Source of the DNA: Desulfoluna sp.
Lineage (GTDB): Bacteria; Desulfobacterota; Desulfobacteria; Desulfobacterales; Desulfolunaceae
DNA length: 50,766 nucleotides
Reading direction: 5' to 3'
Assembly (NCBI RefSeq): GCF_030145185.1
Contig: NZ_JAQYWB010000045.1
Span: 1 to 50,766 of the forward strand
The translations under genes were made by a program, and so were the position numbers. This document shows, in pieces, positions 1 through 50,766 of the stretch (its first letter is position 1; the number at the start of each line of letters is the position of its first letter). Under the pieces are notes generated by a model. It searched no databases, was not told the origin of the DNA, and saw nothing but the letters and a program-made list of their open reading frames with translations.

Positions 1-838
<838 letters not shown>

Positions 839-1513
839 TCAAGTTGTCTCGGCCGACGTCTTTCGGGTTCGCCGGATCAATTCCCACACCAGCTCTGCCG
901 TGATCCCCCAAAGAATACCGTGGGGGGTTTTCCACAGGTAGACCTCACGGGTCAACCCACCCCAGGGCTTGTGATACCGCCTGGGCAAACCCAACTCTTC
1001 GGCCGGAAGCAGGGTCACTCGACCTTTTTTCGGATGGTCATAATGGGGCTCGACCATCAGCCGCACATGGTGAACCTCGGGGTCTGTTTTTTCAAAATAG
1101 GAGAGGGGCAAGGTAAACCAGGCCGCCACTTCGTCCTTATTAATGGTCATGGTCTCCAGCGCCCCGTCGTCCAGGAGCCCCAGATAGCAGGAGACCGTCA
1201 CCCCCACAGAGGTAATCATGGTATCCAGCTGCCCGATGATTTTCACCTGCTCGGGGGCAATCCCCATCTCTTCGCTGCACTCTCGCAAGGCCGTGGCCTG
1301 GAGATCGGAATCTTTGCCCGGATCAAATCCACCGCCGGGAAATGAAATCTCCCCACCCTGACGGATCCCCTCGGTGCGTGTTTGAAAAAGGAGATGAAGG
1401 TCTCCGTCTACCCACACCACCGGAGCCAGAACCGAGGAGTGAATAAATCGATCCCACCCCAAAATACCGGGGCGACCGGAAAAAGTCTGTTTCAACTGTT
1501 CAACGGCGTCCAT
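839..1513 (-). CDS. Nudix hydrolase, CoA-pyrophosphatase-like (NudL/YeaB type)
   Basis: Cytoplasmic Nudix-family pyrophosphohydrolase of about 224 residues. The Nudix box is visible as FPGGGFDPG...ALRECSEEMGI, with the REXXEE metal-binding core. The preceding stretch LLFQTRTEGIRQGGEISFPG fits the UPF0035 signature typical of coenzyme A diphosphatases, so hydrolysis of CoA or a related nucleotide diphosphate is the best guess; the true substrate cannot be read from sequence. The start chosen is the ATG at 1513 because AAAGG lies nine bases before it; an upstream ATG at 1531 would add six residues but has a weaker site. It stands alone between eno and purB on the same strand, with over 300 bases on each side. 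Confidence 0.82.
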   Translation of the reverse strand: MDAVEQLKQTFSGRPGILGWDRFIHSSVLAPVVWVDGDLHLLFQTRTEGIRQGGEISFPGGGFDPGKDSDLQATALRECSEEMGIAPEQVKIIGQLDTMITSVGVTVSCYLGLLDDGALETMTINKDEVAAWFTLPLSYFEKTDPEVHHVRLMVEPHYDHPKKGRVTLLPAEELGLPRRYHKPWGGLTREVYLWKTPHGILWGITAELVWELIRRTRKTSAETT

Positions 1514-1954
1514 GATCTGATACCTTTCCATGCCTGAATTAGAAGATCGTCCACCTGCCTTTTGATGCCTACGTCCTCGCCCTTGGCTCTGTCAACACAA
1601 AACCCACGGCATCCCGGGCAGGTCGTTCCCCGGAGCCTCCCTTTATCCGTCTTGCCCACTTGGAAAAATCAAGATTTTATTGATGCAAAAAACATCTCGT
1701 AACGAGTCAGTTAAACCTTTAAAAGACCTGTCTTTCATGACTTACCAGCACACGAGCACCCTTCCGGCTCCGGCAAAAACAGGCGAACACCCTCCCCGTT
1801 TGTCCTTTTTTTAAACAAATGACAGACGAAGAGGCCAGACGAAAGAATGACCGCCCACCCGAGCCGTCCCTTGACGTGTTGTGTTCCCAAACGCAAAAAA
1901 GCCCCCGCATCCAAGGATACGGGGGCTTTTTCAAACACTGGGGTCATGCACGAA
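1514..1954. other. Intergenic region between the Nudix gene and purB
   Basis: Contains the purB terminator (1895-1931) and otherwise no recognisable gene. Short open frames exist on both strands but share no features with known proteins and lack good ribosome binding sites. Confidence 0.4.
1895..1931 (-). terminator. Rho-independent terminator of purB
   Basis: Stem GCCCCCG-x-ATCC with loop AA and return arm GGAT-x-CGGGGGC, flanked by A-runs on one side and T-runs on the other. It lies 24 bases beyond the purB stop codon. The flanks would allow function in both directions. Confidence 0.85.
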
Positions 1955-3322
1955 TCACTGGTTGTTCGCGAAGTAGTGATCCACCTGCTCTGCCGCAAGG
2001 CCCACATAACGGGCTGGGGTCAGGGCCTTCATGCGCGCCTTGGCATCGGCGGGGACCTTTTCAAGGGCGTCGATAAACGTGGACAACTCATCGGCCGTAA
2101 TCCGCACACCGCGCGTCAGGGATTTCAGCTTCTCGTAAGGATTTTCTTCCCCGTAGACGCGCATCACGGTCTGAATGGGTTCGGCCAGAAGCTCCTGGTT
2201 CCCATCAAGATCGGCGAGCATGGCCGCTTCGTTGAGCTCCATTTTACCCATGCCCTTGATGGTGTTTTTGAGACCAATGATGACGTATCCGAAGAGCGCC
2301 CCCATGTTTCTGAGCACGGTGCTGTCGGTCAGATCTCTCTGAAACCTGGAGTTGAGAAGCTTCACGGCGAGGTGATCCATCATGGAAATGGCCAGCCCCA
2401 AGTTCCCTTCGCTATTTTCAAAATCAATAGGATTCACTTTATGGGGCATGGTGGACGAGCCCACCTCACCGGCAATGGTCCTCTGCTTGAAGTACCCCAG
2501 GGAGACGTAACCCCACATATCGCGGTCCAGATCGATCACGATGGAAGCAGCCCGCACCATGGAGTGCAGGGCTTCGGCGATATAGCTGTTGGGGTTGATC
2601 TGGGTGGTGTAATACAAGGGGCTGATTTTCAGATAGTCGCGCACAAAGCGCTCCCCGGCAGCGATCCAATCCACCTCGGGAAAAGCCGCGGTGTGGGCAT
2701 TGTAGCCACCGGTGGCCCCGTTCATCTTGGCACCGATGTCCACAGACTTTAAGTGGCCCATCTCACGCCGAATACGCCAGGCAAAGTTCACCATCTCCTT
2801 GCCCACGGTGGTGGGGGTGGCGGGCTGACCATGGGTGCGGGACATCATGGGCTTGGCGCGCCAGCTCCTGGCCTTGGTCTCCACGTCGGAAAGAAGAGCG
2901 TCCATGACAGCCAGCACCTCGGTACGTCCTTTTTCAATCATCAAGGCGTAAGCGGTGTTGTTGATGTCATCAGACGTGCAGGCGAAATGGGTCCACTCAC
3001 GAATGTCGGAGTGGCCCTTTTCCTCAAGCTTCTCCTTGATATAATACTCCACCGCTTTCACGTCGTGGTTGGTGGTGCGCTCAATCTCTTTGATGCGCAA
3101 GGCCCCTTCCTCATCGAAGGTATCGGAGATCTCTCGAACGGCGGCCTTCCACCCCTCTTCGGGTACGGCAAATCCGAGGTCATCGATGATGAATTCCAGC
3201 CACCGGGCCTCCACCAGCACGCGATGACGAATCAATCCGTACTCCGAAAAAATGTCCCGAAGCGATTCGGTGAGCCTTCTATACCTGCCGTCAAGAACGG
3301 TTAATGCCTTCACTTGATCCAT
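1955..3322 (-). CDS. purB: Adenylosuccinate lyase
   Basis: Purine biosynthesis enzyme of 455 residues, within the usual family size. It eliminates fumarate from SAICAR and from adenylosuccinate. The fumarase/aspartase superfamily signature is clear as GSSTMPHKVNPIDFENSEGN around residues 290-310, with the catalytic serine in the SS pair. The early motifs TSDDINNTAYAL and SRTHGQPATPTTVGKE carry the His and Thr/Ser substrate contacts. The start at 3322 has AGGA eleven bases upstream, and the N-terminus (MDQVKALTVLDGRYRRL) is typical of the longer PurB subtype. It is monocistronic as seen, with its own terminator immediately downstream. Confidence 0.97.
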   Translation of the reverse strand: MDQVKALTVLDGRYRRLTESLRDIFSEYGLIRHRVLVEARWLEFIIDDLGFAVPEEGWKAAVREISDTFDEEGALRIKEIERTTNHDVKAVEYYIKEKLEEKGHSDIREWTHFACTSDDINNTAYALMIEKGRTEVLAVMDALLSDVETKARSWRAKPMMSRTHGQPATPTTVGKEMVNFAWRIRREMGHLKSVDIGAKMNGATGGYNAHTAAFPEVDWIAAGERFVRDYLKISPLYYTTQINPNSYIAEALHSMVRAASIVIDLDRDMWGYVSLGYFKQRTIAGEVGSSTMPHKVNPIDFENSEGNLGLAISMMDHLAVKLLNSRFQRDLTDSTVLRNMGALFGYVIIGLKNTIKGMGKMELNEAAMLADLDGNQELLAEPIQTVMRVYGEENPYEKLKSLTRGVRITADELSTFIDALEKVPADAKARMKALTPARYVGLAAEQVDHYFANNQ

Positions 3323-3545
3323 GGTCTGTTGTCCTGTTGTGGTTTGGTTATTTATTCATATTCGATCAAATCACCGCGACGATGGGGCGGCCCGCCCATG
3401 GGTGATTTCAGCGTTGACGGGAGCATCTTCATTTTTTCGAGTCTGTAACTATGCCTCTTTTTAAGCCTGAACCCAAGGGATTACGCGGGCAGTCCTATCA
3501 CATCCTGCCGGGAGGAGACAACCGCTTTCCCATAAGCCGGGTGAC

Positions 3546-3869
3546 TCAAAGGGGGTCCACATCATGGCAGCTTTTTTTCAAGTGCCTCCAGAAACGCCGA
3601 CATCGCAGGGCCAATTCCTCCTTGTCCCGGCAAAGGTGGGGCAACCCCAGCTCCACGGTAATCGATTGTTCCACGCTTAAGGAGAGGTCCACTTTAAAGA
3701 CGAGCTCCCCGTTATGGGCAGCCAGGGTGACGTCATCCACCGCAAAGGAGGTCAGAGACCGATCCCGGGCCAGCAAGCTCTGAAGAGCCTCACAGTCCAA
3801 GCCATCCCGAACCCGCTCCACCATGGCCTCTTCACCAATTTTTATCTCAGCAGGATCTGCTGCGATCAT
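3546..3869 (-). CDS. Small protein of unknown function (107 aa)
   Basis: No family was recognised. The protein is 107 residues, soluble, acidic in its first half and basic near the C-terminus (RCRRFWRHLKKSC). The middle segment alternates hydrophobic and polar residues in a way that suggests beta strands (VDDVTLAAHNGELVFKVDL). It is accepted as a gene because an AGGGAGGA ribosome binding site precedes the ATG and the codon usage matches neighbouring core genes. It lies between purB and the NrtA-like sensory genes; nothing shows whether it belongs to either. Confidence 0.6.
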   Translation of the reverse strand: MIAADPAEIKIGEEAMVERVRDGLDCEALQSLLARDRSLTSFAVDDVTLAAHNGELVFKVDLSLSVEQSITVELGLPHLCRDKEELALRCRRFWRHLKKSCHDVDPL

Positions 3870-4167
3870 GGGTCCTCCCTGGGGATCGTCCGTCCTTCGG
3901 CCATGGCCGACAAAGCGTTCCGATCAAATCATCTGAAAAATTGAGAGGTTTGCCTGGTTCCGCGGAACGTTTTCTTTCCATCGGAAGTCCCTCATGCTCT
4001 GTTAGGATGCCCTTCACAAGACCACACTTGAAAAAAGAGATCAACTCTGTTAACCCCTTTTCAGTGAAATGCCCGGTATGCAAGGCCATTCGATTCTTCC
4101 ACCGTCGATGCATGCGAAGAGTGAAGGCATGCCCTACACACAGACTTCTTAACATAAGGCGGAGACA

Positions 4168-4944
4168 GTGCACCCCATCGGATTTCTCAACCTGTCATCC
4201 CACACGGCTCTTCTTGAGCTGTGCCAAACAGACCCCTTCCTCTCCGCCCATCTTCAGCCAATCCAATCGGGCAGCACGCGGCGTATCGCACGGGGTATCC
4301 TCAGAGGATGGCTCGACGGTGGCCTGCTCCCCCTCCCCTTTGCCCATGTGCTGGCCCGATGGCAAAAAGGGATTTGTGTCCTCGCCGCCGTTCAAAATAC
4401 AGGAAGCGCCCTCGTCACCCCCGGCACCTCTCCGCTTTCCGACTTCCGGGACCTCACCGGCAAGCGGATCCTTTTTTCCTGTATCGGCTCCATGGAGTAC
4501 CTTCTGATCCACCGACTCTTCCGGGAGTGCGGCCTTGACTTAAGCCCCGAGGCCAGCCCTCATGGGGTCCTGGCCGAACAGATGGCCCCGGACCTCATCC
4601 CCGATGCCCTGCGATACAACCCGGACGGATCCATTGGAGCCGCCGTCATAGAGGAACCGGCCCTTTCCGCGATACTCGCCGAAGGAAAGTCCACTCAACT
4701 TGTCCACTGCCACGACCTCTGGCCGGAATACACCGGAGCCGTACTCGTGGTCCGCAGCACCGACGCCCCGGAAAACCGGGACCATTTGACCAAACTGGCC
4801 CAGGCCCTTCTCAATGCCGGGGCCGCCACCTCGCCTCCCCCCGGAGCGCCCACGCTGTCTCCCCCCTGCCGCGCGGACTTTCTCACCACGGGCCGTTATC
4901 TGGACAGTGAACAACTCTCCCCCATGATCGCCTCTTTCCTGTAA
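4168..4944 (+). CDS. NrtA/NasS-like binding protein without signal peptide
   Basis: A 258-residue relative of the NMT1/NrtA/CmpA substrate-binding fold, similar in layout to the C-terminal domain of the next gene. The N-terminus IGFLNLSSHTALLELC aligns with the first strand of NrtA-type binders. GGLLPLPFAHVLARW corresponds to the region that in NrtA reads as acquisition of Leu-Ala-Pro and membrane-side loops, and DLTGKRILF begins the second lobe. There is no secretion signal, so it should be cytoplasmic, as is the nitrate sensor NasS. The start is a GTG at 4168, with GGAG just upstream. No permease or ATPase genes are nearby, which argues for sensing rather than transport. The ligand is unknown. 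Confidence 0.6.
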   Translation: MHPIGFLNLSSHTALLELCQTDPFLSAHLQPIQSGSTRRIARGILRGWLDGGLLPLPFAHVLARWQKGICVLAAVQNTGSALVTPGTSPLSDFRDLTGKRILFSCIGSMEYLLIHRLFRECGLDLSPEASPHGVLAEQMAPDLIPDALRYNPDGSIGAAVIEEPALSAILAEGKSTQLVHCHDLWPEYTGAVLVVRSTDAPENRDHLTKLAQALLNAGAATSPPPGAPTLSPPCRADFLTTGRYLDSEQLSPMIASFL

Positions 4945-5163
4945 TCCGGACCTCCCGGCGCCTCTCCTTTTCCCCAGGGAACTCTCCACGCAGCATAAAC
5001 AAGATACAGCAGGACTTTATAAGGGAAAGCCATGCGCTTAACGCCCCCTTCCCCAGCAAGGAAAGTTCACAATTTCCTCACCCCCTAAAAAAAAGGGTTA
5101 AACATTCTGTGCAAAGTGACGATGGTATATAAAAAATGGTTTGGTCGGAATAAGGAGCGATAA

Positions 5164-6570
5164 ATGTCTATTAACATGGATATGAACATATTGGCAGTGG
5201 ATGACTCTGGAACCATGCGTGTGATGTTCCGGCAGTATCTCGAAAAAGCAGGCTTTAAACACATCGGCTTGGCGATAAACGGGTTGGACGCCCTGGAAAA
5301 ACTGAAGACCGAGGGCCCCTATGACCTCATCATCAGTGACTGGAACATGCCGACGATGGACGGGCTGGAGTTCCTCAAAGAGGTCCGAAAACGTAGCGAC
5401 CTGAAGGACATCCCCTTCATCATGGCAACGGCCCAGGGGGACAAAACTCAGCAGGAAATCGCCCGAAATGCGGGAAGCAACGGGCACGTTCCCAAGCCCT
5501 TCGATGAGGTGGAACTGAAGACCGCCATCGAAAAAGCATTTAACACCTATCAGGAAGCCCCCACCACCGAAAGTCACACCCCTGAAATCCGAGATGGCAA
5601 GGTGGTGATCCGTCTGGGCCACATCCAGATCACCGATCATCTGGCCCTGGGCATTCTCCAGCACTGGATCAGCCAGGGAGTGGTCACACCCAAACAATTT
5701 ATCTTGGAAACCGACTGCCTTCCCGGATGGAACCCCGTCCAGGAAAAACTTGAAAACGGAACGGTCTCGGGTGCCATGGTACTGGCTCCCATCGCCATGG
5801 ACCTGTTCGCCTACAATGTCCCCATCCGCCTCGTTCTCCTGGCCCATAAAAACGGCAGCGGGTTTGTCCGCAGTTCCCGATATGAAGAGGGGCCCTACAG
5901 CGACAAGGCCGATTTTTATAAATACAAGGTGGTCAACATCCCCCACAAGATGTCGATCCACAACATGCTGGCGCACAAATACCTCACTGGACTCGGCCTC
6001 AAGCCCGGTGTTCCAGGCCAAAAGGCTATCAATGTTCGATTTGAGGTGGTCCCGCCGGTCAAGATGCCTCCCATCATGAAAGAAGATGAATCCGTCGGCG
6101 GCTTCATCGTGGCCGAACCCATCTGTACCCGCGCCGCCTCCTCGGGCCTCGGCTCCATGGAGTTTGTCTCAGGTGGCATGTGGCCCGATCACCCCTGCTG
6201 CGTCCTGGCCCTGCGCCAGGAGCTCATCAACGCAGAACCCGATGCCGTGCAGGAGCTGACAGACCTCCTGGTCAAAGCCGGACGTTATGTCTCTGAGAAT
6301 CGCAAAGGCGCGGCTGAAATCGCCCTGAAATTCCTCGATCCCGAAGGGAAAATGGGTCTCTCTCTCCCCGTTCTCCTCCAGGTCCTCAGCCAGAAGAACG
6401 GCATCACCATGGACGATCTGTATCCCTCCATCGAAGATTTAGACAAAATTCAGACCTACATGTACCACGACATGGGAATCGGCAAGCTCATCGACCTGAA
6501 CAGTTTTGCAGACCTGCGCTTTGCGGCCAAGGCCACAGGGCGAGACGAAGCCGCTTGCGGCGCTGCCTGA
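5164..6570 (+). CDS. Response regulator receiver fused to an NrtA/NasS-like ligand-binding domain
   Basis: A 468-residue two-part protein. Residues 1-125 are a CheY-type receiver with the acidic pair in LAVDDSG, the phospho-acceptor Asp in LIISDWNMP, the conserved Thr/Ala region in FIMATAQ and the Lys in VPKPFD. From about residue 145 (VVIRLGHIQITDHLALGILQ) to about 400 it resembles NrtA/CmpA/NasS-type binding proteins, including GTVSGAMVLAPIAMDLFAYN, GGFIVAEPICTRAASSG and GGMWPDHPCCVLALRQE. There is no signal peptide, membrane segment or DNA-binding domain. The start at 5164 has AAGGAG six bases upstream. NasS, a cytoplasmic NrtA homologue acting with the receiver-like antiterminator NasT, is a precedent for such domains as sensors. 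Coupling of phosphorylation and ligand binding in one chain is an inference. The ligand is unknown. Confidence 0.82.
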   Translation: MSINMDMNILAVDDSGTMRVMFRQYLEKAGFKHIGLAINGLDALEKLKTEGPYDLIISDWNMPTMDGLEFLKEVRKRSDLKDIPFIMATAQGDKTQQEIARNAGSNGHVPKPFDEVELKTAIEKAFNTYQEAPTTESHTPEIRDGKVVIRLGHIQITDHLALGILQHWISQGVVTPKQFILETDCLPGWNPVQEKLENGTVSGAMVLAPIAMDLFAYNVPIRLVLLAHKNGSGFVRSSRYEEGPYSDKADFYKYKVVNIPHKMSIHNMLAHKYLTGLGLKPGVPGQKAINVRFEVVPPVKMPPIMKEDESVGGFIVAEPICTRAASSGLGSMEFVSGGMWPDHPCCVLALRQELINAEPDAVQELTDLLVKAGRYVSENRKGAAEIALKFLDPEGKMGLSLPVLLQVLSQKNGITMDDLYPSIEDLDKIQTYMYHDMGIGKLIDLNSFADLRFAAKATGRDEAACGAA

Positions 6571-6604
6571 TTCATCGCTGGCACGCCCGAAAATAAAAAA
6601 TAAT

Positions 6605-6636
6605 AAGGCCTCGCATCTGTCATGCGAGGCCTTCTC
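6605..6636 (+). terminator. Rho-independent terminator after the receiver/NrtA-like gene
   Basis: A 12-bp perfect stem (AAGGCCTCGCAT / ATGCGAGGCCTT) with a 5-base loop, 34 bases beyond the stop codon. The T-tract after it is short. Confidence 0.75.
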
Positions 6637-6653
6637 ATCGATTCACCCTCAAG

Positions 6654-6703
6654 AACGGGACATCAGCCGTGGATGCACACCACGGAAGACGTCCCGTTTT
6701 TAT
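6654..6703 (+). terminator. Second nested hairpin with T-run between convergent genes
   Basis: Outer stem AACGGGAC / GTCCCGTT and inner stem CCGTGG / CCACGG, followed by TTTTT. The downstream arm abuts the stop codon of the convergent receiver gene at 6700. It could terminate rightward read-through. Confidence 0.6.
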
Positions 6704-7104
6704 GTCTGGATCGTTCCACACCCTGCGCCACCCTCACGCCCCCCTCGCCCTTTCGAGGGCCACCCGGCCAGAAGCCGCACGCTGGCAACCAGGTCTTTCA
6801 TGGAGACCGGTTTCTCCATTACGGCGTCAAAATGTCGATCATGGGCCCGCCAGGGCGTTCCCGAAACTCCAATCACAGGAACCATCCCCTTGGGGGATCG
6901 GCGAATGTACTCGGCCACCCCATTGCCATCCATCCCGCCCATCACCAGATCGGTAATCACCAGAGCATAATCGCCGTTATCAAACATGCGAATCCCTTTT
7001 TCGCCACTGTCCGCCGTATGAACCCTATATCCCTGACGTTTCAACATCTGACGATAAAGATCCAGAAGGATCTGATCATCATCAATCACGAGAAGCGATA
7101 CCAT
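6700..7104 (-). CDS. Single-domain response regulator (CheY-like)
   Basis: A stand-alone receiver of about 134 residues. LLVIDDDQILL holds the acidic pocket, ALVITDLVMGGMDG the phospho-acceptor Asp, VIGVSGT the conserved Ser/Thr region and VMEKPVS the conserved Lys. After the receiver there is only a glycine-rich tail (SKGRGGREGGAGCG), so it has no output domain and would act by protein contact or phosphotransfer. The ATG at 7104 is preferred because AAGGGG lies five bases upstream; a GTG at 7110 in the same frame is possible. It converges on the receiver/NrtA-like gene, and two hairpins separate them. The partner kinase is not in the window. Confidence 0.88.
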   Translation of the reverse strand: MVSLLVIDDDQILLDLYRQMLKRQGYRVHTADSGEKGIRMFDNGDYALVITDLVMGGMDGNGVAEYIRRSPKGMVPVIGVSGTPWRAHDRHFDAVMEKPVSMKDLVASVRLLAGWPSKGRGGREGGAGCGTIQT

Positions 7105-7219
7105 GCTCACCCCTTGTATAAAACCACTTTAGACAGACGTTTTCTCCATAAACATACCACCGGCGAATTGATCATTGTTCACGCGTACAGTCCAAATATC
7201 CCACAGAACCCCCTTAAAA

Positions 7220-7249
7220 ATCAAAGAAAATTTCGCCAATCAGCGAAAT
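7220..7249 (-). terminator. Terminator of the PHP gene
   Basis: Perfect 7-bp stem ATTTCGC / GCGAAAT with a 6-base loop. On the minus strand it is followed by a T-rich run. It is nested inside a wider CCCCCTT / AAGGGGG pair (about 7209-7257) and lies just downstream of the PHP gene stop. Confidence 0.65.
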
Positions 7250-7281
7250 AAAAGGGGGCGTGGACGGGTCTCAAAAAGGAT

Positions 7282-7926
7282 TTACGATTTTAAAAGAAAT
7301 GCCGTGGCATGGGTCTGCATGATCTCAAAGGCCGATTCAGGAAGTCCGGCACCCACAACCACCTTACGGGCAAAATCGCTGTCAATCAGATCTTCAGGCT
7401 CATGGGAATCGGTATTCAGAACCATGGAAGCACCGGCTGCCAGGGCTGCCCGAGCCACATGCCCGTTGGTGAGGCTGTGACCTCCCCGGGCGGTAATCTC
7501 CAGGAACACCCCCCTGGCGGCGGCCAGGGCGGCTTCCTCATCGGTAATCAAGCCGGGATGTGCCAGGACATCCACACCCGCTTCGATGGCCGCCCGATTG
7601 GTTCCCGGGGCCACAGGTTCCACAATGGTCTCCCCATGCACAATCACAATCCGAGCCCCTAAACGACGCGCCAGAGCCACCCCTTCTGCAATATGAGCCG
7701 GTGGCATGTGGGTCAGTTCAATGCCGGGGACCACTTCAAGGGTCATCACCTCATTGAGCTTCTCCGCCACCGCCACAATGCGGGGAACAATAAAATCAAG
7801 ATTGGAAAGGTCTCCGTGATCGGTGAGACCCAGCGCGCGAAGCCCTTTGGCTTCAGCCCGTCTGGCAAGCTCCGAGGGCACAAGAGCCCCATCGCTGAAG
7901 AAGGTGTGTGAGTGAAGATCAATCAT
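7282..7926 (-). CDS. PHP-domain phosphoesterase (histidinol-phosphatase-like)
   Basis: A 214-residue PHP-superfamily metal-dependent phosphoesterase. Metal ligands are visible in order: MIDLHSHTFFSDG (HxH plus Asp), LTDHGD, VVPGIELTH (Glu and His), IVIVHGET, VLAHPG and LNTDSHEP (final Asp-x-His). The start at 7926 is chosen because translation beginning MIDLHSHT is standard for the family and AAAGGAG precedes it by ten bases; the open frame continues upstream for 40 codons that look non-coding. Proteins of this size are often annotated as histidinol phosphatase relatives, but no his genes are adjacent, so the substrate is open. It has its own terminator. Confidence 0.85.
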   Translation of the reverse strand: MIDLHSHTFFSDGALVPSELARRAEAKGLRALGLTDHGDLSNLDFIVPRIVAVAEKLNEVMTLEVVPGIELTHMPPAHIAEGVALARRLGARIVIVHGETIVEPVAPGTNRAAIEAGVDVLAHPGLITDEEAALAAARGVFLEITARGGHSLTNGHVARAALAAGASMVLNTDSHEPEDLIDSDFARKVVVGAGLPESAFEIMQTHATAFLLKS

Positions 7927-8064
7927 GGTCGCAAAACTCCTTTCATGGATAATGGTTCGCCCCGGCCATACCGCAGGCAGGCACACGGGATACCCATACC
8001 ACGTAAGAAACGCCAAGACATGGAAAAAACGGCCTTCAGCTGTCACCCTTTTGAATGGGCTTTT

Positions 8065-8562
8065 TCAGACTTTGTATTTCCCGAAGTCTTCGGGTGCCAG
8101 CCCCTCCAGATAGTCCGCCCAGCGCTTGCCCTCATGGCTTTCATCGACCACTTCCACGGATTCCGTCCCCTTTTGCGATTGGTCCAGCACGCGGTCCTCC
8201 ACAAAAATAGGGGCCTGAAACCGAACCGCCATGGCGATGGCGTCACTGGGACGTGAATCCAATTCAAACCGGGACTCACCCGCGGCAAAAACAATACGGG
8301 CGTGGTAGGTATTATCGACCAAGTCACACACCACCACCCGTTCAACGGTGGTGGCGGTCTGGGCGAGGTACTGGGAGAAAAGGTCGTGGGTGAGAGGGCG
8401 TTCGATGGGGGTATTCTGAAGGCCGAACACGATGGAAGAAGCCTCCAGAATGCCAATCCAAATGGGAAGAAGTCGTCCATCTTTCTCGGACTTGAGCACC
8501 AGGACCGGGGTCCGGGTACTCTGATCCATCGAGATGGAGGCAATGGTCATTTCATGTGTCAT
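8065..8562 (-). CDS. DUF151 bifunctional nuclease family protein
   Basis: 165 residues with the DUF151/BFN fold in the N-terminal part. The hallmark is ELDSRPSDAIAMAVRFQAPI, preceded by LPIWIGILEASSI and a variable domain with RPLTHDLF. Plant and bacterial members have been described as nucleases or regulators, but the activity here is unknown. The start at 8562 has GGGAGGTG seven bases upstream. The C-terminal 40 residues (VDESHEGKRWADYLEGL) are a short UvrB/UvrC-like acidic helical tail often seen in this family. It lies 119 bases downstream of miaB on the same strand and may be co-transcribed with it. Confidence 0.88.
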   Translation of the reverse strand: MTHEMTIASISMDQSTRTPVLVLKSEKDGRLLPIWIGILEASSIVFGLQNTPIERPLTHDLFSQYLAQTATTVERVVVCDLVDNTYHARIVFAAGESRFELDSRPSDAIAMAVRFQAPIFVEDRVLDQSQKGTESVEVVDESHEGKRWADYLEGLAPEDFGKYKV

Positions 8563-8681
8563 GGTTCACCTCCCTTAAGCGAAGCGCGTTACCACGCGTC
8601 ACCCTGGATGCCGCCCGAAGAAAGGCGACGGGGGTTGGCCCCGTCAAAGGCCATGAAATGTAAACCGCACATGTCACGCAT

Positions 8682-10019
8682 CTACCTCAGCACCCCCCTT
8701 AATGAGTGCGGCAGTCCTGTTTCAATATAAACCGGAACCACTTTCCCCACAAGGTTTCCATCGGTCGGCTTGCCAGCCTCGGTGAAGTTCACCACGCGGT
8801 TGCAGGAAGAACGACCCGTCCACTGAAACACACCCTTGACCTCTTTGTGCCCATCCACAAGCACCTCGACGGTTGTCCCTGCATAGGAGATGTTGCGTTT
8901 CTCCGAAAGCTCCGTTTCAAGATCCAAAAGCTTGGCCAGGCGACGGGTCTTGTCCTCTTCCGAAACCTTGCCTTCGAACTTGGCCGCTGGCGCATGGGGA
9001 CGATCGGAATATTTAAAGGCAAAGATGCCGGAAAAGCCCACCTCACGAACCAAATCCAGGGTCGCGTCAAAATCGGCCTCCGTCTCTCCGGGGAACCCCA
9101 CGATCATATCCGAGGTGAGGGCAATATCCGGACGCACCGCCTTCAGGTTCTCAATGCGCTGCATGTAATCTTCCCGGGTATACTTACGTTTCATCTTCTT
9201 GAGCACCGCGTTGGAGCCGGACTGCACGGGAAGGTGAATATGGTTGCAGAGCTTGGGCAGATCCCGATACGCCGCCACCAATCCCGGAGAGAGATCTTTG
9301 GGGTGAGAGGTCGCAAAACGGATACGGGCCAGCCCCTCGACCTCACTGACACGGCGGAGAAGCTCAGGAAAATCGCAGAGCCCCTCTTTTTTCCCGTACG
9401 AGTTGACATTCTGGCCCAACAGCGTCACTTCCCGGGCGCCCCTCTCCACGAGATCTCTCACCTCCTGGACAATAGCATCGGGATCACGGCTCTCCTCGCG
9501 TCCACGAACGTAAGGGACGATGCAATACGAGCAAAAGTTATCGCAACCCCGCATGATGGTCACAAACCGGGAAACCTCTACCTCGGCGTCGAGCTCAGGA
9601 ATCGGGGTCGCATCGGTGATGCCCATGGTCATTTCGACATCCACGACAGGAATGCGATCGTATTCGAATTTCTCCACCATGGCCGCAAGGCGTGCATAGG
9701 CCCGCGTTCCGAAGACCAGATCCACGTAAGGCATGCGCCTGAGAATAGCGGACCCCTCCTGCTGGGCCACACAGCCCCCGATGGCCACGATAAGCTCCGG
9801 GTTCTTCTTTTTCAGCGCCCGCATCCGGCCCAGGAAACTAAAGGCCTTCTCCTCGGCTTTCTTTCGAACGGTACAGGTATTGACGATCACCAGATCGGCA
9901 TCCTCCACCTCATCCACGGGGATGTACCCCAGGGGTCGCAGAACCTTCTTGAACATCTCTGAATCATAGACATTCATCTGGCATCCAATAGTGTATATGT
10001 ATACGCACTTCTTATTCAT
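8682..10019 (-). CDS. miaB: tRNA-2-methylthio-N6-isopentenyladenosine(37) synthase (methylthiotransferase)
   Basis: A 445-residue radical SAM methylthiotransferase that adds a methylthio group to i6A37 of tRNAs reading UNN codons. The N-terminal UPF0004 domain has three cluster cysteines (YTIGCQMNVYDSE, VNTCTVRKKAEEKA, GGCVAQQEG). The radical SAM cluster is CDNFCSYCIVPYVRGRE, and a TRAM RNA-binding domain closes the protein (VEVLVDGHKEVKGVFQWTGR). The ATG at 10019 is chosen as start because MNKKCVYIYTIGCQMN is the family start and AAAGGTAAAG precedes it; 26 upstream codons in frame look non-coding. It is followed by the DUF151 gene and preceded by the DUF4911 gene on the same strand. Confidence 0.95.
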   Translation of the reverse strand: MNKKCVYIYTIGCQMNVYDSEMFKKVLRPLGYIPVDEVEDADLVIVNTCTVRKKAEEKAFSFLGRMRALKKKNPELIVAIGGCVAQQEGSAILRRMPYVDLVFGTRAYARLAAMVEKFEYDRIPVVDVEMTMGITDATPIPELDAEVEVSRFVTIMRGCDNFCSYCIVPYVRGREESRDPDAIVQEVRDLVERGAREVTLLGQNVNSYGKKEGLCDFPELLRRVSEVEGLARIRFATSHPKDLSPGLVAAYRDLPKLCNHIHLPVQSGSNAVLKKMKRKYTREDYMQRIENLKAVRPDIALTSDMIVGFPGETEADFDATLDLVREVGFSGIFAFKYSDRPHAPAAKFEGKVSEEDKTRRLAKLLDLETELSEKRNISYAGTTVEVLVDGHKEVKGVFQWTGRSSCNRVVNFTEAGKPTDGNLVGKVVPVYIETGLPHSLRGVLR

Positions 10020-10166
10020 CAGGTTTACTTTACCTTTTATAAAAGATGGCCCCACAAAAAATCGAACACGCGCGATACGATTGCAAAACCATGTCAACGG
10101 TGACTTCTTTACGAACGCATCCTAAAATGCCCCTGCGGGGCCTCTTCAATACATCGCCTCGCCGGC

Positions 10167-10421
10167 TCAAACGAGGCCGTCAATCTCCGGGGCCACGATC
10201 TCTTCCATGGAAACCGTCCCCTCAAGACTCTCGAGCACTCTATCTACCTCTTCCTCGCACCCCGGCGCAATCCGAAGCACAATAATGTCACGATCCCTGT
10301 TGACGGTGGTCACCACCAACAGGTTATCCAACGCTTCAAAGGTGTACTTTACAAAGACGATATCCTCACGCCTGAGTTTGAAAAATCTTTCAATGCACCC
10401 CACACACGCTCCTTGTTTCAT
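10167..10421 (-). CDS. DUF4911 domain protein
   Basis: A short protein of 84 residues matching the DUF4911 pattern as I know it from Deltaproteobacteria: an N-terminal strand region (IVFVKYTFEALDNLLVVTTV) and a C-terminal segment IVLRIAPGCEEEVDRVLESL. The N-terminus has two cysteines (CVGC) that could bind metal. The ATG at 10421 has TAAGGAG about seven bases upstream; the longer open frame upstream is rejected because it lacks coding character. Its function is unknown. It sits directly upstream of miaB, 147 bases away, which suggests a shared transcript. Confidence 0.75.
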   Translation of the reverse strand: MKQGACVGCIERFFKLRREDIVFVKYTFEALDNLLVVTTVNRDRDIIVLRIAPGCEEEVDRVLESLEGTVSMEEIVAPEIDGLV

Positions 10422-10663
10422 GTCGGACTCCTTACAGCCAGGCCCCGACCAGGGAGCCAAACAAAACCATTGGAAAACGTTCATCTTTACCATATCGTTC
10501 CCACCAGCACCACCCCTTTTGTCCCCACCGTCCACTTCAGGAAAGCCTTTGAACCGCCCCCCGCGATGGTGTATGGTCTCCCCACAAGACGAGAGAAGAC
10601 AGCCCCCGCACCAGGTGATAAAACGCGTTTCAGACACTCTTAGACTCATTAGAGATACGATTT

Positions 10664-12385
10664 ATGCATGCAAATTGGACCACAACCGACATTGACGAGC
10701 CTCAAGTAAACGCCCTGGCAGCAGCCCTTGGCATCTCCCCTGTCACGGCCACCCTCCTGGTGGCCAGGGGGCACGGCACCCCGGAGGCCGCACGCACCTT
10801 CCTCTCTCCGTCCCTTGCCGGGCTTCGCCCTCCCCACCGGCTCTTCGGCATGGACACCGCCGTGGAGAGACTGATTCGAGCCATCACCCACGACGAAATG
10901 ATCTTCATCTGCGGTGACTACGACGCCGACGGGATCACCTCGACCGCCCTTCTTGTCACCTTTCTTCAAAGCACCGGCGCCAAGGTGGGCTGGCACCTCC
11001 CCCACCGCGTCTCCGACGGGTATGGATTTCATGCCAGCCAGGTCACCGAGCACGCACACCCGGCCGGGGCAAAGGTCATCATCACCGTGGACTGCGGCTC
11101 CACCTCCTTTGAGGCCGTGGAAGCTGCCAAATCCTGCGGCATCGATGTCATCATCACCGACCACCACACCACAGGAGACACCCTGCCGGAGGCCCTGGCC
11201 ATCATCAACCCCAAGCAACCAGCCTGCGAATCGGGGATGCAGGATCTGGCCGGCGTGGGGGTCGCCTTTTACCTGGCCGTGGCCTTGCGCAAGGGACTCC
11301 GTGATATCAACCACTGGGGGAAAAAGGGTGAACCCAATCTGAAAGCCCTTTGCGACATGGTCGCCCTGGGCACCATCGCCGATATCGTCCCCCTCACCGG
11401 AGAAAACCGCATCCTCACCCGCGCTGGCCTCGACATGATCAACCAGAAGACCAGACCCGGAATCGTATCCCTTCTCACCGCATCGAAGGTAACCGCCCAG
11501 GAGGTGGGTGCCGAAGATATCGCCTTTCGCCTGGCCCCTCGCATTAATGCGGCCGGGCGAATGGACAACGCCCAGGTAGGGCTCGACCTGATGCTGGCGA
11601 CCAGCCAGAAACAGGCCGCACCCATCGCCAAAGAGCTCTGCCGCCTGAACACCCAGAGACAGGACACCGAAGCCCAAATTTTCGAGGAAATCGTCGACTA
11701 CATTAACGAGAGCCCCGGCCTCCTCGACAGAAAATCCTTTGTTCTGGCCAAAAATGGCTGGCACCCTGGAGTCTTGGGTATTGTTGCCTCCCGGGTGGTC
11801 CGGGAATACGGCAAACCGGCCTTTGTCATCTCCGTCGACGCAAGAGGCCTCGGCAAAGGGTCCGGCCGGAGCATCCCCGGCGTGGACCTGTACCAGGCCC
11901 TCAAATCCACCGCCGACACCCTCGAACGCTTCGGAGGTCACCGCCAGGCCGCAGGCCTTCAGCTGCAGGCAAGCCGCATCGTCGAGTTCCACAGACGCCT
12001 GGAAGCCCACCTGTCCGAGAGCACCACAGACGACGACTACATCACCACCCTCCCCGCCGATGCCCGCCTCCCTCTTTCCGAGATCACCCCGGCCCTCATC
12101 GACGAATTGGAGACCCTGGCCCCCTTTGGAGAGGGAAACCGTGAGCCCCTGTTCATCGCAGAAAATATCCCCGTACTCTCCTCCTCGGAGGTCGGGCGGG
12201 GGCACCGGCGGTATCTTCTGGACACCTCCGGAAACAGCCACCTCAACAAATGCATGGCCATCCGCTTTAATCACCCCGGTGGCCCCCCGGAAAAGCGAAT
12301 CTCCCGTTGTCTCTATACTCTCCGCTGGAACCGGTGGAATGGCAGCAAGAGCCCCCAACTCCAAATTCACGACATGGAAGTCTAA
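10664..12385 (+). CDS. recJ: Single-stranded-DNA-specific exonuclease RecJ
   Basis: A 573-residue 5'-3' single-strand exonuclease of the DHH superfamily, acting in recombination and mismatch or base-excision repair. Motifs run in order: CGDYDADGITSTALL (residues 83-97), VDCGS (about 142), the signature TDHHTTGD (DHH at 166-168), a middle helical region with FRLAPRINAAGRMD, and the DHHA1 domain with GSGRSIPGVDLYQAL and FGGHRQAAGLQL. The C-terminal OB-like domain ends at IHDMEV. Family length is typical. It is divergent from the DUF4911 gene, so the 240-base gap should contain promoters for both. The ribosome binding site is weak. Confidence 0.96.
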   Translation: MHANWTTTDIDEPQVNALAAALGISPVTATLLVARGHGTPEAARTFLSPSLAGLRPPHRLFGMDTAVERLIRAITHDEMIFICGDYDADGITSTALLVTFLQSTGAKVGWHLPHRVSDGYGFHASQVTEHAHPAGAKVIITVDCGSTSFEAVEAAKSCGIDVIITDHHTTGDTLPEALAIINPKQPACESGMQDLAGVGVAFYLAVALRKGLRDINHWGKKGEPNLKALCDMVALGTIADIVPLTGENRILTRAGLDMINQKTRPGIVSLLTASKVTAQEVGAEDIAFRLAPRINAAGRMDNAQVGLDLMLATSQKQAAPIAKELCRLNTQRQDTEAQIFEEIVDYINESPGLLDRKSFVLAKNGWHPGVLGIVASRVVREYGKPAFVISVDARGLGKGSGRSIPGVDLYQALKSTADTLERFGGHRQAAGLQLQASRIVEFHRRLEAHLSESTTDDDYITTLPADARLPLSEITPALIDELETLAPFGEGNREPLFIAENIPVLSSSEVGRGHRRYLLDTSGNSHLNKCMAIRFNHPGGPPEKRISRCLYTLRWNRWNGSKSPQLQIHDMEV

Positions 12386-12608
12386 CCTCCACATTTCACA
12401 GGGAACAAGAGCCTGAAAGCGGGGGCGGATCGCAGGCAAAGCGAGGCCCAGGCCCCCACCCCAAGCGAGCGTTCTCACCCGGCCGACGGACAGGCAGATT
12501 TCCTCCGTCCCTAACCGCCTGAAGCCGCACTGTTTTCAGGCTTTGCGCGCCTTTGCCGCCATTGAAAACAGCCCGACAATTTCCTTGATTTCTTCAGGGA
12601 GGAAAGCT
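12386..12608. other. Intergenic region with a 9-bp inverted repeat
   Basis: Holds CTGTTTTCA (12530-12538) and TGAAAACAG (12563-12571), separated by 24 bases, just upstream of a strong ribosome binding site at 12596. It could be a weak terminator for recJ or an operator; no T-run follows. Confidence 0.35.
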
Positions 12609-12755
12609 ATGATCCTTTTGCCGAATCCAGAGACGCTGAAGCCTTTCGCGCCCTTGGACCAAGCCCGCCTGGATGTCTTCATGGCTGGCTGCGATCAACA
12701 CGCGTCGTCGCCGGGAGGGCCTTTTAAAAGTCTCACAGGCCCTGGACATCTGTAA
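12609..12755 (+). CDS. Possible small protein (48 aa)
   Basis: A 48-codon frame starting at the ATG at 12609, which has an excellent AGGGAGG site seven bases upstream. The peptide starts MILLPNPETLKPFAPLDQAR and ends in a Gly/Pro-rich stretch. No family was recognised and the C-terminus looks low in information. The strong initiation site is the only positive evidence. It could also be the decayed start of a longer lost gene. It precedes the next gene (12853) on the same strand. Confidence 0.3.
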   Translation: MILLPNPETLKPFAPLDQARLDVFMAGCDQHASSPGGPFKSLTGPGHL

Positions 12756-12852
12756 CAACGTAACTTTATGATGGTTCCGCGCCCGGGCCGCTCTGTCGTC
12801 GCCCGCGACGTCAATGCCATACCGGATCCATCAACTATAGACAGGAGGGTGA

Positions 12853-13281
12853 ATGGGAAAAATATTTCGTCCAAACAATAAGGAGTCCATACTCCTTTCG
12901 CGCATAGAGTCATCCAAGGAAAAAGAACGCCGTATCTGTGTTGAAACGGCCCGAGACAATCTGGAACCCATGAGTAACGCCGTGTCCCAGAAACTCATAG
13001 AAAACAACCTCGTTGAGACCACCAGTAAAAACTCTCTGCAGGAACAAATCGAAAAAAAGCTTGAATCGCTTGGCAAACTTGACGATTTTGAAATTGATTA
13101 CCAGGTGGCCCCTTTCCGCGAGCTGGTGCCCAATCCCAACGTCATCAGCCTGGTCATTACGGCCTTTGTTCTGGAAACCCTTATCAACCACAAAGACACC
13201 ATTGATATCTACGGTTCTGATGATGATATCTATCACTGCATCAACACCCAGGTGCAGAAGTTCATGCCTGCCAACTTTTAG
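12853..13281 (+). CDS. Hypothetical protein (142 aa)
   Basis: A soluble protein of unknown function. The first 75 residues are strongly helical and charged (ESKEKERRICVETARDNL, EQIEKKLESLGKL). The second half is more compact, with PNVISLVITAFVLETLINH and an acidic YGSDDDIYHCINTQVQKF tail. The ATG has a near-perfect AGGAGGGTGA site. A strong terminator follows the gene, so it forms a complete short transcript. I do not recognise the family. Confidence 0.75.
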   Translation: MGKIFRPNNKESILLSRIESSKEKERRICVETARDNLEPMSNAVSQKLIENNLVETTSKNSLQEQIEKKLESLGKLDDFEIDYQVAPFRELVPNPNVISLVITAFVLETLINHKDTIDIYGSDDDIYHCINTQVQKFMPANF

Positions 13282-13362
13282 GCACTGAGCCCACGACCAA
13301 CCCCTTGGCCCTGGTCTCTCAAATGCATGCAACGCCCCCATAGCGTTTTGCCCCAAAACAAC

Positions 13363-13408
13363 AAAAAGCCGGCCCCCATATTAAAAAATGGGGGTCGGCT
13401 TTTTATTT
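13363..13408. terminator. Bidirectional Rho-independent terminator
   Basis: Stem AAAAAGCCG-x-CCCCCAT, A/T-rich loop, return arm ATGGGGG-x-CGGCTTTTT. It lies between convergent genes (hypothetical 142 aa and the KamA-family gene) and can serve both. Confidence 0.9.
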
Positions 13409-13488
13409 TTTTGCCGGCGGCAGGCAACCCTGCCTTCAGATCCGGAAACACGACGGGCCACTGAATGTGAGGAAGCAACCCTCGACGT

Positions 13489-14796
13489 CTACTTTTCGAA
13501 GAAAAACCGTTTTTCTCCAAAAGCGGGCTTGAGCCCATCCAACCAGACAGCCTTCTCGTCGTACTCAGCAAAAAAGAGGCGGTTGACCCATTCTGAATTC
13601 CGGGCCTGGATAAACTTCAGCGCGAAGAGCTTATGCCCCTCCACGTCCACAATCCCATCCACCAGCACCTTGCCGGGCGTGGCACTCATCGACGGCCCAC
13701 GAACGGTCCGGGCGAGCCCTGAGACCTTGCTGTAGGCCTGGGTGAAAATATGCCAGGCTTCGGCCAGAGGAACGCTGAAATAGTCCTTGGGACCGGTATC
13801 CCGCTCCACAAACATATAGTAGGGAATAGCTCCCAAAGAGACCTGTTTCTCCCACATGGAACGCCACACCTCGGGATCGTCGTTAATGTGACGGATAAGC
13901 GGTGCCTGGCACCGGATATTGGCCCCGGTTGCGAGAATGCGAGACATGGCTGCCTGAACGGCGTCCGTCCCCAACTCACGAGGGTGACTGAAATGACTCA
14001 TGATGGCCAGGTGAAAACCAGCAGCCACAATTTCATCAAAGAGCCCCATCAAATCGTCCGCATCCTTATCCGTCAGAAATCGGTAAGGCCAGTAGGCAAG
14101 AACCTTGGTTCCAAAGCGTATGGAACGAATATTGCCGGGCCGTTCCCTGAGAAGAGGTTCCACATAACGACGCAAAATTTTGCTCGTCATGATCATCGGA
14201 TCCCCCCCGGTAAAGAGGACATCCGTGACCTCGGGGTGCGCCTCCAGATAGGAGACAAGGGCCTGGGGATCGCCACAGGCAAATTTCAAGTCGTCAACGC
14301 CTACAAACTGAGCCCACCGAAAACAATAGGTGCAGTACGCATGACACACCTGCCCCTGGGTAGGAAAGAAGAGAACCGTCTCGTTGTATTTGTGCTGTAT
14401 CCCGTTAATGGACTGGCCCCGTTGGCACTTGGGAACATTGAGCTCCATCTGCCCTGCGGGATGCGGATTCATCTTCTGCTGAATATTTCGCGCCTCGGCC
14501 TGAAGAGCGGCTTCGGGCTCACCGGCACGAATTTTCGTTTCGAGAGCCTGATAATCTTCAGGACTCATCATCCCCTTCTGTGGGAAAATCAGTTTGAAGA
14601 TCGGATCGGATTCCGGGCGACTCCAGTCAATCAGCTCATCAACGACATAGTTATTGGCCCGGAAGGGCATCACGCGTGAAACAATCTGGACGGCGTCGTG
14701 AATCTCGGTAGGAAGTGCTTCAAATTGCTGGATTGACTGAATATTACGATTCGTAAACGCTTTGTAGTTTTTGGGTTGGATGTTACATTTACTCAA
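13489..14796 (-). CDS. KamA-family radical SAM protein (lysine 2,3-aminomutase-like)
   Basis: A 435-residue member of the KamA radical SAM family, which uses an iron-sulfur cluster, SAM and usually PLP to move an amino group. The cluster motif CHAYCTYCFRW is at about residues 151-161, followed by LFTGGDPMIMTS and IRFGTKVLAYWPYRF. The region where lysine aminomutases hold their PLP lysine (Gly-rich, GGGGK type) reads SMSATPGKVLVDG, so the lysine may be kept but the loop is different, and the substrate should not be assumed to be lysine. No ATG lies near the expected N-terminus: TTG at 14796 has an AAGGGGG site five bases upstream; a TTG at 14820 is the alternative. It is monocistronic, with a shared terminator. 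Confidence 0.82.
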   Translation of the reverse strand: MSKCNIQPKNYKAFTNRNIQSIQQFEALPTEIHDAVQIVSRVMPFRANNYVVDELIDWSRPESDPIFKLIFPQKGMMSPEDYQALETKIRAGEPEAALQAEARNIQQKMNPHPAGQMELNVPKCQRGQSINGIQHKYNETVLFFPTQGQVCHAYCTYCFRWAQFVGVDDLKFACGDPQALVSYLEAHPEVTDVLFTGGDPMIMTSKILRRYVEPLLRERPGNIRSIRFGTKVLAYWPYRFLTDKDADDLMGLFDEIVAAGFHLAIMSHFSHPRELGTDAVQAAMSRILATGANIRCQAPLIRHINDDPEVWRSMWEKQVSLGAIPYYMFVERDTGPKDYFSVPLAEAWHIFTQAYSKVSGLARTVRGPSMSATPGKVLVDGIVDVEGHKLFALKFIQARNSEWVNRLFFAEYDEKAVWLDGLKPAFGEKRFFFEK

Positions 14797-15366
14797 ATAG
14801 ACCCCCTTTTGCCTTCTCAATTCCTGCGGAAGTACGGAAGTTTACCCCCCTTTTTCTGTATGTTAACGGAAATTAAACATAGTCTCCAAATGACTACACC
14901 CCGTCACTCCGCAAATCATTTTATATTTTCTCTTAAACAGCGTAATATAATATATTTTGAGGAATTTGTCAATTCCTCGGATAGTTGCGCCTCAACATAT
15001 CTCCTTCTTTTTCTCCCCACTGGGCGCCCTGCCATACACAGCATGGCTTCCTCCCATACCCCGACACAGCACCGCGAAACCTTCCATCAAAAAAAGAGTG
15101 AGCGCAACCCCTCATCGTCTCCTTCGTTCAGAAAACGCATTTTCAGCTTTCATGACTCGTTAAAAGTCAAAATCTATGAAATCGACGCCGTGAACTCAGA
15201 CAAGCCACGAACCCGGCATTTACCGATCTCATCCTGATTTTTATGATCTTGGTTTTACGAAAAGCGAGGACACAGAACATAACAAGGAGGGCATGGGCCG
15301 GAACGGCCCATGCCCGAAAAAGAAGAAACCTCTCGTAAAGGGCAGAAAAAGATTTCGACTGCCGTT
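14797..15366. other. AT-rich intergenic region with a perfect palindrome
   Basis: About 570 bases without a convincing gene. The part from 14870 to 14990 is clearly AT-richer than its surroundings and may contain the KamA-gene promoter on the minus strand. Near the right end, 15289-15315 is a 12-bp perfect inverted repeat (GGGCATGGGCCG / CGGCCCATGCCC, 3-base loop) just downstream of the rlmD gene; it lacks a clear T-tract on either strand. Confidence 0.45.
15289..15315 (-). terminator. Strong hairpin downstream of rlmD (terminator-like)
   Basis: Perfect 12-bp GC-rich stem with a 3-base loop, 52 bases past the rlmD stop. The absence of a T-run after it on the minus strand makes classical termination uncertain. 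Confidence 0.45.
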
Positions 15367-16761
15367 TTAATCCCGGCGTCTTTCCAGGCGTGCCACCGCC
15401 TCAATATGGAAGGTGTGGGGAAACATATCCACAGGCTGCACTTCACATATTTCGTAGTGCGCCTTAAGCATCTCAAGGTCCCGAGCCAGGGTGGCCGGAT
15501 TGCATGAGACATAAACGATGCGTTCCGGATTCAGCTCCGCAACCCGCGCAACGACCTCTTTGTGCATGCCCGCACGGGGAGGATCGATCACCATCACATC
15601 GGGCTTCACGTCGACTCCGGGAAGCGCCTCCCGGATATCGCCCAGGACAAACCGGCAGTTGTCCACCCCGTTTCGACGGCAGTTTTCATTGGCGTCGGCG
15701 ATGGCGCTTGGAACAATCTCAAGACCTGTAATCTCCGACGCTCCCCTGGACAACCAGATGGGAATCGTACCCGTCCCACTGTAAAGGTCAATCACCCGCT
15801 CCGTTCCCGTCAGTCTGGCAAATTTCTCCACCGTGGCATAAAGCGCTTCGGCACCGGGGGTGTTGGTCTGGAAGAATGAATTGGCCGAAATATGGAAGGT
15901 GTGCTCACCCAATCGATCGGTGATAAAGGGATCGCCCCCCAAGAGTTTTTCCGTCTCGCCCACAGCCACCCCGGCCTTACGGCTGGTGATGTTATTGACC
16001 ACGGATGCCACTTCGGGAAAAGTCGCCATCAGATCATCGGCAAGGGGCTGAACCACCTCCGGACGATCCTCCGCCGTGACGATATTCACCATCCAGCGGT
16101 CTTCATGGTAGGAGTGGCGGAGCATCACGAACCGCCAGAAGCCTTCGTGACTTCTCAGGCCATAGACAGGCAGATCCGACGACTTGATGTACTGTCGCAC
16201 TCGCTCCAGAAGACGGTTCCCCATCTCTGGCTGAATATGGCACTGCCTGATGTCGATCACCTTGCTGAAGGTTCCGGGGACATGCAGGCCGATGCCCAAC
16301 CCTTTTTCAATATCGGGGTCATTGAGCTCATGGGGCAAAAGCCAGCGACTGTCTGAACACGAAAACTCCATCTTGTTCCGGTACCCAAAAAGATGCTCAG
16401 ACGGCAACGTCGGGTGCACTGTGACCCCGTGAATGTTGCCGATATGTTCGAGGGACTCGGTCACATGACGACGCTTGTACTCCAGCTGGACCTCATAATC
16501 AAGAAACTGCCACTTGCACCCGCCACACCACGAGGCATACTCGCAAACAGGTGCCTTACGGTTTTCTGACGGCTCAAGGATCTCCAGGGTGCGCGCCTCG
16601 GCAAAACTCTTCTTCTTTTTAAACACACGAGCACGAACCTTATCGCCAGCCACCGCCCCATCAATAAATAGAGCCATGCCATCCACCTTTGCCAGGCCAC
16701 GCCCGCCAAAGGCCATATCGGTCACCGCGACATCGATCACCTCACCTTTTTTTACCGCCAT
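15367..16761 (-). CDS. rlmD: 23S rRNA (uracil-C5)-methyltransferase, RlmD/TrmA family
   Basis: A 464-residue SAM-dependent RNA m5U methyltransferase. An N-terminal TRAM domain (VIDVAVTDMAFGGRGLAKVD) is followed by the iron-sulfur cysteines CEYASWCGGCKWQ, and later by the Rossmann part (RVIDLYSGTGTIPIWL), the conserved DPPRAGMH motif and the catalytic cysteine in IVYVSCNPATLARDL. Family members modify U1939 or U747 of 23S rRNA; which site is used here cannot be told from sequence. The ATG at 16761 has AGGGG upstream. It is 231 bases downstream of thiD on the same strand. Confidence 0.93.
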   Translation of the reverse strand: MAVKKGEVIDVAVTDMAFGGRGLAKVDGMALFIDGAVAGDKVRARVFKKKKSFAEARTLEILEPSENRKAPVCEYASWCGGCKWQFLDYEVQLEYKRRHVTESLEHIGNIHGVTVHPTLPSEHLFGYRNKMEFSCSDSRWLLPHELNDPDIEKGLGIGLHVPGTFSKVIDIRQCHIQPEMGNRLLERVRQYIKSSDLPVYGLRSHEGFWRFVMLRHSYHEDRWMVNIVTAEDRPEVVQPLADDLMATFPEVASVVNNITSRKAGVAVGETEKLLGGDPFITDRLGEHTFHISANSFFQTNTPGAEALYATVEKFARLTGTERVIDLYSGTGTIPIWLSRGASEITGLEIVPSAIADANENCRRNGVDNCRFVLGDIREALPGVDVKPDVMVIDPPRAGMHKEVVARVAELNPERIVYVSCNPATLARDLEMLKAHYEICEVQPVDMFPHTFHIEAVARLERRRD

Positions 16762-16992
16762 AATACGAAACTACCCCTTTGACTTACAAAACCGCCATAA
16801 TGATTCCGGTACTCAGACAGGCCCTTTTCGACGACCTGGACCCATGTCACCCCTTTTGTACCGAGTGCAGAGCAGAACAACCTATCCGATTTCACCAAAT
16901 GATAGCAAGTTTTTTTTAATTTGAAGAATACCGAGCAGGGAACACCAGGGAAGGCCGGGAACGACTCCCCGCCCGATTCGAAAAAAGAGATA

Positions 16993-17799
16993 TCACGGCC
17001 GCCAACAAGAGAAGTGGTCCAGAGGCCCATGGCCTTTACCCAGCCGCTGCTCCACCGCACCCTTTAAGGCGCCGGTAATATATGCCTTTGCCTGATCCAC
17101 CGCCTCTGGAAGAGAGGCCCCCCGGGCAAGATAGGCAGCCAGGGCCGAACCCAGGGTACACCCGGTGCCATGGTTGTTTCGGGTCTCTATACGAGGGGCT
17201 GTGAAGCGAGTTACCCGACCGGTGGCCCCTTCCAAGAGAAGATCGGGACACAGAGCCCCTTCGTGATGCCCCCCTTTAAGAAGAACATTGGCGCACCCCA
17301 TGTCAACCAACCGTCGTGCGGCCGCTTCCATCCCATCTATGGAGGAGACGGTTAAGCCAGTCAGCCTCTCCGCCTCAGGCATATTCGGTGTCATCAGGGT
17401 AACCCCCGGCATCAAATAACGCACCAGAGCATCGGCCGTGCATGCAGCATTCAGCCCATCCCCTCCCTGGGCAGCCATCACCGGATCCAGGACCGTGGGA
17501 ACCTCGCCCAAAGAGGCCAGAAACGATCCCACCTCCTGGGCATTTTCCGGGGTCGCCAGCATACCGATCTTAATCGCGTCTACCCCGATATCAGAAACCA
17601 CCGCGTCGATCTGCGCCCTGAGCATCTCGGGAGGCACAGGCATCACCCGGCACACACCCAGGGTATTTTGAGCCGTCACCGCGGTCACGGCGGTCATGCC
17701 ATAACACCCCAGCGCAGCAAGAGTCTTCAAATCCGCTTGAATCCCTGCCCCGCCGGAGCTGTCAGAGCCTGCAATACTGAGAACCCGAGGCATGCTCAT
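16993..17799 (-). CDS. thiD: Hydroxymethylpyrimidine/phosphomethylpyrimidine kinase
   Basis: A 268-residue ribokinase-fold enzyme of thiamine synthesis that phosphorylates HMP and HMP-phosphate. The N-terminus RVLSIAGSDSSGGAGIQADL is diagnostic. TAVTAQNTLGV, DPVMAAQGGDGL and the C-terminal NNHGTGCTLGSALAAYLARG with the anion hole and catalytic Asp region follow in order. Its ATG overlaps the stop of the upstream gene in an ATGA arrangement, so translation is probably coupled. No thiamine (TPP) riboswitch was found upstream of that two-gene unit. Confidence 0.95.
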   Translation of the reverse strand: MSMPRVLSIAGSDSSGGAGIQADLKTLAALGCYGMTAVTAVTAQNTLGVCRVMPVPPEMLRAQIDAVVSDIGVDAIKIGMLATPENAQEVGSFLASLGEVPTVLDPVMAAQGGDGLNAACTADALVRYLMPGVTLMTPNMPEAERLTGLTVSSIDGMEAAARRLVDMGCANVLLKGGHHEGALCPDLLLEGATGRVTRFTAPRIETRNNHGTGCTLGSALAAYLARGASLPEAVDQAKAYITGALKGAVEQRLGKGHGPLDHFSCWRP

Positions 17800-18185
17800 G
17801 GCAATCTGTTCCCCGCGGCTTCGATGACGCGCGCCTGCTTCTCATTTTCACGACGCAACCGGTCGATCACTTTATCGCTTTCCGTCACCTGGTGCATATA
17901 TCCATTGGTCTTCTCTTCCAACTCCCGCACCTGGCGATCCAGGGTGTCGATCTCACGGGTCAGGGATTCGCAGCGATCTTCCAAGAGCTTCTCCCGATCT
18001 TTCTTCTTATCCAGGAGAGCCATGTAACGGGATTTTGTGTTCTCTTCGGCCGTTCTGACCACCCGGGCAGAGACCACAAGGTTCACCACTTCCATCGTAA
18101 TACCGAGAACAAACCCGTAAATCAGACCTTGCCGTCCAAAGTTGGACGCCATGAGGAGGGCCAGCATTGTCGAGATAAAGACCAT
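17796..18185 (-). CDS. Small membrane protein with C-terminal coiled coil
   Basis: 129 residues, function unknown. The first 45 residues are hydrophobic with two probable membrane segments (MVFISTMLALLMAS and GLIYGFVLGITMEVVNLVV). The rest (from about residue 55) is a long charged helix with heptad-like spacing (LTREIDTLDRQVRELEEK), predicted to form a coiled coil on one side of the membrane. It lies 87 bases after hisG and overlaps thiD by four bases, so it is probably translated with thiD; no functional link to thiamine synthesis is evident. Confidence 0.75.
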   Translation of the reverse strand: MVFISTMLALLMASNFGRQGLIYGFVLGITMEVVNLVVSARVVRTAEENTKSRYMALLDKKKDREKLLEDRCESLTREIDTLDRQVRELEEKTNGYMHQVTESDKVIDRLRRENEKQARVIEAAGNRLP

Positions 18186-18272
18186 GGCTCACGTCCTGTT
18201 TGCATAATCATGGGAATCGTGTCCAGCCCCCACCCACCCATGAGCGACATCCACGAAGTATGTGGCCTGCAT

Positions 18273-19124
18273 TTACAGCCTGCAGGTCCGGATATCCGTC
18301 ACAATAACCCCTTTAGCGCCCACATCCACCAGACGATCCATGATGGTGTTCAGCTCCTTCTTGGGGGCCATGGCCTTCACAGCAAACCACCCCTCACGAC
18401 GCAGGGGCGCCACGGTGGGTGCTTCAATCCCTGGCGTCACAGCGCAGGCGGTTTCCAGAAATTCACCATCCACGTCATATTCCACCATGACGTACTGCCG
18501 AGCCACCACAATACCCTTGAGGCGTTCAATAAACACCTGCTCCTGGGCGGTCAGATGCTCCCCGCGACCCTTGCGGGTGGCCAGAACGGCCTCAGAGACC
18601 ATCACGGGTTCCCCGCTGATCCGCAGGCCGGCCTCCAGCATGGTACGTCCTGTCTGCACCACGTCGGCGATGGCATCGGCCACCCCGAGGTTGATGGAGA
18701 TTTCAATGGCGCCGTCGAGCTTAATGATTTTCGCATCAATGTTTCGACGCTTCAAATCCTGGCTCACAATGCCGGGATAGGAGGTCGCAATCCGCTTACC
18801 ATTAAATCCTTCCGGGGTCAGCAGGCTCTCTTCAGGGACCGCATAACAAAAGCGGGAATGCCCGAAGCCCAGAGAAAGCAACTCATCCAGCTCGGACTCA
18901 CTGTCCATGGCCAGATCACGCCCGGTCACGCCCAGATCAATAATCCCGCTTTGCACATACACCGCGATGTCACGGGGCCGGAGAAAGATGAACTCTACCT
19001 GATTTTTTACGTCAGTCACTTTCAGCTCACGGCTGTAACGTTTGCAGTTGTATCCAGCTTCAGAAATAAGAGTCCGCGCCTCTTCAGAGAGGGACCCCTT
19101 GTTGGGAAGTGCTATTTTCAACAT
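18273..19124 (-). CDS. hisG: ATP phosphoribosyltransferase, long form
   Basis: First enzyme of histidine synthesis, joining ATP and PRPP. The 283 residues fit the long HisG form, which has its own C-terminal ACT-like regulatory domain (from about residue 210, including GIEAPTVAPLRREGWFAVKAM) and needs no HisZ. Catalytic-domain motifs are LKIALPNKGSL, GIIDLGVTGRDL and, for PRPP binding, GVADAIADVVQTGRTM. The start has AAGGA about eleven bases upstream. Histidine feedback inhibition through the C-terminal domain is known for the family. It follows hisE and a 24-codon ORF. Confidence 0.95.
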   Translation of the reverse strand: MLKIALPNKGSLSEEARTLISEAGYNCKRYSRELKVTDVKNQVEFIFLRPRDIAVYVQSGIIDLGVTGRDLAMDSESELDELLSLGFGHSRFCYAVPEESLLTPEGFNGKRIATSYPGIVSQDLKRRNIDAKIIKLDGAIEISINLGVADAIADVVQTGRTMLEAGLRISGEPVMVSEAVLATRKGRGEHLTAQEQVFIERLKGIVVARQYVMVEYDVDGEFLETACAVTPGIEAPTVAPLRREGWFAVKAMAPKKELNTIMDRLVDVGAKGVIVTDIRTCRL

Positions 19125-19169
19125 CTAACGGTTTTCCTTATCCTACGGGGTGATGCGCCCCACGGGACC

Positions 19170-19244
19170 TTACAGGTGGAACTCTTTAAGCACCACAACG
19201 GCCTTCTTGAGGCCCTCGTATGATGGTCCCATCCGTGAAGACAT
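19170..19244 (-). CDS. Possible 24-residue ORF coupled to hisE
   Basis: Its ATG overlaps the hisE stop codon by one base (TGATG), and the frame reads [20 protein letters not shown] then EFHL before TAA, leaving 45 bases to the hisG start. The overlap would allow coupled translation by ribosomes finishing hisE. The peptide is basic and amphipathic with a plausible helix. It has no recognised family, and chance cannot be excluded at this length. It contains no histidine run, so it does not look like a his attenuator leader peptide. Confidence 0.3.
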   Translation of the reverse strand: MSSRMGPSYEGLKKAVVVLKEFHL

Positions 19245-19540
19245 CACAGGTATTTATAAACATCGTCCAATTCCAGATCACAGGCAATCATCATCACCTG
19301 CAGATGATAGAGAAGCTGAGAGATCTCTTCAGCGGTCTTCTCTTTGCCTTCGTATTCCGCAGCCATCCAGACCTCACCGGCCTCTTCGATTACCTTTTTA
19401 CCGATGGCGTGCTTTCCTGCGCGAAATTCCTTGACGGTCCCGGAATTCGGGTCATTCGCAGCCACCTTCTTCTTCAGCTCATCAAAGAGCTCTTCAAATC
19501 GTTTCATGGAATGCTTCTCGTGGTCTGTTATCATGATCAT
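19244..19540 (-). CDS. hisE: Phosphoribosyl-ATP pyrophosphatase
   Basis: A 98-residue all-alpha NTP pyrophosphatase for the second histidine step (PR-ATP to PR-AMP). The motif [19 protein letters not shown] contains the EExxE-type magnesium site, and [14 protein letters not shown] completes the helical core. The end [11 protein letters not shown] is the usual C-terminus. Starts are possible at 19540, 19534 and 19507 (MKRFEELF, the commonest family start); none has a strong ribosome binding site. It lies upstream of hisG on the same strand. A separate hisI gene is not in the window. Confidence 0.92.
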
Positions 19541-19878
19541 GCGCTTTCTAAATAGCCGGAAAGGATCCCGCACAGCGCATGGAAACGGGGGCAATACAGT
19601 TTATTATATCCACCCCACAAGGGCGTTTTCAGCTCATCAAAAGCTAAATTCCGGCAAATTCGAACCCTATCACCTTTCTTCTGCAAACAAAAGGGGCCGC
19701 CGCCCTGCAGACAGCCGCCCCCTCTTAATTTATCTCTGACCCGCCATCTTCCTACGCCAGGAATACCGCGCCAGGCAATCGACCTCGATCATCGTCTCGG
19801 CCATTCAAAAGAACCCGGCCCTTTTATGACGATCAATTTATAGAGGACCCCATACGCGAAAACGCCCCCCGATCTTCA
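19541..19878. other. Intergenic region between the leuCD and hisEG transcripts
   Basis: About 340 bases without a gene. A GC-rich hairpin around 19692-19727 (GGGGC / GCCCC arms, then CCCCTTTTGTTTG on the minus strand) could terminate leuCD transcription. The stretch nearest hisE should contain its promoter, but none is clear. Confidence 0.4.
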
Positions 19879-20088
19879 GCCGTCAGCCGTCAGCCTTCAG
19901 CCTTCAGCCCTTAGCCCTTAGCCCTTAGCCCTTAGCCCTTAGCCCTTAGCCCTTAGCCCTTAGCCTATTGCCTTTAGCCTTCAGCCCTTAGCCTATTGCC
20001 TTTAGCCTTCAGCCCTTAGCCTATTGCCTTTAGCCTATTGCCTTTAGCCTTTAGCCTATCGCCTTTCGCCTTCAGCCTATCTCCTTTA
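19879..20088. repeat. Heptanucleotide tandem array (about 30 units)
   Basis: About 210 bp of unbroken 7-bp units with consensus GCCYTTA. Variants are GCCGTCA, GCCTTCA, GCCCTTA (a homogeneous run of about eight), GCCTATT and GCCTTTA. A higher-order block (GCCTATT-GCCTTTA-GCCTTCA-GCCCTTA) recurs. The array starts exactly at the leuD stop codon, whose TAA is part of the last unit, and extends away from the gene. It is expected to vary in copy number by strand slippage. It is not a CRISPR: there are no spacers. Confidence 0.95.
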
Positions 20089-20610
20089 GTAATGCTGATC
20101 CGCGTACCCCACCCAGCCACCGGCTTCCACCAGGGCGCGATCGAAATCAGAAATTTCAAAGGGAACCTCAAGGGCCTCCCCTGCCGCCGTAAAATGAAAG
20201 ACACCCGCCTCAAGATCCGTCACCAGCTCGGTCTCTTTACCGGCAAACCGGGTCATGAGATCGTCCAGGACGTCCCGGGAAAGCTCCACGGCCATCATCC
20301 CGCAGTTAAACATATTCTGTTTAAAAATTCGGGCAAAACTCTCCCCGATGACAATGTTGATGTCGTTCACTTCCAAGGCCCAGGGAGCATGCTCCCGCGA
20401 AGAGCCACAGCCGAAGTTGGCCCGGGTTATCACCGCGCCTGAGGGCGCAACATCCCTTTCAGGAGCGAACCCCGTCATCTCCAGGTCTTCCAGCAGATAG
20501 GGTTTCAAGGCTTCCTTGGTGATCTCCGTTAAATACCGTGCCGGAATGATCTCATCGGTATTGATATCGGACCGATCCAAAAACAGGATTTTTCCATTAA
20601 ATGATTTCAT
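20086..20610 (-). CDS. leuD: 3-isopropylmalate dehydratase small subunit
   Basis: The 174-residue swivelling domain partner of LeuC in leucine synthesis. The aconitase-type small-subunit motifs are NTDEIIPARYLTE and ANFGCGSSREHAPWAL, with the substrate-binding Ser/Arg. KQNMFNCGMMAVEL follows. The length fits the short LeuD/HacB type of Desulfobacterota and Archaea, so a role with a related substrate (homoaconitate or citramalate pathway) cannot be excluded. It starts three bases after the leuC stop, behind GGGGAG. Its stop codon overlaps the heptanucleotide array. Confidence 0.9.
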   Translation of the reverse strand: MKSFNGKILFLDRSDINTDEIIPARYLTEITKEALKPYLLEDLEMTGFAPERDVAPSGAVITRANFGCGSSREHAPWALEVNDINIVIGESFARIFKQNMFNCGMMAVELSRDVLDDLMTRFAGKETELVTDLEAGVFHFTAAGEALEVPFEISDFDRALVEAGGWVGYADQHY

Positions 20611-20613
20611 GGT

Positions 20614-21906
20614 TTACTCCCCGCCCGTATAGATGTGTGAGTTGGTAATAGCGCCGGTAAGGGCCGTGGCAGCTGCAGAGGCCGGGCTCATAAGATGCAC
20701 CATCCCCCCTTTGCCCATGCGGCCATTGAAATTGCGATTGGTGGTGGAGGCACACACCTCCCCTTCCGCCAGGACCCCATTGCTCATCCCGAGGCAGGCT
20801 CCACAGGTGGGGTTGGTCACGCAAAAGCCCGCGTCCATAAAAATTTCGATCAGCCCCTCTTTCAGGGCGGCTTTGTAGACGGCCGGAGTCGCCGGTGAGA
20901 GCACCCCACGCACGCCCTTGTGGATATGCCTTCCTTTAAGCACCTCAGCGGCCACGCGCAAATCCTCAATGCGCCCGTTGGTGCAAGACCCGATATACAC
21001 CTGATCCACCTTTTCACCCACCATCTCAGCGATGGGTTTCACCTGATCGGGCTTGTAGCCAAAGGTGGCCATAGGCACGAGATCCCCAACGTGGAAGACG
21101 ATCTCTTCGGCGTACACGGCGTCGGAATCGGCGGTGAAGGCACCATAAGCCTCGAGGGCCGCCTCCGGGCTGTCAAATTCATCCTGAATAAACGGCCAGA
21201 GATAGGTCACGGTGGTCATGTCCGGAGCACAGATACCCGAGGTTCCCCCCGCCTCGATGGCCATGTTACACAGGGTCATCCGGGCTTCCATGCTCATGGC
21301 GTCCACCACTGGGCCACCAAACTCAATGACACGGTTGGTGGCACCGTTCACCCCGAGTTTGCCGATCACGGCCAGGATGACATCTTTGGCATAAACACCG
21401 GCCGCAAGTTCCCCGGTGATCGAGACCTTCATGGTTTGAGGGGCATGAAAAGCACACACCCCTTTGAGCATCCCCACCTCCAGGTCCGTGGTCCCCACGC
21501 CGGCGGCAAAGGCGCCAAAGGCCCCATGGGTGCAGGTATGAGAGTCGCCCATGATGATGGTGTAACCGGGGCGCACGAAGCCTTTTTCAGGGAACAGGGC
21601 ATGACAGACGCCGTTGTCCCCGATGTCAAAAAAGTCGATGATTCCATGGCGAAGCGCCCACTCACGAAGGATCTTGCCCTGCATGGCTGTCTTGGAATCC
21701 TTGGCCGGTGTCACATGGTCGATGACCGCCTTAATCCTGGCCGGATCAAAGACGCGGTCCATGCCTCGGGCTTCCAGGTCGGTGATGGCCACCGGGGTGG
21801 TGATCTCGTGACAGAAAACCGCGTCCAGACGAATCACCTGGATGTCGCCGGACGGATTGTCCACAAGATGTGATGCAAAAATTTTTTCTGCGATTGTCTT
21901 TCCCAT
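20614..21906 (-). CDS. leuC: 3-isopropylmalate dehydratase large subunit
   Basis: A 430-residue aconitase-family large subunit carrying the 4Fe-4S cluster. The cluster cysteines are seen in VYIGSCTNGRIEDLR and NPTCGACLGMSNGVLAEGE, with the earlier GDSHTCTHGAFGAFA region providing the third. The length is that of the short, two-subunit dehydratases. The ATG at 21906 has GGAGG four bases upstream. It forms an operon with leuD (three-base gap). The XRE-cupin regulator lies just upstream on the same strand and may control it; this is inferred from position only. Confidence 0.92.
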   Translation of the reverse strand: MGKTIAEKIFASHLVDNPSGDIQVIRLDAVFCHEITTPVAITDLEARGMDRVFDPARIKAVIDHVTPAKDSKTAMQGKILREWALRHGIIDFFDIGDNGVCHALFPEKGFVRPGYTIIMGDSHTCTHGAFGAFAAGVGTTDLEVGMLKGVCAFHAPQTMKVSITGELAAGVYAKDVILAVIGKLGVNGATNRVIEFGGPVVDAMSMEARMTLCNMAIEAGGTSGICAPDMTTVTYLWPFIQDEFDSPEAALEAYGAFTADSDAVYAEEIVFHVGDLVPMATFGYKPDQVKPIAEMVGEKVDQVYIGSCTNGRIEDLRVAAEVLKGRHIHKGVRGVLSPATPAVYKAALKEGLIEIFMDAGFCVTNPTCGACLGMSNGVLAEGEVCASTTNRNFNGRMGKGGMVHLMSPASAAATALTGAITNSHIYTGGE

Positions 21907-22046
21907 ATTTCCTCCAGAAGATGTCTGGTTCCTGTGTGATGCCTCACAAAAACCCGAAACAAATCATGATGACTGGTCTGCGGAACCCTCACCGTGCAAG
22001 AGCATCATCTTGCGAGGCGCTGTCAATGCCTGCATGGGCCATCGCA

Positions 22047-22631
22047 TCATGTGTGCGATGCCTGTCGGGGCGGTGAAACAATCCAGACCGCTTTCAAGGT
22101 CGAATGGCCTCTATTTTTCAAAATGTGGGGGATTCGCGATGCAAAGGAGACCGTGTCTCCCTTGGAGATGTCGTAGGAGTCGTCCCCGTAGAGGAGCTCT
22201 GCCACCCCATCAAGAACAATCCCAAACTCACGACCGGCGTGTCCGTATTCCAGATCACCTGTCTGACCTCCCGGTGCGACCTCCAGCATAAAAACTTCGA
22301 CTGTGTACTCTCCGGGAAGCTCCTCCCGTAAGGAAAGACGACTCGTGGTCACCAGACCATCACGGGTGACGCTGCGCTCTTCGGCCCGGATGATCTCCAC
22401 TTTCCCATTTTTGCGGTAATCGCTGAAGAGATATTCGTAATCAATCCCCAGCACGTCGGCAATGGAAAGAAGGGTATCGACGGATGGAGAGACCTTGTTG
22501 CGTTCGATCTGAGAGACAAGGCTTTCGCTCACCCCAGCCTTTCCAGCCACCCGCTTCAGGGTAATCCCCCGGCGCTCACGCACCGCCCGCAACTTACTTC
22601 CAAACTGATGTCTTGATTCAGGCTTTATCAA
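22047..22631 (-). CDS. XRE-family regulator with C-terminal cupin domain
   Basis: A 194-residue transcription regulator. Residues about 10-65 are a Cro/CI helix-turn-helix (FGSKLRAVRERRGITLKRVA then GVSESLVSQIERNKVSPSVD). Residues about 110-190 are a cupin sensor (GGQTGDLEYGHAGREFGIVL, GDTVSFASRIPHILKNRG) of the kind that binds small metabolites. The best start is TTG at 22631: AGGAGGTG lies just upstream, and an excellent sigma-70 promoter overlaps the longer ATG starts at 22670 and 22697, which would place those codons upstream of the transcript. It sits about 140 bases before leuC on the same strand. Target and ligand are unknown. Confidence 0.88.
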   Translation of the reverse strand: MIKPESRHQFGSKLRAVRERRGITLKRVAGKAGVSESLVSQIERNKVSPSVDTLLSIADVLGIDYEYLFSDYRKNGKVEIIRAEERSVTRDGLVTTSRLSLREELPGEYTVEVFMLEVAPGGQTGDLEYGHAGREFGIVLDGVAELLYGDDSYDISKGDTVSFASRIPHILKNRGHSTLKAVWIVSPPRQASHT

Positions 22632-22650
22632 TACTGCACCTCCTGAAGCA

Positions 22651-22679
22651 TTTATAAAGTTTCTCTCCATCCCTGTCAA
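22651..22679 (-). promoter_or_regulatory. Sigma-70 promoter of the XRE-cupin gene
   Basis: On the minus strand TTGACA (22679-22674), a 17-base spacer, then TATAAA (22656-22651): a perfect -35 and a near-perfect -10. Transcription would start near 22644, at the edge of the AGGAGGTG ribosome binding site (22644-22637) of the TTG start, giving a very short leader. Confidence 0.75.
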
Positions 22680-22851
22680 CCCAATTTCCAGCGCCATCAG
22701 GTGAAATCACCCTGTTGTGGCGGCCTGTAAGGCATTCGGAACTGCCTGCTTTGACATATCCCACCCGCCTCTATTATAGTGCCAGTTGAGAACCATCACC
22801 GCAACCCAGCAGCCGCGTGCGCCATTCACCTTAACTATGCAGCGAGGTCCT

Positions 22852-23469
22852 ATGAACCACACCCACTACGCCCACCTTCCCCTTCCCGCGTCATTAAATC
22901 CCTGTATCGACTTCCACGGTCACCTCTGCCCCGGCCTCGTCTACGGCTACCTCGTGGCCATGGAATCGCTTCGCCGCCTCAAGGAAATCCGAAGCGACGA
23001 CGAAGAGCTGGTGGCCATCAGCGAAAATGATGCCTGCTCCGTGGATGCCCTGCAGGTGCTCCTGGGAACCACCGCCGGCAAGGGCAACCTCACCATCCAA
23101 AACATCGGCAAAAACGTCTACACCGTCTACTCGCGCAAAGCCGGCAAGGGATTTCGATTTTCTCGAAAAAACACCTACGTGTACAGCGGTGAAACCCCGG
23201 AACTCTTTGACGACCTGGAAAAAAAGGTAACCCTGGGGACCGCCACAGTGGCCGAACAAAAACAGCAGAAAATCCTGAAAACCCTGGATCTGCTCACCAA
23301 ACCCGTCGACGAAGTGTTTGCCATCACCGACGCCGCCATCCCCGAACCCGCCTTCGCCGAGTTGGCCCCTTCGGTCGCCTGCGCGGCCTGCGGTGAACTC
23401 ACCATGAAGACAAAAATGGTCACCAGGGACGACAGCCTCTTATGCCAGCCCTGCGCCTCGGTGGAATAA
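22852..23469 (+). CDS. FmdE-family protein with C-terminal zinc finger
   Basis: A 205-residue protein of the FmdE family, named for a subunit of tungsten formylmethanofuran dehydrogenase but widespread in anaerobes without methanogenesis. The core motif is CIDFHGHLCPGLVYGYLVA, followed by ENDACSVDALQVLLGTTAGK, whose Cys, His and Asp form a metal site. A C-terminal treble-clef-like finger is seen as CAACGEL and CQPC. The ATG at 22852 is preferred because GCGAGG lies seven bases upstream. No other formylmethanofuran genes are nearby, so its function here is open; links to molybdenum or tungsten enzyme maturation are only suggested for the family. Confidence 0.85.
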   Translation: MNHTHYAHLPLPASLNPCIDFHGHLCPGLVYGYLVAMESLRRLKEIRSDDEELVAISENDACSVDALQVLLGTTAGKGNLTIQNIGKNVYTVYSRKAGKGFRFSRKNTYVYSGETPELFDDLEKKVTLGTATVAEQKQQKILKTLDLLTKPVDEVFAITDAAIPEPAFAELAPSVACAACGELTMKTKMVTRDDSLLCQPCASVE

Positions 23470-23474
23470 AAAAA

Positions 23475-23570
23475 GGGGTCGGACCAGCCCCCAAAAAGCC
23501 TTCAGAAATCCGACACCCTGGCGCTGCCACCCCATTTGGGGGGCTGCGCCAATTTTCCCTTGCCGACCCC
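23475..23570. repeat. Nested inverted repeat downstream of the FmdE-family gene
   Basis: Outer arms GGGGTCGG (23475-23482) and CCGACCCC (23563-23570) enclose an inner GC-rich hairpin at 23520-23550 (GGCGC-x-GCC-x-CCCC, loop ATTT, matching return arm). It could be a terminator structure or a small palindromic element. Confidence 0.5.
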
Positions 23571-23676
23571 CTGACATCCATATTAAAATAAAGAATCTAA
23601 ACACACCAATCCCAATCGATCGCCTTTTCCCCCACCCAACCGAGTCCTCTCACCCCCCCCAACCAAGGGACCACCC

Positions 23677-24528
23677 ATGACCCCTGTCCCCCTACTGACA
23701 AAACTATCCCGGGCCGCCGCATTAGAATCCGAGGCCGCCCCAGCCATGCTTCCCCTCCTCCTTGAGGTTCTCTTTGACGATGCATTCCTCAGCCTCCGCC
23801 AGAGACTCAGCCCACCCATGAGCGATCTTGTTGAAAAACGACATATCCTGCGACAACGGTCCGAACTCGAGGGACCTCTGGCTGCCATTCGAGACCTGCT
23901 GAGAGACAGCAGAGCCCTTGACAGCGAAGAGCTCTCAGTCAGGCTCCAAGAGGCCTGTCACGTGATTGAGGCACACCGCGCCCTCTTCTTTCTCCCGGAG
24001 GCCACAGCCGAGAAGCGTTGTGCCCGACTGCCCCTGTTTACCCCCATGGCAGTGATCCACCTCTCCATCCTCAGACTTCTCCCCTCCCCAGCCTTTGCCG
24101 AGGCCGCCCACACCTATCTCGCCTATGCACATCAGGCCGTGGCCGATGCCCTGGCCTGGAGGACCGATCAACTCAAGATCACCTGCACCCCCATGAGAAG
24201 CGCCATCCATGGCGGACCCAACCTCCAGATCGTCTGCGTGGACACCCGGACAGGGCAAACCATTGTAGACGAAATGTGCAGCGCCTATCCGGGCACCCTG
24301 AACCCCCTGCTGCAGAGCACAGTAGACAGGATCCGCTTCTATGAAGAGCGACTCCACTGGAAAAGTTTTCTGTTTTGGGAGCACGAAGTATTGGAGGTCT
24401 TGTCCGAATGGAAGGAGGACGAAAAAAAGGAGGAGAAACCGGCCCCGATAGACCGCATGGCTGAACACCTGGACGATGCCCTGTACCTGATCATGCAGGA
24501 TATCGGCAACACCATGACAGGCTTGTAG
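23677..24528 (+). CDS. Hypothetical protein (283 aa)
   Basis: A soluble, mostly helical protein of no recognised family. It is rich in Leu, Ala and Glu in the first 130 residues (SLRQRLSPPMSDLVEKR, LLRDSRALDSEELSVRLQEA). The middle has a likely helical domain (YLAYAHQAVADALAWRTDQL). A short strand-rich stretch follows (NLQIVCVDTRTGQTIVDEM), and the end is acidic with EDEKKEEKP. There is no signal peptide or membrane segment. The start at 23677 has AGGGA upstream. GC-rich codon use matches the core genes around it. It converges on the FliL-like lipoprotein gene. Confidence 0.65.
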   Translation: MTPVPLLTKLSRAAALESEAAPAMLPLLLEVLFDDAFLSLRQRLSPPMSDLVEKRHILRQRSELEGPLAAIRDLLRDSRALDSEELSVRLQEACHVIEAHRALFFLPEATAEKRCARLPLFTPMAVIHLSILRLLPSPAFAEAAHTYLAYAHQAVADALAWRTDQLKITCTPMRSAIHGGPNLQIVCVDTRTGQTIVDEMCSAYPGTLNPLLQSTVDRIRFYEERLHWKSFLFWEHEVLEVLSEWKEDEKKEEKPAPIDRMAEHLDDALYLIMQDIGNTMTGL

Positions 24529-24587
24529 ACGCAGGCGCAAACCCCGCGCTGGTTGGCCCGCCACCGAGGGGGCGGGCCGACGGCGTC

Positions 24588-25475
24588 TCAGGAACCGGCC
24601 TCAGGCAAATCCATGGGCTCCTGGGCAAACTCATTGACAAAATTTTCCACACCACTCCGGGTTGTTGTCACCACAACGCGGACGACCTTCACCTCCTGGA
24701 GGTGCCCCACCAGATAGGCCTCGAGAATACGCTTGAGGTCTGTCGTCACCGAATTCAAAAGATTCAAACTGCGCACATCCCGATACCTGAGACGACTCAG
24801 ATGAAGCACAATCGCCTCCTGAAGGCTTGGATGAATCCGGTAGCTGCCGGAGGGTTCGCCGGTGGGGAGACGATTGGCCTCGACGCAGTTCACCGCTTCG
24901 ACATCGCTGATGACGAGGTCCAACTGAACACAGAGATAACGGCTCTCTTCATTGAGGCGAACCTTGTTGAGCCCTACCACCAGAGGCCCGACACCCACAT
25001 GGGCCATGGGAATACCGCCCGTTTCTTCCGGAGCTTTGGTGCCCCTCAACCGATCCCAGGCAATACGCCCCCCCTCGGAAGAGCGCATCAGCAAGTGGTT
25101 TTGACTCACGCGTTCGATGATATAGGTCACCGGAACCGCCGCCACCCAGGGGGTTTCTCCCTCCACCACCTCCGGCATCATGATGAGAAGCAAGGGATCC
25201 CCTTCCATTTCGGGCGGAACAAGCTTCCATTTGCCTTCGACCTTTACCCTTTCCGCGGTCTCGTCAATCTTGGAGAGCTGCCCCTCCGCAAGACGAAGAA
25301 TGCCGAACGACCCATTGGAGCGGAAGGAAATGATGGTATGAAAACTGGCGATGGTTTCCTTCCACGGCCCCACAATAAGCGCACGTTCAGGACGTTCTTT
25401 TTCACAGGCCACCAAAAAAAAAGCCAAAAGGACCACCATCCCCGGCCACACCCAATACGTTAACCTGTTTTTCAT
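24588..25475 (-). CDS. Lipoprotein with FliL-like C-terminal domain
   Basis: 295 residues. An N-terminal signal ends in the lipobox LVAC at about residues 21-24, so the protein is probably lipid-anchored. Residues about 30-140 form a strand-rich domain (ISFRSNGSFGILRL, VKVEGKWKLV, IAWDRLRGT) like lipocalin-type or copper-resistance lipoproteins. From about residue 165 the pattern VGLNKVRLNEESRYLCVQLD, the central helix with LQEAIVLHLSRL, and VTTDLKRILEAYL with a final strand resembles FliL, the flagellar stator-associated protein. No flagellar genes are close by. The FliL assignment is by pattern only. The start at 25475 has GAGGG upstream; an ATG at 25481 is also possible. Confidence 0.65.
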   Translation of the reverse strand: MKNRLTYWVWPGMVVLLAFFLVACEKERPERALIVGPWKETIASFHTIISFRSNGSFGILRLAEGQLSKIDETAERVKVEGKWKLVPPEMEGDPLLLIMMPEVVEGETPWVAAVPVTYIIERVSQNHLLMRSSEGGRIAWDRLRGTKAPEETGGIPMAHVGVGPLVVGLNKVRLNEESRYLCVQLDLVISDVEAVNCVEANRLPTGEPSGSYRIHPSLQEAIVLHLSRLRYRDVRSLNLLNSVTTDLKRILEAYLVGHLQEVKVVRVVVTTTRSGVENFVNEFAQEPMDLPEAGS

Positions 25476-26031
25476 ACCCATTCCCTCACCGTTTCCCGTT
25501 CGATTTTCTCACCCTTCGGGTTTGCCCGCAGGCTATCAACCTCATTTCCTTTACTATCGCCCATCCCAGACAAAACTTTAACGACAGGGTTTTCAATCAC
25601 ACAGCCCCTAATCGCGCATCCTTTCACAGGTACCATAACGCCTGACAGATTCCTCAGGGAGCAACACCGGGCATACCAGGCAAACCCGAGCCCAAACCAA
25701 AGCATCCTACGAATCCGGGGCAGACAGGCCCTCAAGGCACCCGATTAATAGCGAATATAACCACACCAAAGCATGTTTATTCCCTTTCAGAATATCTCCC
25801 GCATAAAAATTGCCATACCCCCGGCCGGACAGATTGTGAAATACTTACAAGACGATGGGCGCTTACCACACCCATATGAATCACCACGATAAAATGCAGA
25901 CCCTGCTATTCACCCGGCCCATGACGACACCCGAACGGCTCCAAACCACGGAGACACGCCCGATTTTACAATATTAAGGGGACCGTGCTGATGTCTACCC
26001 ATGGGACTTCACCCACAGAAAGACTGGATAC
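25476..26031. other. Intergenic region with no recognised feature
   Basis: About 555 bases between divergent genes. It should contain promoters for the FliL-like lipoprotein and the transglutaminase-like gene, but no clear -10/-35 pair, hairpin or small gene was found. Confidence 0.4.
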
Positions 26032-26763
26032 ATGGTGACCATGATGAAACTTTCAGACGAAGAACGTACCCGCTACCTGAATCCCACGCCATACATTGAC
26101 TCCGATTCAGAACCCGTCGTCAGCTACGTCAACCACATCACCTGCGGGCTCTCATCCGACAAAGAGAAGGCCATGGCCATTTTTAACGCCGTACGCGATG
26201 ACATCCTCTATGATCCGTATTATTACGACCTGGGTCCAAATGGCATGCGAGCCAGCTCCGTCCTGAAAAAAGGCCGGGGGTATTGCGTGGCCAAAGCCCT
26301 CGTGTTTACAGCTGTCGCCCGAGCCGCCGGGATTCCGGCACGTCTCGGATTCGCCGACGTTAAAAACCATCTCAGCACCCGACGCCTGCGGGAGCTTATG
26401 GGAACCGACCTCTTTGTCTACCACGGCTACTCAGAAATCTTCCTGAACGCTCACTGGATTAAGGTCACCCCCACATTCAACGCCACCCTCTGCGAAAAAT
26501 TCGGGGTCCACCCCCTGGAATTCGACGGAGAAAACGACTGCCTCTTTCACCCCTTTGACACCCAGGGCCGAAAGCATATGGAGTACGTCCTGGATCGTGG
26601 CCCCTACGATGATGTCCCCATGGAGGAGATCATCAACGCATCCCTGGCCGCTTATCCCACACTTTTCAAAAACCTGGACAGCCTGGGCGGGGACGGAAAA
26701 ATCGGTGATTTTTCCAGAGAAGCCGAACTGGAAACCTTGTCCCATACAGAAAACCAAAAATAA
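26032..26763 (+). CDS. Transglutaminase-like (papain-fold) domain protein
   Basis: 243 residues, cytoplasmic (no signal). The catalytic triad of the transglutaminase-like superfamily is visible: Cys in GRGYCVAKALVFTAVARAAG, His in VYHGYSEIFLNAHWIKV, and the acidic or amide position in TPTFNATLCEKFGV. The preceding IFNAVRDDILYDP segment is the usual lead-in helix. Bacterial members are often proteases or peptide cyclases, so the substrate is unknown. Possible starts are 26032, 26041 and 26044; none has a strong ribosome binding site. It ends just before a bidirectional terminator. Confidence 0.85.
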   Translation: MVTMMKLSDEERTRYLNPTPYIDSDSEPVVSYVNHITCGLSSDKEKAMAIFNAVRDDILYDPYYYDLGPNGMRASSVLKKGRGYCVAKALVFTAVARAAGIPARLGFADVKNHLSTRRLRELMGTDLFVYHGYSEIFLNAHWIKVTPTFNATLCEKFGVHPLEFDGENDCLFHPFDTQGRKHMEYVLDRGPYDDVPMEEIINASLAAYPTLFKNLDSLGGDGKIGDFSREAELETLSHTENQK

Positions 26764-26795
26764 AGCCCCTTGATAAACAAAGGGTGACCGACACA

Positions 26796-26833
26796 AAAAC
26801 GCCCTGCCGGAGGGTTCCGACAGGGCATTTTTT
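26796..26833. terminator. Bidirectional Rho-independent terminator
   Basis: Stem GCCCTG-x-CGGA / TCCG-x-CAGGGC, flanked by AAAAAC on the left and ATTTTTT on the right. It lies between the convergent transglutaminase-like and 57-residue genes. Confidence 0.9.
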
Positions 26834-26851
26834 ATCACCTGTGACACGTGG

Positions 26852-27025
26852 CTAAGCAGTCTCGGATGGCGGCATCTCTTTTTTAACCGCCGTCTCAATG
26901 GTGCTGTAAATCTGTTTGAACGATTCATCAAAACTGGTGGGAGAGACGCGTCCCATTTCAATAAATTTCACAACAATCTCCTTCGCTGCACGAAGGACCT
27001 GCTCATCCGTCGATGCCATTTTCAT
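26852..27025 (-). CDS. Small helical protein (57 aa) overlapping the MORN gene
   Basis: A 57-residue helical protein. The pattern VLRAAKEIVVKFIEMGRVSP with a following FDESFKQIYSTIETAVKKE recalls the N-terminal helices of Ros/MucR regulators, but the zinc finger of that family is absent. This resemblance is weak and from memory. The ATG at 27025 is chosen for its GGGGG site eight bases upstream. The first 23 bases overlap the end of the MORN-protein gene in another frame, so the two are probably co-transcribed and translationally coupled. Confidence 0.65.
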   Translation of the reverse strand: MKMASTDEQVLRAAKEIVVKFIEMGRVSPTSFDESFKQIYSTIETAVKKEMPPSETA

Positions 27026-28457
27026 CGGCATTTCCCCCTGGTGTGATTGTATTGGTATCGTGAGAGGCTCCGAGCACTGCCCCTGAGCCCTGCCCGACAG
27101 ACACCGCCGGGAGCCCGTCCTCATATATCACGGACGCTGTGGTCCCGTCCGGGTTACGTGAAATCATCATCCCATCAGGACGACCGGCCACCCAACGCCC
27201 CTGGAGCTCGGTTCCGTCTGCCAGACGCTGCGTCCCCTCTCCATGGAAAAGCCCGTTTTCAAAGCCCCCTGAATAACGACCGCCATCGGGCTGAGTCAGG
27301 GTACCGACCCCTTGGGGCTTCAGATCACCCACGGCTCCAGAATAGCGTGCTCCGTCGGGATATAAAACATCGACCACGCCCCGAAGCAAGCCTTCGTGAA
27401 ACGACCCCTTAAACTGCACACCATCCGAATCGGTGAGCACGCCTTTCCCTTCAAAAAGGTTCTCATGAAATCGACCTTCGTAGCGGGTCCCGTCCGGGGC
27501 GATATAAATGCCCTTGCCCTCCATGACCCGGCCATCCTTCATGTAGCCAAAGAACTGAGCACCGTCTGCAAAGACCCAGTCGCCTTTTCCAGCAATCTTA
27601 TCTTCGATGAAGGGGCCGGTAAAAGAAGCACCGTCCGGGTAGGTCACGGTCCCCTTTCCATGAAATCGATTGTTCTCAAACACCCCATCATAAAGCGTGC
27701 CGTCGGGCTCTATGAGCACCCCTTTGCCCTGCATCTTTTCATCAACGATGCTTCCTTTGTACAGCGTGCCCCCAGGAAAGGCGATCTCCCCATCCCCGGC
27801 AAGGCGACCTGCCACAAACAGCCCTTTCAGGGTGCTGCCATCTGGCGCCGTCAAAATACCGTACCCGTCCATCGTATCGTCTTTAAAGGAACCGATATAA
27901 ACATGTCCGTCGGTATACGTGAGAGTCCCCTCACCCTCCATGTGCCCCTTGCTGAATCGGCCGGAATAGACAGCCCCCTCTTTAAAAAGAAGCACCGCCT
28001 GCCCTTCGGGCACGCCTGCCTTAAAATGTCCAGTCAGGCGCTTGCCGTCCTTGAAGAAAAGAGTCCCATGGCCACTGGGACGGCCCTTTGAAAAGGACCC
28101 GGTGAACCGTCGTCCGTCTCCGTAGACCACGGTCCCCTGCCCGGTCTGCACCCCGGCGTCAAAGCCCCCCATGTACCGGGTGCCGTCAGGATAAATCATC
28201 TCCCCCACGCCCTCGGGAGTGCCCTGCTTCAGCTGCCCCACATACCGAGTGCCGTCGGCAAACACACGGACACCGCTCCCCGAGACAGCACCGCCATTGA
28301 AGGCGCCCTCGTAGCTGCCCCCATCCGCATAGCGATAAACACCATGCCCTCCTTCACAATCCCCACTTTCACAGGTTCCAGAAAGATCGGCGTATGCAAC
28401 AGAAGAACCGGCCACAAAACAAAAGGCCAGAACGTTCACCATGATTCTTTTTATCAT
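27003..28457 (-). CDS. Secreted MORN-repeat protein
   Basis: 484 residues beginning with a signal peptide (MIKRIMVNVLAFCFVAGSSV, cleavage after AYA). The rest is about 18 consecutive MORN repeats of 23 residues with the form G-x-G-[hydrophobic]-x-[FY]-x-D-G-x-x-[FYL]-x-G-x-[FW]. Two cysteines just after the signal (GTCESGDCEGG) could pair. MORN repeats form an elongated beta sheet; roles range from membrane binding to scaffolding, and none is assigned here. The start at 28457 has AAAGGTG upstream; 33 in-frame upstream codons look non-coding. The last 26 residues are non-repeat and low complexity. The gene overlaps the 57-residue gene at its end. Confidence 0.88.
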   Translation of the reverse strand: MIKRIMVNVLAFCFVAGSSVAYADLSGTCESGDCEGGHGVYRYADGGSYEGAFNGGAVSGSGVRVFADGTRYVGQLKQGTPEGVGEMIYPDGTRYMGGFDAGVQTGQGTVVYGDGRRFTGSFSKGRPSGHGTLFFKDGKRLTGHFKAGVPEGQAVLLFKEGAVYSGRFSKGHMEGEGTLTYTDGHVYIGSFKDDTMDGYGILTAPDGSTLKGLFVAGRLAGDGEIAFPGGTLYKGSIVDEKMQGKGVLIEPDGTLYDGVFENNRFHGKGTVTYPDGASFTGPFIEDKIAGKGDWVFADGAQFFGYMKDGRVMEGKGIYIAPDGTRYEGRFHENLFEGKGVLTDSDGVQFKGSFHEGLLRGVVDVLYPDGARYSGAVGDLKPQGVGTLTQPDGGRYSGGFENGLFHGEGTQRLADGTELQGRWVAGRPDGMMISRNPDGTTASVIYEDGLPAVSVGQGSGAVLGASHDTNTITPGGNADENGIDG

Positions 28458-28908
28458 TATATATTTCACCTTTTTCAGGTTTGGCCTGACGTACGTCCCC
28501 GCCTTGACCATCAAACGTCTGGGCGACGGCCACCCCCCGGCGCATGGGCCAGGCACAAAGACAAATTTATTTTAATATCCCATCGGTCGAGGGTTTGTCA
28601 AACCAACCACAGGCACAGACGCACTATTTTTACAAAATGACCCCAGAATGCGTCACCCCGAAGAGAATTCTTCTATTGCCTTTATTTTGAATTGCTGGTA
28701 ACCTTTATCATTTTAACTTTTACATTAGAAATGTACCCGGCTGAAAATGCCTTAGATTCATAACATTCTTTGGTGGTTTGAAAATGAACCGTCAGCGAAG
28801 CGGGCCGTACCGACGCCGAGTCATACCGCGCCAGACCCCTTCACACGTACACATCCAAACCCCATCCCAAACCGCCGAAGTGACCGATACGTAAAAAGGG
28901 AGTCCGTT
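28458..28908. other. Intergenic region between divergent genes
   Basis: About 450 bases. The stretch 28670-28760 is AT-rich and probably contains promoters for one or both divergent genes. No hairpin, repeat copy or small gene was recognised. Confidence 0.4.
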
Positions 28909-29718
28909 TTGACCGAGTTGATTATCACCCACCCGGGTTCTTCACATTTTGATGAATTCTTCGCCATTTGCCTCCTCCTGGCAACACACCCCAACACCGA
29001 TTTTACCATTGAAAGAAGGGAACCCACCCCTGAAGAAGTGGACGACCCCTCCATCTGGGTCCTGGATATCGGCGGGGAACATAATCCAAAAAAACGCAAC
29101 TTCGACCATCACCAGGACATTGAGCTCTCCGCGAGCTTCGTACTGGTGGCCCAGGCCCTTGGCTATGAAGAATCCCTTTCCGCCCTGCCCTGGTGGAACT
29201 TTAAAGACCGCATTGACCGCTTTGGCCCCGCGAAGGTGGGCGCGGAGATTGGCACCACATCACTTCGCACCACTTACAGCCCCATGGAGGGCTGGATGCT
29301 TGATATGTTCGCCACAGCCCCCAACGCCCTGCCCACCATCATGCGTCAATTCGGACAGAAGGCCATAGAAAGCGGCCGCAAACTCACCGAACAGCTCGAT
29401 CGCTGGGAAAAAGCCCGACGTGTCGAACTCAACGGTTACACCATCCTCATCTCCGAAAGCGATGAAGCCGAAGGTGCCCAGGAGTTCAATTTCAGGCAGG
29501 AAAAACCCGCCGCAGCCTGCGTGACCTGGGACAGCAGAGGTCAGGGCTGGAAACTGATGCGCTTCGACAACGCCCCTGAAATCAACTTCGCCAAACTCGA
29601 AGGACGCCCGGACATCCGGTTCACCCACAAAACAGGCTTTGTCGCCAAAACCCGCCGACGCATTCCCGTGGAAGAGGTCCTGGAGCTGGTCCGGATCGCC
29701 CTGCCGGAAGCACCATAG
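28909..29718 (+). CDS. MYG1-like metal-dependent hydrolase (DHH superfamily, UPF0160)
   Basis: 269 residues. The N-terminus IITHPGSSHFDEFFAICLLL carries the first His and Asp of the metal site. VLDIGGEHNPKKRNFDHHQD carries the Asp and DHH-type His pair, the order expected for MYG1/UPF0160 proteins. Eukaryotic MYG1 has been described as a 3'-5' RNA exonuclease; the bacterial role is unclear. Translation starts at a TTG (28909) with AGGGAG six bases upstream; no ATG is available near the family start. The stop codon TAG (29716-29718) is the first part of a TA-flanked short repeat element, so an insertion may have set the present C-terminus. Confidence 0.82.
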   Translation: MTELIITHPGSSHFDEFFAICLLLATHPNTDFTIERREPTPEEVDDPSIWVLDIGGEHNPKKRNFDHHQDIELSASFVLVAQALGYEESLSALPWWNFKDRIDRFGPAKVGAEIGTTSLRTTYSPMEGWMLDMFATAPNALPTIMRQFGQKAIESGRKLTEQLDRWEKARRVELNGYTILISESDEAEGAQEFNFRQEKPAAACVTWDSRGQGWKLMRFDNAPEINFAKLEGRPDIRFTHKTGFVAKTRRRIPVEEVLELVRIALPEAP

Positions 29719-29866
29719 CCCGGCTCGCCGGAAGGGCGAGAAAATCAAACAGAATACCGTGGATTACATTTTGCATTTTTGAAACGGCTGAAAATATCAC
29801 TGCAAAAAGCTGTAATTACGAATTATTCCTTAGCCCTGATTGTTTTCTCATGAAATATCCGGGATA
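29716..29866. repeat. TA-flanked short repeat element, copy 1 (151 bp)
   Basis: Starts TAGCCCGG and ends ATGAAATATCCGGGATA. The internal parts GGATTACATTTTGCATTTTTGA and TTGTTTTCTCATGAAATATC recur in the copies at 44034 and 49721-49861. It is the same length as the 44034 copy. No open frame inside, so it is non-autonomous. Its left TA is part of the TAG stop codon of the MYG1-like gene. Confidence 0.8.
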
Positions 29867-30281
29867 GGCCAGAGAGCGGCGAGACCCACCCCACTGCCAC
29901 GATACGTTTCGCGGCAGTGGGGGTGAAAGAGCCGTGGAATGAAGCCCTCACAATATGGAAAAACCGGCAGCCCTGCCTTGAAGCCCTCCGTTCCCAGCCT
30001 GGCTGGCTTTCCCCCTTCCCCAAAAAAGACGTCCCCTCGATAACCCTCACCCCAATCACTTGTCTTTAATCATGACTATATTTTCATGTAAATATTTGAC
30101 ATCCGATATAAAACGCTGTAGACATACAGGCAATTAAAAGTCAGAAGACTTAAAGGAAAACGAGTAGAAAAAATACATTTTATCTAAACCGGCCATGAAG
30201 GCGTAACCTCTATTGAAACAAGGAGGGAGAAGCATCATGGTTTTTTTGTCCAGCTTCTCTCCAGATTTTCAGGAGCATCCT
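29867..30281. other. Upstream region of the nik operon
   Basis: About 415 bases between the repeat element and nikA. It holds an AT-rich segment (30060-30180) with a consensus -35 (see the promoter entry). A GTATGA/TCATAC-type NikR palindrome was looked for and not found. Confidence 0.4.
30096..30124 (+). promoter_or_regulatory. Possible nik operon promoter
   Basis: TTGACA at 30096-30101 is a perfect -35 box. A 17-base spacer leads to TAGACA, a poor -10 (three of six), so this may be an activated promoter or a chance match. It lies about 160 bases before the nikA start. Confidence 0.35.
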
Positions 30282-31877
30282 ATGAAGCTGTATCGACACC
30301 CATTATCTGTTTTATGCCTCTGCCTTGCCATCAGCCTCTTCACCCTGAGTCCTCAGGCTTTTGCTGAATCAGGGACCCTTGTCTACTCCTGGTCCTCCAA
30401 TGTCGGACCGTTAAACCCCCACGCCTATTCTCCCAACCAGATGTTTGCCCAGGCCATGGTCTACGAGCCCCTGGTGCGTTATGGCATGGGCGGAAAAATC
30501 CTCCCCTGCCTGGCGGAATCCTGGGAAACAACACCCGACAGGCGAGAGTATACCTTCCACCTGCGAAAAGGCGTCCAGTTCTCTGACGGCACGCCCTTTG
30601 ACGCAGAGGCGGTTAAAAAAAATCACGACACCCTGATTGCAAACGCAAAATCACATAACTGGCTCGAACTCGCCCGTCAGATTCAAGAGACGGTGGTCCT
30701 GGATGAGCACACGGTCAAAGTGGTTCTTAAAGAGTCCTACTACCCTTTTTTACAGGACCTTGCGCTGATTCGCCCGTTCCGATACCTGAGCCCGTCTGCT
30801 TTCCCCGAGAGCGGAAACACCAAAGAAGGGATCAAGGCAGCCATCGGAACCGGCCCCTGGGTCCTGACCCAGACCCGGCTCGGGCAAGATGATACCTTCG
30901 AAAGAAATGACCGTTACTGGGGGCCCCGTCCCGATCTGGCCAAAATTATCGTCAAGGTGCTTCCCGACCCCAACACGCGGGCCATGGCCTTTGAAACCGG
31001 TGAGATTGATCTGATCTACGGGGACGGACAAATAAGCCTGGACACCTTTAATCGATTCCGCAACAACCCCGCCTACACCACCCGCATGTCCCAGCCCCTG
31101 GCGTCGCGCTGTATCGTCCTGAACTCCGGACGTGGCCCCACAAGGGAGCTGGCGGTCCGAAAAGCCATTCAACATGCGGTAAACAAAGAGGCGCTGATAC
31201 GAGGGGTCTTTTTAAACACAGAGATCAAGGCCGATACCCTTTACGCCTCGAACACACCATACTGCGACCTGAATTTGCCGCCCTATGAATACAGCCTGTC
31301 TAAGGCTAAAAAATTGCTGGACCTTGCCGGCTGGAAAACGACGGACAAAGCGTCGGTGAGAACCCGAGACGGAAAAGAGCTGACGATGGATCTCTGCTTT
31401 ATCGGAAACAATGCGGTGATGAAATCAATCTCCGAAGTCTTCCAGGCCGATTTGCAAAAAATCGGGATCCGGGTGGTGTTAAAAGGAGAAGAGACCGACT
31501 CATATTATAAACGTCAGCATCAGGGTGAGTTTGATCTGATTTTTAATGATTCATGGGGACCTCCCTATGACCCCCACTCTTTTATGAGCTCCTGGCGTGC
31601 CCCCTCCCATGCGGACTACCAGGCCCAGTCCGGACTGCCCATGAAAAAGCAGATCGATGAGGCCATCGGCGAGGTGCTGGTAAGCCGGGATGAATTCAAA
31701 CGCCAGGCCCTTTACAGAGAGATTCTCGGCACCCTGCACGCCCAGGCTGTTTACCTGCCCATCAGCTATACAACGGGCCTGATGGTTCACCGGGCCGATG
31801 TTTCAGAGATGGCCTACGGGGCGACCAAGTATGAAATCCCCTTCGAAACCATCGTTCAAAAGCAGCGTTCATATTAA
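30282..31877 (+). CDS. nikA: Nickel ABC transporter substrate-binding protein
   Basis: A periplasmic binding protein of about 531 residues, closely matching NikA over its whole length. The signal peptide is MKLYRHPLSVLCLCLAISLF with cleavage after AFA. Nearly invariant blocks follow: NVGPLNPHAYSPNQMFAQAM, AVKVVLKESYYPFLQDLALI-type sequence, IGTGPWVLTQT, DPNTRAMAFETGEIDLIYG, PSHADYQAQSGLPMK and AVYLPISYTTG. The Arg in RPFRY, which contacts the metal chelate in E. coli NikA, is kept. The region around the E. coli nickel-ligand His reads IFNDSWG, with Asn where His is expected. CAGGAG precedes the 30282 ATG; a further in-frame ATG at 30237 has an even stronger site (AAGGAGGG) and would add 15 residues before the signal. 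Confidence 0.92.
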   Translation: MKLYRHPLSVLCLCLAISLFTLSPQAFAESGTLVYSWSSNVGPLNPHAYSPNQMFAQAMVYEPLVRYGMGGKILPCLAESWETTPDRREYTFHLRKGVQFSDGTPFDAEAVKKNHDTLIANAKSHNWLELARQIQETVVLDEHTVKVVLKESYYPFLQDLALIRPFRYLSPSAFPESGNTKEGIKAAIGTGPWVLTQTRLGQDDTFERNDRYWGPRPDLAKIIVKVLPDPNTRAMAFETGEIDLIYGDGQISLDTFNRFRNNPAYTTRMSQPLASRCIVLNSGRGPTRELAVRKAIQHAVNKEALIRGVFLNTEIKADTLYASNTPYCDLNLPPYEYSLSKAKKLLDLAGWKTTDKASVRTRDGKELTMDLCFIGNNAVMKSISEVFQADLQKIGIRVVLKGEETDSYYKRQHQGEFDLIFNDSWGPPYDPHSFMSSWRAPSHADYQAQSGLPMKKQIDEAIGEVLVSRDEFKRQALYREILGTLHAQAVYLPISYTTGLMVHRADVSEMAYGATKYEIPFETIVQKQRSY

Positions 31878-31886
31878 GGAGTGGCA

Positions 31887-32831
31887 ATGATCAAGTTTAT
31901 AGCCCGACGGCTTCTGCTTTTAATCCCGCTGCTGTTCGTGATCTCCGTGCTCATTTTCGTCATCCTTCGGCTCGGTGAAAATGATCCGGCCATGTCCTAC
32001 CTGCGGCTCTCCCAGATTCCGGCAACCGATGAAGCCCTGGCCCTGGCCCGGGAAGAACTCGGCTTGAACCGGCCTCTGGTGGTTCAGTATTCGGACTGGG
32101 CCTGGAAGGTTCTTCATCTTGATTTCGGGCGCTCCTATGTGACCGGAGCGCCGGTATCCGACCGACTGCTCTTTTACCTGCCCAACACCCTCTACTTAGG
32201 CACGGTCTCCCTGGGCATCGTCCTGGTTCTCAGCTTTCCCCTCGGCATTCTGTCCGCCCTGAAAAAGGACCGCTGGCCCGATCACCTGACTCGGGCGATC
32301 GCCTTTGCCGGTGTCTCCACCCCAAGTTTCTGGCTGGGGTTTCTTCTGGTCTATGTGTTTGCCGTGAAGCTGAAGTGGCTCCCGCCCATGGGCATGGGCG
32401 GCCCCCGGCATGTCATTATGCCGGCGTTCACCCTGGCCTTTATGTCCCTTTGCATCAACATGCGGTTGATCCGCTCCAGTATGCTGGAGCAAATGAACAC
32501 CCGATCGGTCCTCTACGCCCGAAGCCGGGGGGTCAAAGAAAAATGGATCACCGGATATCATGTGCTTAAAAATTCCATGATCCCGGTGGTCACCGCCATG
32601 GGGATGCATATCGGAGAGATGCTGGGTGGTGCGGTGGTGGTTGAAATTATTTTTGCCTGGCCCGGCGTGGGGAGGTATGCCGTTTCGGCCATCTACAACC
32701 GGGACTTCCCGGTGATGCAGTGTTTCATCCTGATGATGACCCTCTTATTCGTTCTTTGCAATCTGGCGGTGGACATCCTCTATGCCTGGCTTGATCCACG
32801 TATTCGTTATGGAACAGGAGCTGAACAATGA
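31887..32831 (+). CDS. nikB: Nickel ABC transporter permease NikB
   Basis: A 314-residue inner-membrane permease with six predicted membrane segments, the first being LLLLIPLLFVISVLIFVIL. The EAA-type cytoplasmic loop that docks the ATPase is in the second half (YARSRGVKEKWITGYHVLKN). VVVEIIFAWPGVGRYAV is a typical dipeptide/nickel-family segment. It starts at ATG 31887 with AAGGAG five bases upstream (GTG 31881 is possible), ten bases after nikA. Its stop overlaps the nikC start (ATGA). Confidence 0.92.
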   Translation: MIKFIARRLLLLIPLLFVISVLIFVILRLGENDPAMSYLRLSQIPATDEALALAREELGLNRPLVVQYSDWAWKVLHLDFGRSYVTGAPVSDRLLFYLPNTLYLGTVSLGIVLVLSFPLGILSALKKDRWPDHLTRAIAFAGVSTPSFWLGFLLVYVFAVKLKWLPPMGMGGPRHVIMPAFTLAFMSLCINMRLIRSSMLEQMNTRSVLYARSRGVKEKWITGYHVLKNSMIPVVTAMGMHIGEMLGGAVVVEIIFAWPGVGRYAVSAIYNRDFPVMQCFILMMTLLFVLCNLAVDILYAWLDPRIRYGTGAEQ

Positions 32832-33664
32832 CATTCATTCAAAATATGGCAAAAAAAAAGCTGCTCTGGTTTGCCATCCCAACGATCATGATGCTCCTCG
32901 GCATGGCTCTTTTCGCCCCATGGGTCGCCCCCCACAACCCCAACGAGGTCAACCTGGAGCTCCGGCTGATGCCCTCTTCCTCCTCGCACCTGCTGGGCAC
33001 CGATCACCTGGGCCGGGATACGCTGTCTCGATTGATCTGGGGAGCCCGCACCTCCCTGGGCTCTGTCTTTGTCATTGTCACCCTGGTGCTTGTGTTCAGC
33101 CTCTTCGTCGGCAGCATCGCCGGCTACCGGGGAGGTGCGCTGGACTCCTTCCTGATGCGGGTCTGTGAAATATTTTTAACCTTCCCCACCTTTATCCTGG
33201 CCATGTTTCTCATCGGCGTCCTGGGGATGGGCATGATCAACGTGATTCTGGCTATTTTCCTGACCCACTGGGCCTGGTACGCCAGAATCATCCGCGGGCT
33301 GGTCCTCAGCCTGAAAAACAGGGACTATATCCTGGCGTCAAAGGTCTGCGGGACCCCGGCATGGAAAATCATTTTCCGGCACCTGACGCCCCCTGTATTG
33401 GCCCAGATTATCGTTCTGGCGACCCTGGATATCGGCCACATGATGCTGCATGTTTCCGGGCTCTCTTTTCTGGGCCTGGGCATTCAGGCCCCCACCCCGG
33501 AGTGGGGCGTCATGATCAGCGATGCCCGCCAGTATATCTGGACCCAGCCGGAGTTGATTCTCTACCCGGGGCTCATGATTTTTATCGGGGTCCTGGCATT
33601 TAATATTCCGGGGGATATGATTCGGGACAGCCTGGATCCAACCCTTGTGGAAGGAGACCTCTGA
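32828..33664 (+). CDS. nikC: Nickel ABC transporter permease NikC
   Basis: The second permease, 278 residues, of the DppC/OppC/NikC type. The N-terminal membrane segment is LWFAIPTIMMLLGMALFAPW, followed by the periplasmic stretch with HLLGTDHLGRDTLSRLIWGA, the hallmark of the family. The EAA-like loop is ASKVCGTPAWKIIFRHL. The gene begins by ATGA overlap with nikB and ends one base before the nikD start, so the products should be made in step. Confidence 0.93.
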   Translation: MTFIQNMAKKKLLWFAIPTIMMLLGMALFAPWVAPHNPNEVNLELRLMPSSSSHLLGTDHLGRDTLSRLIWGARTSLGSVFVIVTLVLVFSLFVGSIAGYRGGALDSFLMRVCEIFLTFPTFILAMFLIGVLGMGMINVILAIFLTHWAWYARIIRGLVLSLKNRDYILASKVCGTPAWKIIFRHLTPPVLAQIIVLATLDIGHMMLHVSGLSFLGLGIQAPTPEWGVMISDARQYIWTQPELILYPGLMIFIGVLAFNIPGDMIRDSLDPTLVEGDL

Positions 33665-33665
33665 G

Positions 33666-34562
33666 ATGCCATCCAATGAAATCCTCTCTGTTCACGACCT
33701 CTCCCTGGCGCTCTGCCGGAATCAATCCGTCATCCCCCTGGTGAGCAACCTCAGTTTTTCCCTTCGACCCAACCGGGTGATGGGTCTGATTGGGGAAAGC
33801 GGGTGCGGAAAATCACTCACCTGCCTTGCCATCATGGGGTTGCTGCCAGAAAATATTCAACCCTCCGGCGGAGAGATCCGGGTCAACGGCAGGCAACTGA
33901 CGGACATGACCCCTTCGGAGAAAACAGACTTCCGGGGCAAAACAGCCGCGATCATCCTGCAGAATCCCATGAGTTGTTTTGATTCCGTGTTTAAGATTCG
34001 CCACCATTTTTATGAAACCCTCACGTCCCACGGAGAGAAGAACCCGGCGAGACGGCTTGACGTCTCCCGCCATGCGCTCCTGGACGTGGGATTTGAACAC
34101 CCCGATGAGATTCTGGATCTCTATCCGTTTCAGATGAGCGGGGGCATGCTTCAGAGAATCATGATCGCCATGGCCGTCATGATGAACGTCTCCCTTCTCA
34201 TCGCAGACGAACCCACCACAGACCTGGATGTGGTGTCCCAGGCCAGAATCCTGGACCTGCTGGCACAGATGCGGGACAGACACGGCATGGCCATCTTACT
34301 GGTCACCCATGATCTAAGTGTGGTGGCAAGGCTGGCTGATGACCTGACGGTGATGAAAGAGGGCCGCGTGGTGGAATCCGGCCCCCTGGCCACACTCTTC
34401 CATGCCGGCCAACACCCGTATACCCGAGCCCTCATCACCGCCCATTTAAGCATGTACGATGACCGCCTGCAGCAGCTGCTGGGCCCAGCCGCCCCCAAAA
34501 ACGCCGCCCAAGCCATCCGGCAAGGAGAAACGCATGAATGTGTTGGAACTGAAGAAAATTGA
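33666..34562 (+). CDS. nikD: Nickel ABC transporter ATP-binding protein NikD
   Basis: A 298-residue ABC ATPase. Walker A is GESGCGKS, the Q-loop IILQNPMS, the signature [11 protein letters not shown], Walker [13 protein letters not shown] and the switch His VTHDLS. The C-terminal extension with HPYTRALI is the oligopeptide/nickel-type regulatory segment. The start at 33666 has AAGGAG upstream, overlapping the end of nikC. The last 29 bases overlap nikE in another frame. Confidence 0.93.
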
Positions 34563-35364
34563 CAAATCCTATCGACGTGGGGGCTTCTGGGGAACCCAAG
34601 AAAAAAGGGAGGTGTTGAAAGGTGTGGACCTTGCCCTGCAGATGGGCACCTGCGTCGGGCTTCTCGGTCGGAGCGGGTCGGGCAAGAGCACACTGGGAAG
34701 AATCGCACTGAACTTAGAGCCCCCCAATGCCGGGGAAGTCTTGTATCATGGCCAGGCGGTTCGCTCTTTAAGCCCGAAACACTATAAAGATTTTCGCCGC
34801 AATGTGCAGGTGGTCTTCCAGAATCCCCTGGGCTCGGTGAACCCGAGGTTTACAGCCCAACAGATTGTGGCCGAGCCCCTTGAAAATTTTGAATCCCTGT
34901 CCGCTGCCCAGACCAAAACCCGGGTAAACGACCTCCTGGAGCGTGTGGGGTTGTCCGCCTCCGACCTGTGCAAATATCCCCACCAGTTCAGCGGAGGAGA
35001 GCTGCAACGGGTGTGCATTGCCCGGGCCATTGCCCTGAACCCCAAGCTGATCATCCTGGATGAGGCGGTCAGCAGCCTGGACATGCTGGTCCAATTAAAA
35101 ATTTTAGATCTGCTGGCTCAGCTGAAAAACGAGCTGGGCACCACCTATCTCTTCATCTCCCACGATATCCGGGTGCTGCTGAAAATAGCGGACCGGCTGC
35201 TGGTGATGCATGAAGGACAGCTGGTGGAACAGGCAGACAGCATGGACCATTTAAACGCGTTCACCCATGCAGCCTTTTTGGAGTTGATCCATTCCGTCCT
35301 CCCGCCCCTACCCATGGCGATACCGGATCCCCAGGATATAACCAGACGCGTCGATGCCAATTAA
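34534..35364 (+). CDS. nikE: Nickel ABC transporter ATP-binding protein NikE
   Basis: The second ATPase, 276 residues. Walker A is GRSGSGKST, the Q-loop [13 protein letters not shown], the signature [14 protein letters not shown], Walker [13 protein letters not shown] and the switch His FISHDIRV. The start at 34534 is chosen because AAGGAG lies six bases upstream and because the [14 protein letters not shown]-terminus is typical; the open frame extends upstream inside nikD. It is the last gene of the operon; a palindromic repeat at 35435 follows and may aid termination. Confidence 0.93.
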
Positions 35365-35434
35365 TGGAGACGCGCCGGAATCTGCTCACGACGCCAGAAA
35401 CGCCTTCTATGGTTAAAGTTCGGGGCAAAAACGT

Positions 35435-35537
35435 GCCTCCGGCGGCAAGGTGTGCCACCTTGAAAGCGTGTTGCCCTATCGCTTCCATCCCTTGACACGC
35501 CGGAGGCTTTTGCACAGACGGGTTCCCCGGATCAGAT
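35435..35537. repeat. GCCTCCGGCGGC-type palindromic repeat, copy A
   Basis: Begins GCCTCCGGCGGCAAGGTG with the complementary GCCACCTTGAAAGC directly after, and closes with ACGCCGGAGGC at 35507. The flank TTCCCCGGATCA (to about 35537) is shared with the copy at 40165. It lies downstream of nikE. Confidence 0.8.
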
Positions 35538-35635
35538 TTCAGCTGAATTTACGGGTCTGATTTATCCGGGAAGACTCTTTCAAGACCAAGGGCTCTCTCC
35601 AGAGATTCAGGTAAGATTTTTTTGCGAGTCCTGAA

Positions 35636-36073
35636 TCAATCTGCATCCTGATCCGGAACATCTGAAACAAGCCGCTTGCCCATGCTCACCACCGGATCCT
35701 GGGTATACCCCACCCCTTTATAAAACTGGATCACCGCTTCATGGGTGGATCGAATCTGAAGGTTGATCTTGGAACAACCGACCTGACGCATCAGATCCTC
35801 TGCACGTCTCATCATCACCGCGCCCAACCCTGAGCCCTGAAGCTCCGGGTGGACGGCAAGGTAGTTGATCCACCCCCGGTGCCCCTCATAGCCCACCATG
35901 CACGTCGAGACGATTCGCCCTCCCTCTTCTCCCACCAGAAACCACTCCGGATTGACCTTCAATTTTCGTTCGATGTCCTTTTCCGGGTTGTTTTGCGGCA
36001 CGGCCAGCCCGCACAAACCCCACAACCGAATCACCGCCTCACTGTCTGAAGAATGATAAGAGCGAATATCCAT
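35636..36073 (-). CDS. YpeA-type GNAT acetyltransferase
   Basis: A 145-residue N-acetyltransferase. Clear correspondences with E. coli YpeA are AVIRLWGLCGL, NNPEKDIERKL, GYEGHRGWINYLAVHPELQG (acetyl-CoA strand), QGSGLGAVMMRRAEDL with the pyrophosphate loop, GCSKINLQIR and the end VSMGKRL. The ATG at 36073 has AAGGA about ten bases upstream; a GTG eight codons earlier is possible. The acceptor substrate is unknown in this family. It stands alone, convergent with the nik operon. Confidence 0.9.
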   Translation of the reverse strand: MDIRSYHSSDSEAVIRLWGLCGLAVPQNNPEKDIERKLKVNPEWFLVGEEGGRIVSTCMVGYEGHRGWINYLAVHPELQGSGLGAVMMRRAEDLMRQVGCSKINLQIRSTHEAVIQFYKGVGYTQDPVVSMGKRLVSDVPDQDAD

Positions 36074-36480
36074 AGACCGCTTTTCCTTAATTTTCACGAA
36101 TTTGCAATTGACTGATAAAAGGATTCGATATAATTAATTTATATTGAGAAATATGTGCTAAGTTAAATTCAATCAAGCCATAAGCCCTTTAAATATTGGC
36201 TCATACCACAAAGCACCAAAATAAGTCATTCGTCTCTCCGCACGGCGAGCCACTTATTTCAACAACCGTTTCATCAATAACTTTTCAAATTCATTCAATT
36301 TAATAAATCAGCTTTTTACCACCCCTTACAAGCCAAAAGCAAACAGAAACAGATGAAAAAATACTTATTTTGGAAAGATGCCTGTACTGAAACATTCAGC
36401 CATAGTCATTGTTTTATCGAACATTTCGTTTATTTTTGTCCGAGCCCTGACACAACAAAATAAATATGGAGTATTTTGTC
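36074..36480. other. AT-rich intergenic region
   Basis: About 400 bases, much richer in A and T than the DNA to the left. It probably contains promoters for the divergent acetyltransferase and NHL-repeat genes. No repeat copy, hairpin or small gene was recognised. It marks the point where the GC-rich core gives way to accessory DNA. Confidence 0.45.
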
Positions 36481-38796
36481 ATGAGACACCACTCAATCAA
36501 AGCAATGGTTCTTCTGCTTGGTCTAACGATAACCGTATCTGCCCATGCCTTTACCAATGGCCAGGAAGCAACGTATGTGCTCGGGCAGCCGGATTTTGTC
36601 AGCAATTCGGAGGGCACAACATCCACCACCTTTAATAATGTAAGAGATATAGCGCTCGATCTGGTCCACAAGAAGCTTTATGTCGCCGATAAAGACAATC
36701 ATCGCGTGCTTCGATTCGCTTACCCCATCACAGCCAATCAACCCGCAGCAGAATGTGTTTTCGGCCAGCCCGATTTTGTATCTGGAATTCCACCCACGGA
36801 GCCACGAAAAAATACATTTTTAAATCCTTTTGGGATTACCGTGGATTCAAGTGGACGCCTCTGGGTTTCCTCGGGTGACCATCGCGTGGTGTGGTTCAAC
36901 AACGCTCACCTGATCAGCAGCAACCAGCCCGATGCGGACGGGGTGTTGGGCCAGCCTGACTTCACATCAAACGCAGGCGGCCTCACGCAAAAAACGATGA
37001 ACAGCCCCATGGGTATCGACATCGATATAAATGGAACACTCTATGTCTCGGAAGCGGATAACAACCGCGTCCTGCGATTTGACCATGCCGCGTCAAAAGC
37101 CAATGGCGCAGGGGCTGACGGTGTGCTGGGGCAGCCGGACTTCACCACCAACACAGCAGCCACGGATCAGTCGACCCTGAGCCGCCCTATTGGCGTGCGG
37201 GTGTACGGGACCACTCTGTTTGTCGGAGATCGAAGCAACGGGCGTATTTTACGTTTTGACCATGCCGCCTCCAAAGCCAATGGGGCAGAGGCTGACGGCG
37301 TGCTGGGACAAGCTGACTTCACGACCAATGCCGGAACCATCACCCAAAACACCCTGCACGCGGCCGGCAAAATGGCCATCGGAGGGACCGGACAACTCAT
37401 GGTTGCCGATGGATTCGACGCGGACCGGGTCATTATTTTCAACGATGTCCTCTCCAAAGCAAACGGAGCGGATGCCGATGGGGTTCTTGGCCAGCCGGAC
37501 TTCACCTCGTCCGGGACCGGACTTGCCCAAAACCGACTGAACATGGATTCCCATGGGGGCGGGCTTACCATAGACAGCAGCACCAACACGCTGTTTGTGT
37601 GTGACGACAACAACAACCGGGTCATGGTTTTCGTGGGCACTCTTTCCGGGCCCGAGTTCAACCTGAAAAAGGGTGCCCACTATCTTCCCGAAGGCAGCCG
37701 GGTGGATTTTGGGTCAGCGCAATCGGAGGCCACCTTCACCATAGAAAACCCAGGGGACACAAATCTTTCATTTGAGGAAACCCCCATCATTACCCTCACT
37801 GGAACCGATGCCGATCAGTTTTCGGTGCTGACACAACCGACATCCCCCGTGCCCCCTTTAAGCAGCACGACCTTTAGCGTACGATTCCGCCCCACGACCC
37901 TGGGTGACAAGACCGCCAATATAAGCATCACCAGCAATGATTCCGATGAAAACCCATTCAGAATCACCCTGACAGCCAGCGTGCCCACCGTTCCAACCTA
38001 TTCATTGACGGTTAAAAAAAGCGGAACGGGTACGGGGACCGTCTCATCCTCACCTGCCGGCATCGACTGCGGAACCGATTGCGATCACTTCTTCGATATC
38101 GACACCTCCGTCGCCTTAACGACGTCCCCGGCAACCGGGTCTGCCTTTGACGGCTGGTCCGGTGAAGGGATCACCGGAACAAACTCATACCAGATGATCA
38201 CAACGGATCTGAACCGCACGGTGACCGCAACCTTTAATGTAGACACCGACATCGACGGCATCAGCAATACCGTTGAAGATGCCGGTCCGAACCAGGGCGA
38301 CGGAAATAACAATGGAACCCTTGATTCAGTCGAGGATCATGTCGCAACATTTCTCAACACAGAATCCGAGTATGTGACCCTGGTATCCACCACCGGCACG
38401 AATTTATCCGGAGTATCGGCCCAGGAAAATCCTTCGGAAGACGATGAGCCAAATGTCACCTTCCCCTCCAGCTTTTATGAATTTTCAATTGTTGGGTTAA
38501 CGGCGGGATCGGCCCACACCGTCACGCTCTATCTGCCCTTGGACCCCACGTTAGACACCTACTACAAGTACGGTCCGGAACCTGGAATCACCTCGGCCCA
38601 CTGGTATAAATTCGAATACAATGGAACAACCGGTGCCAAGATTGAGCATACGAAAACCCAAACCGTCATCACCCTTCATTTTGTAGACGGCCAGAGAGGG
38701 GATGATGACCTGAGCGCAAACGGAATTGTCGTTGATATCGGGGCACCGGCTTCGAAAAACCAGGGTTCAGGAGGATGCTTCATTAATAGCCTTTAA
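36481..38796 (+). CDS. Secreted NHL-repeat protein with C-terminal sorting-like tail
   Basis: About 771 residues. Signal peptide MRHHSIKAMVLLLGLTITVS, cleaved after AHA. Residues about 15-400 are NHL/beta-propeller repeats of roughly 70 residues, each opening with VLGQPDF (or a close variant) and containing LYVADKDNHRVLRF-like blades. Residues about 400-500 form an anchor-type immunoglobulin-like domain (FTIENPGDTNLSFEE). Next comes a bacterial repeat domain (YSLTVKKSGTGTGTVSSSPA with CGTDC). A calcium-type or anchor-U segment (DAGPNQGDGNNNGTLDSVED) follows. The tail ends SGGCFINSL, resembling the GG-CFIATA tails of many such surface proteins. The ATG at 36481 has GGAG nine bases upstream; the ATG at 36466 is rejected as start. 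Binding target unknown. Confidence 0.82.
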   Translation: MRHHSIKAMVLLLGLTITVSAHAFTNGQEATYVLGQPDFVSNSEGTTSTTFNNVRDIALDLVHKKLYVADKDNHRVLRFAYPITANQPAAECVFGQPDFVSGIPPTEPRKNTFLNPFGITVDSSGRLWVSSGDHRVVWFNNAHLISSNQPDADGVLGQPDFTSNAGGLTQKTMNSPMGIDIDINGTLYVSEADNNRVLRFDHAASKANGAGADGVLGQPDFTTNTAATDQSTLSRPIGVRVYGTTLFVGDRSNGRILRFDHAASKANGAEADGVLGQADFTTNAGTITQNTLHAAGKMAIGGTGQLMVADGFDADRVIIFNDVLSKANGADADGVLGQPDFTSSGTGLAQNRLNMDSHGGGLTIDSSTNTLFVCDDNNNRVMVFVGTLSGPEFNLKKGAHYLPEGSRVDFGSAQSEATFTIENPGDTNLSFEETPIITLTGTDADQFSVLTQPTSPVPPLSSTTFSVRFRPTTLGDKTANISITSNDSDENPFRITLTASVPTVPTYSLTVKKSGTGTGTVSSSPAGIDCGTDCDHFFDIDTSVALTTSPATGSAFDGWSGEGITGTNSYQMITTDLNRTVTATFNVDTDIDGISNTVEDAGPNQGDGNNNGTLDSVEDHVATFLNTESEYVTLVSTTGTNLSGVSAQENPSEDDEPNVTFPSSFYEFSIVGLTAGSAHTVTLYLPLDPTLDTYYKYGPEPGITSAHWYKFEYNGTTGAKIEHTKTQTVITLHFVDGQRGDDDLSANGIVVDIGAPASKNQGSGGCFINSL

Positions 38797-39160
38797 TGGC
38801 TGGCGTCTTTTCAGGCAGGGTACAAAAAATAAAGGCAAAAAAAAAGCCTCCGGCGGCCCTGCCGGGGGCTAAACTTTCGAAAAGTTTAACAAACAAGTTC
38901 TGTAACTATTCAGCTATCCATTTTTTCTTTATGACCCCGGTCTGACAGCACCCTACGCTTTTCATCTTCCCCGCGCAGGCGGGGATCCATGGTGATTGTG
39001 AGAAAGCGTATGCGTTGCGTCTTTTTATGGTGACGTCACCCGAGCATGGATCCCCGGTCATCCGGTTGTTCCTGCGTTGCAGGGTGTTTCAGGTTGCGGT
39101 CAGGCCGTATGCAACGACTCCCCGGAGAGCCGGGGAAGACGATTACATGAAATATCCGGG
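38797..39160. other. Repeat-rich intergenic region
   Basis: Holds a palindromic repeat copy (38846-38905), a GGGGATCCATG / CATGGATCCCC inverted pair (about 38982-38992 and 39044-39054), and the right terminus of a TA-flanked repeat (39145-39163). No gene was recognised. Confidence 0.5.
38836..38912. repeat. GCCTCCGGCGGC-type repeat, copy D, terminator-like
   Basis: After an A-run, GCCTCCGGCGGCCCTGCCGG forms a GC-rich hairpin, followed by AAACTTTCGAAAAGTTT, a second hairpin, and AACAAACAAGTTCTGTAACTATTCAGCT. The last 14 bases are the terminus of the family. It follows the NHL gene and could terminate it. Confidence 0.7.
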
Positions 39161-39163
39161 CTA
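39145..39163. repeat. TA-flanked repeat, isolated right terminus
   Basis: ACATGAAATATCCGGGCTA matches the right end of the family. The rest of the copy is not recognisable to the left. The terminal CTA provides the minus-strand TAG stop codon of the SUMF1-type gene. Confidence 0.7.
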
Positions 39164-40111
39164 AGAGCCAGCAACCCGTTCTACCACAAGCCTGAATCCC
39201 AGCCCACTGCCGGAAGAATCCTTTGCAAAAGGGAATCGACGCGTGCAGCGAACACTCCAGGCATCCAAGTTATAGCTGCCACCGCGCGCAACCAGATCAG
39301 GAGAGTCTCCCTCTGTTACCGGATTTTTCCTGTCATGACGTTTATAGGCATCCTCGCTATATGTATCCCGGCACCATTCCCAGACATTCCCACTCATATC
39401 AAAGAGCCCAAAACCATTGGGTTTTTTAGTACAGACCGCCTGGGTTCGACCACTGTTGTTTTCGCCATACCAGGCCACCGAATCCGGCTCACTGCTTCCG
39501 GAATAGATATCCTCGTTTCCGCCGCTTCGTGCCGCATATTCCCACTCCGCTTCGCTGGGAAGACAAAAGGTAAAAGCCCCTTTATTTTTTTCTTCAAGAG
39601 CCTCAATAAACATACAAATATCACCAAATGAAATCTGCTCAACGGGGTGATTGGAACCCGATTTAAAGCACGACGGATTGTCACCCATCACGGCTTCCCA
39701 GTCGCCCTGAGTGACGAGAGTTTTTCCAAGGTAAAACCCATCAAGTTCGACCTCATGAACCGGAGCTTCGTTGTCTACACCATCACCGGTTGCATCACCC
39801 ATCAAAAACGTTCCACCTGGAATAAAAATAAATTCCATGCCAGCTACAGATTCCCTAAGTTCATGTAAAGGCTCAGTCCTGTCCGCAGGTGACGGATTAT
39901 TTCCCAGGTGACACCCATTCTTATGTTCCGGAAGCCGGCAAAGACATTCGGAACACAGAATTCTCGTATGACATTCAGGACACAATCGCCAGTTTGACTT
40001 TATTTCAATCCCGCACCCTGAGCAGACAAACCCGCTGAGGTTCACTTCACACCCCGGGCAAATGGTCCAATGTGCTTTCAAGTGTTCGCCACAAAATTTA
40101 CAAATATCCAT
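39161..40111 (-). CDS. Zinc-ribbon protein with SUMF1/formylglycine-generating-enzyme-like domain
   Basis: 316 residues, cytoplasmic. The first 70 residues contain four CxxC pairs plus extra Cys (CKFCGEHLKAHWTICPGC, CSGCGIEI, CPEC, CSECLC), i.e. two or three zinc ribbons. From about residue 90 the FGE-sulfatase domain runs: MEFIFIPGGTFLMGD, PVHEVELDGFYLGKTLVTQG, LPSEAEWEYAARSGG, FGLFDMSGNVWEWCRD, RGGSYNLD and GLGFRLVVE. True formylglycine synthases need a pair of active-site cysteines; this is more like the broad SUMF1-like family linked to signalling or binding. Start is ATG 40111. The TAG stop comes from a TA-flanked repeat. Confidence 0.85.
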   Translation of the reverse strand: MDICKFCGEHLKAHWTICPGCEVNLSGFVCSGCGIEIKSNWRLCPECHTRILCSECLCRLPEHKNGCHLGNNPSPADRTEPLHELRESVAGMEFIFIPGGTFLMGDATGDGVDNEAPVHEVELDGFYLGKTLVTQGDWEAVMGDNPSCFKSGSNHPVEQISFGDICMFIEALEEKNKGAFTFCLPSEAEWEYAARSGGNEDIYSGSSEPDSVAWYGENNSGRTQAVCTKKPNGFGLFDMSGNVWEWCRDTYSEDAYKRHDRKNPVTEGDSPDLVARGGSYNLDAWSVRCTRRFPFAKDSSGSGLGFRLVVERVAGS

Positions 40112-40164
40112 ATTATTCCAGTATTTATTATATATATTTTTGTACAGTTTGCTCAAAAAGCAAT

Positions 40165-40293
40165 GCCTCCGGCGGCAAGGTGAGCCACCTTGAAAGCAGG
40201 TTGCTAATGCGTTGCCCCCTTGTCACGGCATTGCCTACCGATACCGGTTAAATGGTCCGCCACAGACGCAGGCGGACTTGTCACGCCGGAGGC
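40165..40293. repeat. GCCTCCGGCGGC-type palindromic repeat, copy B
   Basis: Begins GCCTCCGGCGGCAAGGTG and GCCACCTTGAAAGC as in copy A, then an extra insertion of about 56 bases, and closes with ACGCCGGAGGC. The flanking TTCCCCGGATCA is shared with copy A. Confidence 0.8.
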
Positions 40294-40410
40294 TTTTGCG
40301 TAGGCGGATTCCCCGGATCAAATCACATTCGCCTTTGAAAGGAAATTTAATCAAGAATAATTTTAAAACCTGTTTGTTAAACCCGTCTTTATAAAATCAG
40401 GCAAACGCTT

Positions 40411-40453
40411 AACCACCGGCAGGACCGTCGGAGGCATAAGCTGAATAGTTACC
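40411..40453. repeat. GCCTCCGGCGGC-type repeat, inverted terminus (copy E)
   Basis: Read on the minus strand it starts GGTAACTATTCAGCTTATGC and continues CTCCGACGGTCCTGCCGG, matching copy C at 45310 with few changes. The 15-base end is an exact match to that of copy C. Confidence 0.7.
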
Positions 40454-40474
40454 AAAAACTTTAAATATTTTTTG

Positions 40475-40872
40475 AACCACGAAAAGCACGAAAGACACGA
40501 AAAAAAGAACCATTGGCATAAAATAAAATTTGATTACCTTCTATTCACAGCCCTACCCAGGGAATATACCCCACTTGCAACATGTTGAAATAGTAGGGCT
40601 ATAGACCCACTGCGGCTGTCAGAGCTATGGAGTCCATGAAGGCTTACGACGTCAGCCACCCACTCATGGCTTTTTTATAATTGATGGAGCGCAGCGACTC
40701 CTCGAACGAAGAACCAAGAACCAAGCACGAAGAACGCTTTTAACAAACCACCCTGTTGGAAACATCAATGTCCTTGATGGTGGCTGAGAATGGGTGGTAA
40801 TCAGAAAATAAAATCTCTTTGGGGGCGGCTGAATGCTCCCCTGTTCGTGTTTTTCGTGTGGTTCGTGGTTAA
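40475..40872. repeat. Inverted pair of CACGAAA-rich motifs
   Basis: GAACCACGAAAAGCACGAAA at the left and its approximate complement, GTGTTTTTCGTGTGGTTCGT, at the right, about 340 bases apart. Such motifs are common in intergenic DNA of environmental bacteria; here they frame non-coding DNA. Confidence 0.45.
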
Positions 40873-41086
40873 ACTGCCCTTTGCTTGATAGCCAAACCAT
40901 CGGCACAAACTATAAGCGGACGCATAATGCAAAAAGACAAGCGCATGGCGTCTGTCCCCTGGTCCCCCTGATCCCTGTCCATAGACCCTTTTCTAATAAT
41001 TTCAAGAACAATGCATCATTCCCACAAGGGATAGAACACATAAACTTGTTGATAATTACAACCCAATTTCGTAAGATTTCAGATCT

Positions 41087-41398
41087 GTGAAGATACATGT
41101 GTTGCCCTCTGACCGAAGTCGCCAGATAGGTGATGCCCACCACGACACCTGATGGGGTCCCGTTGCGACTTAAGATTTGGCAGGCTTTTAAACAGATAAC
41201 CTTCCACTCTGCAATCTACTCTGAATAAAGGCCTTTCTTACGGCAAGACTCCAATGGTTCGGTTTCATTCAGTGCAGCCGTCTCCAGCACGGCGGTTAGC
41301 CTCTCTTCCGAACTCCATGTGTTGGGATATTGCCTGGCCCAGGCACAGCTACCTCCTGAGATAAAACCTGTTTTCGCCATATGCACAACGTTCCACAC
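41087..41398 (-). pseudogene. Degenerate IS3-family transposase (orfA and orfB fragments)
   Basis: Two fragments in the correct order on the minus strand. At 41216-41398 the frame ends ETAALNETEPLESCRKKGLYSE, matching the orfA helix-turn-helix segment of IS3-family elements (ETAALNEAELAEYCRRKGLYPE in related proteins, from memory), then stops. At about 41087-41177 the sequence ITYLATSVRGQHMYLH matches the start of the orfB integrase core, with the upstream PHQVSWW in another frame, showing a frameshift. Most of the element is missing, including both ends. It is certainly inactive. Confidence 0.6.
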
Positions 41399-41517
41399 AC
41401 AATCCCTCAGTCATTTACAAGTAAAATAACCGACAGGCAGAAATAATGGTGATTATGACCGTTATGTCATGTACCCGGATTTTTGAAATCATCCATTCAT
41501 ATTGAGGTGGTTAGAGT

Positions 41518-43950
41518 ATGAATATCTCAGATCGCAGACCCAATCTAAAGCTCGAGAGAAAAACAAGATGTCACAACGGGTTGCATGGGGCAGGTGGTAA
41601 CTCGACCCATTCATGGTCAACCTCGGCATGGCTCGGCAGGTGTTGCCCCGTACGACAGCCCATGAAATGGAGCCGCTTCGTACCTTCGAGTTCCTTGCCT
41701 CTTCTTTTCATTATTTTCACTGCCATGCTTTATATGACATCGGGTTGCACGGGTGGAAGCAACGCCTCGCTTCTTGTTCCCGGTGAATTCGGGGTATCAC
41801 AAACAGAGAGGTCGGCGCTTTTCCAGCAACTCGACCGCTTTGAGCCTGGAGAACGAAAACGCGCGGCCAAGAAACTGGGCAAAGTCGGCCCCGTAACGAA
41901 TCGCTATATATCATCGCTTTTACATGTCATTGAAAGCAGCAGCCATTCCGAACGAGTGGCAGCCGTGAATAAAATTGGCGAATGCGGAACTCATATGGCA
42001 GAGACAACAGATGTCTTGTGCCGTTCACTTCAGGATACGAACCCAAAGGTTCGTGCCGCTTCTGCCCGCTCTCTCAAGCAGATTGCCAAAAAACTATCCC
42101 CTGCGGTTCAGCCCCTGGAACAGATAAAAGCGACGCCAGGTGGGGACAAAGACACTGACCATCAGAAACTCATCACCTCAGCCGAAAAGGCCAGCGGTGT
42201 TCTTCTTACCCAGATAACAAAAATAGAACGGGCGCTTGCCATTTTTTCCGGAAAGAGTTCCCCGCTGATCGCACAAGGCATTGCCGATGAGAAAAAAACA
42301 GAAGAGATGGTTTCCCTGGCTGAAAACCCGATCCAGACAGAAGAGTCACACCCTGATTCTGAGATAGATGCCGGCGGTGTCGGGATACCTCTCAACCCGT
42401 ACTATCACTCTTCTCTCTCCCCTGAGTTGCGCAGGGAAATAGATGAGCTGGACGGCTTCTCAACCCGAAAAAGGAGGGGCGCCGCTCATACCATTGAACG
42501 GATGTGCTTAGAACATCTCAGGCCCATACCGGATCATGTCAGCTTACTTAAAAATCAGCGTTCTGAGACTCCAATTGAAACACTTGCCTTTGACATGGAG
42601 GTGGCTGTCTCAGCCCTTTGTCGCTCAATGCAGGATGTCGATTATGAGGTTAGAATCCATTCCGCAACCACCCTTGGAACGATTGCCGGTGCTTTTGCTG
42701 TCACCGTTGCGCCCCTTGAGACAGCCATAGAAGAGGTGGAACAGAAATTAAAAAGTCAGGAGGATATGCCGGATCGTATGTGGAATGGGTTGCTTCTCAA
42801 AACCTTTAAGCAATCATGTGAAAATGCGCTGAAACATGTTCACTGGATCCTAGGAAAAAGCGTCACGGTCCTGGTAGGACAGCGAGATATTCCATCCTAT
42901 GAGGTAAGAAATGCGGCTGCAGAGGCGATAAAAAAAATAAACTCTGGATTGATCGCTTCAGGCGCGACACCTGAAAAAACAAAAAAGAAAAAACCGACTG
43001 AAGCGTTGGAAGCCCCCGAGGTAGAGGCTGCATCACTGGCTTATTATGAAAAAGAGAGAAAAATGTTTCTCCTGATGCATGATCTTGAACATCCCTATGT
43101 AAGCATTGGACGGAAAGCAGCCAGAGAATTGGGGGCGATGGGACCTGAGGCAACAGCCGCGGTACCTGCACTGATTAAGGCGATCAAAAACAAGTCCAAC
43201 TGGTACCCCGAATATCACTATGTGATTGAGGAATCAATCAGAGCTCTCGGTAAAATAGGTCCTTCCGCCGAAGGGGCCATTCCGGTTCTTATGGAATTAC
43301 TGGATGAGCATCATAATACCGCCATACGGGGAGGAGCGGCAATTTCCCTGGGACTTATCAGCAAAGATACGGAAACAGTGGTTCCCAAGCTGATAGACCT
43401 CCTCAACCATGCGCATGCGACACCGGTTAAGGCGGCAGTATCCGAGGCATTGGGATCTTTTCCATCCGGGCCACATTCCGGGATATGTTACCGGGAGCTA
43501 CTCAAAGTACTCGAAAAATCATCCGGTACCGTCAGCTTAAATGCGTTCAAGTCTCTTTCACTCTACGAAGCCAAAAACAGGGGAATCGGTCTTGTCACAT
43601 GGGCCCCCCTGGAGGGGTATGTGTGTGGCTACCAGGTACTCCTGAAGACGAAAACGGGAGATTTCGTCACCTTCATTGATACCGGAATGGAAACCGTCAT
43701 CAATCTTGGACAATTTCCCCAGTATCAGGAGGATACACATCAGATCAAAGTCATGGCCCGCAGAGGGATCGCTGTCGTTGATATTCCATGGTCCCACGTG
43801 GACGTGCAAAAGATTTTAACCGTGGCCGCCGCCAGTGAAAAGGACCCGGAGGTAAAAACAGGGAAGGACAAGGCCCTGGCGCTTCTGAAAGCTGGGGAGT
43901 TACTCCAGGACAGAGTGAACGAAGCGACCCCCGACATCATGGTTCCATAA
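41518..43950 (+). CDS. Membrane-anchored HEAT-repeat protein
   Basis: 810 residues. A hydrophobic segment near residues 55-75 (LPLLFIIFTAMLYMTSGC) ends in a lipobox-like SGC, but 50 or more residues lie before it, which is unusual; an internal ATG at 41662 would give a normal lipoprotein signal but has no ribosome binding site, while the ATG at 41518 has AGGTGG. The rest is largely HEAT-type helical repeats: CRSLQDTNPKVRAASARSL and CRSMQDVDYEVRIHSATTL are related internal copies, and about residues 515-660 hold the clearest repeats (AVPALIKAIKNKSNW, AIPVLMELLDEHHN). The last 100 residues switch to a non-repeat region. Probably a protein-binding surface on the membrane; the partner is unknown. 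Confidence 0.78.
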   Translation: MNISDRRPNLKLERKTRCHNGLHGAGGNSTHSWSTSAWLGRCCPVRQPMKWSRFVPSSSLPLLFIIFTAMLYMTSGCTGGSNASLLVPGEFGVSQTERSALFQQLDRFEPGERKRAAKKLGKVGPVTNRYISSLLHVIESSSHSERVAAVNKIGECGTHMAETTDVLCRSLQDTNPKVRAASARSLKQIAKKLSPAVQPLEQIKATPGGDKDTDHQKLITSAEKASGVLLTQITKIERALAIFSGKSSPLIAQGIADEKKTEEMVSLAENPIQTEESHPDSEIDAGGVGIPLNPYYHSSLSPELRREIDELDGFSTRKRRGAAHTIERMCLEHLRPIPDHVSLLKNQRSETPIETLAFDMEVAVSALCRSMQDVDYEVRIHSATTLGTIAGAFAVTVAPLETAIEEVEQKLKSQEDMPDRMWNGLLLKTFKQSCENALKHVHWILGKSVTVLVGQRDIPSYEVRNAAAEAIKKINSGLIASGATPEKTKKKKPTEALEAPEVEAASLAYYEKERKMFLLMHDLEHPYVSIGRKAARELGAMGPEATAAVPALIKAIKNKSNWYPEYHYVIEESIRALGKIGPSAEGAIPVLMELLDEHHNTAIRGGAAISLGLISKDTETVVPKLIDLLNHAHATPVKAAVSEALGSFPSGPHSGICYRELLKVLEKSSGTVSLNAFKSLSLYEAKNRGIGLVTWAPLEGYVCGYQVLLKTKTGDFVTFIDTGMETVINLGQFPQYQEDTHQIKVMARRGIAVVDIPWSHVDVQKILTVAAASEKDPEVKTGKDKALALLKAGELLQDRVNEATPDIMVP

Positions 43951-44033
43951 TGCGGGAGACTGCGTCGTTTCAAATGATCCCTTGCTTTGCAAGATGGCTC
44001 CCGGCGGGGTGCCGGATGATACGTGAATGCATA

Positions 44034-44184
44034 TAGCCCGGATATTTCATGAGAAAACGATTTTTCTGCAGCAATAAGGATTATTACAGGCTGTTCCTTT
44101 GAAAAATTTGGATATTTGTAAAATACAAAATGTAATTCACGTTTTCTACTCGATGTTCTCACCCTTCGGGAAATAATCGGGATA
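44034..44184. repeat. TA-flanked short repeat element, copy 2 (151 bp)
   Basis: Starts TAGCCCGGATATTTCATGAG and ends TTCGGGAAATAATCGGGATA. It includes ACAAAATGTAATTCACGTTT and TCTCACCCTTCGGG, found in other copies. It is in the opposite orientation to copy 1. No coding sequence. It lies between two secreted-protein genes. Confidence 0.8.
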
Positions 44185-44227
44185 GTGTACAACACTTAAA
44201 TAAAATTGTGATTTTTGGAGGCAAAAC

Positions 44228-45289
44228 ATGAAACTAAGTTCTTTTTTATTATGCTTCATCATCTTTGCATCCCTCATTTTCTTTGCTCTCCCGGCAGCAA
44301 GCGAGCCGGTTGGAGGGTACAACTCATATATCGAGCTCCTTCCGGGTGGAAGGCCGAAACAACTGGCAAACGAAGACATTATCACTGGGGCTCAGGCTGA
44401 GATCATCAGGACCGAGGCGATCAAACGTAAACGGAAAATAAAATTTCTCTGCCCCATAGATATTGTGAGGCTTAACTCAACCTATTCCATGATTTCGTTT
44501 AAGGTCTCCCACACAGTGAAAAACAGCTCACGGTTCTCCATAAATCCAGCTGTCTATTCCCTGCTGTTTGAAGGAAATGGCCCCTCGGGCCTGAAGCGGT
44601 ACGCAAAGAATTATATCAAGTGGTTTGGCCCCAGTGATATTGAACAGTACAAGACAAGCACCACGTCTCAATTCTGCGAATTTTTTATAAGATCCGGTGT
44701 GGAAGACTGCCTTTTCGAGACAAAGAAAATCGCTGAAAAGAAAAATGATCGGACACAACGCCTCATTGCAAAAATAAGAGAACTCGAAAAAAGTGTAACC
44801 CGGCAATCCCTGCATGCCCAACAACTCGAAGAGACCATTGCACAATACCACCTGCAGGCCCAACAATTCGAAGAGACCACGGAACAACAGCGCCTGCAGG
44901 CTCAAAATCTCCAGAAGACAATGGCACACCAGCGCCTTCAGACTCAAAAACTCGAAACCAGAGTCAATGCCTTGCATGCACTTCTGGAAGGGGTGTCACG
45001 GGGTAAAAACGAAATCCTCTTCAGTGGAATCAATCTTCATATCGTGAATGGAACAGGCAGCACCCACGACAAGGTCAATGGAACCGGCAATCTGATTGTC
45101 GGATATAACGAAAAAAAACAGGGCGAAAACCTTCAGATGGAGTCACACGAAATTATCTCACCGCCTAAAACCCATTCTGTAAAACATAAAACAATCACAG
45201 AAAAGAAACCAACCCCAACGGTCAAGTTGGCCGAAGACATCGACTCAGAACTAAGCGGTGTCTGCTTTATAGATACCGCCCGATTCTAA
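44228..45289 (+). CDS. Secreted coiled-coil protein with 14-residue repeats
   Basis: 353 residues with a signal peptide (MKLSSFLLCFIIFASLIFFA, cleavage after AAS). Residues about 30-180 form a domain of unknown type. Residues about 195-250 contain four 14-residue repeats (HAQQLEETIAQYHL-like), forming a coiled coil. Then comes VNGTGSTHDKVNGTGNLIVG, a short motif seen in various secreted bacterial proteins. The C-terminus has SGVCFIDTARF, again like CFIATA tails. The GGAGG ribosome binding site is good. No family was recognised for the N-terminal domain. Its function is unknown. Confidence 0.75.
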   Translation: MKLSSFLLCFIIFASLIFFALPAASEPVGGYNSYIELLPGGRPKQLANEDIITGAQAEIIRTEAIKRKRKIKFLCPIDIVRLNSTYSMISFKVSHTVKNSSRFSINPAVYSLLFEGNGPSGLKRYAKNYIKWFGPSDIEQYKTSTTSQFCEFFIRSGVEDCLFETKKIAEKKNDRTQRLIAKIRELEKSVTRQSLHAQQLEETIAQYHLQAQQFEETTEQQRLQAQNLQKTMAHQRLQTQKLETRVNALHALLEGVSRGKNEILFSGINLHIVNGTGSTHDKVNGTGNLIVGYNEKKQGENLQMESHEIISPPKTHSVKHKTITEKKPTPTVKLAEDIDSELSGVCFIDTARF

Positions 45290-45309
45290 AGTATGTTTCC
45301 TGCAATGAA

Positions 45310-45474
45310 GGTAACTATTCAGCTTGTGCCTCCGGCGGCCCTGCCGAGGTCTAAACTTTTAAAAAGTTGAAGAAATAGGTTCAAGCCAATCTCAATCAAA
45401 GGCGCATTAGCAAAACCGCTTTCGAGGTGGCACCTCGCCGCCGGAGGCCGCTTTTCATGAGCTGAATAATGACC
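45310..45474. repeat. GCCTCCGGCGGC-type element with 15-bp inverted ends, copy C (165 bp)
   Basis: Left end GGTAACTATTCAGCT, right end AGCTGAATAATGACC (inverted, two mismatches), with GCCTCCGGCGG at 45328 and CCGCCGGAGGC at 45447 inside. It is the most complete copy of this family and defines its ends. No open frame inside. Confidence 0.8.
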
Positions 45475-45588
45475 CATGAAGAAGGCAATCATACTATTTG
45501 TCCGATAAGCATGCCGGCAGAAATACGTATAGCCAACCGTATCAAGGGTATACGCCACATGCGCTCGACGCAGGTTTAGTCTGCTTAT

Positions 45589-46038
45589 TTATGCGCGCAT
45601 GCTTAATGTCCATGGCGTTGTAAAGTAGGTTTCACGAACGTCAGAGGCCTTTGATGCTGCCCAATGTTCCAGGCCCATTCTCTTTATTAAGCACAAATTG
45701 AAGACCTTCATGTTATGTGGGAGCTCTGTCGCTCTATCTGCATAAGGGTGTAAGTTGTCGCACGGAAAGTCGTCACAATCCCCACAAAAATCATGCCCCT
45801 TATTTTTAGAACATTCATAGGCAGCACAGCGATGCGACTCGCCAAAGAGATGCTTTTGCAACGGTATTTTGCCATCGTGATCGCGGCATCCGTTGCACAG
45901 CATTATGTCAACAGGCACCTTATATTCTTCGGACATTTTTTCAACAGCCGCTCTTGCCTCTTTGTTTTCATGGGCCAAATAAAAAGGGCAGTTAAAACAG
46001 TCAAGGCCGCAGGGAGCCGTCAATCGAAAGTAATCCAT
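45589..46038 (-). CDS. DUF3795 domain protein
   Basis: 149 residues, Cys-rich. The signature is the N-terminal APCGLDCFNCPFYLA, then LCNGCRDHDG, CAAYECSKNKG and FCGDCDDFPCDNL, about ten cysteines that should hold metal (zinc or iron-sulfur). DUF3795 proteins are common in anaerobes, with no known activity. The start has AGGAG eight bases upstream. It lies between two repeat elements and convergent to the coiled-coil protein gene. Confidence 0.85.
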   Translation of the reverse strand: MDYFRLTAPCGLDCFNCPFYLAHENKEARAAVEKMSEEYKVPVDIMLCNGCRDHDGKIPLQKHLFGESHRCAAYECSKNKGHDFCGDCDDFPCDNLHPYADRATELPHNMKVFNLCLIKRMGLEHWAASKASDVRETYFTTPWTLSMRA

Positions 46039-46348
46039 CGTTAATTCTCCTCATAATTTTAAATTAATTTGAACAAGAAAGACTATATCCCGGATATTTC
46101 ACGAGTCGAGTGCACGATCTCGTACTCTCCATTCAACTCTCGTGACCTTGCCACCAATCCAACACACATTATCAGCTATTTCATTTCATCAAAGAAGGCA
46201 GGCCAAACCTCTCATCTCTTGCCTTGACAAAAGCTGTCTTCCTATTCTATGGCTATGATTTATGTCTAAAAGTATCAATATAGTGAAATATAGTTTCACT
46301 ATAGAAATGAGCAATTCCACATCCATACATTCAAACAGGATAAATAAC
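46039..46348. other. Intergenic region with a repeat terminus
   Basis: About 310 bases. At 46086-46118 is TATCCCGGATATTTCACGAG with TCGAGTGCACG, matching the left end of the 49613 copy of the TA-flanked repeat. The rest is AT-rich, with no recognised gene. Confidence 0.5.
46086..46118. repeat. TA-flanked repeat, isolated left terminus
   Basis: TATCCCGGATATTTCACGAG followed by TCGAGTGCACG matches the left end of the 49613 copy. The rest is not recognisable, so this is a truncated copy. Confidence 0.65.
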
Positions 46349-46846
46349 ATGAGAATAGGCCGCAATTTTTTTCTTCTGGTGACCGTAGCACTCGTTATGA
46401 TAACCCTTACAGGATGCCGCAGCACTATTGCAAAAAAAGAAGTTGGGAAACTTCATGAACTAATCGAGGCAATTCGGATGGAATACCACGGCGCACCGAG
46501 TTATTTAGGCCTTGAAATGAAATGGGCTCAGTTTGTCCCCTCTTCGTTTGAGAAAACGGACGATTATTTGCTTAGTGGGTGGAAAGAAAAGATTGAACTG
46601 TCACATATTGGTGTTGAAGGATTCAAAATAATTTACCGTAACGTCCCTGCGGGCAAAGAATGCGAAGAATTTATGTTAGGAATCACCAGTTTAAAAAGCT
46701 ACTTTCTTATCGAGGAAATTCAGGTAAATAATGTAACGATTAAAGGCCCGACATTCAATTACAACAAAAAGAAACTTGCTTCGATTTGCCCCCTCGACAG
46801 CAATCCAGAGCATAAAACGTATGATATCGTGATGATTTTAGAATAG
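46349..46846 (+). CDS. Lipoprotein with pilin-like C-terminal region
   Basis: 165 residues. The N-terminus MRIGRNFFLLVTVALVMITL leads to a lipobox TGC, so the protein is probably lipidated. The remaining part follows the outline of PilS-type type-IV pilins: LHELIEAIRMEYHGAPSYLG, VPAGKECEEFMLGI, VNNVTIKGPTFNYNKK with a following SICPLD (the second Cys of a likely disulfide) and IVMILE. A prepilin cleavage site (G before F/M-x-x-x-E) is absent. The pilin resemblance is a pattern judgement only. The ATG at 46349 has AGGA nearby. Its stop is close to a TA-flanked repeat. Confidence 0.6.
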   Translation: MRIGRNFFLLVTVALVMITLTGCRSTIAKKEVGKLHELIEAIRMEYHGAPSYLGLEMKWAQFVPSSFEKTDDYLLSGWKEKIELSHIGVEGFKIIYRNVPAGKECEEFMLGITSLKSYFLIEEIQVNNVTIKGPTFNYNKKKLASICPLDSNPEHKTYDIVMILE

Positions 46847-46849
46847 CCC

Positions 46850-47003
46850 CAACCCGGATATTTCATGAGGAAACGACCCAGCCAAAACAATCATATTGTT
46901 ATTAGAGCCGTTTATTGAGAAAGCTATAGGCATTTCAAAAATGCAAAATGTAATCCGGCGTTTTTAAGTCGCTTTTCTCACCCTTCATGAAATATCCGGG
47001 TTA
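46850..47003. repeat. TA-flanked short repeat element, copy 3
   Basis: Starts CAACCCGGATATTTCATGAG (CA instead of TA at the left) and ends TTCATGAAATATCCGGGTTA. AAATGCAAAATGTAATCCGG inside matches other copies. Both termini are complementary, and no gene lies inside. Confidence 0.8.
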
Positions 47004-47103
47004 GCACATTTGATCAAAAATTCTCTTTTATGGCATCGATGCGTGCGGTATTATTTTATGTGGATTTTTACTAAAATAATCACGTACGCATATAGTTTCC
47101 CGT

Positions 47104-47460
47104 TCATTTTTTGTCAGCATCGATCATACCCATTTCTTTCAATAGTTCCATAACAATTGAAATCTGGGACCCTGCCATGGTCCCACCAAGAGAAAGCATA
47201 ACAGAGCAGGTTTCCATGATCTCACTTCGTGTTGCTCCTGCATCAATAGCCTTTTGTGTTTGTCCTAAAATACACCCCTTACATCCCATAACTATAGCTG
47301 CCCCCATGGCCATCAGACGTTTGGTCTTAGTGTCCAGAACGCCAGACTCATAGGTTTTCTTGTAATGGGCCTGGTATAATTCTCCCTGTTCCTCTTGCCA
47401 ATCGATCAACTCCCAGAAATTATCACTTATCTGGTTGTACTCTTCTCTTAAATTTTTCAT
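47104..47460 (-). CDS. AhpD-like carboxymuconolactone decarboxylase family protein
   Basis: 118 residues from the ATG at 47460, which has AGGGA upstream; an open frame extends 39 codons further but without a ribosome binding site. The active-site-like motif GCKGCILGQTQKAIDAG (CxxC plus downstream His/Gln position) and the helical DTKTKRLMAMGAAIVMG place it in the CMD/AhpD superfamily. Members are often peroxidase-type or reductase proteins. The usual downstream His (CxxCxxxH) appears as Gln here (CKGCILGQ), so it may differ in chemistry. It is the first of several small minus-strand genes in the right-edge block. Confidence 0.82.
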   Translation of the reverse strand: MKNLREEYNQISDNFWELIDWQEEQGELYQAHYKKTYESGVLDTKTKRLMAMGAAIVMGCKGCILGQTQKAIDAGATRSEIMETCSVMLSLGGTMAGSQISIVMELLKEMGMIDADKK

Positions 47461-47803
47461 TATATATTTCCCTTTTAAGGTTTCAATGCTTGAGCTATAA
47501 AGCGACTTTGCATAAAGTCCTAACCCACCGATGAGTGAGGGGTCACCTACACATTTGACACAAGCTTTCTTTGACATTTTTTTGCATGTAAGATTCTGCC
47601 AAAAGCAAAAGTTGGCGATTCAGGAGAAGGGCCCAAACTTCTTGAAAAATGGCATCAAACCTATCACATACCGGGTATGCGATGCGCATTAAGCACCAAT
47701 ATAACAATAAATATTATGATTAATTTCATTTTGTCAGATGTAGTTTAATCAGGCTCTAATCATATTATTTAAAACAGGTACTACGGCCCGACCCCATATT
47801 CTA
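47461..47803. other. AT-rich intergenic region
   Basis: About 340 bases. An open frame continues upstream of the AhpD-like gene but lacks a ribosome binding site. No repeat copy or hairpin was found. Confidence 0.4.
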
Positions 47804-48616
47804 TTACCTGTTTCCGACCGCATACTCAGTTCCAGGGTTTAAATCGAGAATATTTCGATGAGGCGCAACCAGTGAATTTTCGTATTGCACGCTCCAGTTT
47901 TGCCCATTAACGCCTGCAACTGTATGCCCGTTATCAAACTCGGGTTCTTCATTAAAAATGTAATATGCAATATTGTATAACTGAGATGAAACCTCATTTG
48001 GATCAAGGTCAACAAAGTGGCATTGTATGTCATAAAAACCAAGAGCGGCTAAACCGAGTGAATCCATTAAAAGCCCCTGATCTCCTGCATTAAAAAACCT
48101 AATATTTATAAATCCCAATAATGGGTCAGAACTCGATATGATTTCAGATGAATCAATAATTTGTTGAGTTCGTTTATTTGCAACACCTATGCTATTTGAG
48201 AATTTGATAAAAACACTTATAGCATTTGAAAGAATAAAGTGTCTTTCTTTTGGCTCTAAGCCTGACGCCATGATATCGGTGAGCAGTACCTTATATTTTG
48301 TACGACTAACGATTTCTGATGCATTTGGAGTTCGCCAACTCTGCTGGACTACTTCATATAGCGAGTCTTTATCTTTTTTTGGATCGGCATGCACAAGAAT
48401 GAGCTGGCTTGGAACTTGTTTTTCACCCTCATAGGTGACTTGGTGATCCATTAAAAAAAACATGTTTTGATCGCCACTTTCTTTATGGTCGATTGCTCCA
48501 ATACGTTCTTCAAGTTCCGCTACCGCTGCACTAACATCTATTTTAGGCTCGGCCTCAAAAAGTAATTCGACTCCGTAAGTCCTTGCGAAACCATCTTCAT
48601 CATTTGTATCTGACAT
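47804..48616 (-). CDS. DUF4261 domain protein
   Basis: 270 residues, cytoplasmic. The C-terminal segment DLDPNEVSSQLYNIAYYIF and DNGHTVAGVNGQNWSVQYEN match what I recall of DUF4261. The middle contains LEPKERHFILSNAISVFIKF and the LGFINIRFFN strand. DUF4261 is sometimes found near contact-dependent or immunity genes, but no such partner is visible. The ATG has a strong AAGGAG site. Upstream, GCGTTAACTTAAGGAG (minus strand) resembles the junction at the start of an integron cassette. Function unknown. Confidence 0.75.
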   Translation of the reverse strand: MSDTNDEDGFARTYGVELLFEAEPKIDVSAAVAELEERIGAIDHKESGDQNMFFLMDHQVTYEGEKQVPSQLILVHADPKKDKDSLYEVVQQSWRTPNASEIVSRTKYKVLLTDIMASGLEPKERHFILSNAISVFIKFSNSIGVANKRTQQIIDSSEIISSSDPLLGFINIRFFNAGDQGLLMDSLGLAALGFYDIQCHFVDLDPNEVSSQLYNIAYYIFNEEPEFDNGHTVAGVNGQNWSVQYENSLVAPHRNILDLNPGTEYAVGNR

Positions 48617-48785
48617 GAATTCTCCTTAAGTTAACGCTATAGTTGCTGCAGTCTGCGCGCAGGGAGGTCCCCCCTGAGGCGAAGCTGTCTATCTTCAAAA
48701 AATTGTTGAACAGGCCCGCGCCACGTCGCCGCACAGGTTTCAGAACCTGTTATGAAATTTCAATGAAAAACACTGCACGGCGGGG

Positions 48786-49463
48786 CTACCAATCCCGCTC
48801 ATGCTCAGCGTCACAACGCAATCTTTTTTTTGCAATGATTTGAAATATTTTCGCTTTGTTTCCATTCATCGTTGATACTTCAATCTTGTCTTCCATCAGA
48901 ATGTCGAATTGAAATAATAACTCGTAAACCCAAGACATGGCATGATGCCGAAATATGCCCCCTTCAGGAAGCCGGAAGACCCCAAAATTGCCATATTCAT
49001 TTTCAAATTGACGATATCTCTGATTGTTTCGGATGTCTTGCTGTAAAGGATAGTCGCTTATGTAGAGAATTCCATTAGAATTCAAAACTCTGTACAACTC
49101 GTTGATAACTTCCTTTTGTCCCGTATCTGTTGGTATGCATGTTAAAACTGCCAATAATGTACATGCAGAAAATGTATTATCCTTAAAAGGTAATATACCA
49201 TAGTCCACATGCATTAAGTTCAGGGTTGGATGTAGAGATAGGCCCCGATTGATCATTTCTGATGAAATATCGACTCCAACCACATCACTGTAACCGTTTT
49301 CTATAAGTTCAGCGCAAGTTCGGCCATAGCCGCATCCATAATCAAGTATCTTGCTCTGTGATAGGGTCAATTTTCGTAATTGATCTAATTGAATAGGATG
49401 AGAAAACGTTTTTTTTGTAGCGACACTATCCCAATATGTATTCTGAAAATCGAGATTATCCAT
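48786..49463 (-). CDS. Class I SAM-dependent methyltransferase
   Basis: 225 residues. Motif I is ILDYGCGYGRTCAELIENG, motif II VVGVDISSEMINRGL, and later LHPTLNLMHVDYGILPFKD and LLAVLTCIPTD, the usual Methyltransf_11/25 order. The last segment (KIEVSTMNGNKAKIFQIIAK) completes the sheet. Substrate unknown. AAGGAG precedes the ATG at 49463. A perfect hairpin (49483-49510) lies just upstream. Confidence 0.88.
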   Translation of the reverse strand: MDNLDFQNTYWDSVATKKTFSHPIQLDQLRKLTLSQSKILDYGCGYGRTCAELIENGYSDVVGVDISSEMINRGLSLHPTLNLMHVDYGILPFKDNTFSACTLLAVLTCIPTDTGQKEVINELYRVLNSNGILYISDYPLQQDIRNNQRYRQFENEYGNFGVFRLPEGGIFRHHAMSWVYELLFQFDILMEDKIEVSTMNGNKAKIFQIIAKKRLRCDAEHERDW

Positions 49464-49482
49464 GGTCTCCTTTGCCTACGCG

Positions 49483-49510
49483 TGCTTCACCCGACGGGTG
49501 CCGAAGCACG
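49483..49510. repeat. Hairpin upstream of the methyltransferase gene
   Basis: GTGCTTC (49483-49489) and GAAGCAC (49504-49510) enclose CACCCGACGGGTG, itself palindromic. A related CACCCGACGGGCG core lies at 50199-50210. On the minus strand the hairpin is followed by GCGTAGGC before the ribosome binding site. Confidence 0.6.
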
Positions 49511-49612
49511 ACAGAGCTTGATACTTGACAACACTCGGGCGTCGAAGTCGACTGAGAGAACCGCCCTTGCACCCGGTGGGATACAAGCAATTCTTGCTCA
49601 AAAGCAGGGACT

Positions 49613-49861
49613 TAGCCCGAATATTTCACGAGTCGAGTGCGCTCATATTCAAGGCATCAGAGCTGCAGATGTAGCGGTTTACCTCAAAGCTCTGATAACG
49701 CAGAAAATGGGTGCACTCGGCTCGCCCGAAGGGTGAGAAATCAAGCAGAAAACGTGAATTACATTTTGTATTTTACAAATACCTGAATTTTTCAAAATAA
49801 CAGCCTGCAATAACTTCTTATTGCTGCAGCAGAATCGTTTTCTCATTAAATATCCGGGTTA
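49613..49861. repeat. TA-flanked short repeat element, copy 4 (long form)
   Basis: Starts TAGCCCGAATATTTCACGAG and ends CTCATTAAATATCCGGGTTA. From 49721 it is homologous to copies 1 and 2 (CTCGCCCGAAGGGTGAG, GTGAATTACATTTTGTATTT). The left extra part is about 108 bases and begins and ends with an imperfect inverted pair (CGAGTCGAGTGC / GCACTCGGCTCG). Its right TTA is the minus-strand TAA stop of the next gene. Confidence 0.75.
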
Positions 49862-50164
49862 GATATAAAAAACCTCTTTTAGCCATTGAGCATCCGAGGT
49901 ACACGGACCATGGACTAATTTGTAAGCCCCTTTACTTGACACTTTTCTATTCATATCTCGTAAAAGCCAATCAACGTATACACATTTATCTTCATTATCG
50001 ATATCTTTGATAATTTCGATAGCACGTATTTCAATATCAGGTGATCCTTGTCCCAACATTTTTTTTATTGCAATACGATCGCCAGGAACCATTTGATCCC
50101 GTAAACTCGCTTGTGCTGGCTGCTGTTTTTCAGACCAACCTAAATACCAATACCCTCTATTCAC
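49859..50164 (-). CDS. EVE/ASCH-like domain fragment (PUA-like fold), N-terminally truncated
   Basis: 101 residues from a GTG. The pattern RGYWYLGWSEK, MVPGDRIAIKKMLGQG, IEIRAIEIIKDI and GAYKLVHGP with a final WLKEVF resembles PUA-fold EVE/ASCH-type domains, some of which recognise modified nucleic acids or sit at the N-terminus of McrB-like proteins. The frame opens just after an in-frame TAG, and the sequence reads coherently into the start, so the true N-terminus may be lost. Its TAA stop is part of a TA-flanked repeat. It may be a remnant rather than a working gene. Confidence 0.45.
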   Translation of the reverse strand: MNRGYWYLGWSEKQQPAQASLRDQMVPGDRIAIKKMLGQGSPDIEIRAIEIIKDIDNEDKCVYVDWLLRDMNRKVSSKGAYKLVHGPCTSDAQWLKEVFYI

Positions 50165-50260
50165 AAATTTATCGTATTGCTAGCGAACGCTTCGCATCAC
50201 CCGACGGGCGGGCATCACGAAATTTTTAATATTATTGTTAAATTACAAATTTCTAAAACG

Positions 50261-50311
50261 TTTAAACAAACGCCGACGTAGCCCGGTCGGCTGTGGATGC
50301 GTTTGTTATGC
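50261..50311 (-). other. attC-like recombination site
   Basis: On the minus strand: GCATAACAAACGC, later GCCGAC, an eight-base centre, GTCGGC and GCGTTTGTTTAAA. The outer arms AACAAACGC / GCGTTTGTT are a perfect 9-bp inverted repeat, and the inner arms GCCGAC / GTCGGC a perfect 6-bp one. GCATAAC resembles the R'' box of integron cassettes, and the TAA stop of the preceding gene lies inside it, as is common for cassettes. The R' side (GTTTAAA) is a weaker match. No integrase gene is visible in the window. Confidence 0.45.
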
Positions 50312-50653
50312 ATTTGCGCTATTCAGCTTAGTAAAGTATTCCTTTAACTTGTGTTTACCATATTCAGGGGCAAGCATATCCATTGCCATGACTGTCATGA
50401 AAAATTCAACTGGTCCATAAACCTTGCTTCCAGTAAGTAACCTGATCAGTTTGAGGATAGCAATCCTTACCCAATCTGGAATATGAGTTATTTTCGGTTT
50501 ATTACCCAAAATTTCAAAGGCGATTGATGCAATCTCATTTTGAGTGAGTGTTTCGGGGCCGCCTATTTCAACTTCTTTATCTGGCTTGTCGATAGCATCT
50601 ACACAAAAAGTTGCCAAGTCTTTGTCAGCGGCGTCTTTAATCTGCATGCTCAC
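50306..50653 (-). CDS. NmrA-like NAD(P)-binding protein, C-terminal fragment
   Basis: 115 residues. The pattern DLATFCVDAI, EVEIGGPETLTQNEIASIAF, KPKITHIPDWV and LAPEYGKHKLKEYF matches the C-terminal part of NmrA/atypical SDR proteins of about 290 residues. The Rossmann nucleotide-binding half is missing; upstream is A-rich DNA without coding character up to the window edge. The start could be GTG 50653 or ATG 50647. It is probably a truncated remnant, unless it is a frame-shifted gene continuing outside. Its TAA stop lies inside the attC-like site. Confidence 0.6.
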   Translation of the reverse strand: MSMQIKDAADKDLATFCVDAIDKPDKEVEIGGPETLTQNEIASIAFEILGNKPKITHIPDWVRIAILKLIRLLTGSKVYGPVEFFMTVMAMDMLAPEYGKHKLKEYFTKLNSANA

Positions 50654-50766
50654 TGGCGGTACGAAAGTGTAGTCAATTTTCTTCCTTTCTTTTTTTCTTC
50701 AGTTCCCACATTTTAAAATTATTTTCTTCATCTTCTTTATTTTCTTCATAATTTCCTTTCCCACAG

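Follow-up and report, generated by a model that had tools for sequence, protein, structure and literature searches.

A CheY-type receiver fused to an importer-type binding domain in Desulfoluna, a CheW-less member of a possible CheV-like chemosensory family

Chemotaxis inputs are mostly seen as receptors, and few CheW-coupled soluble sensors are characterized. PMC10653840 terms CheWS of Treponema denticola, a CheW-CheRlike sensor of SAM, the first characterized CheW-fused sensor and counts 30 undescribed CheW architectures (Fig. S10), among which the arrangement discussed below, receiver-NMT1-CheW (REC-NMT1-CheW), may be included. CheV, as far as the excerpts of PMC4742279 and PMC12691637 go, is a soluble protein of CheW and a receiver only. 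A precedent from gene regulation is the NasS/NasT pair, in which NasT joins a receiver to ANTAR and the nitrate ligands are retained in NasS (PMC3795266, in part). We found no description of REC-NMT1-CheW in the open literature searched, subscription journals lying outside that search, and the literature matches listed contain no mention of PF13379 together with CheW or chemotaxis.

The fusion gene that we describe here lies in a 50,766-nucleotide stretch of a Desulfoluna genome (the window; Table 1). Pfam places Response_reg (PF00072, 89.8 bits) at residues 9-123 and NMT1_2 (PF13379, 91.5 bits against a cut-off of 24.7) at residues 148-386, and finds no further domain at E 0.001, including no ANTAR, DNA-binding, or RNA-binding domain. 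The initial annotation had described a complete receiver with all its phosphorylation residues joined to an NrtA-type domain with no signal peptide, and both parts of that description hold; D14, D59, T89, and K111 are invariant across 56 aligned rows (the window's protein and those of 55 of the 78 named loci with an intact fusion). The best NCBIfam match of the receiver is CheY, at 101.3 bits (below that model's whole-protein cut-off of 189), with PhoB the runner-up at 67.3, and by these profile scores CheY is the receiver family nearest to it. With the receiver starting at residue 9, a signal peptide would have no room, and an ordinary periplasmic binding protein is ruled out on this reading of the sequence. 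The fusion is 82-89% identical to its counterparts in five other genomes of the genus with dN/dS of 0.08-0.09, which rules out a chance or broken reading frame; in Desulfoluna the receiver and ligand domain of this CheW-less branch are under strong purifying selection.

Table 1. Positions in the window of the fusion gene, its domains, and the flanking features
Feature	Position	Strand	Remarks
Divergent signal-less NMT1-like protein	4168..4944	+	GTG start, 258 aa
Upstream block TTAAA..GACGATGG	5098..5125	+	TAAA, 15 bases, GACGATGG; sigma-28-like by eye
REC-NMT1 fusion gene	5164..6570	+	468 aa, single open frame; no CheW, no signal peptide
CheY-type receiver domain	5188..5532	+	residues 9-123; D13, D14, D59, T89, K111 present
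NrtA/SsuA-type binding domain	5596..6534	+	residues 145-457; Pfam, alignments, 3un6 fold match
Terminator-like hairpin	6605..6633	-	between fusion and convergent lone receiver
Lone single-domain receiver	6700..7104	-	ATG at 7104; convergent to fusion; PF00072 65.7 bits

An AlphaFold2 model of the fusion (mean pLDDT 90.7, pTM 0.86) matches NrtA/CmpA-type binding proteins and CheY structures (CheY Z about 22-23). The binding-protein matches include 3un6 (Z 36.6 over 287 residues), CmpA (35.0), and NrtA (34.9), and chains of NrtC/CmpC are among the nearest folds at Z 32-34. Alignments of the binding domain show the motifs ITDH, GWN, APIAMDL, AHKNGS, IPHKMSIH, VAEP, HPCC, and FLDP, including a conserved Cys-Cys and several conserved His. 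Trp and His columns common to NrtC are kept, and the lysine of NrtC/CmpC (PKKV or PGKV) is a cysteine in the fusion (HPCCV). The equivalent lysine binds nitrate in NrtA. Because this lysine is missing and the Cys-Cys and His motifs are present, nitrate is an unlikely ligand.

Full-length homologues of the fusion occur in 18 of 58 kin genomes, and the family in at least 21 of 395 genomes of the phylum (both counts include the source genome); the latter is a lower bound, since only four candidates were scored per genome and further copies of either form may have escaped the count. It also appears in metagenome-assembled genomes labeled Spirochaetes, Bacteroidetes, and Ignavibacteria. All 20 other positive phylum genomes carry a C-terminal CheW by our own CheW model, including one (G134) seen only in partial view in which the receiver was not seen, as do copies in 7 of the 18 near-kin genomes that have the fusion; by Pfam, 7 of 10 fused homologues scanned have it. 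Among the best 80 of at least 565 loci, which we named, 78 have an intact fusion (L101 and L136 do not), 55 of them short, CheW-less forms and 23 CheW-bearing, a split biased to near kin by the restriction to the best 80. On domain matches this is a Desulfobacterota family whose longest members place the importer-type binding domain after a CheY-type receiver and before CheW. A model of one CheW-bearing member (L130) matches CheW of the Escherichia coli core signaling unit (8c5v, TMt 0.89), CheY (47% identity), and 3un6; its receiver scores 110 bits with NCBIfam CheY against 73 for the runner-up. Our fused-CheW model scores the CheW domains of fusions at named loci at 139-189 bits, a standalone CheW at locus L090 at 222, and a standalone CheW on contig C29 at 80.6, a comparison equally compatible with CheW having become a separate gene in Desulfoluna and with no such split. 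The model is silent on locus L030, which corresponds to L056, in whose tandem protein Pfam scores CheW at 41 bits. Neither Pfam nor our model finds CheW in the window's fusion, and the C-terminal tail of the CheW-less L025 has no Pfam match. The annotated lack of an output domain stands for this gene and is probably derived.

A rooted tree of 63 hand-picked rows places the REC-fused domains in one clade (99/95) and the main CheW-less clade (100/100) inside CheW-bearing lineages; the window's fusion belongs to one CheW-less branch, and two other CheW-less members, L025 and L028, branch deep. Because the tree nests the window's branch among CheW-bearing lineages, its state is most likely a loss of CheW, a nesting that hangs on a root at the long outgroup branch. 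The tree program gave long-branch warnings for W258 (8.1), several standalone rows, and the outgroup stem, which leaves the root and the standalone part of the tree unsure. A further tree was built without L027, L030, and L167; L027 (in-frame stops) lies outside alignments A1 and A2, and L015 (likewise) outside A2, with its range trimmed in A1.

The second signal-less NrtA-like protein claimed for the window, encoded upstream of the fusion, is NMT1-like only weakly (PF09084 at 24.0 bits, cut-off 20.5; PF13379 at 23.5, under its cut-off of 24.7), and its TDH, GWN, IPH, and HPCC motifs are gone. Compared with five congeners it has a dN/dS of 0.16-0.27, which indicates purifying selection and favors a working gene; at the equivalent position the sister lineage, L072, encodes a standalone NMT1 protein of 312 aa that is intact. 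The convergent lone receiver is likewise borne out; the CheY model is absent from its 25 best NCBIfam models, and by our clustering its family recurs at four of the five other genus loci and none of the 50 remaining short-form loci (best 80 of at least 565). The hairpin between this gene and the fusion is weak, as the region holds six such sites against 5.2 expected in shuffles. Upstream of the fusion, the TTAAA..GACGATGG block is kept at equal spacing in all six genus sequences, with different final bases in L069, and the flagellin gene of the same genome is preceded by TAAA, 15 bases, and TCCGATAA. A genome-wide search for the sigma-28-like pattern gives seven matches, the fusion gene among them, against none for the reversed pattern. 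The block scores 9 of 12, whereas 126 of 576 control genes score as high or higher, and no locus among 54 short-form ones tested (from the best 80 of at least 565) scores 10 or more; a sigma-28-like promoter is only suggestive, the match not being above control genes.

No che genes were found beside the fusion in the window, and chemotaxis genes adjoin some relatives. In the CheW-less locus L090, CheW, CheA, CheD, CheX, CheB, and CheD lie upstream of the fusion, and standalone NMT1, CheR, a receiver, and CheA downstream; in L124, also CheW-less, a CheA-like gene flanks either side, and L055 has the order receiver, CheA, DUF169, REC-NMT1-CheW. CheD is found in 19 of 55 short-form loci of the best 80 (of at least 565), mostly adjoining an importer operon, and since nearly all come from one clade these represent few independent linkage events. 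By our own seeds, only 1 of the 23 CheW-bearing loci among the same best 80 has che genes within 8 kb, so that the link of these loci to chemotaxis rests on the CheW domain itself. All 38 positive genomes contain CheA, against 27 of 40 negative kin: 18 of 18 among kin (Fisher p 0.005, kinship ignored), or 13 of 13 with one genome per genus (p 0.023), and 20 of 20 further genomes from the phylum sample. CheA is widespread in any case, which limits the weight of this co-occurrence. The window's genome encodes 33 receptor signaling domains, flagellin, and two CheA genes.

We give about even chances to the reading that these proteins form a soluble, CheV-like chemosensory family with a built-in importer-type sensor, the window's copy being a derivative that resembles CheY and lacks CheW. 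The longest common architecture of the family is a CheY-type receiver, an NrtA/SsuA-fold ligand-binding domain, and CheW. In CheW-bearing members, CheW would dock the protein into the CheA/CheW/receptor array in the fashion of CheV, the binding domain would monitor a small molecule in the cytoplasm, and the receiver would accept phosphate from CheA as feedback. The window's protein, lacking CheW, would most likely be a ligand-sensing CheY-like partner or a phosphate sink of CheA: binding of a small molecule to its NrtA-type domain would alter how the receiver accepts, holds, or transfers phosphate, and CheA output would thereby follow how much of an imported solute the cell contains. We are more tentative, at somewhat less than even chances, about the broader proposal that this is an input to chemotaxis that bypasses membrane receptors, with a cytoplasmic importer-type binding protein, mounted on the CheA array through CheW, reading the internal pool of a solute such as linked importers take up in some lineages, its CheY domain providing feedback, and the window's branch having shed CheW to become a ligand-sensing CheY.

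The gene neighborhoods also raise the question as to whether the fusion regulates an importer. NrtC/CmpC carry a cytoplasmic NrtA-like regulatory domain thought to control their importer, and as noted their chains are among the nearest folds; the fusion could similarly control an adjoining SsuABC/NrtABC-type importer, with the receiver as a second input. The initial annotation had counted linked transporter genes in relatives against its sensor reading, and such linkage is common: among the 55 CheW-less loci of the best 80 (of at least 565), our seeds find an importer permease within 8 kb in 34 and an ATPase in 29, and clustering finds a binding protein in 31. Many Desulfobacteraceae loci have the order standalone NMT1, ATPase, Tat-type binding protein, permease, REC-NMT1, and the importer's binding protein has HPCC and H-x-NGS in common with the fusion. 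The importer's components score best with NCBIfam SaoA for the ATPase, SaoP for the permease, and the SsuA family for the binding protein, in each case under cut-off. These counts depend on our own seeds and thresholds, with complete flanks covered in 27 of the 55 short loci and in 10 of the 23 that bear CheW. However, seeds or clusters place no importer near the fusion in the window, the five other genus loci, L072, L077, L090, or L124, and seeds find none in the 23 CheW-bearing loci of the best 80 (of at least 565); an ABC ATPase is directly downstream in two other CheW-bearing loci (L051 by Pfam, L054 by similarity only). The annotated lack of permease and ATPase genes near the fusion in the window is confirmed, in that the importer seeds (one ATPase, one permease) match only two ATPases at 33.6-35.4 kb, members of an Opp/Dpp-type set; the Pfam scan covered part of the window's ORFs. 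CheW and CheD are also ill-suited to a pure transport regulator, and we consider this explanation unlikely. Because the receiver lies within 15 residues of the called start in 48 of 55 short-form ORFs (best 80 of at least 565), apparently leaving no room for an export signal, we do not regard the fusion as a transport protein; we read the linkage to mean that the importer's substrate, or a related one, may also be sensed inside the cell.

Two further explanations fare worse. The parallel drawn by the initial annotation, a NasS/NasT-like pair combined in a single chain to regulate gene expression, has in its favor the signal-less NrtA-like domain, the receiver, and the precedent itself (PMC3795266, in part), but it is not supported: the fusion lacks ANTAR or any nucleic acid-binding domain by Pfam, its receiver is CheY-type, many relatives carry CheW, the lysine of NrtC/CmpC has been replaced by cysteine, and the sole regulator-like neighbor seen is a weak MerR-type protein, which adjoins the standalone NMT1 gene both in L090 and on contig C132 in the genome of the window. 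We regard the parallel as improbable; the fusion resembles an internal "taste" sensor for the control of swimming more than it does a nitrate gene regulator. That the NMT1-like domain is instead an enzyme with this fold, cytoplasmic and gated by phosphorylation, is very improbable; Thi5 (Z about 23) and MqnD (Z 22.3) are among the structural matches and the conserved Cys-Cys and His would fit, but solute-binding proteins score far above them, and an enzymatic role does not readily explain why relatives are fused to CheW.

If the chemosensory reading is correct, cells would have a simple route to steer by solutes already taken up, and the CheW-less branch, in which receiver and ligand domain are kept under selection, would be a natural experiment. 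The family resembles CheV, insofar as the cited excerpts describe it, in that the CheW-bearing relatives combine a CheY-like receiver and CheW in one soluble protein; however, CheV has the order CheW-REC, reversed in these relatives, which carry a ligand-binding domain of ~310 residues between the two, and CheV has the CheW that the window's copy lacks. With CheWS the CheW-bearing relatives would have in common a CheW-fused soluble reader of a cytoplasmic small molecule at the array, whereas the CheWS sensor domain is CheR-like and binds SAM, the available part of PMC10653840 makes no mention of a receiver, and the window's protein is without CheW. NasS/NasT, from the partial text of PMC3795266, is similar in pairing a cytoplasmic NrtA-like sensor with a receiver, but comprises two proteins with an ANTAR output and nitrate ligands, whereas the fusion is one protein with no ANTAR and with one expected ligand residue replaced. 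The nearest match in both fold and sequence, 3un6 of Staphylococcus aureus (24% identity, solved with zinc), has IPHxxSxH and CC in common with the fusion, but its PDB title identifies it as an importer's binding component, and it is not a signaling protein. The C-terminal regulatory domain of NrtC/CmpC (PDB 8wm7, 9uai, and 9uak) is likewise an NrtA-like domain on a cytoplasmic protein; there it is joined to an ABC ATPase, whereas in this family it is joined to a receiver and, in some members, to CheW.

The predicted structure of the fusion is confident (pLDDT 90.7, pTM 0.86; 56 sequences as input), and in its C-terminal part it matches binding protein 3un6 of S. aureus (Z 36.6, rmsd 2.0 Å over 287 residues) as well as CmpA, NrtA, and CmpC/NrtC chains, and in its N-terminal part CheY (Z about 22-23); Foldseek agrees with both the 3un6/CmpA/NrtA-type and the CheY matches. 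Because of these matches, the model upholds the NrtA-type fold that the initial annotation assigned to the C-terminal domain, rather than an unrelated one, and the binding fold is predicted to be intact. The receiver is of the CheY type: chemotaxis CheY is its top NCBIfam model (101.3 bits; next 67.3), and D14, D59, T89, and K111 are invariant in an alignment of 56 homologues of the fusion. CheY is absent from the 25 best NCBIfam models for the lone receiver nearby. The window corresponds to contig C108 in a genome of 5.8 Mb, and the NMT1 domain of the fusion is 90-92% identical to those of its nearest named relatives by this gene, Desulfoluna spongiiphila, D. butyratoxydans, and D. limicola, from which we regard the source as a Desulfoluna or closely related to one.

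Many relatives carry a CheW domain, and the window's fusion has none. Full-length fusions occur in 18/58 genomes of kin (own genome counted), several of them with longer frames. A Pfam scan of 10 selected relatives found C-terminal CheW in seven, the others being two CheW-less fusions and one importer binding protein; with Pfam or a custom CheW model, 7 of the 18 positive kin genomes have a CheW-bearing copy (G024, G028, G030, G041, G045, G046, and G052). In a phylum sample, the family is present in 21 of 395 genomes, the window's own and 20 others, and all 20 others have CheW in the same frame (custom CheW model; 21 loci, one of which, from G134, is an incomplete frame with no receiver seen). 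There are at least 565 relatives in named bacterial contigs, including five MAG records titled Spirochaetales, Spirochaetes, Ignavibacteria, Bacteroidetes, and Melioribacteraceae; the best 80 comprise 55 REC-NMT1 proteins (about 455-500 aa, one ORF being called at 583), 23 REC-NMT1-CheW proteins (638-704 aa), and two without an intact ORF in the calling used. For the CheW-bearing form from Desulfurivibrio (L130), CheY is again the top receiver model (109.8 bits; next 73.1, NCBIfam), and its predicted structure (pLDDT 83.8) matches CheY and 3un6 and also, with a TMt of 0.89, CheW in the E. coli core signalling unit. Genome G045 has seven family matches, which, with the tandem protein of L056, we read as a lineage-specific expansion.

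In an NMT1-domain tree rooted on importer binding proteins, a single clade (99/95) holds every receiver-fused domain. Apart from L028 and L025, the CheW-less proteins, both Spirochaetes included, form one clade (100/100) nested among CheW-having lineages; a quick tree built on a larger set, 109 rows, is in agreement as to this clade, with three changes of label. The first ancestor may have been without CheW, because L028 and L025 branch deep. Loss of CheW in the window's branch is the simplest account whichever state that ancestor had, and is put as likely because the tree is rooted on a long branch. The neighbour at 4168 groups, by its position and the stretch preceding the VAEP motif, with standalone NMT1 proteins, of which the window's genome has an intact paralogue elsewhere (348-aa frame, contig C132); it has lost most conserved motifs and has a very long branch, evolving faster yet under constraint (dN/dS 0.16-0.27).

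Coordinates and composition of the features discussed
Feature	Location	Strand	Description
Fusion gene (window)	5164-6570	+	468 residues; receiver 9-123, NMT1_2 148-386 (Pfam)
Neighbouring NMT1-like gene (window)	4168-4944	+	
Lone receiver (window)	6700-7104	-	
Opp/Dpp-type ABC importer (window)	30213-35364	+	SBP_bac_5, two permeases, two ATPases; unrelated to fusion
Low-G+C segment (window)	40000-50766		G+C drops from about 0.55 to 0.41, ORF third-position G+C from about 0.65 to 0.3-0.5; HEAT-repeat and DUF4261 proteins among genes; possibly foreign DNA
Tandem relative	L056:8793-12407	-	REC-NMT1-REC-NMT1-(divergent CheW), 1205 aa
Relative with different C-terminal tail	L025:1154-3586	+	REC-NMT1 plus about 350 aa without Pfam match; end resembles degenerate PP2C/SpoIIE-type phosphatase (by eye only)
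SsuABC/NrtABC-type importer operon	L079:3701-7417	+	Additional signal-less NMT1 protein; best NCBIfam names of ATPase and permease are Sao importer models, below cut-off
Protein of ~440 aa adjoining standalone NMT1 gene	L090:9287-10600 (Desulfobacula); L172:8852-10195 (window's genome)		Weak MerR-like N terminus; possible partner regulator
Rhodanese, HDOD protein, HSP90-like gene	L125:6461-7336, 9519-10376, 10889-12784		Near CheW-bearing fusion; clusters at 10, 9, and 10 of 23 named CheW-bearing loci
L090, one side of fusion			CheW, CheA, CheD, CheX, CheB, CheD
L090, other side of fusion			Standalone NMT1, CheR, receiver, second CheA

CheA (PF02895) is present in 18/18 positive versus 27/40 negative kin genomes (Fisher p 0.005), in 13/13 positive genomes with one genome per genus (p 0.023), and in 20/20 further positive genomes, the association being uncorrected for kinship. 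No che gene was found beside the window's fusion. The chemotaxis pathway is nonetheless available to it, since its genome encodes 33 receptor signalling domains, flagellin, two CheA proteins (contigs C29 and C5), CheW on both contigs, and CheB and CheR on C29. Among relatives, the fusion of Desulfobacula sp. LigF6_bin14 (L090) lies inside a chemotaxis cluster, that of Desulfobacter latus (L124) is flanked on both sides by CheA-like genes, a lone receiver gene and CheA stand upstream of the CheW-bearing form in L055 with a DUF169 gene between, and in L077 the fusion comes after genes for a CheY-like receiver and for a standalone NMT1 protein.

We describe a chemosensory reading in which the window's branch would have lost CheW, CheA would phosphorylate the receiver, ligand binding would alter that phosphorylation, and motility would be controlled; we give it an even chance. 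Chemotaxis gene contexts are seen in some relatives and importer contexts in many, and direct control of an importer by the fusion is a clearly less likely alternative. At many Desulfobacter, Desulfobacula, Desulfotignum, Desulfospira, and Desulfamplus loci, the CheW-less gene comes after a gene set that encodes a standalone NMT1 protein, an ABC ATPase, a binding protein whose signal is of the twin-arginine type (by NCBIfam match in L116), and a permease. With custom seeds and thresholds, the 55 short-form loci include a permease at 34, an ATPase at 29, and CheD at 19. The cluster of the importer's binding protein is present at 31 of the 55, and an NMT1 protein distinct from it at 33; at the 23 named CheW-bearing loci there is neither importer nor additional NMT1 protein, and a che gene lies near one of them.

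The initial annotation read the fusion as an apparent merger of a NasS/NasT-like sensor and receiver; we consider gene regulation of this kind improbable. That the fusion is an enzyme is very improbable. As to what is bound, the family retains the Trp and His columns common to NrtC, and the Lys of NrtC (PKKV) and CmpC (PGKV) is replaced by Cys (HPCCV); nitrate is an unlikely ligand. The nearest solved relative, 3un6, was crystallised with zinc according to its structure title. The linked importer's binding protein has HPCC and H-x-NGS in common with the fusion, and these motifs suggest a related ligand inside and outside the cell.

In the literature searched, which did not extend to the Fig. 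S10 list of PMC10653840, we found no description of REC-NMT1-CheW. CheV joins CheW to a receiver with no sensor (PMC4742279), and CheWS joins CheW to a SAM sensor (PMC10653840); the order in this family is receiver, importer-type sensor, CheW. The window's protein belongs to neither class because it is without CheW; if the chemosensory reading is right, it represents the branch without CheW in a family whose mode of action resembles that of CheV and CheWS.
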